A stretch of 64,000 nt of DNA from Burkholderiaceae bacterium (GTDB lineage Bacteria > Pseudomonadota > Gammaproteobacteria > Burkholderiales > Burkholderiaceae_E), in assembly GCA_027493945.1 (NCBI GenBank), contig JAOSJU010000002.1:62001-126000 (forward strand). The letters are read 5' to 3'. Positions 1 to 64,000 of this stretch are shown here, piece after piece (the first letter of the stretch is position 1; the number at the start of each line of letters is the position of its first letter). A program made the translations under genes and the position numbers. Below the pieces are notes generated by a model. The model did not search any database, was not told the origin of the DNA, and saw only the letters and a program-made list of their open reading frames with translations.

Positions 1-4351
<4,351 letters not shown>

Positions 4352-4355
<4 letters not shown>

Positions 4356-7300
4356 GCTGCCTCCGCCATCCGGGCGGCGGCCTCGAGGTCGACCGCGACG
4401 ATGCGCGAGACGCCGCGCTCCTGCATCGTCACGCCGACCAGTTGCTGCGCCAGCTCCATCGCGATCTTGTTGTGCGTGATGAACAGGAACTGGGTCTGGT
4501 CGGACATGCGCCGCACCATGTCGCAATACCGCTCGGTATTGGCGTCGTCCAGCGGCGCGTCCACCTCGTCGAGCAGGCAGAACGGCGCCGGGTTGAGCTG
4601 GAACAGAGCGAACACCAGCGCGATCGCGGTGAGCGCCTTCTCGCCGCCCGACAGCAGGTGGATCGAGGTGTTGCGCTTGCCCGGAGGCTGCGCCATCACC
4701 TGGATGCCGGCGTCGAGGATCTCGTCGCCGGTGAGGATCAGCTTTGCTTCGCCGCCGCCGAACAGCTGCGGGAACAGCTGCCCGAAGTGGCTGTTGACCG
4801 CGTCGTAGGTCTGCTGCAGCAGTTCGCGCGTCTCGCGGTCGATGCGCCGGATCGCGTCCTCGAGCGTGGAGATCGCCTCGTTCAGGTCGGCCGATTGCGC
4901 GTCGAGGAAGCCCTTGCGCTCGCCCGACTGGGCGAGTTCTTCGAGCGCGACCAGGTTGACCGGACCGAGCGCGGCGATCGCGTTGGACAGTCGCGTCACC
5001 TCGCCCTGCAGCCAGGACGGGCGCGGCGGATCGGCGAAGGCGGCGCGCAGCGCCGCAATGCCCTCTTCGCCGACCTGCGCCTCGGCGAGCTGCTGCGCGT
5101 ACTGCTCGGCGTTCATCCGCGCGGCCTGCTCCTTCAACTGCAGTTCGGTGAGTTGCTGGCGCAGCGGCTCCTGGGAACGCTCGGCGGCGAGCCGCTGCTC
5201 CTCGCGACTGCGCAGCGCCTGCGTCAGCTCGTCGAGCCGCTGGCGCGCCGCGCCGAGCGCCTGCTCGGCGCCCGTGCGGGCAGCCAGCGCGTCCTGCAGC
5301 GCCTGGCGCGCAGCCGCATCGGAGAGCTGCTCGAGCCTGCCGAGCACCGCGGCGCGCTCGGCCGACGCCTGTTCGGCCATCGCCTGGCCCTGCGCGAGCA
5401 GCGCGTCGAGCCGCTCGATGTCGGCCTCGATCGCGCGCACCGTGAACGCGGCTTCCTGCGCCTCGCGCTCCTGCTGGCGCAGCGCCTCGCGGCGTCCGGC
5501 CAGTTCGCGCTCGACCTGCTCGAGGGCGAGTTGCAGGTCTTCGGCGCGCTGCTGGCGCTCGCCCAGCTCGGCATCGAGCTGCTCGAAGCGCCCGGTCTCG
5601 CCGGCGATCGTGTCCTCGAACTCGGCGATCCGCGCCGCGAGCTCGTCGAGCTCGGCTTCGATGCGCTCGCGGCTCTCGGCGACCCGCGCCCGCTCCTGCT
5701 CGAGCCGCTGCGCGTCGAGCCGTAGTGCCGCCACCTCCTTGAGCTTGCGGTGGTGCTCGTCGCGCTGCGCCATCAGCGCGGCCAGCCGCTCCGAAGCACC
5801 CGCCTCGATGCGCGCCGCGCGGCTGCGCGCGTCGTCGACCAACAGCTGCTGCGCACGCTGCTCGCGAACCAGGTTGTCGAGCTCGTGGCGCCGCGCGAGC
5901 ACGCCCTCCTGCTCGGAGTCGGCCGCATACATCAGCACCGACTGGCGGCCCACCAGATGGCCTGCGGCAACCACGAACTGCCCGCCCGGCGGCAGGCTCG
6001 CGCGCCGCGCCATCGCGGCTTCGAGCGAATCGGCCGCGTAGTAGCCGGCGAGCCAGTCGGCGAGCAGCGACTGCACGCCGGCGTCGCCGACCTGCACCAC
6101 CCCCAGCAGCGGTCGCAGGCCCGCGGCCGCGCTCGCGGCGCCGCCGACCGGCGCGGCCGCGAAGAATCCGACCTTGGATGGCGGCGCGTCGGCCACCAGC
6201 CCGGCGACGTTCTCGAGCCGCCCCACTTCGAGCGCATTGACCCGTTCGCGCAGCACCGACTCGATCGCGTTCTCCCAGCCCTCGTCGATGCGCAGCTTCT
6301 GATAGAGCCTGGACAGGCGCCCCAGCCCGTGCCGCTCCAGCCACGGCTGCACCTTCGCCTGGCTCTCGACACGCTCCTGCAGTTGGCGCAGCGCGCCGAT
6401 GCGTGCATCGACCTGCGCGAGCTTCGCCTCGGCCTCGCGCAGCGCCTGCTGCGACGGCTGCCGCTGGGCCTCCAGGCCGGTCCAGTCGGCCTCGATCGTG
6501 GCCAGCCGCTCGGTGGCCAGCCGCTCGGCCTCCTCGGCGGCAGCCAGCGCTTCCTGCGCCTGCGCCAGCTCTTCGGGGCGAAACGCGTGAAGCTCGCCTG
6601 CCTGCGCCTGCAAGCGCTCGCGCCGGCGCGCCGCCAGGTCGAACCCCTCGGCCGCCTTGCGCTCGTGCAGCGCGCAGACCTCGATCGCCTGGCGCGTCTG
6701 CGCGACCTGCGCGCGCGCCTCGTCGACCCGCGCGCGCGCGGCGCGCGCGCTCCTCGATCGCCGGCACCTCGTCGACGTGCGCGGCAACGCCGGCGGCCAG
6801 TTCCTCGGCGAGCAGCCGCGAATCGGCCAGCCGCGCATCGGCGCCGCCGCGGTCGGCGCGTGCGTCGTCCTGCTGGGCCTGCGCGCGCTGCGCCTGTTGT
6901 TCGACGCCGTCGAGCCGCTCGCGCAGCTGCCCCTGCGTCTGCGCGACGATGCGGATGTCGGATTCGATCCGGCTCACGTCGGCGTTGCATTCGTAGTAGC
7001 GCGCCTGCGCCGCGTGCATCGCGTCGCCCGCCTCGTAGTGCGCGCCGCGCACCGATTCGATCTCGGCCTCGATCGCCCGCTGCTCGGCGTGGCGCGCCTC
7101 GAGCGCGACGGCCGCCTCGCCGGCGAGCCGTGCCAGTCGCCCCTCCTCGGCCTGCGCCTCGTCTCGGCGCAGCAGCCAGAGCATGTGCTGCTTGCGCTCG
7201 CGCTCGGCTTCGAGATCGCGGTAGCGCTGCGCCACCTCCGCCTGCCGCCCGAGCTTCTCGATCTGCGCCTCGAGCTCGCGCAGGATGTCCTCGACCCGCG

Positions 7301-7874
7301 TGAGGTTCTCGCGCGTGTCGGCGAGCCGGTTCTCGGTCTCGCGGCGCCGCTCCTTGTACTTCGAGACGCCTGCGGCTTCCTCGAGGAACACACGCAGCTC
7401 TTCGGGGCGCGCCTCGATGATGCGCGAGATCATCCCCTGGCCGATGATCGCGTAGGCGCGAGGCCCCAGCCCGGTGCCGAGGAACATGTCGTGCACGTCG
7501 CGACGCCGCACCGGCTGGTTGTTGATGAAGTAGCTCGACTGGCCGTCGCGCGTGAGCACGCGCTTGACCGAGATCTCGGCATACTGGCCCCAGCTGCCGC
7601 CGATGCGCCCGAGCGTGTTGTCGAACACCAGTTCGACCGACGCCCGCGCGGCGGGCTTGCGCTCGGACGAGCCGCTGAAGATGACGTCCTGCATCGACTC
7701 GCCGCGCAGCTCGGACGCCTTGGATTCGCCGAGCACCCAGCGCACCGCGTCGATGATGTTCGACTTGCCGCAGCCGTTGGGCCCCACCACGCCGACCAGC
7801 TGGCCGGGAACGTCGAACGCGGTGGGATCGACAAAGGACTTGAAGCCGGCGAGTTTGATCTGTTTCAGTCGCAC
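4352..7874 (-). CDS. smc: Chromosome segregation protein SMC, reading frame broken near 6740
   Basis: [18 protein letters not shown]...[21 protein letters not shown] at N-term; [39 protein letters not shown] at C-term in a second frame; switch in a CG-dinucleotide run at ~6729-6751. Confidence 0.92.
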
Positions 7875-7937
7875 CGAGAATTCCTGCCGCAATCGCGGGC
7901 GTCGGCGCGGAGCGCACCCGGCCGCCCGGCAAAACGC

Positions 7938-7960
7938 AAAAGCCGCGCTGGGCGGCTTTT
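7938..7960. other. Hairpin aaaagccg-N7-cggctttt in the smc/queF divergent intergenic region
   Basis: Inverted repeat read directly: aaaagccgcgctgggcggctttt. Confidence 0.5.
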
Positions 7961-8048
7961 GACGCTCCGTATAATAGCACCCGCCCTTCCCGCCTCCCGG
8001 GAGCGCAAGCGGGTCGGTTCCCGGGGCCGTTCGCCTTCGATTCCGATC

Positions 8049-8468
8049 ATGCCGCCAAGTCCCTCCCGAACGCTCGAGACCTTCGCCAACCCGGCGCCCG
8101 GGCGCGATTACCTGGTGCACATCGAGGTGCCCGAGTTCACCTGCCTGTGCCCGCTCACCGGCCAGCCCGACTTCGCCAATCTGGTGATCGACTACGTGCC
8201 CGATCGGCTCAACCTCGAGCTCAAGGCGCTCAAGCTCTACATGTGGAGCTTTCGCGACGAAGGCGCCTTCCACGAAGCGGCGACCAATCGTATTCTCGAC
8301 GACCTGGTGGCTGCGGTCGCGCCGCGGTACCTGCGCCTCACCGCCCGCTGGTTCGTGCGTGGGGGCATCTTCACCACGGTCGTGGCCGAGCACCGCAAAA
8401 GGGGCTGGAAGCCCGCTCAGCGGGTCGAACTGGGCGATTTCCCGACCGAAACGAGTACTCGGGGATAA
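8049..8468 (+). CDS. queF: NADPH-dependent 7-cyano-7-deazaguanine (preQ0) reductase
   Basis: [51 protein letters not shown], QueF type I signature. Confidence 0.95.
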
Positions 8469-8504
8469 TATTAAACCACTTAAATAATATTAGTTTACGA
8501 GAGC

Positions 8505-9698
8505 TTGTTGAACCCACTTCTGAACATTCTGCAGCCCTATCCGTTCGAGCGACTGCGCGCGCTGCTGGCCGGGGTCGCCGCGCCCGAGGCCTTCACGCCG
8601 CTGAACCTGTGGATCGGCGAGCCCCGGCATCCGACCCCGGCGCTGATCCGCGAGGCGCTCACCGCCCATCTGGAGGGGCTGTCGAGCTATCCGGCCACCG
8701 CGGGCACGCCGGCGCTGCGCGAGGCGATCGCCGGGTGGCTCCAGCGACGCTACCGGTTGCAGGCGATCGATGCCGCCACCGAGGTGTTGCCGGTCAACGG
8801 ATCGCGCGAAGCGCTGTTCGCCTTCGCCCAGGCGGTCGTCGACCCGGCAGCCGGGGCGCGGGTGGTCTGCCCCAATCCTTTCTATCAGATCTACGAGGGC
8901 GCGGCGCTGCTCGCCGGCGCCCATCCCTATTACGTCGAGCAGTCGCCGCAGACACGCTTTCGCTGCGACTGGGCATCGGTGCCCGAGGCGGTCTGGGCCG
9001 ACACCCGGCTGGTCTATGCCTGCTCGCCGGGCAACCCCACCGGCGCCGTGCTCTCGCTCGACGACTGGCAGCTGCTGTTCGAGCTGTCCGACCGGCACGG
9101 CTTCACGATCGCGGCCGACGAGTGCTATTCGGAGATCCACTTCGACGACGCGGCGCCGCCGCTCGGGGCGCTGCAGGCGGCGCAGGCGCTGGGCCGCACC
9201 GACTGGCGGCACCTGGTGGTCTTCTCCAGCCTCTCGAAGCGCTCCAATGCGCCGGGGCTGCGCTCGGGTTTCGTCGCCGGCGATGCGTCGATCCTGCAGC
9301 GCTTCCTGCTCTACCGCACCTACCATGGCAGCGCAATGAGCCTGCCGGTGCAGGCCGCCTCGATCGCCGCCTGGGGCGACGAGGCGCACGTGGCCGAAAA
9401 CCGGCTGATGTACCGCAGCAAGTTCGACGCGGTTACCCCGGTGCTGGCGCGGGTGCTCGAAACCGCCCGACCCGAGGCCGGCTTCTACCTCTGGGCGCGC
9501 GTGCCGGGCGGCGACGACCAGGCGTTCTGCCGCGACCTCCATGCCCAATATAATGTCCTGGTGCTTCCGGGCAGCTTCCTCGCCCGCGAGCAGGACGGGC
9601 GCAATCCCGGCAGCGGCTTCGTGCGCATCGCGCTGGTCGACACGCTGGCCGGCTGCGTCGAGGCGGCGACCCGCATCGAACGCTTCCTCTCCTGCTGA
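8505..9698 (+). CDS. dapC: Succinyldiaminopimelate aminotransferase
   Basis: PLP class I aminotransferase ([27 protein letters not shown]); adjacent to dapD; TTG start. Confidence 0.88.
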
Positions 9699-9713
9699 AA
9701 CGAACCATCCGCC

Positions 9714-10534
9714 ATGACGCCGCTGCAGCAGACCATCGACCAGGCCTGGGAACGGCGCGACGAGTTGTCTCCGGCGAGCGCGCCGGCCGAAATTCGCGAC
9801 GCGGTGTACGCCGTGCTGGCGAGACTCGACGAGGGCAGCCTGCGCGTGGCCGAAAAGCGCGACGGCGCCTGGCAGGTGAACCAGTGGGTGAAGAAGGCGG
9901 TGCTGCTGTCCTTCCGGCTCGACGAGAACCTGCCCACGCAGTCGGGGCCGATGCGCTTCTACGACCGGGTGCCGACCAAGTTCGAAGACTGGCGCCCGGC
10001 CGACTTCCGGGCGGCCGGCATCCGGGTGGTTCCGCCAGCCGTCGCGCGTCGCGGCGCCTTCGTCGGAAAGAACGTCATCCTGATGCCGTCGTACGTGAAC
10101 ATCGGCGCGTACGTCGGCGAAGGCACGATGGTCGACACCTGGGCCACGGTCGGCTCGTGCGCGCAGATCGGCCGCAACGTTCACCTGTCGGGGGGGTGGG
10201 CATCGGCGGCGTGCTCGAGCCGCTGCAGGCCGGCCCGACGATCATCGAGGACAACTGCTTCATCGGCGCGCGATCGGAGGTCGTCGAGGGCGTCGTCGTC
10301 GAGGAGAACTCGGTGCTGTCGATGGGCGTCTACCTCGGCCAGAGCACGAAGATCTACGATCGCGAGTCGGGCAGGATCCTGTACGGGCGAGTGCCCGCGG
10401 GATCGGTGGTGGTGCCGGGCTCGCTGCCTTCGGCCGATGGCAAGGTGAACCTGTATTGCGCGGTGATCGTCAAGCGTGTCGATGCGCAGACGCGGGCGAA
10501 AACCGGCATCAACGAGTTGCTGCGCGGCGATTGA
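9714..10534 (+). CDS. dapD: 2,3,4,5-tetrahydropyridine-2,6-dicarboxylate N-succinyltransferase, frameshifted near 10190
   Basis: N-term [20 protein letters not shown] and C-term [34 protein letters not shown] in two frames, switching at a G7 run (tgtcgggggggtggg). Confidence 0.93.
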
Positions 10535-10595
10535 GTCCGCCTCCGCCCTGCGCGGACGGGCTGGTCGCGCAGCGCGAGGACATCGGGAGACCCGG

Positions 10596-11802
10596 ATGAT
10601 GATGGAGCGCCTGCTGCAGCTGATGTCGGAGAAGAAGGCGTCCGACCTGTTTCTTGCCCCCGGCTCGCCGGTGCAGCTCAAGCTCAACGGCGCGATGGTG
10701 CCGGTGAACCAGCAGCGGCTCGCCGCCGAGAACGTGGTGGCCCTGGTGCGCGAGATCGTCGACGAGCGCCACTGGGAGATCTTCGAGAAGAACAACGAGC
10801 TGAACCTCGGCTATGGCGTGCGCAACGTCGGCAGCTTCCGCGTCAACGTGTTCCGCCAGCGCGGCTCGACGGCCTGCGTGATCCGCTTCATCCCGCACGA
10901 GATCCCGAAGCTTCCCACGCTGCACCTGCCGCCGATCCTCGGCGACCTGGTGATGGACAAGCGCGGGCTGCTGCTGGTGGTGGGCGCCACCGGATCCGGC
11001 AAGTCGACCACGCTCGCTTCGATGATCGACCACCGCAACGAGCAGAAGGCCGGGCACATCCTCACGCTGGAAGACCCGATCGAATTCACCTTCCGGAACA
11101 AGCGCTCGATCGTCAACCAGCGGCAGATCGGTACCGACACCCACTCGCTCGAGATCGCGCTGAAGAACGCAATGCGCCAGGCGCCCGACTGCATCCTGAT
11201 CGGCGAGATCCGCGACACCCACACGATGTCCAACGCGATTGCCTATGCGCAGTCGGGGCACCTGGTGCTGGCCACGCTGCACGCGAACAACGCCAACCAT
11301 GCGCTGAACCGCATCGTCAGCTTCTATCCGCCGGACAACCGGCCGGTGCTGCTCGCCGACCTCGCGGCCACGCTCAAGGCAGTGGTCTCGCAACGCCTGG
11401 TGCGCTCCTTTGACGGCAGCCGCCTGCCGGCGGTGGAGGTTCTGCTCAATACCCGCCACATCGCCGAACTGATCGAGCAGGGACGCCTCACCGAGATCAA
11501 GGACGCGATGAGCCAGAGCCCGGCCGCAGGCTCGCGCACTTTCGACCATGCGCTGGCCGAACTGGTGCGGGCGCGCCGCATCGCCAGGGAAGACGCGATG
11601 GCGCACGCCGACTCGCCGACCAACCTGCTCTGGATGCTCGAGAACGAAGCCGAGGACGGCGACGCCCCCTCCCGCCGGCACGGCCCAACCCGGCAACCTG
11701 GTGAGTCCGGCGATGGCCTCGGCGGCGCTCGGCCAGCCGGGCAAGCCCGGCGACGACGATGCCCGGGGACCGTCGTTCTCCGAATTCATGCTCAACATCT
11801 GA
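10596..11802 (+). CDS. pilU: PilT/PilU-family type IV pilus retraction ATPase, probable frameshift near 11665
   Basis: VVGATGSGKSTTLASMIDHRN Walker A, LTLEDPIEF, CILIGEIRD, HLVLATLHANN. The likely C-terminus (..GDDDARGPSFSEFMLNI*) lies in the +1 frame after gccccct. Confidence 0.85.
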
Positions 11803-11803
11803 G

Positions 11804-12187
11804 ATGGACGAGGTGGTCGTCTACGGCATCGAGACCTGCGACCAGGTTCGCAAGGCGCGTGCCTGGCTGCGCGCCCGCCACATCGCCTTCCGCTTTCACG
11901 ACTTCCGCAAGGACGGGCTCGATGCGCAGCGCCTGTCGACCTGGCTCGGCCGCGTGCCCTGGGATTCGCTGCTGAACCGCCGCGGCCGGGCCTGGCGCAA
12001 GCTCGACCCGCAACGCCGCGCGACGATCACCGACCAGACGAGCGCAGCCGAACTGATGCTGGCCGACCCGACCCTGATCAAGCGTCCGGTGCTGCAGGCG
12101 GGCGATCGCCTGCTCGTCGGCTTCTCCGAGCCGCTGTACGCCGGCGTGTTCGGCACCACGGCCGACGCCGGCCCCGCGGCGCAATGA
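11804..12187 (+). CDS. ArsC/Spx family (YffB-like) protein
   Basis: [35 protein letters not shown]...LIKRPVL. Confidence 0.85.
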
Positions 12188-13320
12188 GCCGCGTGCGCGC
12201 GCTGGCCGAAGCGCTGATCCGGCGGCGATCGGTCACCCCCGACGACCACGGCTGCCAGGCGCTCGTCGCCGAGCGGCTCGGCGCGCTCGGCTTCGCCTGC
12301 GAGACGATCGAGAGCAAGGGAGTGACCAACCTGTGGGCGGTGCGCGATGGCGTCGCCGCCGGGCCCACGCTGGCATTCGCCGGGCACACCGACGTGGTGC
12401 CCCCCGGCCCGCTCGACCAGTGGACCAGCGATCCGTTCGTGCCCACGGTGCGCGACGGTCGCCTGTACGGGCGCGGCGCGGCCGACATGAAGAGCTCGGT
12501 CGCCGCGTTCGTGGTTGCCATCGAGGAATTCCTCGAGGCCGGTGGCGGCCATGCCGGGCGCATCGCGCTGCTGCTCACCTCCGACGAGGAAGGCCCGGCC
12601 ACCGACGGCACGGTGCGCGTGGTCGATGCGCTCGCGGCGCGCGGCGAGCGCATCGATTTCTGCGTCGTCGGCGAGCCCACCTCGGTCGCGCGCCTCGGCG
12701 ACACGGTGAAGAACGGTCGCCGCGGCTCGCTGTCGGGCCGGCTCGCGGTCATCGGCGTGCAGGGCCATGTCGCGTACCCGCATCTCGCGCGCAACCCGAT
12801 CCACCAGCTCGCGCCGGCGCTCGCCGAGCTGGCCGCGTCCGAATGGGATCGCGGCAACGAGCATTTCCCGCCCACCACCTGGCAGGTGTCGAACATCCAG
12901 GCCGGTACGGGGGCGGCCAACGTGATCCCGGGCCGCGTCACGCTCGACTTCAACTTCCGCTTCTCCAGCGCCAGCACGGTCGAGAGCCTGAAACAGCGGG
13001 TGGCCGCGGTGCTCGACGCGCACGGACTCGACTACACGCTCGACTGGTCGCTGTCGGCACTGCCGTTTCTCACCGCGCGCGGCGCGCTGTGCGACGCGCT
13101 GTCCGGGGCGATCCTGGCGGAGACCGGCGTCGCCGCCGAGCTGTCGACCACCGGCGGCACCTCGGACGGCCGCTTCATCGCCCGCATCTGCCCGCAGGTG
13201 GTCGAGTTCGGCCCGATCAACGCGAGCATCCACCGGGTCGACGAGCACGTGGGGCTGGACGAGCTCGAGCCGCTGAAGAACGTCTACCGGCGTACGATCG
13301 CCGCACTGCTGCGCGCATGA
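12184..13320 (+). CDS. dapE: Succinyl-diaminopimelate desuccinylase
   Basis: [65 protein letters not shown]. Confidence 0.95.
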
Positions 13321-14374
13321 GCCGGGCCTTCGAACGTCGCCCGGCCGACGCCGATGCCGCGGCGCGCGAGCTGCGCACGCTGCGCGACCTGCTGCGCTGG
13401 GCGGTCTCGCGCTTCGAGGCCACCGGAATCGCCTATGGCCACGGCACCGGCAACGCCCGCGACGAGGCGGCAGCGCTGCTGCTGTGGGCACTGCACCTGC
13501 CTCCCGATGGGCTCGATCCCTGGCTCGATGCCCGGCTGCCGCGCGCCGAACGACGCGCCGCAGCCGAGCTCGTCGAGCACCGCATCGCGTCGCGCGCGCC
13601 TGCGGCCTACCTCACCGGCGAGGCCTGGCTGCGCGGGATGCGCTTCGCTTGCGATGCGCGCGCGCTGGTGCCGCGCTCGCTGATCGCCGAAGCGCTCGAC
13701 GAGGCGCTGCCGCAGTGGCTCGAGCTGCATCCGCGGGCGCCTTCGTGGCCGGCGTCGATCCTCGACCTGTGCACCGGCGGCGGCAGTCTCGCGATCCTCG
13801 CCGCCGACCGCTTCCCCGACGCGCAGGTGGTCGGCGCCGACCTCTCGGCCGACGCGCTGGCGCTGGCCGCGATCAACCGCGAAAGCCATGCACTGCAGCA
13901 ACGCGTCGAGCTGCTCCAGGGAGACCTGTTCGCGCCGCTGCGCGGCCGCCGCTTCGACCTCGTCGTGTGCAACCCGCCCTACGTGAACGAAGCGTCGATG
14001 CAGGCGCTGCCGCCGGAATTCCGCGCCGAGCCGCGGGCCGCGCTGGCCGGCGGGCGCGACGGCATGGATCTGGTTCGGCGGATCGTCGCCGACGCGCCGG
14101 CCCATCTGGCCGACCAGGGCGTGCTGCTGCTCGAGATCGGCCACGAGGCGGCGCATTTCGAAGCGGCGTTTCCCCAGCTCGAATTCCATTACCTGCCGGT
14201 GACCGCCGGCGAGCGGATGCTGGTGCTGGTGGAGGCCGCGCAACTGAGCGCAGCGGCGGCGCGATCGGGCGCCGCGATAGCGCGGCGGGCCCGCCGGCCG
14301 GCCGGCGCCGCACGCAAGCGGCGCCCGCCCGCGCCGCGCCGCGCCGCCGCGCGCCCGCCGTCCGGCCGACGTCC

Positions 14375-14378
<4 letters not shown>
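13317..14378 (+). CDS. prmB: 50S ribosomal protein L3 N5-glutamine methyltransferase
   Basis: [30 protein letters not shown] and [13 protein letters not shown] motif. Confidence 0.9.
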
Positions 14379-16357
<1,979 letters not shown>

Positions 16358-16364
16358 CGGGGGC

Positions 16365-17014
16365 CTACTTCGTCCGCATCTTCGCCAGCAGCTCGGTGTG
16401 GGCCTTGCGCCCGGCGTTCACCTGCTGCACCGCCGGGCGCTCGCCCGGGCGCTTCACGTAATCGCGTACCGGCAGCGCGGCCAGCGGATCCTCGCCCCAG
16501 ATCGCCTTGCCGGCCATCGAGATCACCGGCAGGTGCACGACTGCCGCGCAGTCGGCCATCGTGAAGCGGTCTCCGGCGAGAAACGGCGCGAACTTCGCGA
16601 GCCGCGCGAAGGCGGGCACGCCGCGCTCCAGGTCGCGACGCGTCGCGTCGATGGTGCCCTGCGAGACGGTGCCGCCGAAGAACGCCTGCGCGTAGACGCG
16701 GCGCGCGACCAGCTCCAGATGCAGTTCGATGAACGCGACCAGTTCTCGCACCTTCGCCCGCTCGAACGGGTCGGCGGGCAGCAGCGGCACCTGCGGAGAC
16801 GCGTCCTCCGGTATTCGAGGATCACCTGCGACTCGCACAGCGTGCCCTGCGGCGTGCGCAGGAACGGCACCTTGCCGAGCGGACTGGCCTCGAGCGTGGG
16901 TTCGTCCTTGCTCGCCCAGTTCAGCTCCTCGGTGAACTCGATGCCTTTCTCCAGCATCGCGAGCTTGACCTTGTTGTAGTAGTTGCTGACGGCGAAGCCG
17001 GCCAGTACCAGCAT
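16365..17014 (-). CDS. Glutathione S-transferase family protein, frameshifted near 16811
   Basis: MLVLAGFAVSNYYNKVKLAMLEKGIEF...PLGKVPFL...VILEY then EDASPQVPLLPADPFERAKVREL in another frame; one base missing at tac-cggag (expected tacctggag). Confidence 0.8.
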
Positions 17015-17074
17015 GGCGAGTCCCCTCGTGGTTCGATGCGCCAGTGTATCGCGGCGCTCCAGTAGAATCCCCGC

Positions 17075-18613
17075 ATGAGCACATCACCCTTCCAGCGGAT
17101 CGGCGTCGTCGGCAGCGGCGCCATGGGCCGGGGCATCGCCCAGCTGTTCGTCCAGAGCGGCATCGCGGTGCGCCTGCACGACAACAACGCGGCGGCCGTC
17201 GGCTCGGCGATCGCCGGCCTCGCCGAGGTGTTCGCCCGGCAGGTCGAAAAGGGCCGCATGAGCGCCGAGGCCGCGGCGGCCGCGCGCGCGCGGCTCGAAC
17301 CGGCCGACGCACTGTCCGCGCTGGCCGACTGCGACCTGGTCGTCGAGGCGATCGTCGAGCGGCTCGACACCAAGCGCGAGCTGTTCGTGCAGCTCGAGGC
17401 AATCGTCGCCGACGACGCGGTGCTCGCCACCAACACCTCCTCGCTGTCGGTCACCGCGATCGCCGCGGCCTGCCGCCGGCCGCAGCGCGTCGCGGGCCTG
17501 CACTTCTTCAATCCCGTGCCGCTGATGAAGGTGGTCGAGGTCGTCGACGGCATGCGCACCGATCCGTCCGTGGTCGAGCGCCTGGCCGCGCTCACCCGAC
17601 TCACCGGGCACCTGGCAGTGGTCGCGCAGGACACGCCCGGCTTCATCGTCAACCACGCGGGGCGCGGCTTCGGCACCGAGGCGCTGAAGGCACTCGGCGA
17701 GGGCGTCGCCGACATCGCGACGATCGACCGGATCCTGCGCGAGCAGGTCGGCTTCGACGGACAGGGCTTCAAGCTCGGCCCGTTCGAATTGTTCGACCTC
17801 ACCGGCCTCGACGTCTCGCAGCCGGTGATGGAATCGATCTACCGCCAGTTCTACGACGAGCCGCGCTTTCGCCCGTCGGTGATCGCCGCGCAGCGCCTGG
17901 CCGCCGGCCTCACCGGTCGCAAGGCGGGCGAAGGCTTCTATCGGTACCCCGACGGGCGCCAGCAGGCCTCGCCCGAAGCGCCGCCGCCGACGGTCGCGGT
18001 CAGGCCACCGGTCTGGGTCGCGCCCGGGCCGCGCGCTGCGATGCTGCGCGAAGCGGTGGCTGCCCTGCAGGGCGTGGTGCACGACACCGGGCAGCCGGGC
18101 GAGCACGCGCTGGTGCTCGTCGCCCCGCTCGGGCTCGACGCCAGCGCGGCCGCCGCTGCGGCCGGCCTGCCGGCCGCGCGCACCGTCGCGGTCGACACGC
18201 TGTTCCCGATCGCCCCGGGTCGCTGCAAGCGTCGCGTGCTGATGCCCACGCCCGCCACGCGCCCGGAGTATCGCGACGCCGCGCACGCGCTGTTCGCCAC
18301 CGACGGCACGCCGGTTTCGATGCTGCGCGACAGTCCCGGCTTCGTCGCGCAACGCGTGCTCGCGATGATCGTCTCGATCGGCACCGAGATCGCGCAGCAG
18401 CGCATCGCCTCGGCGGCCGACATCGACACCGCGGTGCGCACCGGCCTGGGCTATCCGCTCGGGCCGCTCGCGATGGGCGACGCGCTGGGCGCGGCGACCG
18501 TGCTCGAGATCCTCGGGAACCTGCACCGGCTCACCGGCGACCCGCGTTACCGCCCCGGCGGCTGGCTGCGCCGGCGTGCGCAACTGGGCCTGTCGCTGCT
18601 GCACGAGGATTGA
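17075..18613 (+). CDS. 3-hydroxyacyl-CoA dehydrogenase (PaaH-like, duplicated C-terminal domain)
   Basis: IGVVGSGAMGRGIAQLF, ATNTSSLSVTAIAAACRRPQRVAGLHFFNPVPLMKVVEV, DTPGFIVNHAGRGF. Confidence 0.93.
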   Translation: MSTSPFQRIGVVGSGAMGRGIAQLFVQSGIAVRLHDNNAAAVGSAIAGLAEVFARQVEKGRMSAEAAAAARARLEPADALSALADCDLVVEAIVERLDTKRELFVQLEAIVADDAVLATNTSSLSVTAIAAACRRPQRVAGLHFFNPVPLMKVVEVVDGMRTDPSVVERLAALTRLTGHLAVVAQDTPGFIVNHAGRGFGTEALKALGEGVADIATIDRILREQVGFDGQGFKLGPFELFDLTGLDVSQPVMESIYRQFYDEPRFRPSVIAAQRLAAGLTGRKAGEGFYRYPDGRQQASPEAPPPTVAVRPPVWVAPGPRAAMLREAVAALQGVVHDTGQPGEHALVLVAPLGLDASAAAAAAGLPAARTVAVDTLFPIAPGRCKRRVLMPTPATRPEYRDAAHALFATDGTPVSMLRDSPGFVAQRVLAMIVSIGTEIAQQRIASAADIDTAVRTGLGYPLGPLAMGDALGAATVLEILGNLHRLTGDPRYRPGGWLRRRAQLGLSLLHED

Positions 18614-18617
18614 ACCC

Positions 18618-19415
18618 ATGGCGGCGCGCCTGCTGTCCGAGCGCCGCGGCGAAGTGCTGCTGCTGCGCATCTCGAATCCGCAGGCGCGCAATGCGCTGCA
18701 CCCCGACGTCTACCGCGAAGGCGCCCAGGCGCTGCGCGCAGCCAGCGAAGACCACGGCGTGCGCGCGATCGTCCTCGCCGGCGAAGGCGAACACTTCTGC
18801 GCCGGCGGCAACCTGCATCGCCTGCGCGAGAACCGCGCGGCCGACCCGTCGGTGCAGGCCGCCTCGATCGACCTGCTCGCCGAGTGGATCGCGTCGATCC
18901 GCGATTGCCCGAAGCCCGTCGTCGCGGCCGTCGAGGGCGCCGCCGCCGGAGCGGGCTTCTCGCTGGTGCTCGCCTGCGACCTCGTGTTCGCGGCCGAGGA
19001 CGCGCGCTTCGTCATGTCGTACGTGAAGGTCGGGCTCACCTGCGACGGCGGGGCCAGCCACTTCCTCGTGACCCGCCTGCCCTACCCGCTCGCCTACGAA
19101 CTGCTGGCCGGAGGCCAGCCGATCGGCGCGCCGCGCTTGCACGCGCTGGGCCCGGTGAACGCGCTGGCGCCGCGCGGCGAAGCGCTGGCGGCGGCGCTGG
19201 CGCGCGCGTCCGAACTCGCCGACGGCCCGGGGTTCGCGCTGGGCCGCATCAAGTCGCTGCTGGCGGCGCACGAGCGTGAGGCGCTGGCGCACCAGCTGGT
19301 GCGCGAGCGCGACAACTTCGTCGCGGCGCTGTTTCACGACGACGGCGGCGAAGGCATCGAGGCCTTCCTCGCCCGGCGCCCGCCGCGCTTCGAACGCGAC
19401 GCGGGCGGCCGCTGA
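18618..19415 (+). CDS. Enoyl-CoA hydratase/isomerase family protein
   Basis: NALHPDVYREGAQALRAA, GEHFCAGGNL, AAVEGAAAGAGFSLVLACDLVFAAEDARFVMSYVKVGLTCDGGASHFL. Confidence 0.92.
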   Translation: MAARLLSERRGEVLLLRISNPQARNALHPDVYREGAQALRAASEDHGVRAIVLAGEGEHFCAGGNLHRLRENRAADPSVQAASIDLLAEWIASIRDCPKPVVAAVEGAAAGAGFSLVLACDLVFAAEDARFVMSYVKVGLTCDGGASHFLVTRLPYPLAYELLAGGQPIGAPRLHALGPVNALAPRGEALAAALARASELADGPGFALGRIKSLLAAHEREALAHQLVRERDNFVAALFHDDGGEGIEAFLARRPPRFERDAGGR

Positions 19416-19423
19416 ATGCACTG
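19304..19423. repeat. Left copy of 120-bp perfect direct repeat bounding the accessory island
   Basis: cgagcgcgacaacttcg...gcgggcggccgctgaatgcactg identical to 37751-37870. Confidence 0.95.
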
Positions 19424-19623
19424 CGGTTGGCATATGTGCTCTGGCCCTGACCCACGCAGCAGTCAGCTTTCCTGCGGAAGGCAACTGGCTGCTTCCTTAT
19501 AACGAATCCCGAACACACCGGGTTGTCTGCTAACCTTTCCCTTTGTGAGAGACGGCCGCCGCCTTCGCAATCGGTGTCTGGTCGATAACGATCGAGGTTT
19601 ACTGGTCTATTCGGGAAGGCGCG

Positions 19624-20682
19624 ATGAACAAGGAACGTTCACGGCAATTCATGCAGAAGGTGGTCGGCGACGTCGGCACCGCAATGGCCGCGGCGCTGGT
19701 CTTCGTGGGCGACCACACGGGGTTGTTCGAGGCGATGGCGGGCGCCGGCCCCTTGGGCGCTGCCGATCTGGTCCGGCGAACTGGAATTCACTCACGATAC
19801 GTTGAGGAGTGGCTCTCGGCCATGGTCTGCGCGGGATACATCGCGCACGACTCTGCTCGCAACCAGTTCGAGTTGCCCGACGAGCACGCTATGTTCCTGA
19901 CCAATCGCTCCTCCGAGTATTACCTCGGCGGGATGTTCGCTGGCGTGCTCGGCGCGGTGACAATCGCGCCGCGATTGGTCGCAGCATTCGAGCGAGGCGA
20001 AGGTATCTCGTTCACCGAGTTCGGCGAGAATCTGCCGCTCGCGTTCGAAAGGATGAACCGCGCGGTCTACGAGAACCGACTCGTCCAGTCCTGGCTGCCG
20101 ACAATGCCCGAGGTCGTTCGGCGGCTTCATGCTGGTGGCCGCGCAATCGACGTCGGCTGTGGTACCGGCGTGGTTCCGGTGATCCTTGCGAAGGCGTTCC
20201 CGATGGCGCATATCGAAGGAATTGATCTCGATGCGCTATCGATCGAAATCGCCCGCCGTCACGCGCACGAAGGAGGTGTCGCCCAGCGCGTTCGATTCAT
20301 CCATGCGTCTGCCGACCTTTTGGCCAGGCAGGGCACTTACGATCTGATCACCACATTCGATGTCGTCCACGATCTGCCCGACCCCCGAGGAGTGCTGGCG
20401 CTGATCCGCAGCGCGCTGAACGAAGGTGGCAGCTACCTGATGGTGGAACCAAAGATGGACGATCGCCTCGAGCGCAATCGCGAGAATCCGTTCGGCCGGA
20501 TGCTCTACTCGATAAGCTGTCTGCACTGCATTCCGCAGTCGCTCGCACAGGGCGGGCCAGGATTAGGCGCGTGCTGGGGACCATCGCAGGCGCGCCGCCT
20601 CGCCGCGGACGTCGGATTCAGTTACTTCGATGCACTCCCGATACACAGCCCCGCGCTAGCGTTCTACGAACTTCGTGCATGA
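19624..20682 (+). CDS. Class I SAM-dependent methyltransferase with N-terminal winged-helix-like domain
   Basis: AIDVGCGTGVVPVILAKAFPMAHIEGIDLD, DLITTFDVVHDLPDPRGVL. Confidence 0.8.
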   Translation: MNKERSRQFMQKVVGDVGTAMAAALVFVGDHTGLFEAMAGAGPLGAADLVRRTGIHSRYVEEWLSAMVCAGYIAHDSARNQFELPDEHAMFLTNRSSEYYLGGMFAGVLGAVTIAPRLVAAFERGEGISFTEFGENLPLAFERMNRAVYENRLVQSWLPTMPEVVRRLHAGGRAIDVGCGTGVVPVILAKAFPMAHIEGIDLDALSIEIARRHAHEGGVAQRVRFIHASADLLARQGTYDLITTFDVVHDLPDPRGVLALIRSALNEGGSYLMVEPKMDDRLERNRENPFGRMLYSISCLHCIPQSLAQGGPGLGACWGPSQARRLAADVGFSYFDALPIHSPALAFYELRA

Positions 20683-20702
20683 ACTGGCGCGGCAGTTGCA
20701 CC

Positions 20703-20790
20703 CGCGAGAAGGACAAACGGGAGGAACGCTGGCTGAAGCGCAGTCGCGCGGGATGTCGAGCGCAAAGCCTTCTCCGGCAATGTGGGGCGC
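20703..20790 (+). pseudogene. Decayed duplicate of the 3' end of the ABC-F gene (parent 16268-16357)
   Basis: cgcgagaaggacaaacgggaggaacgctggctgaagcgcag vs cgcgagaaggacgaactggaggaacgctggctcgagcgcag: 4 mismatches in 41 nt, weaker gapped similarity after. Confidence 0.75.
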
Positions 20791-20797
20791 CCCAAAT

Positions 20798-21442
20798 TCA
20801 TCGGCCCTGCGAGATTGATGCCGCCGCTCGAGGTTTCGGTTCGAGCCCGCCCCGGACAAAGTTCATGTAAATCTCCACGATCCTGTCGGGGATCTCACCA
20901 TTCCTGTCGCACAGAGCCAGGTACTGCTGCCCGTAGTAGTGTTTCGCCGCAATCAAGAAGAGCGCAACGCCATCGAGTTCGACGCCCTTTATTGCCCGAA
21001 TCTCACCATTCTTGCTTGCCTTGAGCAGCGATTTTCGATACCCGTTTATGATCTCCCTTTTGATGCCCTCGTAAGCGTCTGGAAGGAACGCCTCAGCCTC
21101 GTTCTGGAGACGGATGAAGGAGGGATTGCTTCGAATAAACCGGAAATATTGCCGGAACGAGCGCTCCTCGCGGACGAAGAAAGGCGCCTTCACCATCACC
21201 GCCGCGGTGACCTGTCGCCTCAGTTCGTGACTTTGGGCCGTGATGATCGCCTGGAGTAAGGCCTCCCGTGATTCGAAATAAGTGTAGAAGGACCCCGTGG
21301 CCACTTGGGCCTTGTTCGCAATGATCGCGACACTCGCACCCGCAAAGCCGCGGTCCGAGATGGCTTCCGCTGCTGCACGCAGCAGGCGGCTGATGGTGAG
21401 ACTGGCCTTCTCTTCCCGTGTGAGTTTGATATTTTTTGTCAC
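20798..21442 (-). CDS. TetR/AcrR family transcriptional regulator
   Basis: SRLLRAAAEAISDRGFAGASVAIIANKAQVATGSFYTYFESREALLQAII, N-terminal TetR HTH. Confidence 0.88.
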   Translation of the reverse strand: MTKNIKLTREEKASLTISRLLRAAAEAISDRGFAGASVAIIANKAQVATGSFYTYFESREALLQAIITAQSHELRRQVTAAVMVKAPFFVREERSFRQYFRFIRSNPSFIRLQNEAEAFLPDAYEGIKREIINGYRKSLLKASKNGEIRAIKGVELDGVALFLIAAKHYYGQQYLALCDRNGEIPDRIVEIYMNFVRGGLEPKPRAAASISQGR

Positions 21443-21492
21443 ATTGCTGAACCGCGTGTTGGGCCCGTATCGACCCGGGTGCTAATCTGCCC

Positions 21493-22269
21493 TCAGACAG
21501 CCGTCATACCACCGTCGACCGCCGGGATCTGCCCCGTGATGTGCTTGCCGGCATTCGAGCAGAACAGCACCGCGGCGCCCTTCAGGTCCTCGTCATCACC
21601 GAGACGCTTCAATGGCGTGGCTGCCTTGACCCCTCCCTCGAACGCCGCCAGCGTGGCGCGGGCCATCCTTGACGGGAAGAAGCCCGGAGCGAGCGCATTC
21701 ACGGTGATGCCGTACTCGCCCCATTCGCCGGCGAGCGCACGCGTAAAGTTCACCAATCCGCCCTTGGTCGTATTGTAGGCAATCGTATTGTAGGTACCGA
21801 CCGGATTGCCACGCAGGCCGGCAACCGACGCAACGATCAGGATCCGGCCATACTTACGCGGAATCATCGATTTCCTGCCGATCTCCTGCGTCAGCAGGAA
21901 AACGCCGGTCAGGTTCAGGTCAACCAGCTTCTGCCACGCTTCGAGCGGATACTCGGCCGCCGGGGCGCCCCATGCCGCCCCGGCGTTATTCACCAGGACG
22001 TCGCAATGCCCCAGCTTCGCCAGCGCCGCATCGACGAATGCGTGCACCGCTTCGGGCTTGCCCAGGTCGGCCGAAATTGCGTGTGCCTTCACCCCCATGT
22101 TCGCGAGGTGTGCGACGGCGGCGTCGAGTTCGTTCTGCTTGCGCGCGGTGAGCACCACCTCGGCACCCATCTCGCCGAGTGCCTCGGCGATCTGCAGCCC
22201 GAGCCCGCGTGAGCCGCCAGTAACAATCGCCTTGCGGCCGCTAAGATCGAGGGAATGCTTCAACGGCAC
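21493..22269 (-). CDS. SDR family oxidoreductase
   Basis: KAIVTGGSRGLGLQIAEAL, NNAGAAWG, AYNTTKGG, LAPGFFPSRM. Confidence 0.88.
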   Translation of the reverse strand: MPLKHSLDLSGRKAIVTGGSRGLGLQIAEALGEMGAEVVLTARKQNELDAAVAHLANMGVKAHAISADLGKPEAVHAFVDAALAKLGHCDVLVNNAGAAWGAPAAEYPLEAWQKLVDLNLTGVFLLTQEIGRKSMIPRKYGRILIVASVAGLRGNPVGTYNTIAYNTTKGGLVNFTRALAGEWGEYGITVNALAPGFFPSRMARATLAAFEGGVKAATPLKRLGDDEDLKGAAVLFCSNAGKHITGQIPAVDGGMTAV

Positions 22270-22471
22270 GATATTCTCCAGTAGGTGTGGAACGGAATGA
22301 TGCTGCGCGCCACGGCTGCGGCATGCCTGACGCCGTGGTCATGTTCCGGTACGCGATGGCTCGTGCCGCGGCAAGCAGACGTGAGAGTTCCCGCAACGCA
22401 ATGACACCGCCCCGCCGTGTTCGACAGCGGAACGGAACCCCGTGCAGAGGCAATTCAAAGATGGTCGGCGG

Positions 22472-22957
22472 TCAGCCCTTCGCGCTCTCGGAGGGAGATC
22501 CGGCCGGTTCGTCGCCCTTCTTGCGCGGCTCACGCTTGGCGAGATACGCTTTCATCACGACCTGCCCCCAGCCGCCAGCCCGGACGCCACAGTCGCCGCA
22601 GGTAAAGTGGTTGTAGACCATCTCCGTGTCGTGCTGCCCCGCAACGAAGCGATCCTGTGCCATGCTCGCCAACTGTGGAATCGGGAGCATCGCATGCGCG
22701 CACCAGTTCCGCGTGCTGCGCTCGAAGTCCAGTAGCGAGAGTGCCTTGAAGAAGAGCTTGTCGCCGGGCTTCAGGCGGGCGCTGCAGCCATGCGAATGCG
22801 TAACCTCGACGACGAGATCGTTCTCGAGGACCTCCTTCGAGAACATCTTCTTCGCCGCCGCGGCGCGCTTCGGATCGTTCCTGAAGATCTCCAGTTCCTC
22901 GTCGGTGTACTGCAACGTCTTCTGGAACGCCTTCCAGTCGAAATCGTCCTGAGCCAT
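22472..22957 (-). CDS. Small conserved Cys-containing protein of unknown function (possibly TIGR04076-like)
   Basis: Intact 161-aa ORF, 3 nt downstream of the Fe-S gene; VVEVTHSHGCSARLKPGDKLFF...HFTCGDCGVRAGGWGQVVMKAYL. Confidence 0.7.
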   Translation of the reverse strand: MAQDDFDWKAFQKTLQYTDEELEIFRNDPKRAAAAKKMFSKEVLENDLVVEVTHSHGCSARLKPGDKLFFKALSLLDFERSTRNWCAHAMLPIPQLASMAQDRFVAGQHDTEMVYNHFTCGDCGVRAGGWGQVVMKAYLAKREPRKKGDEPAGSPSESAKG

Positions 22958-22960
22958 GAG

Positions 22961-24187
22961 TCATCTCCTTTGGTGGTGGAATGGTCGGTCAGTGCCTGCG
23001 TCGATCCGGGCACCCTCGGTATCCAGAGCCATCGCCTCGAGCAGCAGCCCTGCCACGTCCCGGATGGCAATCTGCTCTGAAAGAGCCTCCGATCGCGATG
23101 CGTCCTCCAGCATGTTGTTGCAATTCGGGCACGCGACCGCCAGGATCCTCGCTCCTGTCGCCTGCGCCTCGCGAACGCGGCTGCGACCCGGGCTGCGTGG
23201 CCCCAGCCCAACAAGACCCGTGAAGAAGTTTCCGCCGCCGCCGCCGCAGCACATGCCATGCTCGCCCGACCGCTCCATCTCGACTCGCTTCACACCCGGG
23301 ATCGCGTCGAGAACCTCACGCGGCGAATCGAACTCTCCGTTGTGACGGCCGAGGAAGCAGGGGTCGTGATAGGTCAGTTGGGACGGCATTGCCTTCTTCG
23401 GAACGAGCTTTCCATCACGCAACAGCTGCGTCAGCAACTGGGTGTAGTGAAGAACTTCGAACTGAGCCCCGAACCGCCGGTAGGTGACCTTCATCGCGTT
23501 GAATGCGTGTGGGCACAGCGTGACGATCCGGGTCACGCCGAGGGAGCGGAATTGCTCGATGTTCTGCCCCGCCAGATATTCGAACAGTTCCCACTCGCCG
23601 ACCTTTTCCACCTCGTTGCCGTCACAGTGTTCGTCTTCCGCCAGGATTCCGAACGACACGCCTGCGGCCTGCAATAGCCTGGCAACATTGCGCGCCAGCC
23701 TGATGCCCCGTTCGTCGTAGGATCCGACGTCTCCGACGTAGTAGAGGTAGTCGTGATGTGCGTACTTCTCGATACCCATGCCCCCCGCCCAGCGACCGCG
23801 CTCCTCCTGGGGAAGTCGATACGGATTTCCGTAGACACTGACGCTCTTGAGGAAGTCCCTGAGCTCTGGCGGCAAGGCGCCTGCCTGAAACCCATCCTGT
23901 TTGAGCGCCTCGATGACCCGCAAGGGCTCGACGCCGACCGTGGGATTGCACTGCACGTCGCAGGCGCCGCAGCTTGTGCAGCTCAAGACCGTTCGCATCG
24001 CGTCAGCAGTGAGCACCGCACGGTCCGCCAACGCCGCCCCGGCCAGCGACACGCGCCCGATCGCGTAGTGCGAATCGAAGCCGAACTGCATCCCCGATGG
24101 GCAGATTGGCTCGCTCGTCTTCCAATCGAGTCGACAGGCTCCGCACTTCAGGCAACTGGCAACATTGCTGCTTACTTCGCTCAACAT
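22961..24187 (-). CDS. (Fe-S)-binding/CCG-domain protein (GlcF/HdrD-like), module A
   Basis: CLKCGACRLDWKTSEPICP, CTSCGACDVQCNP, YHDPCFLGRHNGEFDSPREVL, MCCGGGGGNFF. Confidence 0.85.
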   Translation of the reverse strand: MLSEVSSNVASCLKCGACRLDWKTSEPICPSGMQFGFDSHYAIGRVSLAGAALADRAVLTADAMRTVLSCTSCGACDVQCNPTVGVEPLRVIEALKQDGFQAGALPPELRDFLKSVSVYGNPYRLPQEERGRWAGGMGIEKYAHHDYLYYVGDVGSYDERGIRLARNVARLLQAAGVSFGILAEDEHCDGNEVEKVGEWELFEYLAGQNIEQFRSLGVTRIVTLCPHAFNAMKVTYRRFGAQFEVLHYTQLLTQLLRDGKLVPKKAMPSQLTYHDPCFLGRHNGEFDSPREVLDAIPGVKRVEMERSGEHGMCCGGGGGNFFTGLVGLGPRSPGRSRVREAQATGARILAVACPNCNNMLEDASRSEALSEQIAIRDVAGLLLEAMALDTEGARIDAGTDRPFHHQRR

Positions 24188-24241
24188 GGGATCTTTCTCC
24201 GGCTTGCTACGCGATTCGACCTGGTTGCCGCGGGATGACTT

Positions 24242-25723
24242 CTACTCCAGAGAGTAGGCCCCCCCTTGCAGAATGCCGGAGGGATCGACTACGTGCTTGA
24301 GCGCGCTGAGGATCTCGGCATAGGCCGGATTTATCCGCTTGAGCAAGCTCCGGTTGGGAATGGTATGCACGGCACCGAACTCCGAAGTCGCACGGCTGTA
24401 TGCTTCGCGGATACAGTTGCCGGCCCGGTCGACGCTGCTCTGATCCTGCCGATTGAACAGGAACTCCTGCTCGACATAGACCGTGGAGCAGCGATCGTAG
24501 GGGATGACGATGACCTCGGGGTCCAGCGGGCTGCCATCCACCGGGTCGAGCAATTCGTACTTCTTCGCGAGGTCCGCGCCCAAACGCCGGATTCCGGCAG
24601 CATGCCTGGGCGGAACGCAGGCGATGAGGGGCATGAAGCCGGTGTACGGTGTGAACATGCGCAGGACCTTCTGGCTTCCGCCCTCGGACAACTCACGAGC
24701 AATCGACGTCAATTCGGCGCCCAGCACGAGCTCCCTCCCTCCTTCGCTCGTGAGAACATCGTTGACTAACTCCCGATTAAGTTCGAACTGGCGTGACATG
24801 CCGCCGAGCCCGGTCGACATCAGAAAGGCTGGCAACTGCGCCTCGACGCGCCCTCTCTCGACGGGATCGAGAATCGCCTTCGGACTCAGGAAAACATGCT
24901 TCCAGGTGCTCGCGCTGAAGAAGAATGCATATCGTGTGATGTCAAGCCTCTCGAGATGCTTGAGGGCACCCATCGCCTGATCGAAGTCGTCGAATCCGTA
25001 GAGAGCCACATCCTCATGCTGCATCCTGGGCCGAAGCATCGTGACCATTTTGGTAACGACGCCGAAGTTCCCCAGGCTGCCTCTGAACAGGCCGGTCAGG
25101 TCCGGCCCATAGGCATACCGGAAGTAGCGGTTCAAGTCGCCGCGCTCCCCTGCCCATGAGCCGGTGCGCAGCAGCTCCCCATTGGGCATAACCACCTCGA
25201 GCGTCGCCGCGCGATCGGCCATGCGCTTGCTCGAGTAAGCGGTGACGTTCGTCAGCAGGAAGTTCCCGACCGGGCCGCCCCGGTAGGGGCCGAGGATCGG
25301 CATCGCGTCCAGCCCCACGCGATTGGCCTCCTTGCGCAGCTTGCCCCAGCTCACCCCGGGCTCGACGGTCGCCGTCATGGTGTCCTCGTCGATCTCCCAG
25401 ATCCGCGTCATCCGTTTCAGGTCCAGAACGATTCCGCCCCGGTACGGAATCGCCGACGCCGCGATGTTGACCCCGGAACTGCGCGGATACACGGGGATGC
25501 CACATGAGTTTGCCAGCCTCATCAGCGCCTGAACCTGGTCGGTCTCCTCGGGCATGACCACGCATTCTGGTAGCGGCACTTCGCGGCGCATCAGGAGCGA
25601 GTACGAGTCGCTCATGTAGGTCAGCAGATCTTCCGGGCGCCGCGAGGCGTTCGCGACCCCGACGATACCCTGCACCTTGGCAAACGCATCGCCATCCAAT
25701 CGAGGCACTTCTTCGTGAGTCAT
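24242..25723 (-). CDS. FAD-binding oxidoreductase of the VAO/PCMH-like type, module A
   Basis: GIPVYPRSSGVNIAASAIPYRGGIVLDLKRMTRIWEIDEDTMTATVEPGVSWGKL...PVGNFLLTNVTAYSS; start MTHEEVP at 25723 preferred over the longer ORF. Confidence 0.85.
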   Translation of the reverse strand: MTHEEVPRLDGDAFAKVQGIVGVANASRRPEDLLTYMSDSYSLLMRREVPLPECVVMPEETDQVQALMRLANSCGIPVYPRSSGVNIAASAIPYRGGIVLDLKRMTRIWEIDEDTMTATVEPGVSWGKLRKEANRVGLDAMPILGPYRGGPVGNFLLTNVTAYSSKRMADRAATLEVVMPNGELLRTGSWAGERGDLNRYFRYAYGPDLTGLFRGSLGNFGVVTKMVTMLRPRMQHEDVALYGFDDFDQAMGALKHLERLDITRYAFFFSASTWKHVFLSPKAILDPVERGRVEAQLPAFLMSTGLGGMSRQFELNRELVNDVLTSEGGRELVLGAELTSIARELSEGGSQKVLRMFTPYTGFMPLIACVPPRHAAGIRRLGADLAKKYELLDPVDGSPLDPEVIVIPYDRCSTVYVEQEFLFNRQDQSSVDRAGNCIREAYSRATSEFGAVHTIPNRSLLKRINPAYAEILSALKHVVDPSGILQGGAYSLE

Positions 25724-26051
25724 CACGGGGTCCTTGAGAAAGTCTGCATCTTCCGGCCCGGCACTTCGCGGTCGGCCCCGGCGTTTCTCCATCCCATCGC
25801 TGCCGCCTCGAACGGCGGGCGAGCCCGTTCGCGACTTCCCCCGGGCAGATCCTGGCTCGATCGACACATGTCACGCCTGCTCGGGGCAACAACTATATGG
25901 CCGGCCGAATCATGCTGTCAATAAACCCGAATATGCATTCAATTTTTGTATCATGTGTCATCGTGAACGATTCCTGCTTCAATGTCATCCTGCAAAGATG
26001 ACGGTTGATACATCCTACTTCTTCTCTCTGCAAAATCCAGATTCTCAGGCA

Positions 26052-26079
26052 TTGACATCTTGAAGACGAGTCTTATAGA
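26052..26079 (+). promoter_or_regulatory. Candidate sigma70-like promoter (TTGACA-N16-TATAGA) upstream of the DUF169 gene
   Basis: ttgaca at 26052-26057, tataga at 26074-26079, overlapped by agtct-tat-agact. Confidence 0.45.
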
Positions 26080-26190
26080 CTTTCCGAAACCTGATTCGTT
26101 CTTCGGCTTTTGCCCGGTACGCAATTTCAGGATTTCCCGACGCTGCGAACGAGGCTTGCCCGAATACGCGGCATTCCCGAGGAGGTGGAG

Positions 26191-26958
26191 ATGGACGGCC
26201 AGGACTGGAAGACGATCGTCGCCGAGCTCGACCAGCTACTGAAGCTGAGGTCGGTGCCGTTCGGGATGAAGCTGTTCGAGCGTCGAGATGAGATGGAGGC
26301 GATCCCGAAGATCCGTCGCCCGAAGGCGGTATACACGCTGGACCAGCTTGTTGCGCAGACGGCGCGTCTGGGTTGGACGGTGGGCGTCACCTCGGACGAT
26401 CTCGTTGGCCCCCAGTGCCGGGCGGTGGTCGGCTTGGGCAATGCCAAGGACCCCGAGTGGAAATCGGGCCAGCACATGACTGGCGTCTGGTACGCCACGC
26501 AGGCCGATGCTTCGGCCCACCAGCAGGCAATGCACTGTGTACCGGATGGACGGTACGCGGCTCTGGCAACCTCCCCAATCGCCTCTGGCCGCATTCCCGA
26601 GCCCGACATCGTCCTCTTCTACGCGACACCCGGTGCGATGATGTACTTCATCAACGGCCTTCAGTGGTCGGGCTATCGCCGCTTCGACTGGAGCGTCGTA
26701 GGCGAGTCCGCCTGTGCGGACTCCTGGGGCCGAGCCCTGGTGACCAGGCAACCGAGTCTGTCGATTCCGTGTTTCGCCGAACGTCGATATGGCGGTGTGA
26801 CCGACGAGGAAATGCTCATGGCGCTTCCACCCGAATTTCTGGAGGCGGCAATCAATGGCATGAGGGCGCTCTCCCGGAACGGGCTGCGCTATCCGTTCCC
26901 GGCGTACGGAATCCAGATGGACGTTCGTGCGGGAATGAGCGCGAGCTATTCGAGCTGA
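26191..26958 (+). CDS. DUF169 family protein
   Basis: MDGQDWKTIVAELDQLLKLRSVPFGMKLFER...PKAVYTLDQLVAQTARLGWTVGV; RBS ggaggtggag before ATG 26191. Confidence 0.7.
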   Translation: MDGQDWKTIVAELDQLLKLRSVPFGMKLFERRDEMEAIPKIRRPKAVYTLDQLVAQTARLGWTVGVTSDDLVGPQCRAVVGLGNAKDPEWKSGQHMTGVWYATQADASAHQQAMHCVPDGRYAALATSPIASGRIPEPDIVLFYATPGAMMYFINGLQWSGYRRFDWSVVGESACADSWGRALVTRQPSLSIPCFAERRYGGVTDEEMLMALPPEFLEAAINGMRALSRNGLRYPFPAYGIQMDVRAGMSASYSS

Positions 26959-27106
26959 CCTGCATCCGAGGCGCCACGATCAGGACGGACGCCCCATTCG
27001 GCGAACGACGTCATCGCGGACGGCGTATGGCATTGCAGACGGGCGCGACTCGAGCATGCAGCCAGACTCCCCAGCACGGAGGGGAATGTATGAATTCAGT
27101 TGGCAT

Positions 27107-28545
27107 ATGAGCAACGTGGGCGAATCGCATCCACTGCTCGGACCCCTCAGCGAGATCGTGGGAGTGCACCACGTAGCCGATGAGGATTTCGTACGCAGAT
27201 CGTACACGCGCGGGCCGTTCCAGGTACTCGGCGGCGGCAGCCGGGGTAGAGTCCCCGGCATTGTCGTCAGGCCGGCAGACAGCGATCAGGTCGCGCGGAT
27301 CATGCGCCTGGCGAACGAGTCGCTCACCCCGGTCGTGCCCAAAGGCGGAGGCGGCAGCGCTGCGGCCTTCCCGCCGCATCACGTCGGCCACGACGGAAAC
27401 ATCCTGCTCGACACCACCCGGCTCAATCGTATCGACATCGACCGCGAGGCGATGACGGTCACAGCGCAGTCAGGGGCCATCCTCTCAAACGTGCAGGCCG
27501 AAGCCCGGAAGCGCGGGTTGCATTTCTTCGCGGTGGACGTCCCGGTTCACATGGACACGATCGGGGGCGTCTGCAGTGGCTTTCTCGGGGGCGGCGAGCC
27601 GTCGGACGTCGCCACCGCCGGGCCGATGAACGCGTACTTGCTGGGTCTCACGGTGGTGTTGCCCACCGGCCTGGTGGTCCGGACCGGCGGGGGCCGGGCA
27701 CCAACGTGCGGCAGCCGAAGACACTGCACCGCGAGGCGGGCAGTCCCGACATGACCGGAATGTTCGTGGGCGATGGAGGGGCCTTTGGCATCAAGACCGA
27801 GGCGGCCTACTCGCTGCATCCGGCGCCTACCGCTTACTTTCAGGCCGCCTACGAGATCGGCTCCTCGGAACGGATGTGGGCGGCGTATACGCGGCTGGTC
27901 GAAACTGCGCCGTTTCCCTATACACGACTCCTGGCGTTTCGCGAGCCAGCCGGTACATGGCATTTCTTCGTTGTGATCAGGGGACATAGCGACGAGGAAG
28001 TCGCACTGAAGCGCTCGATCGCCGACGGCATCGTCGCCGAACACGGCGGGGGCGTCGCCAAAGATGGCGCGAACATCACCCGGATCGCGAAAATGTTCTC
28101 TGCACGGCGGCTGGGCCAGCAAGTGCTTCAGAGCGGCTCGGCGATGACCTATTTCGGTGAAGCGCTGATCCCACGGCCGAGCACCCTGGCATATCTGGCG
28201 ACACTCAACAAGCTGATCGACATCGAACTCGAGGAACTTCCCATCGTGAAGCGGGTCGAGTTTACGGTCCCCTTTCTCCGGTCCACGACGATCACGGGCG
28301 TGCTGCTCTACTTCGGCAACGGGACAACGCGCGACACGGTCAGCGAAGTCCTCTACAAGAAGACCTTCCACCAGTTGCACCGCATCATGTCACAGGAATT
28401 CGGTGGATTCACCGAGGCGTGCCAGGGTGAGCCGGCGGCGCTGAACGCCTCGATGTGGTCTCCCGAGTACAGGGAGTTCATGAAGAACATCAAGATGGCG
28501 CTGGATCCGAACGATATTCTGATGCCGTCGCTCTGGAAGATCTGA
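27107..28545 (+). CDS. FAD-binding oxidoreductase (GlcD-like), module B, frameshifted near 27690; start uncertain (27056-27107)
   Basis: PGIVVRPADSDQVARIMRLANESLTPVVPKGGGGSAAAFPP, GNILLDTTRLNRIDIDREAMTVTAQSGA; continues in another frame TNVRQPKTLHREAGSPDMTGMFVGDGGAFGIKTEAAYSL. Confidence 0.85.
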
Positions 28546-28548
28546 TTC

Positions 28549-29799
28549 ATGCTGATCAATCTTCTTGCGCTTCGCGAAAACGTCTACAAATGCGTCGGGT
28601 GTGGAGTCTGTCGCGGCATCTGGGAACGCGACGAAGAGGCGATGTGCCCGATTTTCGCCACCCGGATCGGGTTCGAGAGCGGCATGCCACGCGGCATGGT
28701 CACCGTGGCCCAGGATCTTCTGGAGGGTCACGTCAACCTCTCGCGTGCGATGGCCAATGCGTTCTACCGCTGCACGGATTGCGGGGCATGCGCAACGAAC
28801 TGCAATGCACTTTCGCGAACCGGCGAGCATATTATCGACGTACCGCGGGTTGCACGTGCGCTCCGTGCCGATCTGGTCGAGAGTTCGCTGGCGCCCCCTG
28901 CAGCCCGCGATGTCTTCAAGGCGCTCATCGCCACCGGTAACGCGTTCGGGCAGCCACCGGAACGGCGCGGCGACTGGGCTCGAAAATCGGGAGTCGAGCA
29001 GTTCGGACCTGGGCATGAGTTCCTGCTGTATGTCGGCGACGTCGGATCGTACGACGAAAGAGGTCAGGCGATGGCGCGCTCGGTCGCGCGACTGCTGCGC
29101 GCCGCAGGCATCTCCTTCGGCATCCTCGGCGAGCGCGAAGTCAGCGACGGCAACGACGTGAAGGCAATGGGTGAACTGGCATTGTTCGAGCATCTGGCCA
29201 AGACCAATATCGACGCCTTTCTCGACGCCGGCGTGCGCAAGATAATCTGCCTGGATCCTCACAGCTACAACTGCTTCACCAACGACTATCCTTCGCTTGG
29301 CGGAAAGTTCGATGTCTGGCACTACACGCAGCTCACGAAGGATCTCGCCCTCAGGGTCGGCCGGCGCGATTCGGTCGATCCTGCGCGGGATGCGACAGGC
29401 GTAGCCCCACGCTCGCAAACCTCGCGGGTCGCCTATCACGACCCGTGCTACCTCGGCCGGAAGAACGGCGAGTTCGAGGCGCCGAGGCGAAGCCTGTCGG
29501 CTGCAGGCGCGGACCTGGTCGAGATGCCGAGAAGTCGCCGGAATTCGTTCTGTTGCGGCGGAGGATCTGGAAACTTCTACACCGACTTGCTCGGCGGCGG
29601 CGTGAACAGTGCAGCCCGCGTCAGGGTTCGCGAGGCCGCCGCAACAGGCGCGGAGATCATTGCTGTGGCCTGCCCGATGTGCTCGAAGATGCTCGACGAT
29701 GCCGTCAAGAGCGAAAACCTCGACGGGCGCCTGAAGGTGACGGATATCGCACAGTTCATCCTGGCTGAATCGGAACATGAGCCGCGTCATGCCCATTGA
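28549..29799 (+). CDS. (Fe-S)-binding/CCG-domain protein (GlcF/HdrD-like), module B
   Basis: CVGCGVCRGIWERDEEAMCP, CTDCGACATNCNA, YHDPCYLGRKNGEFEAPRRSL, FCCGGGSGNFY; paralogous to 22961-24187. Confidence 0.87.
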   Translation: MLINLLALRENVYKCVGCGVCRGIWERDEEAMCPIFATRIGFESGMPRGMVTVAQDLLEGHVNLSRAMANAFYRCTDCGACATNCNALSRTGEHIIDVPRVARALRADLVESSLAPPAARDVFKALIATGNAFGQPPERRGDWARKSGVEQFGPGHEFLLYVGDVGSYDERGQAMARSVARLLRAAGISFGILGEREVSDGNDVKAMGELALFEHLAKTNIDAFLDAGVRKIICLDPHSYNCFTNDYPSLGGKFDVWHYTQLTKDLALRVGRRDSVDPARDATGVAPRSQTSRVAYHDPCYLGRKNGEFEAPRRSLSAAGADLVEMPRSRRNSFCCGGGSGNFYTDLLGGGVNSAARVRVREAAATGAEIIAVACPMCSKMLDDAVKSENLDGRLKVTDIAQFILAESEHEPRHAH

Positions 29800-29862
29800 G
29801 CCGGGGTTCGATACTGGTTATCGCGACAACGGCGTCCAGCCCCTCACCAGTTGTGCCCGGTC

Positions 29863-30741
29863 ATGACGAAGATTGTCGACATCGCAATCAACGGCCTCGT
29901 TTTTGGCGGCGTGTACGCGATTCTCAGCGTCGGATTCGCATTGATCTTCGGCGTGACGCGGATTCTCAACATGGCGCATACGGCGCTATACATGCTCGCG
30001 GCCTTCCTGATCCTCGCCGGAATTTCCGCCTTCCAGTTACCGCTCCTGCTGTCCATCATCGGAGCGATCATCGTCACCACCGCGTTCGGCATGCTCGTCT
30101 TCAAGCTCCTGTACGACAGAGTGAAGGAACACCAGAACGCGGTGATGATCATCTCGGTTGCCGTGGCCCTCATTCTCCAGGAAGTGCTGCTCCTGACGGT
30201 CGGCGGCCACTATCGAGGAATTCCGCCCTTCAGCAAGGGATTCGTCACCCTGTTCGGCTCCGGGGTGACACACCAGCATCTGATCGCGATCCTGATGTGC
30301 GGGGTGGTGCTGCTGAGCCTCTGGCTGCTGCTGACGCGCACATCGTTGGGGCAAGCCATTCGTGCCGTCGCCCAGGACCGGGAAGTGGCGACGCTGATGG
30401 GCATCGACATCAGCAGGATCCTGCTCGTCGTTATGGGGATCTCGACGGCTCTCGCAGCGCTGGCCGCCGCGGTGGTCGCCCCGATCCAGGTTCTCAGCCC
30501 CTTGATGTGGGTTCAGCCACTCACCATTGTGCTCGCGGCGGTGGTCATCGGTGGGCTCGGAAGTATCGGCGGAAGTGTCATCGGCGCCTTCGTCCTGGGT
30601 TACACCGAGGCGATCGTGGTGAATCTGTTGCCAAGCGGCGGCTACCTGGCCGCACCGGCCGCCATGCTGATTCTGATCGTCGTACTGCTCATCCGGCCCG
30701 AAGGGTTGCGTGGTGTCGTGTTCGAAGAGGAGCGCATTTGA
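29863..30741 (+). CDS. livH: Branched-chain amino acid-type ABC transporter permease LivH
   Basis: IAINGLVFGGVYAILSVGFALIFGVTRILNMAHTALYML, LLTRTSLGQAIRAVAQDREVATLMGID. Confidence 0.9.
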   Translation: MTKIVDIAINGLVFGGVYAILSVGFALIFGVTRILNMAHTALYMLAAFLILAGISAFQLPLLLSIIGAIIVTTAFGMLVFKLLYDRVKEHQNAVMIISVAVALILQEVLLLTVGGHYRGIPPFSKGFVTLFGSGVTHQHLIAILMCGVVLLSLWLLLTRTSLGQAIRAVAQDREVATLMGIDISRILLVVMGISTALAALAAAVVAPIQVLSPLMWVQPLTIVLAAVVIGGLGSIGGSVIGAFVLGYTEAIVVNLLPSGGYLAAPAAMLILIVVLLIRPEGLRGVVFEEERI

Positions 30742-31837
30742 TGAAGGGTAACCTGGCGCTCCTCGTCTCCTGGATCCGCGGCGAGGTCATCGACATACCA
30801 GGCCGCGTCATCGCGGTACTGTTCCTTGGGGTACTCCTGCTCGTGCCGTTCGTGGCGCCGAATCCGTACTACCTCCGGATCATCGCACTCGCGGCGATCT
30901 TCGCGATCTACGCCGCCAGTTGGGACGTGCTCTCCGGCGTGACGGGCCAACTCAACCTGGGCCACGGGTTGTTCTTCGGCGTGGCCGCCTACTTGGCCGC
31001 GCTCATGAACCTTCATGCCGACATCGGGCCCTGGCTCGGCATTCCGCTCGGCGCACTCGGTGCGATGGTCATCGGGGTCACTGTCGGATTGCCGGCGCTC
31101 AGGTTGCGCGGCATCTACCGGCGCTCGTGACGCTGGCTTTCCCTGTCATCGCAAGCGCGCTCGTGTTCGTGTTCCCGAACTTCACCGGCGGCGAGGTCGG
31201 ATTGTCCGGTGTCCGCTCGCTGGCCGAATCCCGGGTGACCGCATACTATGTCGTGATTGCAGTGTTCGTCGCTTCGGTTCTCGTCATGTGGAAGCTCGCC
31301 GACCCGAAGAGCAAGATCATCCGGATCGGCGTCATCCTGCACGCGATACGTCAGGATGAAATCACCGCCCGGGCATCCGGGATCAACAGCGTCCGGTACA
31401 AACTCCTCGCGTTCGCTGTCAGTGGTTTCTTCGCCGGAATCGCCGGCGGACTGTACGTGCACTTCATCCGGGTTGCGGGCCCCGGCATGTTCGATCTCTT
31501 CTTTTCGTTCCAGGTCGTGCTCTGGAGCATCTTCGGCGGAATCGGGACGATCTATGGCGCCGTCGCCGGTGTCTTCATCCTGTATCCGACGATCGAATTC
31601 CTGAGTCTGGCGGAGCAGGCGGAACCCTACAAGATCATTGCATTCGGCAGTGTGCTGATTCTGACCCTGCTGTTCATGCCGGAGGGCCTCGCTGTCTGGG
31701 TCATCGACAGAATCGAAACGAAGTGCCTGCGCTGCAAGGTCGTCAACTTCTCGGCCCGCAAGCACTGCAGGGCGTGCGGGGCCCCTCTGGTTCGTGAACT
31801 GGACCCGGCCGATGCCGATCCCGCCAGGCCTGCGTGA
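30741..31837 (+). CDS. livM: Branched-chain amino acid-type ABC transporter permease LivM, frameshifted near 31120, with C-terminal CxxC...CxxC tail
   Basis: SWDVLSGVTGQLNLGHGLFFGVAAYLAAL...LPALRLRGIY then ALVTLAFPVIAS in another frame; expected tacctggcg reads taccggcg. Confidence 0.9.
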
Positions 31838-31894
31838 CCAAGGGCAATGCAGGTGAGCGCACGAACAGGAACTTGCGAGCAATTAGGAGACGGT

Positions 31895-33602
31895 ATGGGA
31901 GACAACACGAACGATCCAGACATTGCTAGCGAGCGTTCGCGCGCCTCGGTCGTCGAGGGGCTGGGGATTTCCTTTCCCGTTACGACGATCGGCGATCTCT
32001 TCGACACCGTGGCGGGAAAGTGGGCGAATCGAACCGCGATCGTCTTCTATGGTCGCAAGTTCTCGTTCCGGGAGTTACGCGAGAAAGTCGACAAGTTGGC
32101 TGGCGCCCTCATGGGACTGGGCGTTCGCAAAGGCGACAGAATCGCAATGATGTTGCTGAACTCGCCCGAATACGCGATCACGTTCTTTGCGGCAGCGAAG
32201 ATCGGTGCGGTGGTGACACCGATCAGCCCGGTGTACGTTTCCTCGGAGGTCAAGCACCAACTCGAGGACAGTGGTGCCGGGGTTGTCGTATGCATGGACA
32301 TGCTCTACGAGACGATCGAGAAGTCGGGGGTTTTGGTCGACGAGGTGATCCTCGTCGATGTCACCGAATCCCTGCCGCTCACACGCAAGCTCTTCGGCAA
32401 GAGCATCCTGCGGAACGTCTACACGGACAAGGCGAAAAATCAGTCCGGCCACCACAACAACCGACGCATTCACCGGATCGGTGAACTCATCTCGAGGTCG
32501 GATGCCACGCCGCCACGGGTCGACATCGATCCTGAACGTGACCTCATCGCCTTGCCGTACACAGGCGGAACGACCGGCGCTCCCAAGGGTGTCCAGATCA
32601 CGCATCACAACGTCGTGGCGAACCTTCTTCAGTTGAATGCGTCGCTGCCGTGTCTCGAGGAGGGCAAGGAAACCAGCGTCTCGTACATGCCCTTCTACCA
32701 TGCCGCGGGGCAGAGCCTGAGCCTGATCCTGTGCACGCTGAACGGCTACACACAGGTTGTTCTCACCACCCCTGACCTGGACGAAATCGTGCAAGCGATC
32801 ATCCGATACGGTGCCACGTTCTTCGTCGGCGCGCCGGCAATCTACGAATCCCTGAAGGACTTCGAGAAATCGGGACGGATCGACTGGCGACGTCTCAAGG
32901 TCCTCATCTGCGGCGCCGATGCGCTTCACGAGCACACGGCCAACGAATGGAAGACTCGCTGGGGCGTGACCCTGACCGAGGGATACGGGATGACCGAAAC
33001 GACCGGCGGCACGCACATGAATCCACTTGGGGCGCAGCGTGTCGGCTCCGTCGGGAAGCCGATGGCGGGCGTGTCGGCCGTCCTTCTGGATCCAGACGTC
33101 GATGCATACGCGGCACCCGGCGAGAAAGGCGAGATCGGGGTACGGGGGCCCGCAGGTCGGACTCGGGTACTGGAAGCGTCCGGAAGCCACCCGGGAATGC
33201 CAGGCGGTGATCGAGGGCATCACCTGGTGGCGAACAGGCGATATCGCCCGGGTCGACGACGACGGATACTTCTACTTCTACGAGAGAAAGCGCGACCTGA
33301 TCAAGTACAAGGGCCTGCGGGTGTTTGCGCGCGAGGTCGAAGAGGTATTGATGGCGCACCCGATGATCAAGAGTGTCGGGGTGGTCGGCGTGCCTGACCA
33401 GAAGGTCGGCGAGAACGTCAAGGCGGTGATCGTCCTCGAGACCGACGCGCACGGACTCCTGACCGAGGGGCAGATCCTCGAGTTCTGCGAGGACAAGCTG
33501 GCTCACTACAAAATTCCGAGGATCATCGAGTTCGTCGGGGAAATCCCCAGAACGGACATCGGCAAGGTCTCTCGTCGAGAGATCCGTGAGGAGACCCAGT
33601 GA
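31895..33602 (+). CDS. AMP-dependent acyl-CoA synthetase/ligase, frameshifted near 33150
   Basis: LPYTGGTTGAPKGVQITHHN, LTEGYGMTETTGG, GDIARVDDDGYFYFYERKRDLIKYKGLRV; one extra C in cgggggcccgcag. Confidence 0.9.
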
Positions 33603-34378
33603 TGCACGAACCCCTCTTGGTCGTCCGGAACTTGACCAAGGCATACGGCGGGATCCTTCCGGCCAACAACCTGAACTTCGAGATCCATCACGACGAGATC
33701 GTCGGGATCATCGGGCCGAACGGCGCCGGGAAGTCGACGCTGATGCGGCTCATTGCCGGTGTCCTCAGGCCGACCTCCGGACAGATCCTCTTCAAAGGCA
33801 CCGACATTACGGGGCAGGAGATCTCCAAGACGGTCAACATGGGGCTCGCCTCCACGTTCCAGATCGTGCGACCGTTCCGGCACCTTCCGGTGATCGCCAA
33901 CGTCATGGTCGGATGCCTGTCACCTCGATCGAAGCGGAAGGGCGAATGGGTGAAGACGGTCGAGCAGCGCGCGGCCAATGCCCTCGAATTCTGCGGCATC
34001 GCCGATCTTGCGAAGGAATCAGCCTCGGTGCTGTCGCACGGCGACCTCAAGCGACTCGAGCTCGCACGGGCGATCGCGACCGAACCCGATCTGCTTCTGC
34101 TCGACGAACCCCTGGGCGGCCTGAATCCGACCGAAGCAAGACTGGTCGCGCGCTCGCTCAAGCGACTTCACAAGGGAGGCCGGTTCGGTCGTCTCCATAG
34201 CGAAGGACCGGCGATGATGATCGTCGAGCACAAGCTTTCCGAACTGATGTCGATCGTCGACAGGGTGATCGTCATCAACCTCGGCAAGATCATCGCGATC
34301 GGGTCGCCGGAAGAGATCGTCAAGAACGATGCCGTAATCGAAGCCTATCTCGGAAGGGACAACAGCCTTGCAGCTTAA
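33602..34378 (+). CDS. livG: ABC transporter ATP-binding protein LivG
   Basis: IIGPNGAGKSTLMRLIAGVLRPTSG, LSHGDLKRLELARAIATEPDLLLLDEPLGGLNPTE. Confidence 0.9.
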   Translation: MHEPLLVVRNLTKAYGGILPANNLNFEIHHDEIVGIIGPNGAGKSTLMRLIAGVLRPTSGQILFKGTDITGQEISKTVNMGLASTFQIVRPFRHLPVIANVMVGCLSPRSKRKGEWVKTVEQRAANALEFCGIADLAKESASVLSHGDLKRLELARAIATEPDLLLLDEPLGGLNPTEARLVARSLKRLHKGGRFGRLHSEGPAMMIVEHKLSELMSIVDRVIVINLGKIIAIGSPEEIVKNDAVIEAYLGRDNSLAA

Positions 34379-35117
34379 AGTTCAGGGCCTGTCGGTTCGT
34401 TACGACCAGGCGACGGTCCTCAACAACGCCGCGCTCGAGGTCGGCAAGGGCGAGGTCGTCGGCATTATCGGTCCGAACGGTGCCGGGAAGACAACCCTGC
34501 TCCGGGCGATCGTCGGTCTGGTTGGCTGGGAGCGTGAGTCGCTCAAGGGAACTGTCGGCGGGAAAATCACTCTGCGCGGGAGCGTGCTCCTGAATGGGGA
34601 GGAGATCTCGCATCTACCTCCGAACGAGATCGTGCGTCGCGGGCTCGTGCTCTGCCCCGAGCGCGGGCGTCCCTTCAGGGAGATGACCGTCCGGGAGAAC
34701 CTCGAGGTCGGGGCCTACCTGGCTAGGAGCAAGGCGGTGGTCGAGGAGCGGCTCGCGCGCGTCTTCGAGCTCTTTCCGATCCTCGAGGAACGCCAGAACC
34801 AGATCTCCGGGATCCTCTCAGGTGGCGAACGGACGATGCTGGCAATCAGCAGATCATTGATGTCGGATGTGCAGCTGCTCGTGATCGACGAGCCGTCGGT
34901 AGGGCTTGCGCCGCTCGTCAAGGATCTTCTTTGCGAGCGGATCAAGGATATCCATCGAATGGGGATCACGGTCCCGGTCACCGAGCAGGACATCGGTTTT
35001 GCGTTCAAGCTGATCCAGCGAAGCTACGTGCTTTCGCAGGGCCAGATGATCGCGTCGGGTACTCCGGAAGCGTTACTGTCCGACGACATGATTCGGAAGA
35101 CGTATCTGGGGTTGTAA
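34368..35117 (+). CDS. livF: ABC transporter ATP-binding protein LivF
   Basis: IIGPNGAGKTTLLRAIVGL, LSGGERTMLAISRSLMSDVQLLVIDEPSVGLAPLVKD; TTG start. Confidence 0.9.
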   Translation: MQLKVQGLSVRYDQATVLNNAALEVGKGEVVGIIGPNGAGKTTLLRAIVGLVGWERESLKGTVGGKITLRGSVLLNGEEISHLPPNEIVRRGLVLCPERGRPFREMTVRENLEVGAYLARSKAVVEERLARVFELFPILEERQNQISGILSGGERTMLAISRSLMSDVQLLVIDEPSVGLAPLVKDLLCERIKDIHRMGITVPVTEQDIGFAFKLIQRSYVLSQGQMIASGTPEALLSDDMIRKTYLGL

Positions 35118-35149
35118 GTCAGTCAACGACACAGAGAGGAGACTCCGGT

Positions 35150-36460
35150 ATGAGCTGGAAGATCAGTCGACGCCGTCTGATGGGATACGCGGCCGCAACG
35201 GCAGCTGGCATCGGTGGGGCACATGGCCCGGCACGCGCGGCCGGCAAGCCCATCAGGATCGGGATCGTGGGGCCCATGAAATACGTGCAGGGCGAGCACT
35301 CCTGGTACGGCGCGGAGATCGCCGCCGAAGAGATCAATGCGGGCGGCGGCATCAACGTCAATGGCACGAAGCACCCGATCGAGCTCGTTCGGGTGGATAC
35401 GAACGAGATCCTCAGCACCGTGGACGCGACGTCGGCGGTCGAGCGTGCCATCACGATCTCCAAGGTGAACTTCCTCGTCGGGGGGGCAAGTTCCTCGGCA
35501 ATCATGGCGATGCAGGAGGTCGCCATGGACTACAAGACCATCTTTCTGCTCGGAGGATCCGGCTCTCATCCCGAGATCACCGCGCGAGTGGGCCGGAACT
35601 ACGCACGATACAAGTATTTCTTCCGCCCATCGCCGATATCGGCCACTTATATCGTCGACATGGTCGTGGAGAGCGCGTTGGAGCTCGGCCGCATCATCAG
35701 GCGGGACCTCGGCATCGCGCGGCCGAAAGTGGCCTTGCTTTTCGAAGAGGCGAAATGGCTCGATTCCCAGATCCCCGCCTACCAGAAGATATTCCCCGAA
35801 AAGGGGATGGATGTGGTCGGTCTCTGGAGAATGTCGATCAAGGACCTTGACGTGTCCGCCCAGCTCGGTGCGATCCGCGCTGCAGGCGCGCAGATCCTGA
35901 TCCCGATGACGTCCGGACCCGTGGCGATTCCGGTCTACAGGCAGATCGGCGAGCTCCAGATCCCGGTCGCCGTAACAGGCGTCAACGTCGAGGCGGAGGG
36001 CGCGAAATTCTGGGAAGCAACCGGAGGATCGGCAGCGTACCTCGGCGTGACCCTGACATCGTCGTCGGCGCCGTTCTCGAAGCGCACCGTACCTTTCGTC
36101 GAAAAATTCAGGAAGAAGCACGGCGTAAATCCGATCCTGACCGCCGCGGGCAGCTACAACGCGATCCTGCCGCTTGCCGAAGCCATCGAGCGTGCAAAGA
36201 CGATCGAGGCGGACGCCGTCGTGCCGGAACTCGAGAAGACGGACTTCGACGGCACCTCAGGCCGACTCGTGTTTGACAAGAACCACGACGTGCGATACGG
36301 GTCGGGCTACTCTGGCGCATCGGCAGGACAATGGTTGCCGCCGAACGGCGAGTCGGTCATATGGTGGGCGACGAAACGATCGGACGGTAGCGCTGTGCCG
36401 GGCTTGGTCGAATACAAGTTGCCGCCTTGGATGGTCACCCATTGGAAGAAGGCCGGCTAG
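35150..36460 (+). CDS. livK: ABC transporter substrate-binding protein (LivK-like) with Tat-type signal
   Basis: MSWKISRRRLMGYAAATAAGIGGAHGPARAA; IRIGIVGPMKYVQGEHSWYGAEIAAEEINAGGGINVNG. Confidence 0.88.
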   Translation: MSWKISRRRLMGYAAATAAGIGGAHGPARAAGKPIRIGIVGPMKYVQGEHSWYGAEIAAEEINAGGGINVNGTKHPIELVRVDTNEILSTVDATSAVERAITISKVNFLVGGASSSAIMAMQEVAMDYKTIFLLGGSGSHPEITARVGRNYARYKYFFRPSPISATYIVDMVVESALELGRIIRRDLGIARPKVALLFEEAKWLDSQIPAYQKIFPEKGMDVVGLWRMSIKDLDVSAQLGAIRAAGAQILIPMTSGPVAIPVYRQIGELQIPVAVTGVNVEAEGAKFWEATGGSAAYLGVTLTSSSAPFSKRTVPFVEKFRKKHGVNPILTAAGSYNAILPLAEAIERAKTIEADAVVPELEKTDFDGTSGRLVFDKNHDVRYGSGYSGASAGQWLPPNGESVIWWATKRSDGSAVPGLVEYKLPPWMVTHWKKAG

Positions 36461-36466
36461 CCGTGC

Positions 36467-36496
36467 TCGATCACGGAGCGTGAACCCCGTGATCGA
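36467..36496. other. Inverted repeat tcgatcacgg-N10-ccgtgatcga after livK
   Basis: Perfect 10-bp arms read directly; no T-tract follows. Confidence 0.7.
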
Positions 36497-36610
36497 ACAT
36501 CCGGAGGACGATGTGGCGTAGTGCACGACACCTGTATTCCATTAGAAGAATATGCACCTGCGCATGGCTCGGTGCTTGATCTCGACAATTGAGGCTCATC
36601 CGGAGAGGAA

Positions 36611-37495
36611 ATGAAATATCGGTCCGTATTTCGGCCAGGTCTGTTCGAGAACAACGTTTTTGTCGTGACAGGCGGCGGAAGCGGCATCGGACGCTGCATC
36701 GCACACGAACTCGCTTCGCTTGGGGCTCGAATCGCACTTATTGGCAGAACCCGGGAGAAGCTCGAGCGCGTGCGCGAGGAACTCGGCGCCGACGACCGCC
36801 TTGTCATGACGCACGCCTGCGACCTGCGCAACGAGGAGGCCGTCGTCGCCGCTGTCTCGGCCGTGCTCCGATGGGCAGGAAGGATCAATGGCCCGGTGAA
36901 CAACGCGGGCGGGCAGTTTCCTTCTGAGCTGAAGAACCTCAGTCTGAACGGCTGGAACGCGGTGATCGCCAACAACATGACCGCAACGTTTCTCATGTCG
37001 CGGGAAGGATACCGACAGTGGATGTGTGAGCACGGCGGTTCAATCGTGAACATCGGAGCGGACTGGGAACTCGGGATGCCAGGGATGGGCCACAACGGAG
37101 CGGCTCGCGCTGGGCAATGCAACTTCACGATGACGGCCTCGGTCGAATGGGCACATGCCGGGGTCCGTGTGAACCATGTCGTTCCCGGCTTCATCGCGTC
37201 GTCGGGCCTCGACACGTACCCCGAGCACGCACATGAAGTGCTACGAAATGTCCGAAGTCACGTACCTTTGAAGCGGCACGGAAACGAATCCGAGGTATCG
37301 GCTGCAGTTGCTTTCTTGCTGTCCGAGGCTGCCAGCTACATTACCGGCGCCAGCATCCGCATCGATGGCGGGCTTCACAACAACAGCCGCTCCTCCTTCT
37401 ACGAGGTACCGGATCATTCGCGATCGATCCCGTATTCCGGCTTCCCTTTGTATCGTCCCCCAAGCGTGCTCGCATCGGATCATTCGGCTGGATGA
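36611..37495 (+). CDS. SDR family protein resembling trans-2-enoyl-CoA reductase (PECR)/citronellal dehydrogenase-like SDRs
   Basis: VVTGGGSGIGRCIAHELA, NNAGGQFPSELKNLSLNGWNAV, WMCEHGGSIVNI, GHNGAARAGQCNFTMTASVEW. Confidence 0.8.
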   Translation: MKYRSVFRPGLFENNVFVVTGGGSGIGRCIAHELASLGARIALIGRTREKLERVREELGADDRLVMTHACDLRNEEAVVAAVSAVLRWAGRINGPVNNAGGQFPSELKNLSLNGWNAVIANNMTATFLMSREGYRQWMCEHGGSIVNIGADWELGMPGMGHNGAARAGQCNFTMTASVEWAHAGVRVNHVVPGFIASSGLDTYPEHAHEVLRNVRSHVPLKRHGNESEVSAAVAFLLSEAASYITGASIRIDGGLHNNSRSSFYEVPDHSRSIPYSGFPLYRPPSVLASDHSAG

Positions 37496-37606
37496 TGGCC
37501 ATGCCGGGATGGGTAATGGAGCGACATCTCCAGGCACAATGAAGTACTGAAACGCAGCGAATTGGGTGCGCCGCTCAACAAAGGGCACAATGAATCGTCT
37601 TGAACG

Positions 37607-37862
37607 GGGCCTCACCGGCGACGGCGGCGCCAGCCACTTCCTCGCGACCCGCCTGCCCTACCCGCTCGCCTACGAATTGCTGGCCAGCGGCCAGCCGATC
37701 GGCGCGCCGCGCCTGCACGCGCTGGGGCTGGTGAACGCACTGGCGGCACACGAGCGCGACAACTTCGTCGCGGCGCTGTTTCACGACGACGGCGGCGAAG
37801 GCATCGAGGCCTTCCTCGCCCGGCGCCCGCCGCGCTTCGAACGCGACGCGGGCGGCCGCTGA
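37607..37862 (+). pseudogene. 5'-truncated, internally deleted remnant of the enoyl-CoA hydratase gene (parent 19034-19415)
   Basis: LTGDGGASHFLATRLPYPLAYELLASGQPIGAPRLHALGLVNALAAHERDNFVAALFHDDGGEGIEAFLARRPPRFERDAGGR. Confidence 0.92.
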
Positions 37863-37870
37863 ATGCACTG
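37751..37870. repeat. Right copy of 120-bp perfect direct repeat bounding the accessory island
   Basis: Identical to 19304-19423. Confidence 0.95.
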
Positions 37871-37890
37871 TCCCCTTGCACGGAGGATCC

Positions 37891-38994
37891 GTGGCTGATG
37901 ATCCGTCCACCGCCGGTGCCGCCGACAACGACGCCGCCCACAGCGGCACCGTCGCGGTTCCCGAGCGTCATCGCGTCGACGCCGATGCGCTGTCGGCCTG
38001 GCTGCGCGAACACCTGCCCGGCTTCGCCGGACCCCTGACGATCGAACTGCTCGAGGGCGGGCAGTCGAACCCCACCTACCGGCTGTCCACGCCAGGCGCG
38101 GCGTACGTGATGCGCGCCAAGCCCGGGCCCGTCGCGAAGCTGCTGCCCTCCGCACACGCGATCGAGCGCGAATACCGGGTGCTCGCGGCGCTCGCCGGAA
38201 CCGGCATTCCGGTGGCGCGCGTGCACGCGCTGTGCGAAGACGAATCGGTGATCGGGCGCGCCTTCTACATCATGGAGTACGTCGAAGGCCGCGTGCTCTG
38301 GGAGCAGTCGCTTCCGGGCGTGTCGAACTCCGAGCGCAGCGCGATCTACGACGAAATGAACCGGGTGATCGCCGCGCTGCACACGGTCGACTACGCGGCG
38401 ATCGGCCTGCGCGACTTCGGCAAGCCGGGCAACTACTTCACGCGCCAGATCGGCCGCTGGAGCCGGCAGTACCAAGCCTCGGAGACCGAGCCGATCGACG
38501 CGATGAACCGGCTGATCGAATGGCTGCCGCAGCACGTGCCGCCGGGCGACGAGACCTCGATCGTGCACGGCGACTTCCGGCTCGACAACCTGATCTTCGA
38601 TCGCCGCGAGCCGCGCATCCGCGCGATCCTCGACTGGGAGCTGTCGACGCTGGGGCACCCGCTCGCCGATTTCTCGTACCACTGCATGGCCTGGCACATC
38701 GCGCCGGGGCAGTTCCGCGGCATCGCCGGGCTCGACCACGCGGCGCTCGGCATCCCGGCCGAGCGCGACTACGTGCAGGCGTATTGCCGGCGCACCGGGC
38801 GCGACCCGGCAGCCACGCTCGCGCACTGGGATTTCTACCTCGCCTACAACATGTTCCGGCTCGCGGCGATCCTGCAGGGAATCATGAAGCGCGCGGTCGA
38901 CGGCACGGCCGCGAGCGCGCAGGCGATCGACGCGGGACGGCGTGCGCGCCCGCTCGCCGAAATGGGTTGGGACATCGCGCAGCGCGTGCGCTGA
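37891..38994 (+). CDS. APH-family phosphotransferase, acyl-CoA dehydrogenase-associated
   Basis: [69 protein letters not shown] start with ggagga RBS. Confidence 0.88.
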
Positions 38995-39008
38995 CACAGG
39001 AGAACGCC

Positions 39009-40268
<1,260 letters not shown>

Positions 40269-40305
40269 TCGTGGCACCTGAGCGTAGCACCTGAGGACGG
40301 CCGTC

Positions 40306-40998
40306 ATGATCGACCTCTACACCTGGCCGACGCCCAACGGGCACAAGGTCCACATCATGCTCGAGGAGTGCGGCCTGCCGTACGCCGTGCATGCGGTGGA
40401 CATCCGCGCCGGCGAGCAGTTCTCGCCCCGGTTCCTGGAGATCAGCCCGAACAACAGGATCCCGGCGATCGTCGACAGCGACGGCCCCGACGGCCGACCG
40501 ATCTCGCTGTTCGAGTCCGGCGCGATCCTCGTCTACCTCGCCGGCAAGACCGGCAGGTTCCTGCCGCGCAGCACGCGCGGCAAGTACGAGGTCTTGCAGT
40601 GGCTGATGTTCCAGATGGGCGGAATCGGCCCGATGCTCGGCCAGGCGCACCACTTCCGCATCTATGCGCCCGAGCCGATCGCCTATGCGATCGACCGCTA
40701 CACCAACGAGGCCGCGCGGCTGTATCGCGTCCTCGACCGGCGGCTCGAAGCCACCGGCGCGTATCTCGGCGGACGCCAGTATTCCATCGCCGACATCTCG
40801 ACCTGGCCCTGGATACGCTCGCACGCCAACCAGGGCATCGACCCGGCCGACTATCCCGGCGTGAAGCGCTGGTACGAGGCGATCGGCAAGCGGGCCGCGG
40901 TGGTGCGTGCGCTCACGGTGCTGGCCGACCGGCGCAAGCCGCTGGATGACAAGGGCCGCGAGAACCTGTTCGGGGCCACCCAGTACGCGCGGCGCTGA
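40306..40998 (+). CDS. Glutathione S-transferase family protein
   Basis: IDLYTWPTPNGHKVHIMLEECGLPYAVHAVDI...ISPNNRIPAIVD...SLFESGAILVYLA. Confidence 0.9.
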   Translation: MIDLYTWPTPNGHKVHIMLEECGLPYAVHAVDIRAGEQFSPRFLEISPNNRIPAIVDSDGPDGRPISLFESGAILVYLAGKTGRFLPRSTRGKYEVLQWLMFQMGGIGPMLGQAHHFRIYAPEPIAYAIDRYTNEAARLYRVLDRRLEATGAYLGGRQYSIADISTWPWIRSHANQGIDPADYPGVKRWYEAIGKRAAVVRALTVLADRRKPLDDKGRENLFGATQYARR

Positions 40999-41022
40999 AG
41001 CGCCGCAGCCTGTGAACAGGCG

Positions 41023-41547
41023 CTACTGCAGCGTTTCCTTCGCGGCGGCGGGCAGCGGGAACGAGAACACGTCGATGCCCTCGTCCTCGAGCTCGGCGCG
41101 CTGCTCGCGGGTCGCCACGCCGCGGATGCCGCGCTCGGGTGCCTCGTTGTAGTGGATGCGCCTCGCCTCGTCGGCAAAACGCTCGCCGACGTCTTCGGTG
41201 TTCTCGGCCAGGTGCCGGGCCATCTTCATCCACAGCGCCTGCAGCTGCTGCGGCGTGGGCATCGCCGCGGCGACCTCCCCGCCCTTCTGGCCCTTCTCGT
41301 CCTTCCGGTCCTTCTGGTCCTTCCGGCCCTTCTCTTCCATGTCGCGCGCGGACTGCGCCTGCGGCCGCGGTTCGGGCGCCGAGGACAGGTTCAGGCGCGG
41401 CGCGCTCGGCATCCGGCGCACCGCCCGGCTCGTACAGACCGGGCATTCGACGAAGCCGCGCCCGAGCTGCTCGTCGAACGCTTGCGTCGACCCGAACCAG
41501 CCCTCGAAACGGTGGTCGTGCTCGCAGGCGAGATCGAAGACTTTCAT
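41023..41547 (-). CDS. DUF1178 family protein
   Basis: MKVFDLACEHDHRFEGWFGSTQAFDEQLGRGFVECPVCTSRAVRRMPSAPRLN. Confidence 0.88.
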   Translation of the reverse strand: MKVFDLACEHDHRFEGWFGSTQAFDEQLGRGFVECPVCTSRAVRRMPSAPRLNLSSAPEPRPQAQSARDMEEKGRKDQKDRKDEKGQKGGEVAAAMPTPQQLQALWMKMARHLAENTEDVGERFADEARRIHYNEAPERGIRGVATREQRAELEDEGIDVFSFPLPAAAKETLQ

Positions 41548-41657
41548 CGTGGGGTTCCCTTGTGGCTATTGTACGTGGCGGACGGGCCCATCGGGCGCTG
41601 CTAGAATCGCCCGCACCTGCCGCCATCGGCCGGTGCCCGCCCCGGTGCGTTGCCTCG

Positions 41658-42722
41658 ATGAAAGACCCGCTGCTGCTCCCGATCGACGAGGCCGTCGCCC
41701 GGCTCGACGACTTCGACGCCATCGTCGACGCGCGCAGCCCTTCCGAATTCGCCGAAGACCATCTGCCCGGCGCGCTCAACGCGCCGGTGCTCGACGACGC
41801 GCAACGCGCGCAGGTCGGAACGATCCACAAGCAGCATTCGGCCTTCGAGGCGCGGCGCACCGGCGCGGCGATCGTCGCACGCAACGTCGGTTCGCTGATC
41901 GAGCAGCTGTTCGCCGATCGACCGCACGACTGGCGCCCGCTGGTGTACTGCTGGCGCGGCGGCAACCGCTCCGGCGCGCTGGCCACCGTCTTTGCACGCA
42001 TCGGCTGGCGCACCGCGGTGATCGACGGCGGCTATCGCGCGTTCCGGCGCCGCGTGCTCGACGACCTCGGGCACTGGCCGGCCGAGCTTCGCGTGCGCGT
42101 GCTGGCCGGGCGCACCGGCACCGGCAAGAGCCTGGTGCTGCAGCGACTGGCCGCGGCAGGCGCGCAGGTGCTCGATCTCGAGGCGATCGCCCGTCACCGC
42201 GGCTCGGTGCTCGGCCCCATGCCCGGCGCGCCGCAGCCGTCGCAGAAGGGCTTCGAGACCGGCCTGTGGGACGCGATCCGACGCCTCGATCGCACGCGCC
42301 CGGTGTTCGTCGAATCCGAGAGCCGTCGCGTCGGCCGCTGCCACGTGCCCGACGCGTTGATCGCGGCGATGCGCTCGGCGCCCTGCATCCGCCTGGACGC
42401 CGGCATGCCGGTGCGCGCCGCGCTGCTGCTGCGCGAATACCGTCACTTCGTCGACGACCCGGCGCTGCTGTTCGAGCGCCTCGAGCGGCTCACATCGCTA
42501 CACGGGCGCCGCCAGATCGAGGTCTGGAAGGCGATGGCCGATGCCTGCCGCTGGGAGGCCTTCGTCGAGTCGATGCTCGCGCAACACTACGACCCGGCCT
42601 ACGACCGTTCGATGAAGCGCAATTACCTGCGGATCGACGAAGCGCAGTCGGTGGAACTGGCCGGCGCCGACGAGCCTGCGCTGGACGAGGCGGCGCGGCG
42701 CGTGCTGGCGATCGGCCGTTAG
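41658..42722 (+). CDS. mnmH: tRNA 2-selenouridine synthase
   Basis: Rhodanese-like N-term with VYCWRGGNRSGALATVF and P-loop GRTGTGKSLVLQRLA; KGFETGLWDAIRRLDRTRPVFVESESRRVG. Confidence 0.93.
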   Translation: MKDPLLLPIDEAVARLDDFDAIVDARSPSEFAEDHLPGALNAPVLDDAQRAQVGTIHKQHSAFEARRTGAAIVARNVGSLIEQLFADRPHDWRPLVYCWRGGNRSGALATVFARIGWRTAVIDGGYRAFRRRVLDDLGHWPAELRVRVLAGRTGTGKSLVLQRLAAAGAQVLDLEAIARHRGSVLGPMPGAPQPSQKGFETGLWDAIRRLDRTRPVFVESESRRVGRCHVPDALIAAMRSAPCIRLDAGMPVRAALLLREYRHFVDDPALLFERLERLTSLHGRRQIEVWKAMADACRWEAFVESMLAQHYDPAYDRSMKRNYLRIDEAQSVELAGADEPALDEAARRVLAIGR

Positions 42723-42785
42723 GGTCGACACCACGAACGGCGCCGCGCCGTCCGCAGTGTGGACAGGCGCTCGCCCCGAAAGCGG

Positions 42786-44702
42786 TCAGCGGTTTTCCGA
42801 GCCCGCCAGACGCTCGGGATGGCGAACGATCTTCGAGCGCGCCTTCACCGATTCGAGATAGTCGCCCAGCGCCTGCTGTGCATACACCTGCTGCAACTGC
42901 TGCCGATAGGTGTCGCGCCGCTGGGCCACGCGCGTTGGGTCGGGCAGGTTCACTTTCACGAGCTGGTAGATCGCATAGCCCCGCTCGCCGAGATCGGCGC
43001 CGACGAACGCGGGCAAGGGATCGGAGGCCGCGCCGAACACCGCGTCGATCGCGGCGGCCGGCGTCGCGTCGCTCGGCGCGCGCGTGACCGTGCGCGGCGC
43101 CGACAGGCCGGTGGGCGCTTCGCCGGTACGCAGCGCCTTCAGCCGCGCTTCGCCGGCCTGCACCGCGAGCTTGTGCGCCTCCTCGTGCACCACCAGCTGG
43201 CGCACCTGCGCCTTGACCGTCTCGAACGGCTTGCGCCGCGCCGGGTGGTGCTCGACGATGCGCGCCGAGACCAGCGTGTTGCCGCCCACGTCGACCGCTT
43301 CCGTATTGCGCTTGCCGGCGATCGAGTCGGCGCTGAACAGCGTGGCGAGCAGGCGCGGGTTGTTCAGCGCGTGCTCGCGAGGCAGCGCCGAGGTGCCGGA
43401 GCGTCCCACCCCGTCGGCGCTCTGCACCTGCAAGCCGAAGCGCTGCGCGGCCGGCGCCAGCGAGTCGGCCTGCTCGTAGACCAGGTTGCTGAAGGTCTCG
43501 GCCGCCTCGGCGAAGCGCGATGCGGCCTTCTGCGCGCGGATCTCGGCCTCGATCGATGCGCGCACCGATTCGAAGTCGCGCTGCGCGGCAGGCTTGATCG
43601 CGGTGAGCCTGATGACGTGGAAGCCGAACTCCGACTCCACCACGCCGCTGGTCTCGCCCTCCTTCAGCGCGAACGCGGCGTCGGCGAACGGCTTGACCAT
43701 CGTGTCGCGGGTGAAGAAACCGAGATCGCCGCCCGAAGGCGCCGAGCCCGGGTCCTGCGAATCGGCCTTGGCCAGCGCCGCGAAATCGGCGCCCGCCTTC
43801 AGTTTCGCGAGCAACTCCTCGGCCCGGGCGCGCGCCGCGTTCTTCTGCGCCTCGCTCGCGCCCGGCTCGACCCCGATCAGGATGTGGCTCGCACGGCGCT
43901 CTTCCGGCGTGCCGTAGCGCGCCTTGTTCTGCTCGTAGTAGGCGCGCGCATCCTGCTCCGACACCTCGATCTGCCTGGCCACCGCGTCGCCCGAGAGCAC
44001 CAGGTATTCGACGCGCGCGTTCTCGGGCACCTCGAAGGCCTGCGCGTTGCGCTCGTAGTACGCGAGCAGCTGTTCGTCGTTCGGATTCACCTTCGCGGCG
44101 TAGTCGTCGGTGGGAAACAGCAGCGCGCGCACCTCGCGCGTCTGCTCGCCCAGGGCGATCATCCGATCGACCAGCGAGGCCGGCACGAAAGCCGTCTGCG
44201 AGATGGCCTCGGGCAGCGTCTGCAGCGCCAGGTCGCCGCGCATTTCGCTCTCGAACATCTGCTCGCTCTTGCCCTGCGAGCGCAGCAGCTGGCGGTAGCG
44301 CTCGATGTCGAACTTGCCGTCGCTGCCGACGAGGCCGGGAATCGCGGCGATCGCGCGACGCAGCTGCTCGTCGGGCACCGCGATGCGCTGGTCGATCGCC
44401 TCGGCGAGCAGCACGCGCTGCGCAATCAGCCCGTCGAGGATCTGCGCGCGCGCGGCGTCGTTGTCGAGCATCGACGAATCGAAGCGCTCGCCCAGCATCT
44501 GGCGCAGCTGCTCGATCTGGCGGCGATGAGCCTGCTCGTATTCCTGCCGGCTGATCTTGCTCGCGCCGACGGTGGCCACCGTGCCGTCGTCGGAGAAGAA
44601 CTGGTCGTAGCCCTGGATGCCGAAGAATGCGAATGCCGGAAAGATCAGCACGAGCAGCAGGAACTGCATCAGCCGTTGGTGTTTCCTGACCGTATCGAAC
44701 AT
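42786..44702 (-). CDS. ppiD: SurA N-terminal/PpiC-domain peptidylprolyl isomerase (PpiD-like)
   Basis: MFDTVRKHQRLMQFLLLVLIFPAFAFFGIQGY; parvulin segment RRASHILIGVEPGA...GGDLGFFTRDTMVKPFADAAFALKEGE. Confidence 0.9.
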   Translation of the reverse strand: MFDTVRKHQRLMQFLLLVLIFPAFAFFGIQGYDQFFSDDGTVATVGASKISRQEYEQAHRRQIEQLRQMLGERFDSSMLDNDAARAQILDGLIAQRVLLAEAIDQRIAVPDEQLRRAIAAIPGLVGSDGKFDIERYRQLLRSQGKSEQMFESEMRGDLALQTLPEAISQTAFVPASLVDRMIALGEQTREVRALLFPTDDYAAKVNPNDEQLLAYYERNAQAFEVPENARVEYLVLSGDAVARQIEVSEQDARAYYEQNKARYGTPEERRASHILIGVEPGASEAQKNAARARAEELLAKLKAGADFAALAKADSQDPGSAPSGGDLGFFTRDTMVKPFADAAFALKEGETSGVVESEFGFHVIRLTAIKPAAQRDFESVRASIEAEIRAQKAASRFAEAAETFSNLVYEQADSLAPAAQRFGLQVQSADGVGRSGTSALPREHALNNPRLLATLFSADSIAGKRNTEAVDVGGNTLVSARIVEHHPARRKPFETVKAQVRQLVVHEEAHKLAVQAGEARLKALRTGEAPTGLSAPRTVTRAPSDATPAAAIDAVFGAASDPLPAFVGADLGERGYAIYQLVKVNLPDPTRVAQRRDTYRQQLQQVYAQQALGDYLESVKARSKIVRHPERLAGSENR

Positions 44703-44728
44703 GCGCACCTGCCAGATGAAGGCCGGAT

Positions 44729-44760
44729 GGAAAAAAAAGGGCGAACTCTCGTTCGCCCTT
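44729..44760 (-). terminator. Rho-independent terminator downstream of tRNA-Asp
   Basis: Minus strand AAGGGCGAAC-GAGA-GTTCGCCCTT followed by T-run. Confidence 0.9.
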
Positions 44761-44767
44761 CGGGTCT

Positions 44768-44844
44768 TGGCGGAGTGGACGGGACTCGAACCCGCGACCC
44801 CCGGCGTGACAGGCCGGTATTCTAACCGACTGAACTACCACTCC
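44768..44844 (-). tRNA. tRNA-Asp (GTC)
   Basis: ggagtggtagttcagtcggttagaataccggcctgtcacgccgggggtcgcgggttcgagtcccgtccactccgcca; CCA encoded. Confidence 0.97.
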
Positions 44845-44922
44845 TGATTCTTCGCTCTTGCTCCTTCGCTCGCCTTCGCCGCGTTGCCCGGCCCGCGTTG
44901 CTGGCCCGCGTTGCCTGGCGAT

Positions 44923-44998
44923 TGGTGGGTGCTGAGAGGTTCGAACTCCCGACCTACGCCTTGTAAGGGCGCCGCTCTACCGGCTGAGCTAGGCACCC
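44923..44998 (-). tRNA. tRNA-Val (TAC)
   Basis: gggtgcctagctcagccggtagagcggcgcccttacaaggcgtaggtcgggagttcgaacctctcagcacccacca; CCA encoded. Confidence 0.96.
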
Positions 44999-45160
44999 CC
45001 GATCGGGGCACCGTTCGCGGGCCGGTTTCGTCCCGGTGTTTCCCGGGCTTGCCTTCCCGCATCGATCGATGCGCAGCGAAGTCGATGATTATATACGAGC
45101 GGGAGCGCGTCGATCAACCGGCCGCGCCCGCGGCGCGCCTGGAGGCCTGTCGTCAGGCCC

Positions 45161-45433
45161 TCAGTTGATCGCGTCTTTCAGCGCCTTGCCCGGACGGAAC
45201 TTCGGTACCTTCGCCGCCTTGATGCGGATCGTCGCACCGGTGCGCGGGTTGCGCCCGCTGCGCGCCGCGCGCTTGCCCACCGCGAAGGTTCCGAACCCGA
45301 CCAGCGTCACGGTACCGCCCTTGCGCAGCGTCGTGCGTACTGCGCCGACCAGCGCCTCGAGCGCGCGACCCGCGGCGGCCTTCGAGATGTCGGCCTGCTT
45401 CGCGATATGGTCGATCAGTTCGGTCTTGTTCAC
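45161..45433 (-). CDS. hupB: DNA-binding protein HU-beta
   Basis: (GTG)[65 protein letters not shown]. Confidence 0.96.
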
Positions 45434-45625
45434 GGAATGCCCCCTCACTGCGGAATCATGTTGGACGAGCACGCGTAGCACGGCGCGCTTCGGATGTTGC
45501 TGCTTCTGGCGGCCGCTGGCGCGGCAAGGCGGAGCCGTATTAAATCGCCGGGCCCCGCCACTGTCAAGCCGAGCAGCGGCGATGAAAAGGTCCGATTTCC
45601 CTCTGTACCAGCGCCGTATTCCTTC

Positions 45626-48049
<2,424 letters not shown>

Positions 48050-48273
48050 GTGGACCTCCCGGCCGATGTGGCGCTTCCAGCGGGGATTTCAAGTTCTGCC
48101 GGTCGAGGATACGACGATTCGGGCTGCACGCCCGCACGACGCCCCCGCGACGTGGGGCCAATCCGCAACGGTCGCAGCGGCGGGCACCGGCTTACGCCGC
48201 TGCCAGCGACCCGCGCAGCGTCGGCGATCGTCGCCGAACGGGGGCCGATCGGGTATCGATCGGCCGCGAAACG

Positions 48274-49539
<1,266 letters not shown>

Positions 49540-49629
49540 GTTCGCTCCGGCCTGCCGGACGGCCGGCTGCGCCGCGGCCGCCGATGCCCGCCAGGGTGCC
49601 CGCTGAAGTGCCCGACGGCGTGCCGCCGA

Positions 49630-50217
49630 TCAGGCACCTTCGCCCCGACTCGACAAAACCCTGTCGATCAGTCCGTAGCTTACCGCATCTTCGGACGACA
49701 TGAAGTTGTCGCGATCGGTGTCGGTCGCGATGCGCTCGATCGGCTGCCCGGTCTTGTCGGCGAGGATGCGGTTGAGCCGCTCGCGCGTGTAGAGGATCTC
49801 GCGCGCGTGGATCTCGATGTCGGAGGCCTGGCCCTGTGCGCCGCCCGAGGGCTGGTGGATCATGATGCGCGCGTTGGGCAGGGCGAAGCGCTTGCCCTTC
49901 GTGCCTGCGGCGAGCAGGAACGCGCCCATGCTCGCGGCGATGCCCAGGCACAGCGTGCTGACCGCCGGCTTGATGAACTGCATCGTGTCGTAGATCGCGA
50001 GCCCCGCCGACACCGACCCGCCGGGCGAGTTGATGTAGAACGAGATGTCCTTGTCCGGGTTCTCGGACTCGAGGAACAGCAATTGCGCCACGATCAGGTT
50101 CGCCGACTGGTCCATGACCGGGCCGACGAGGAAGATCACGTGCTCGCGCAGCAGCCGCGAATAAATGTCGTAGGCGCGCTCGCCGCGCCCGCTCTGCTCG
50201 ATGACGATCGGGACCAT
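49630..50217 (-). CDS. clpP: ATP-dependent Clp protease proteolytic subunit
   Basis: [61 protein letters not shown]. Confidence 0.98.
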
Positions 50218-50320
50218 GCCCAGCCCCTGCGTTTCCTGGCGCTGCGCCGGTGGGCGTTGACAAGGTCTTCCACCACGCTGTTGAAGGTCATGTCTGGCTC
50301 CGTCGATTCGGGATCGGGGG

Positions 50321-51628
50321 CTATTGGCCGGCCGACATCAGTTCGTCGAAGGCGAGCTCGCGGTCGGTGATGCGCGCCTTCGAAAGCGCCCAGTCGACCA
50401 CGTTCTGTTCGACGACGATCGCCTCGACCTCGGCCAGCCGGTCGCGGTCGCTGAAGTAGTAGCGCACCACCTCGGCGGGATTCTCGTAGGCCTGCGCGAA
50501 CTCCTCGATCTGCTTGCGGATCTGGTCGGGCCTGGCCTGCAGACCGTGCGCGCGCACGATCTCGGCCACGATCAGGCCCAGGCGCACGCGCCGCTCGGCC
50601 TGATCGCGGAAGGTGTCGGGCGGAATCGGCGGCATGTTCTTCGGGTCGATGCCGCGCTGCCTGAGGTCTTCGATCGCGCGCTCGCCCAGTGCATTGCCCT
50701 CGGCCTCGATCAGCGCGTTGGGCAGCTCGAAGCTCGCGAGCCCGGCGATCGCCTCCATCGTGGCGCCCTTGTTGCGTGCGCGCACCCGCTGCGCGACTTC
50801 GCGCTCGAGGTTGGCGCGGATGTCGGCGCGCATCCGCGCGAGGTCGCCGTCGGGCACGCCGAGCTGGCGGGCGAATGCCTCGTCGACCTCCGGCAACTGC
50901 GGCGCCTCGACCTGCTTCACCGTGACCTCGAACTGCGCGGTCTTGCCGGCGAGCTCGACCGAGCCGTATTCGGTCGGGAAAGCGACCGGGAAGGTTTTCG
51001 TCTCGCCGCTGCCCGCGCCGCGCACGCCCGTCTCGAAGTCGGGGAGCATGCGCCCTTCGCTCAGCACGAACGGAAAATCGGTGGCCGATCCGCCCGGGAA
51101 GGCGACCCCGTCGATCGTGCCGGTGAAGTCGATCGTGACGCGGTCGCCATCCTGCGCCGCGCGATCGGCTGCCGCCCAGTTCACGCGCTGCTTGCGCAGG
51201 ATCGCGATCGTCCTGTCGACGTCGGCCTCGCCCACCGGGCACGACACCCGCTCGAGTTCGAGCGCGGCGGGATCGCCCAACGCGATCTCGGGGTAGACCT
51301 CGAAGGTCGCGGTGAAGCCGAGTTCGTGCTCGGCGACGCCCTCGCGCGATTCGATCCGCGGCTGGCCGGCCACGCGCAGCTTGTGCTCGTCGACCGCCTC
51401 GCTGAACGCCCTGGAGACCGCATCGCCCAGCACCTCGGCATGCACTTGCGGACCGTAGGACCGCTCGATCATCTTCATCGGCACCTTGCCGGGCCGGAAG
51501 CCGGGCATCTTGACGTTGCGCGACAGCTTGCGCAGGCGCTCGACGACCTGCCGGTTGATCTCGGCCACCGGCACGGCCATGGCCAGCTTGCGCTCGAGCG
51601 CGCCGGTCGTTTCAAGTTGGGTTGCCAT
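50321..51628 (-). CDS. tig: Trigger factor
   Basis: [59 protein letters not shown]. Confidence 0.96.
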
Positions 51629-51685
51629 CTCGGGTCATCCAGGATCTCGAATATGGGGGCGATCCGCCAGGATCGCAGTGTGCCG

Positions 51686-51770
51686 TGGTGCGGCCGAAAG
51701 GACTCGAACCTTCACGCCTCGCGGCGCCAGGACCTAAACCTGGTGCGTCTACCAATTCCGCCACGGCCGC
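51686..51770 (-). tRNA. tRNA-Leu (TAG)
   Basis: gcggccgtggcggaattggtagacgcaccaggtttaggtcctggcgccgcgaggcgtgaaggttcgagtcctttcggccgcacca; long variable arm. Confidence 0.97.
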
Positions 51771-51843
51771 GAAACCGGTGATTCTAAACGATGCAGCACG
51801 GGGTCACGGCGCCACGCATCCGGCCGGGCCTACAATCGCGGCC

Positions 51844-52678
51844 ATGCCACCCGCCGTGCTGACCTCGGTCGACCACTACGAGAACTTCCCCGTCGGGTCG
51901 CTGCTCGTGCCGGCGCGGCTGCGCCCGGCGGTCGCCGCGATCTACCGGTTCGCACGCCACGCCGACGACCTCGCCGACGAGGGCGACGCCTCGCCGGCGC
52001 AGCGGCTGGCGGCGCTCGATGCGCTCGATCGCGCACTGCGCGGCGAAGCCGACGATCCGCCGGTGCTCGCGCAGTTGCGCCCGCACCTGCAGGCCCACGC
52101 GCTGCCGGTAGAGCCGCTGCGCGCACTGCTGTCGGCATTCGCGCAGGACGTCGGCACGGTGCGCCATCCGGGCTGGGGCAGCGTCACCGACTATTGCAGC
52201 CGCTCGGCCAACCCGGTCGGCGAGCTGATGCTGCGGCTGTTCGGCACCTGGAACGCGTTCACGCGGATTTCCTCCGACGAGATCTGCACCGCGCTGCAGG
52301 TGCTCAACTTCCTGCAGGATCTCGCCCCGGACTGGCGCCGCGACCGCCTCTACCTGCCCCCTGGACGAGTTGCACGACGCCGGCCTGTCCGAGGCCGATG
52401 TCGCGCGCTCGGTGGACGCCGGGCACGCCAGCCATGCGCTCGCGCACTTCCTTGCCGGGCAGCTGCAGCGCGCGCGCGCACTGCTCGAGTCGGGCGCGGT
52501 ACTGTCGCAGCGCGTGCCGTGGCGCCTGTCGCTCGAGCTGCGCGCGATCGTCGCCGGCGGCCTGCGCGTGGCCGATCGCCTGCGCGCCGCGGGCCACGAT
52601 CCGATCGCTCACCGTCCGTCGCTCGGATGGCGCGACGCGCCGGCACTGGCGCGGCTCTGGTGGCAAGCGCCGAAATGA
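51844..52678 (+). CDS. hpnC: Squalene synthase-like HpnC, frameshifted near 52362
   Basis: DHYENFPVGSLLVPARLRPAVAAIYRFARHADDLADEGD; continues in a second frame LHDAGLSEADVARSVDAGHASHALAHFLAGQ. Confidence 0.87.
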
Positions 52679-53524
52679 CGCCCGACGAATACTGCGCCGA
52701 GAAGGCCGCGAGCAGCGGCTCGAGTTTCTACTACAGCTTCCTGTTCCTGCCCCCCGAGCGCAGGCGGGCGATCACCGCGCTGTACGCGTTCTGCCGCGAG
52801 GTCGACGACACGGTCGACGAAGCCGGCGACCCGCAGGTGGCGCGCGCGCGCCTCGACTGGTGGCGCGGCGAGGTCGACCGGTTGTTCGCCGGCGACCCCC
52901 AGCATCCGGTCGCACTGGCGCTGGCGCCGCACCTGCAGTCGTGCTCGATCACGCGACACGCGCTGGCGACGATCATCGACGGGATGCAGATGGACCTCGA
53001 GCAGGACCGCTATCCCGACTTCGAGGGGCTGCGGCTGTACTGCCACCGCGTCGCCGGCGTGGTGGGCGTGCTCGCCGCCGGGATCTTCGGCGCACGCAAC
53101 CCTGCCACGCTCGAATACGCGGAGCGGCTCGGACTGGCGTTCCAGCTCACCAACATCATCCGCGACGTCGGCGAGGACGCGCGCAAGGGCCGCGTCTACC
53201 TGCCGATCGAGGACCTGCAGCGTTTCGGCGTTGCGGTGCACGAGATTCTCGCGTCGCGGCCGAGCGAGCGCTTCGTCGAACTGATGCGCTTCCGAGGCGG
53301 CGCGCGCGCGCGAGCACTACCGGCAGGCGTTCGCGCTGCTCGAGCCATCGGAGCGGCGCGCGCAGCGCCCCGGCCTGATGATGGCGGCGATCTACGCGCG
53401 GCTGCTCGACGAGATCGAACGCGACGGATTCAGGGTGCTCACGCACCGCACCTCGCTCACCCCGGTGCGCAAGTTCTGGCTTGCGTGGAAGACCTGGGTG
53501 ACGGGCCGCATGCCGCGCATATGA
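52675..53524 (+). CDS. hpnD: Presqualene diphosphate synthase-like HpnD, frameshifted near 53294
   Basis: SSFYYSFLFLPPERRRAITALYAFCREVDDTVDEAGD; LTNIIRDVGEDARKGRVYLPIEDLQRFGV. Confidence 0.9.
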
Positions 53525-54889
53525 GGACGCCGTCCGCGCCGCCCGCGGTGGCGGTGGTGGGTGCCGGCTGGGCCGGCCTGTCGGCGGCGCTGGCGCTGGC
53601 CGAGGCGGGGCTGAGAGTGACGCTGTTCGAGTCGGCGCCCCAGGCCGGCGGGCGCGCGCGCAGCGTCACGCTGGCCACGCCGCTCGGCCCGATCGCCATC
53701 GACAACGGCCAGCACCTGATCGTCGGCGCGTACCGCGAAACGCTCGATCTGCTCGACAGGCTCGGCGCCGGCCCGCTTTTGCAGCGGCACCGGCTGCACC
53801 TGGTGTCGGCGCGCGGACTGTCGCTGCGCGCCGCGCCGCTGCCGGCACCGCTGCACCTGGCCTGGGGCCTGTTGCGCGGCGGCGGGCTCGCGTGGGGCGA
53901 GCGCGCGGCGATGCTGCGAATGATGCGCGCGCTGCGGCGCACGCGCTGGGAAGTCCCCGCCGACGAGACCGTGGCGGCGCTGCTGGCGCGCCTGCGCCAG
54001 CCGGCGCCCCCTGGTCGCGAAACTGTGGGCACCGCTGTGCGTCGGCGCGCTGAACACGCTGCCCACCCAGGCCTGTGCGCGCAGCTTCGCCGCGGTGCTG
54101 CGCGACACGCTGGGCGCGTCGAGCGGCGCCTGCGACTTCGTCGCGCCCGACGCGCCGCTGGGCGCGCTGCTGCCCGATCCGGGGCTCGCGCGGCTGCGCG
54201 CGCTCGGCGCGACGATCCGGCTGCGCAGCACGGTGCGCGAACTGCGGCCGTCGTCGTCGGGATGGCGGGTCGACGCGGACGAGAGCCCGTTCGCTGCGCT
54301 GTTGCTGGCGCTGCCGCCATGGTCGGCCGCAGCGCCGCTGGGCCGTCTCGGCCTGGACCTCGCCGCGCTGCAGGCGTTCGTGCCCGAGCCGATCGCCACC
54401 GCCTGGGCGCTGTGGCCGTCCGGCGAGGCTCCGCCGCTCGCGCGCTGGCTGATGCTCGACGAGGATCCGGCGCGCGGGCGCTACGGCCAGTGGGTGTTCG
54501 ACCGCGGCGACATCGGCGCGGCGCGCGTGGCCGGCGTCGTGGTGAGCGCGGCGAGCCGGATCGAAGACGTCTCCGCGCAAGCCCTCGCCGAAGGCGTCGC
54601 GGCGCAGCTGCGCGACGCGTTCGGTGGCCCGGCGCCATCGGCGATCCGCGTCGTCACCGAGCGCCGCGCGACCTTCCGCTGCACGCCCGGCCTGCCCCGC
54701 CCGGCCTGCGACCACTATGCCCGCGAAGCGCCCGGACTGTGGCTCGCCGGCGACTGGACCTGGCCGGACTATCCGGCCACGATCGAAGCCGCAGTGCGCA
54801 GCGGCCGGCAAGCCGCTGCCGGCATCATTGCCAGCCTGGGCATGGCGCCGCAGCCGGGGGCTGTTCGCACGACGAACGAGCGCGCGTAA
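53521..54889 (+). CDS. hpnE: Hydroxysqualene dehydroxylase/squalene-associated FAD-dependent desaturase HpnE, frameshifted near 54010
   Basis: AVVGAGWAGLSAALALAEAGLRVTLFESAPQAGGRARSV; C-term GLWLAGDWTWPDYPATIEAAVRSGRQAA. Confidence 0.9.
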
Positions 54890-54908
54890 GCGGGCTCGGC
54901 GCGGATCC

Positions 54909-56268
54909 TCAGCGCCAGGCGGCGTCCAGCGCCTGGTCGATGCGCTTCGAGCCCGATCGCCTCGAGCCCCTCGAAGGCGCGCTTCGGCGCGTTGGCGCGC
55001 GGGATCAGCACCCGCGAGAAGCCGAGCTTGGCCGCCTCGCGCAGCCTCTCCTGGCCGCGCGGCGCGGGACGGATCTCGCCGGCCAGCCCGACCTCGCCGA
55101 AGACCGCGAAGCCGCGCGGCAGCGCGCGGTTCTTCAGCGACGAGACGATCGCGAGCAGCACCGCCAGGTCGGCCGCCGGCTCGCCGATGCGCACCCCGCC
55201 CACCGCGTTGACGAAGACATCCTGGTCGTAGCAGGCGATGCCCGCGTGCCGGTGCAGCACCGCCAGCAACATCGCCAGCCGGTTCTGTTCCAGCCCGACC
55301 GACAGGCGTCGCGGGTTGGGCACGTGCGCGGTGTCGACCAGCGCCTGGATCTCCACCAGCAGCGGGCGGGTGCCCTCCTGCGTGACCAGCACGCAGGAGC
55401 CCGGCACCTGCTCGGCGTGCTGCGACAGGAACAGCGCCGACGGGTTGGCCACCCCGCGCAGGCCGCGATCGGTCATCGCGAACACGCCGAGCTCGTTGAC
55501 CGCGCCGAAGCGGTTCTTGAACGCGCGCACGAGCCGGTACGACGAGTGCGTGTCGCCCTCGAAATAGAGCACCGTGTCGACCATGTGCTCGAGCACCCGC
55601 GGGCCCGCGAGCGTGCCCTCCTTCGTCACGTGGCCGATCATCACCATCGCCACGCCGAGCTGCTTGGACAGGCGGGTGAGCTGCGCGGCGCATTCGCGCA
55701 CCTGCGCGACCGAGCCCGGCGCCGACTGCAACTGCGACGAATACAGCGTCTGGATCGAGTCGACCACCACGACCGCCGGCCGGCGCTGCTGCACGGCGGT
55801 GCAGATGCGCTCGAGCTCGATCTCGGGCAGCAGCGGCAGGCGCGCGTCGCCCGCGCCCAGCCGCTGCGCGCGCAGCGCGACCTGCGAGGCCGACTCCTCG
55901 CCGGTGACGTAGAGCACCTCGAGCGAGGCCGACAGGTGGGCCAGCGCCTGCAGCAGCAGCGTGGACTTGCCGATGCCCGGGTCGCCGCCGATCAGCACCA
56001 CCGAGCCCTCGACCAGCCCGCCGCCGAGCACGCGGTCGAATTCGTCGATGCCGGTGCCGACCCGCCCGGCCTGCTGCGCCGGCACCGCGTCGAGCATCAC
56101 CACCTCCTGGGTGGGCGCGAGCGACTGGTAACGGTGGCCCTCGGCGCTGGCGGCCACCGCGGTCTCGCCGAGCGTGTTCCAGGCGCCGCAGTGCGGACAC
56201 TGCCCCTGCCACTTCGGCGTAGCGCCTCCGCATTCGCCGCAGACGTACTGCGTCTTCGCCCTTGCCAT
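54909..56268 (-). CDS. radA: DNA repair protein RadA, frameshifted near the 3' end (~54941)
   Basis: MARAKTQYVCGECGGATPKWQGQCPHCGAWNTL; LIGGDPGIGKSTLLLQALAHL; C-term LKRIDQALDAAWR* only after removing one base. Confidence 0.93.
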
Positions 56269-56282
56269 CGTCGGCGCCGCGA

Positions 56283-57356
56283 TCAGCCGACTTCGACGCG
56301 CAGCGGCACCCGCTGCGCGAGCGCGCACATCAACTCGTAGCCGATCGTGCCGCTCGCCCGCGCAACCGCGTCGATCGGGACGATCTCGCCCCACAGCTCG
56401 ACCGCCGAGCCGGGGCGCGCGCCCGGCACCGGCCCGAGATCGACCATCAGCATGTCCATCGCGACGCGCCCGACCGTGGCGGTGCGCACGCCGTCGACGG
56501 CCACCGGCGTGCCGCTGGGGGCGTGACGCGGATAGCCATCGGCGTACCCGCAGGCGACCACGCCGATGCGCATCGGCTGCGACGCGCGGAAGGTGGAGCC
56601 GTAGCCGACCGCGTCGCCGGCAACCAGCTCCTGCACGGCGATCAGTCGCGATTCGAACCGCATCGTCGGGCGCAGGCCGAGCGCGCGCGCATCGCCCTCG
56701 CCGAACGGCGTGGCGCCATAGAGCATCACGCCGGGGCGGATCGCGTCGCCGTGCGCGCCGGGCACCTGCAGCGTCGCCGCCGAATTCGCCAGCGAGCGCG
56801 GCGCGGACAGGCCCTCGGCTGCCGCCTCGAAGCGGCGCAACGCGTCGTCGGCGCCGCCGTCGAGGTCGGCATTGGCGAAATGTGTCATCAGCGTCAGCCG
56901 GCTCACCCAGGTCAGTCGGGAGAGCCGGGCGAAGGCCTCGCGAAACGCGTCGTGGCCGAAGCCGAGGCGGTTCATGCCGCTGTTGAACTTCAGGAGCACC
57001 TCGATCGGCGCGGGCTCGGCCAGCGTCTCCAGCCAGTCGACCTGACGGGCCTCGTGCACCACCAGCGACAGCCCCTCGCGCGCCGCCTGGGAAACGTCGA
57101 CGGGATCGAAGGCGCCTTCGAGCATCAGCACCGGGCCGCTCCAGCCCTCGCGGCGCAACTGCGCGGCACCGTCGAACTCGACCAGCGCGAGCCCGTCGGC
57201 CGCGGCGAAGCCGCGCGCCGCGTTGGCCAGCCCGTGGCCGTAGCCGTTGGCCTTGACCACCGCCCAGAGGAATCTGCCCGGTGCCCGCTCGCGCGCGAGG
57301 GCCAGGTTGTGGCGCATCGCAGGAATCGAGACCGTAGCGCGGATCGGACGGGGCAT
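56283..57356 (-). CDS. alr: Alanine racemase
   Basis: MPRPIRATVSIPAMRHNLALARERAPGRFLWAVVKANGYGHGL; IGYELMCALAQRVPLRVE. Confidence 0.94.
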   Translation of the reverse strand: MPRPIRATVSIPAMRHNLALARERAPGRFLWAVVKANGYGHGLANAARGFAAADGLALVEFDGAAQLRREGWSGPVLMLEGAFDPVDVSQAAREGLSLVVHEARQVDWLETLAEPAPIEVLLKFNSGMNRLGFGHDAFREAFARLSRLTWVSRLTLMTHFANADLDGGADDALRRFEAAAEGLSAPRSLANSAATLQVPGAHGDAIRPGVMLYGATPFGEGDARALGLRPTMRFESRLIAVQELVAGDAVGYGSTFRASQPMRIGVVACGYADGYPRHAPSGTPVAVDGVRTATVGRVAMDMLMVDLGPVPGARPGSAVELWGEIVPIDAVARASGTIGYELMCALAQRVPLRVEVG

Positions 57357-57540
57357 CGGGGACAGGCAGGCGGGATGCGTCAACTATACACACGGTCGGG
57401 GCGGATGATCGTGGTATAAACCGACCCGCGCTCAGCATCGGGACCATCGGTCGCACGGCACGGCGCGCCGGCAGACCGGCCAAGCCGCCCGTGAGAGCGG
57501 AAAGCCGGCGCTCGAACGGAGACACGAGAGCCCTTTCCGG

Positions 57541-58803
57541 ATGAAACGCGGCTTCTACACGATCATGGCGGCGCAGTTTTTTTCGTCGCTCGCCGATAAC
57601 GCGCTGCTGATCGCCGCGATCGCGCTACTCATCGAGATGCACGCGCCGGAATGGATGAAGCCGCTGCTCAAGCTGTTCTTCACCGTCTCCTACGTGATGC
57701 TCGCCCCGTTCGTGGGCGCGCTGGCCGACTCGATGCCCAAGGGCCGGGTGATGTTCGCGACCAACCTGGTGAAGATCGTCGGCTGCGCGCTCATGTTCTT
57801 CACGATTCATCCGCTGCTCGCTTATGGGGTCGTCGGCTTCGGCGCGGCGGCGTACTCGCCCGCCAAGTACGGGATCCTCACCGAGCTGCTGCCGCCCGAG
57901 AAGCTGGTCGCCGCGAACGGCTGGATCGAGGGCACCACGGTCAGCTCGATCATCCTGGGCACGGTGCTGGGCGGAGCGCTGATCAGCCCGACGATCGCCG
58001 GGACGCTGCTGGCCTTCGACCTGCCGCTGGTCGACACCGGCATCGACACGCCGGCCGAATCGGCGATCGTGGTGATCGCGGTGTTCTACGCGATCGCCGC
58101 GGCGTTCAACCTCGGCATTCCCGACACCGGCGCGCGTTATCCGCAGCAGGCACGCAATCCGTTCACGCTGATGCGCGAGTTCCTCGGCTGCTGCCGCGTG
58201 CTGTGGAAAGACAAGCTCGGCCAGATCTCGCTGGCAGTGACCACGCTGTTCTGGGGAGCCGGAGCGACGCTGCAGTTCATCGTGCTCGACTGGGCGCGCC
58301 ACGCGCTCGGCCTGCCGCTCAGTCGTGCCGCGATCCTGCAGGGCGTGGTCGCGCTGGGCATCGCAATCGGCGCGGTGTTCGCCGCGCGCGTGGTGCGGCT
58401 GCGCGATTCGCTGCGCGTGCTGCCGGTGGGCGTGGCGATGGGCCTGGTCGTGCCGGCGATGACGCTGGTGTCTTCCGAATGGGTGGCGTTTCCGCTGCTG
58501 GTGCTGGTCGGCGCGATGGCCGGGTTCTTCGTCGTGCCGATGAACGCGCTGCTGCAGCACCGCGGACACGTGCTGATGAGCGCCGGGCATTCGATCGCGG
58601 TGCAGAACTTCAACGAGAACCTGAACATCCTGCTGATGCTCGGACTGTACTCGCTGCTGCTGCGCATGGAGCTCGGCGTGAACCCGGTGATCGTGGTCTT
58701 CGGCGCGTTCGTCGCGCTGACGATGCTCGCGGTGATGCGGCTGCACGCGGCCAACCAGCGCCTCTTCGACTCGGTCGCGCTGATCGGCCAGAGCAAGCAT
58801 TAG
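57541..58803 (+). CDS. lplT: Lysophospholipid transporter LplT (MFS)
   Basis: MKRGFYTIMAAQFFSSLADNALLIAAIALL; YSPAKYGILTELLPPEKLVAANGWIEGTTVSSIILGTVLGG. Confidence 0.9.
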   Translation: MKRGFYTIMAAQFFSSLADNALLIAAIALLIEMHAPEWMKPLLKLFFTVSYVMLAPFVGALADSMPKGRVMFATNLVKIVGCALMFFTIHPLLAYGVVGFGAAAYSPAKYGILTELLPPEKLVAANGWIEGTTVSSIILGTVLGGALISPTIAGTLLAFDLPLVDTGIDTPAESAIVVIAVFYAIAAAFNLGIPDTGARYPQQARNPFTLMREFLGCCRVLWKDKLGQISLAVTTLFWGAGATLQFIVLDWARHALGLPLSRAAILQGVVALGIAIGAVFAARVVRLRDSLRVLPVGVAMGLVVPAMTLVSSEWVAFPLLVLVGAMAGFFVVPMNALLQHRGHVLMSAGHSIAVQNFNENLNILLMLGLYSLLLRMELGVNPVIVVFGAFVALTMLAVMRLHAANQRLFDSVALIGQSKH

Positions 58804-59486
58804 GGCCTGCCCTGCCCTTCGTCGCGCGCCCGGCGCGCCAGGCACAGGTCGGCCCAGGCGCGCGCCTTGTCGGGCGGGCTGCGCAGCAGGTAGGCCGGAT
58901 GGTAGGTGACCACCATCGGGATCGTCCGCTCGCCGATCCGGTAGCGGTGCACGCGCCCGCGAAGGCTGGCGAGCGAGGCTTCGGTGCGCAACAGCGCCTG
59001 AGCGGCGATGCGCCCGACGACCACGATCACCCGCGGCGACACCAGCTCGATCTGGCGCTGGAGGTACGGCTCGCAATGCGCAATCTCGTCGGGCGACGGA
59101 TCGCGGTTGTTCGGCGGCCGGCACTTGAGCACGTTGGCGATGAACACGTCGCGCTCGCGGGACAGGCCGAGCGCGGCCAGCATCTGGTCGAGCAGGCGCC
59201 CGGCGTTGCCCACGAACGGCTCGCCGCGGCGATCTTCCTCGGCGCCAGGCGCCTCGCCGATCACCATCCAGCTGGCGTGCTCGTCGCCGACCCCGAACAC
59301 CGCCTGGGTGCGTGTGTCGCATAGCGCGCAGGCGCGGCACGAAGCCACCGCGGCGCGCAGCGGCGGCCAGTCCATCGCTTCCACCGCGGGCGTCTGCACC
59401 GCGATCGGGTCCCCCGCCCGCTGGCGCAGACGCCAGACGGGCCCGAGCCCGAGCGCTTCCCAGGCGCGTCGCTGCGACTCATTCAT
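58800..59486 (-). CDS. Uracil-DNA glycosylase family 4
   Basis: CRACALCDTRTQAVFGVGDEHASWMVIGEAPGAEEDRRGEPFVGNAGRLLDQML; NVLKCRPPNNRDPSPDEI. Confidence 0.92.
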   Translation of the reverse strand: MNESQRRAWEALGLGPVWRLRQRAGDPIAVQTPAVEAMDWPPLRAAVASCRACALCDTRTQAVFGVGDEHASWMVIGEAPGAEEDRRGEPFVGNAGRLLDQMLAALGLSRERDVFIANVLKCRPPNNRDPSPDEIAHCEPYLQRQIELVSPRVIVVVGRIAAQALLRTEASLASLRGRVHRYRIGERTIPMVVTYHPAYLLRSPPDKARAWADLCLARRARDEGQGRP

Positions 59487-60003
59487 CGTCGAGCCGCCTG
59501 AACATCACCCACGCGTCCTCGCGGGCGCCGTGGGGCGCCGGGTAGTAGCGCTTGCGCACGCCGATCTGCGCGAAGCCGGCGTTGCGGTACAGCGCGATCG
59601 CCGCCTGGTTCGACGGCCTGACTTCGAGCATCATGCCGCGCGCGCCGCGGCGCCAGGCATCGCGCATCAGCCAGTCGAGCATTGCCCGGCCGATGCCACG
59701 GCCGTGCATCGCGCCGGCCACGCTGAGATTGAGCAGGTGCACCTCGTCGGGAATCCACATCACGACGGCGTAGCCCAGCAGTTCCCGCCCGGCCCCTTCG
59801 GCCGCTGCGAAGACCCATGCGTCGTAGCCCGCCGTCAACGAGTCGGCGAAGTTCCCGCGGGTCCAGGGAAACGGATAGATCGCGGATTCGATCTGCATGA
59901 CCGCATCGAGATCGTCAGCGCGCATGCCGCGCACCCGCAGCACCGGGCGCGGCGCCGTCCGCGCATCGGGCGAGGTCTGCGGAAGCTTCGGCAGCGCGCT
60001 CAC
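59479..60003 (-). CDS. rimI: Ribosomal protein S18 alanine N-acetyltransferase
   Basis: RGMRADDLDAVMQIESAIYPFPWTRGNFADSL; AMHGRGIGRAMLDWLMRDAWRRGARGMMLEVRPSNQAAIALYRNAGF. Confidence 0.92.
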   Translation of the reverse strand: MSALPKLPQTSPDARTAPRPVLRVRGMRADDLDAVMQIESAIYPFPWTRGNFADSLTAGYDAWVFAAAEGAGRELLGYAVVMWIPDEVHLLNLSVAGAMHGRGIGRAMLDWLMRDAWRRGARGMMLEVRPSNQAAIALYRNAGFAQIGVRKRYYPAPHGAREDAWVMFRRLDDE

Positions 60004-60009
60004 GGCTTC

Positions 60010-60822
60010 TCAGGCGCGTTGCGCGCGCCGCAGCCGCAGCGCGCGCTGTTCGTCGCGATCGAGAGCGACCTTGTCGCGCACGTAGCGCGGCGCGGCCGCC
60101 GATGCGTCGATCGCCAGCCCCGCGCGCCAGTCGCGCAGCGCAATCTCGGCCAGCGCGTCCGCGCGCACGTACGCCTGCTCGCTCGCAGGCGCGAGCGGCG
60201 CGCGCACGAGCCCGTGATGCGCACTCCATTCGTCGAGCAGACCGAGCGCGCGCCAGGCGTTGCCGCCGGGAAGAACCTGCGCCGGCAGCGGCGCCGCCTC
60301 TTCCGGTCGACGGCCGGCGCCCGGCCAGCATGCGGCGAGCGCAGGCAGGAACCCGGCGCGCGCGACCACGCGCGGCTCGATCAGCGCCTCGCCCCACTGC
60401 GCGTGCCCGTCGAGCCGCAGCCGGTACATCGCGACGTAGAGCTCGTCCATGCGCGCATCGGTCGCCACCAGCACATCGCCCGCGATGCGTCCGCTGGCGC
60501 GCAGCCGCTGCCAGGCGAGCGCGGACAGTGCGTCGACCGGGAGCACAGGGCGGCGCAGCGCGAAGCCCAGCCCCTGCGCCACCGAGCAGCCGATGCGCAG
60601 GCCGGTGAACGAGCCCGGGCCCGCGTCGAAGGCGATCGCATCGATTTCGTCGAGCGCAACGCCGGCACCGCCGCACACTTCGCGAACCATCGCCAGGATG
60701 CGCCCGGACTGCTCGGCGCCGAGCCGTTCCGACAGGCACTCGCTCTCGTCGACGCCGGTGTCGTGACGGTGCAGCGCCACCGAACACCAGTCGCCGGAAG
60801 TCGCGAGCGCGAGCAGGCGCAC
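60010..60822 (-). CDS. tsaB: tRNA threonylcarbamoyladenosine biosynthesis protein TsaB
   Basis: RLLALATSGDWCSVALH; IDAIAFDAGPGSFTGLRIGCSVAQGLGFAL. Confidence 0.9.
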   Translation of the reverse strand: MRLLALATSGDWCSVALHRHDTGVDESECLSERLGAEQSGRILAMVREVCGGAGVALDEIDAIAFDAGPGSFTGLRIGCSVAQGLGFALRRPVLPVDALSALAWQRLRASGRIAGDVLVATDARMDELYVAMYRLRLDGHAQWGEALIEPRVVARAGFLPALAACWPGAGRRPEEAAPLPAQVLPGGNAWRALGLLDEWSAHHGLVRAPLAPASEQAYVRADALAEIALRDWRAGLAIDASAAAPRYVRDKVALDRDEQRALRLRRAQRA

Positions 60823-60963
60823 GCGCGCCTCGGGCGCGCCGTCGGCGACGGGGCGTCTCGGGGGCGAAGCAGGATGCGATGGGGCCACGCGACGAATTCT
60901 ACGGGTCTGCCGGCGCGCTCGCCGCCGCGCCCTGGACACCATCGTCGCCCGCCCATGCGCGGT

Positions 60964-61329
60964 CTAGTCGCGCCGACGCCCCCGCCCGCGACGATCGTCG
61001 GGCCTGGCCTCGCGCAGTTGCTGGCGCAACTGCTCGCGCTCGCTCGGCGACATCCGCTGAGGGCGACGGCCGGGATCGCGTTCGTATCGGCCCTGCTCCG
61101 GCTGCTGCTGCTGGCGCAATTCGCGCCGCATCCGCTCGCGCTCGTCCGGGCTCATTCGCCCGGCGAAGAACGGCTGCGCCACTGCCGCGCCGGCGCCCAG
61201 CGCGAGCACGGCCGCCAGCAGCGTCTTGCCCAGGCGCCGGCGCACCGCCGACCGTGCGTTCGCAGGCAGCCGGCTTCGCGCCGCGCCCGAAGCGTGCGGA
61301 TCGACGAGCATGGGAACTTGCGTGGGCAT
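60964..61329 (-). CDS. Hypothetical exported/membrane-anchored small basic protein with repeated MSPxERExxRxxLR motif
   Basis: Hydrophobic stretch LLAAVLALGAGAAVAQP then two MSP(D/S)ERE... repeats. Confidence 0.6.
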   Translation of the reverse strand: MPTQVPMLVDPHASGAARSRLPANARSAVRRRLGKTLLAAVLALGAGAAVAQPFFAGRMSPDERERMRRELRQQQQPEQGRYERDPGRRPQRMSPSEREQLRQQLREARPDDRRGRGRRRD

Positions 61330-61483
61330 GAGGGCATTCTAGACAGCGCGGGCATCGCGCGCAGCCCTGTCGGCGGTAAACGGTGTAACAGCGGGTAACG
61401 AGTCGCAGCCGGGGCCGCAGCGGATGTTGCAGCCGTGGCGTGCCGGGCGCGCCACGCGCTGCCCCGCGGCTATCATTGCTGCC

Positions 61484-62203
61484 ATGAGCCAAGCCGCCCG
61501 CAAGCTACTGGTCGTCGACGACGACCCGAAACTGCGCGAACTGCTGCGCCGTTACCTGAGCGAGAACCAGTTCGAGGTCAGCCTCGCCCAGGACGCGCCG
61601 TCGATGAACCGCCTGCTGCTGCGCGAGCACTTCGACCTGATCGTGCTCGACCTGATGCTGCCCGGCGAAGACGGCCTGTCGATCGTGCGCCGGCTGCGCG
61701 GCGCCAACGACCGCACGCCGATCGTCATGCTCACCGCGCGCGGCGACGACGTGGACCGCATCATCGGCCTGGAAGTTGGCGCCGACGACTACCTGCCCAA
61801 GCCGTTCAATCCGCGCGAGCTGCTCGCGCGCATCCATGCGGTGCTGCGCCGCCAGCCGCCTGCCGAGCTTCCGGGCGCGCCGTCGGCCGAGCCGATCGAG
61901 GTGAGCTTCGGCCCGTTCCGGCTCGACCTGGCTACGCGCGCGTTCTCGCGCGACGGCCAGCCGGTGCCGCTCACCACCGGCGAATTCTCGGTGCTGAAAG
62001 TGCTGGTGCAGCATGCGCGCACCCCGCTGTCGCGCGAGAAGCTGATGACGCTGGCGCGCGGCCGCGAATACGGCGCCTACGACCGCAGCCTCGACGTTCA
62101 GGTTTCGCGCCTGCGCAAGCTGATCGAGGACGATCCCCAGCAACCCCGCTACATCCAGACCGTCTGGGGCGTCGGCTACGTGTTCGTCCCGGACGGCGCA
62201 TGA
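61484..62203 (+). CDS. ompR: Two-component response regulator OmpR
   Basis: KLLVVDDDPKLRELLRRYLSENQFEV; LEVGADDYLPKPFNPRELLARI; winged-helix C-term. Confidence 0.92.
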   Translation: MSQAARKLLVVDDDPKLRELLRRYLSENQFEVSLAQDAPSMNRLLLREHFDLIVLDLMLPGEDGLSIVRRLRGANDRTPIVMLTARGDDVDRIIGLEVGADDYLPKPFNPRELLARIHAVLRRQPPAELPGAPSAEPIEVSFGPFRLDLATRAFSRDGQPVPLTTGEFSVLKVLVQHARTPLSREKLMTLARGREYGAYDRSLDVQVSRLRKLIEDDPQQPRYIQTVWGVGYVFVPDGA

Positions 62204-63600
62204 GGTCGCAGGCCGCCGACACGGCGGGCGCGCGCGCCCCGGCGCAGCGCATCAGCCTGTTCTGGCGCACCTTCCTGCTGCTCGCGTTGCTGATCGGCGT
62301 CAGCCTCGGAGCGACGCTGGGAATCGCCGGCCTGCTCGACCGCACGCCGCCCGAGCAGCGCCTGGCCTGGGAGGTCGCATCGGTGGTGAACCTGACGCGT
62401 TCGGCGCTGGTGAGCGCCGAGCCCGATCGCCGGCTCGGCCTGCTCGACCAGCTCGCGCACGAAGAGGAAGTTCGGGTCCTGCCGAAGGAGCCCGAGGACC
62501 GCATCGACGACGCCGCCACCGGTCCGCGGCTGCGCGCGCTCGAGCCGCGGCTGCGCCAACTGCTGGGCGCGGGCACGCGCGTGGCCGGCCGCGTGAACGG
62601 CGTGGACGCAGTGTGGATCAGCTTCGAGATCGACGGCGACGACTACTGGCTGATCCTGCCGCGCGCCCGGGTCGAGCGCCAGTTCGGACCGGGGCTCGGC
62701 CTGCTCGGCGTGATCGCCGCGGGCCTGTCGCTGCTCGGAGCGCTGCTCATCTCGCGGCTGGTCAACCGGCCGCTCGCCGACCTGAGCCGCGCGATCGCCC
62801 GACTGAGCCGCGGCCAGGCGCCGCCGCCGTTGGCCGAGCAGGGCCCGACCGAAATCGCCGCGCTCAACCGCCGCTTCAACCGGCTGGCGCGCGACCTGGC
62901 CCGGCTCGACGCCGATCGTTCGCTCGCGCTGGCGGGCATCTCGCACGACATTCGCAGCCCGCTCGCGCGGCTGCGAATGGAGATCGAGCTGGCACCGCTC
63001 GAGGCCGGGCAGCGCGAATCGATGGCCGAGGACATCGAGCGCATCGACCGCATCGTCGGGCAGTTCGTGCAGTACGCGCGGATCGCCGAGCCGCCACGCA
63101 CCGAACGGGTCGACGTCGCAGCGCTGCTCTCGGGCCCGGAGCACGGTTACCGCGCTGCGGTCGAAGCGGGCGAACTGGCACTGGAGATCGACGCGGGCGA
63201 CGCCCTGAACTGGATCGGCGACCCGACCGACCTGCACCGGGCGCTCGCCAACCTGATCGACAACTCGATGCGCTACGGACGCACCGCCGCCGGCAAGCCT
63301 GCGCACGTGCAGCTGCGCGCGCGGCGCTCGGCCGACGGCCTGTCGATCGAGGTGCGCGACCACGGCCCCGGCGTGCCCCCGGCCGACCTCGACCGGCTGC
63401 TCGAACCGTTCGCGCGGATGGACAGCGCGCGCGGCGAAAGCGGCGGCTCCGGGCTCGGGCTGGCGATCGTCGAGCGCCTGGCGCGCCGCTACGGCGGCGG
63501 TTTGCGCCTGCTCAACCTTCCCGCCGGAGGCCTGTCCGCAAGCTTGACCCTGCCCGACTACCGGGGCATGGTTGAGGCCGGGCGCGAATCCGTCCGATAG
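62200..63600 (+). CDS. envZ: Sensor histidine kinase EnvZ
   Basis: HAMP, LAGISHDIRSPLARLRMEIEL, NLIDNSMRYG, GSGLGLAIVERLARRYGG; overlaps ompR stop. Confidence 0.92.
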   Translation: MRSQAADTAGARAPAQRISLFWRTFLLLALLIGVSLGATLGIAGLLDRTPPEQRLAWEVASVVNLTRSALVSAEPDRRLGLLDQLAHEEEVRVLPKEPEDRIDDAATGPRLRALEPRLRQLLGAGTRVAGRVNGVDAVWISFEIDGDDYWLILPRARVERQFGPGLGLLGVIAAGLSLLGALLISRLVNRPLADLSRAIARLSRGQAPPPLAEQGPTEIAALNRRFNRLARDLARLDADRSLALAGISHDIRSPLARLRMEIELAPLEAGQRESMAEDIERIDRIVGQFVQYARIAEPPRTERVDVAALLSGPEHGYRAAVEAGELALEIDAGDALNWIGDPTDLHRALANLIDNSMRYGRTAAGKPAHVQLRARRSADGLSIEVRDHGPGVPPADLDRLLEPFARMDSARGESGGSGLGLAIVERLARRYGGGLRLLNLPAGGLSASLTLPDYRGMVEAGRESVR

Positions 63601-63735
63601 CCCAAGACAATCAATTGCATTTGAATCTCCAATTGGAGTTTCCAATCGAACGTTGATACATTCGATCGGGCCGGCCGCCGCGTCGCGCGCGGCCGAGAGC
63701 ATCCTCCCCCCACCCTTTCGAAAAAGGAGACTTCC

Positions 63736-64000
63736 ATGCCCAGCCTGAAAGGCACGAAGACCCACCAGAACCTGAAGGACGCGTTCGCCGGCGAGAGCCG
63801 GGCGAACCGCCGCTACCTGTACTTCGCAAACAAGGCCGACGTCGAAGGCCAGCCGGAAGTGGCTGCGCTGTTCCGCTCGACCGCCGAGGGCGAGACCGGC
63901 CACGCGCACGGCCACCTCGACTATCTGGCCGAAGTGGGCGACCCGGCCACCGACCTGCCGATCGGCTCCTCGCAGGCCAACCTGAAGTCGGCCGTCGCCG
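63736..64000 (+). CDS. Rubrerythrin, truncated by window edge
   Basis: MPSLKGTKTHQNLKDAFAGESRANRRYLYFANKADVEGQPEVAALFRSTAEGETGHAHGHLDYL. Confidence 0.92.
   Translation, partial: MPSLKGTKTHQNLKDAFAGESRANRRYLYFANKADVEGQPEVAALFRSTAEGETGHAHGHLDYLAEVGDPATDLPIGSSQANLKSAVA

Follow-up and report, generated by a model that had tools for sequence, protein, structure and literature searches.

What could two non-identical pairs of flavoprotein and iron-sulfur (Fe-S) protein genes, transcribed divergently in a Burkholderiaceae genome, be oxidizing, do they belong to one system, and where did they come from? The question is raised by a stretch of 64,000 nucleotides (hereafter, the window) from an assembly with a completeness of 88.8%, in which five of the genes delineated by a first-pass annotation are intact open reading frames (ORFs) with the domains claimed for them. 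These encode, on the minus strand, a small cysteine-rich protein of no known family (22472–22957), the Fe-S/CCG protein FeSA (22961–24187) and the VAO/PCMH-type FAD_binding_4 flavoprotein FADA (24242–25723), and, on the plus strand, a DUF169 protein (26191–26958; PF02596, 127.9 bits against a gathering score of 27) and the Fe-S/CCG protein FeSB (28549–29799). The sixth gene, encoding the plus-strand flavoprotein FADB, had been drawn as a single frame at 27107–28545, which holds 10 stops; it is actually a frameshifted gene at 27056–28545, made up of the pieces 27056–27754 and 27706–28545. No inverted repeat was found in the promoter region between the divergent modules.

The entire gene set lies within an 18.3-kb island (19425–37750, no strand) that was horizontally and recently acquired, as seen from its GC profile (0.57–0.66, mostly 0.60–0.63, vs. 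about 0.70–0.75 in the flanks), its flanking repeats and the empty site observed in five relatives from the same genus. The left copy of a 120-bp direct repeat (19304–19423, plus strand) is the 3′ end of an enoyl-CoA hydratase gene, the end of which is the insertion point, and the right copy (37751–37870, plus strand) is 100% identical to it; the repeat segment is present only once in the relatives, and a truncated enoyl-CoA hydratase fragment marks the right end of the island. That the whole gene set had been acquired was missed by the first-pass annotation. A search of 73 other genomes of the family gave no FADA, viral contigs scanned gave no match to FADA and a single fragment for the Fe-S proteins, and plasmids searched with tblastn held only distant FAD/CCG relatives and no match to the small cysteine-rich protein. 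No Rfam families were detected within the island.

Are the two pairs, then, a chance juxtaposition? Homologues of FADA, FeSA, FADB and FeSB occur together in three further lineages, all of them Desulfobacterota (G934/935/936, G988 and G1255). In each of these genomes except G935, where a short contig carries them, they are contained in a stretch of about 9 kb, and they fall into orthologous clades (FADA, 100/100; FeSA, 100/99; FADB, 93/94; FeSB, 92/89). A conserved association of both modules, on which the first-pass annotation had itself staked its proposal, is thus borne out, and the two non-identical pairs are best regarded as a conserved unit rather than a chance pairing. The same cannot be said of the DUF169 gene, around which the modules had been proposed to be centred: it is missing from the two-module loci of G934, G988 and G1255, which leaves it no place as a core part, and a literature search gave no function for it. 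The small cysteine-rich protein, with three invariant cysteines (C58, C86 and C120), has homologues in G934 (P0008) and G988 (L125:4238–4675, 59% identical), and none was found in the G1255 DNA examined.

G934, whose FADA homologue was found in none of the 388 other sampled genomes of the order, is the closest relative of the island, and the likeness extends well beyond the four oxidoreductase genes. On the plus strand, FeSB is followed in the window by genes for a LivH permease (29851–30741; G934 homologue, E 4e-111), a LivM permease (30738–31837, frameshifted near 31115), an AMP-forming acyl-CoA ligase (31847–33602, frameshifted near 33100–33140; E 3e-153), a LivG ATPase (33599–34378; E 2e-124), a LivF ATPase (34368–35117; E 1e-110), and a LivK-type substrate-binding protein (35144–36460), which likewise has a homologue in the G934 block; the LivH-LivM-CoA ligase-LivG-LivF-LivK order is the same in both, down to the ligase gene interleaved between LivM and LivG, so that the reported proximity of the modules to an importer and a CoA ligase recurs in G934. 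The island further contains genes for a TetR-family regulator (20798–21442, minus strand; PF00440) and an SDR dehydrogenase (SDR1; 21493–22269, minus strand; NCBIfam PRK08213 subfamily, above cut-off), with a TetR gene also preceding the G934 cluster and an SDR gene also found within it, as well as for a second SDR dehydrogenase (SDR2; 36611–37495, plus strand; PF13561) and an Rv2258c-like SAM methyltransferase (19624–20682, plus strand), whose membership of the system is uncertain. Elsewhere, the neighbours are acyl-CoA enzymes (acyl-CoA dehydrogenase, the HpaB/4-hydroxybutyryl-CoA-dehydratase family, enoyl-CoA hydratase and CoA ligase), and the importer is of the Liv type in the window and G934 and of the TRAP type in G1255, and therefore the substrate may vary between loci. 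Since the G934 cluster also includes genes for a [2Fe-2S] reductase and for two flavoproteins of the CrtI-like kind, an analogy to limonene dehydrogenase was considered and rejected: these genes are missing from the island, and the CrtI homologues of the genome are distant (about 29–35%).

The Fe-S proteins are paralogous, as had been claimed, with 44–46% identity and YVGDVGSYDERG common to both. FeSA, with two [4Fe-4S] motifs, and FeSB, with the same cluster pattern, each retain intact the CCG motif that marks the C-terminal part of PF02754 proteins (Cx~35CCGx~38CxxC; C277, C313–314, C353 and C356 in FeSA; C300, C335–336, C375 and C378 in FeSB). Their first, N-terminal CCG site is degenerate (GD for GC/CC, xDG for CCG, xPHA/xPHS for CPHC), as it is in the Desulfobacterota relatives, and these subunits have lost the first CCG cluster site. 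The Fe-S subfamily (E ≤ 1e-148) is carried by roughly 45 of the 155 genomes of the Syntrophia class, where the class-I FAD-FeS pairs have Fe-S subunits 42–49% identical to those of the island, with the same degenerate site; these pairs differ in that their FAD partners are only 24–28% identical to FADA over the full length, that they usually occur singly, often beside APH/acyl-CoA dehydrogenase/EtfAB genes, and that a third Fe-S protein of 340 aa is often carried (e.g., G909, L006).

Among proteins of known structure, the one that the Fe-S profile matches best by sequence is 9ojn (E 5e-84), a 1042-residue iron-sulfur-binding reductase that we take to be probably an EtfD-like protein. It shares with FeSA and FeSB, as does the HdrD/TfrB family, the cysteine-rich architecture and the C-terminal CCG motif, and the island proteins differ in the lost ligands of the first CCG site, their length (408–416 aa vs. 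1042 aa) and their VAO-fold flavoprotein partner. Taken with the class-I loci L006 and L105, which adjoin EtfAB and acyl-CoA dehydrogenase genes, this match would suit a role for the pairs as electron-transfer hubs, fed by ETF or acyl-CoA dehydrogenases and delivering to quinone, instead of as substrate oxidizers; such a role seems improbable, however, as neither the island nor the examined G934, G988 and G1255 loci showed an EtfAB gene, and FADA is homologous over its full length to a substrate-oxidizing flavoenzyme, with active-site positions that are altered yet invariant.

That homology supports the original “VAO/PCMH-like” label: the FADA profile (A5) aligns with p-cresol methylhydroxylase (PCMH) structures (1wve/1dii) throughout, reaching E 1.6e-44 over residues 18–510 of 1wve. 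PCMH Tyr95, Tyr473 and Arg474, which bind the phenolate, correspond in FADA to a gap, His453 and Thr454, and both of these residues are invariant across five FADA sequences; the position of Tyr384, the covalent FAD link, is occupied by Phe in the window (Phe357) and in G988, and by Tyr in G934 and G1255; PCMH His436 and Asp440 are replaced by invariant Cys412 and Glu420. FADA is thus a full-length relative of the p-cresol methylhydroxylase/vanillyl-alcohol oxidase family whose phenol-binding residues have been replaced, because of which 4-alkylphenol oxidation was rejected, and which differs from that family also in having a CCG Fe-S protein as its partner. Structure models of FADA and the small cysteine-rich protein are of low confidence (pLDDT about 56) and usable for fold class only.

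FADB is of another type, in line with the earlier description: it is 26% identical to FADA, and the two form separate clades. The term “GlcD-like” suits it only loosely, its two pieces scoring 53.1 and 20.1 bits (and FADA 86.7 bits) with a glcD model whose curated cut-off is 567.9. The pairs do recall GlcDEF, in which a CCG Fe-S subunit likewise accompanies flavoproteins of the FAD_binding_4 type; the island differs in having two complete FAD/FeS pairs. The gene pairing, together with weak similarity to glcD models and lactate dehydrogenase folds, speaks for hydroxyacid oxidation by two GlcD/GlcF-type 2-hydroxyacid dehydrogenases, as the first-pass annotation had implied. This was rejected as the leading reading and is very unlikely: every glcD/glcF score is far under its cut-off, and the D-2-hydroxyacid metal motif GHxGxGNxH, recovered in a homologue serving as positive control (L036, AHAGDGNLH), is lacking in every FADA, FADB and sampled class-I sequence.

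The frameshift in FADB (a single-base indel at about 27690, within a GGGGG-CC-GGG run) bears on whether the system works at all. Together with those in LivM and the CoA ligase and the truncated hydratase fragment, it could be taken for a sign that the island is a decaying, non-functional leftover, which we consider highly unlikely: the FADB indel falls in a run of G, the remaining annotated island ORFs are intact, and single-base indels occur outside the island too, both in its flanks (by comparison with G060) and in a GST gene at about 16810. Sequencing error is therefore the likely origin of these frameshifts, with gene decay as a further possibility.

How would such a system operate? The reading we prefer, with somewhat less than even confidence, is that the island supplies a horizontally acquired flavin dehydrogenase system working in two steps on an acid that has been imported and activated with CoA. 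The dedicated Liv-type importer would bring in a carboxylic acid, which the acyl-CoA ligase may convert into a CoA thioester; FADA (VAO/PCMH fold, with hydride abstraction by FAD) and FADB would then remove hydrogen from the ester at two positions, the CoA-ester substrate, the two reactions and their order being suppositions; each flavin would pass electrons to its own Fe-S partner (two [4Fe-4S] clusters and one C-terminal CCG cluster) and onward to quinone, ETF or ferredoxin as presumed acceptors. Oxygen would not be needed, and the small cysteine-rich protein may serve as an accessory to the four-protein system. Two sequential oxidations, as first suggested, are possible; the gene pattern is equally compatible with a single four-subunit enzyme.

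In such an enzyme, one flavoprotein would be catalytic and the other would relay electrons, as GlcD/GlcE do with GlcF, possibly for one difficult C–H activation of the kind proposed for the “Magic” cluster of Candidatus Anaerobenzenivorax ORM2a, an anaerobic benzene degrader of the Desulfobacterota described in 2026 (PMC13101534). FAD-FeS-FAD trimers have been modelled for “Magic” proteins #24–26 and for GlcDEF, and two of the four motifs of #25 are without conserved cysteines (PMC13101534), a loss that parallels the first CCG domain of FeSA and FeSB; moreover, the four genes are together in every lineage in which they were found. A single complex is nonetheless rather unlikely, since every flavoprotein has its own Fe-S gene directly downstream (the FAD:FeS ratio in “Magic” being 2:1), in the window the two modules are read in divergent directions, and the likeness is one of description, “Magic” #24–26 (WAC08368–WAC08370) having been set against the island by description and gene content only. 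On those terms, “Magic” seems the closest published parallel: it comes from the phylum of the island's relatives, lies on a genomic island, and combines FAD oxidoreductases, an Hdr-like Fe-S protein with missing cysteines, an AMP-forming acyl-CoA synthetase and unexplained chemistry. Its gene pattern (FAD-FeS-FAD order with MaoC dehydratases and type III CoA transferases) is not that of the island, in which neither of the latter two was found, and the importer and small cysteine-rich protein of the island are not described for it. No assigned function for a two-pair unit was found in the literature, “Magic”, with its mechanism still unexplained, being the nearest described system.

A bolder reading, and one we hold to be unlikely, is that FADA-FeSA-FADB-FeSB constitute a new oxygen-independent flavin/Fe-S class of “Magic”-like design, functionalizing an unactivated or allylic C–H bond either in an imported acid itself or in its CoA ester, and moved from Desulfobacterota-like donors into a Burkholderiales-like host. 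Syntrophic Desulfobacterota commonly carry oxidoreductases that combine FAD and Hdr-like Fe-S proteins and have no assigned function, and the candidate put forward in print for activating benzene anaerobically is a complex built along similar lines (PMC13101534). A compact, self-contained island that brings along an importer, a ligase and a regulator, as here in a proteobacterial genus, would offer a practical way into substrate and chemistry, with the altered active site of FADA (invariant Cys412, Glu420 and His453) providing directly testable residues, and the co-occurrence of the four genes in uncultured anaerobes suggests a shared, uncharacterized route for the breakdown of an organic acid.

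The flavoprotein/Fe-S system is real, conserved and recently acquired, and, judged by its sequences, it represents the FAD plus CCG type of oxidoreductase. The first-pass annotation's ORFs for the small Cys protein (22472-22957), FeSA (Fe-S protein A; 22961-24187) and FADA (24242-25723) on the minus strand, and for DUF169 (26191-26958) and FeSB (Fe-S protein B; 28549-29799) on the plus strand, were found intact, all except the small Cys protein showing the expected Pfam domains, but FADB is not one ORF: the 27107-28545 frame contains 10 in-frame stops, and the gene consists of two overlapping ORFs whose frames are offset by a single-base indel close to 27690; this spot lies within a G-rich run, and the corresponding residues of the homologue in G934 (a Desulfobacterota genome) are QTGGGPATN. 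Frameshifts also interrupt LivM and the CoA ligase within the island; decay may be another cause of those in island genes, yet sequencing error is the simplest explanation for them and for the one in a GST gene outside it, and single-base indels were also seen in the island flanks when compared with the close relative G060.

The association of the two modules, proposed from this one locus, turned out to be conserved, with all four orthologues occurring together in the window, in G934, G935 and G936 (close homologues of both pairs), and in two further lineages, G988 and G1255, which were recovered by searching FADB against 395 genomes of G934's phylum and which also carry FADA-FeSA. In phylogenetic trees, orthologous clades were supported for all four proteins (FADA 100/100, FeSA 100/99, FADB 93/94, FeSB 92/89), and the pairing is therefore older than the split of these lineages. 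The G934 order is TetR, LivH, LivM, CoA ligase, LivG, LivF, LivK (three copies), FADA, FeSA, FADB, FeSB, SDR, CrtI-like, reductase, small Cys, CrtI-like, with 46% (FADA) and 56% (FADB) identity to the window; the genes after the modules (L100 13168-18108) encode two carotenoid-isomerase/CrtI-like flavoproteins and a [2Fe-2S] reductase. The G988 locus contains a small Cys protein homologue (59% identical), acyl-CoA dehydrogenase, DUF362 and an HpaB/4-hydroxybutyryl-CoA-dehydratase-family gene, and that of G1255 acyl-CoA enzymes, an OYE-type reductase and TRAP transporters. Such HpaB-like genes lie near FAD-FeS pairs at L125 3-1313 (G988), L009 4369-5859 and, by eye only, L128 10356-11789.

DUF169, around which the modules had been described, is missing at the G934, G988 and G1255 loci, and is thus no shared part of the system; it lies 4-6 kb from a related FAD-FeS pair ("class I") in L006, L061 and L102. 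In Syntrophia-class genomes a gene for an SDR1-like dehydrogenase repeatedly stands beside the DUF169 gene or no more than ~2 kb away from it (L063, L065, L066, L068; also L060 and L067, the last with a weak homologue of the MT methyltransferase).

A pattern scan built from the two Fe-S proteins across genomes of 84,980 species returned 16 loci, chiefly from Deltaproteobacteria/Syntrophus, with Fe-S identities mostly of 43-49% and an adjacent FAD partner in most complete loci. In a profile search of 155 Syntrophia-class genomes this subfamily (E <= 1e-148, ~45 genomes) stood clear of the remaining CCG proteins (E >= 1e-117); its members there are mostly single class I pairs, often joined by a third Fe-S protein of 340 aa, and APH, acyl-CoA dehydrogenase and EtfAB genes occur at several of these loci. 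A fragment of the family also lies beside a response regulator (L020 5601-6521) on an IMG/VR contig with phage-like genes, which may be a chimera or may carry the fragment as real cargo.

Outside the island GC is ~0.70-0.75, falling mostly to 0.60-0.63 between ~19.4 and 37.5 kb, and the 18.3-kb island, with both modules inside, is bounded by an exact 120-bp direct repeat, one copy per end (19304-19423 and 37751-37870). Five same-genus genomes, with contiguous flanks and a single 120-bp segment, have the empty site. Because a second enoyl-CoA hydratase gene fragment, 92% identical, lies just inside the right repeat (37608-37745), the foreign DNA seems to have carried the target gene in the form found in a relative. 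A 79-bp stretch (20702-20778), 81% identical to part of an ABC-ATPase ORF in the left flank (16267-16345), is possibly a scar of the donor's genome. Directly after the island stands an APH-type kinase and acyl-CoA dehydrogenase pair (37876-40268), like genes adjoining several class I loci. At the thresholds set, no FADA match was found in 73 other family genomes (E <= 1e-40) or 398 other sampled phylum genomes (E <= 1e-50), none to its G934 homologue in 388 other sampled order genomes, and none to the small Cys protein in 368 other class genomes sampled.

FADA can be aligned from end to end with p-cresol methylhydroxylase (E 1.6e-44), whose Tyr95 then falls opposite a gap, Tyr473 opposite His453, Arg474 opposite Thr454, His436 opposite Cys412, Asp440 opposite Glu420, and Tyr384, the residue of the covalent FAD link, opposite Phe357; Cys412, Glu420, His453 and Thr454 are invariant across five FADA sequences. 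Neither FADA nor FADB contains GHxGxGNxH, the metal motif known from D-2-hydroxyacid dehydrogenases; the same pattern does pick it up in the control homologue L036. In FeSA and FeSB (best PDB match of the Fe-S profile by sequence 9ojn, 5e-84) two [4Fe-4S] motifs are retained, as is the CCG motif at the C-terminus, but ligands of the first CCG are lost, a loss also seen in the Desulfobacterota relatives.

The only close published parallel found in our literature search is the "Magic" cluster, put forward for benzene activation and composed of FAD-FeS-FAD and an acyl-CoA synthetase, with an Hdr-like Fe-S protein two of whose motifs lack cysteines (PMC13101534); compared by description, the system studied here is set apart by its importer, its small Cys protein and the presence of two complete FAD/FeS pairs, and its island lacks MaoC and CoA transferase genes. 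The gene set fits import, CoA activation and then flavin dehydrogenation of a carboxylic acid. In a mechanism drawn without the structure models, which were of low confidence, the acid would be imported and converted to its CoA ester, whose flavin-based dehydrogenation would send electrons out via the Fe-S clusters, the two modules acting either as two enzymes for two steps or as one four-subunit enzyme.
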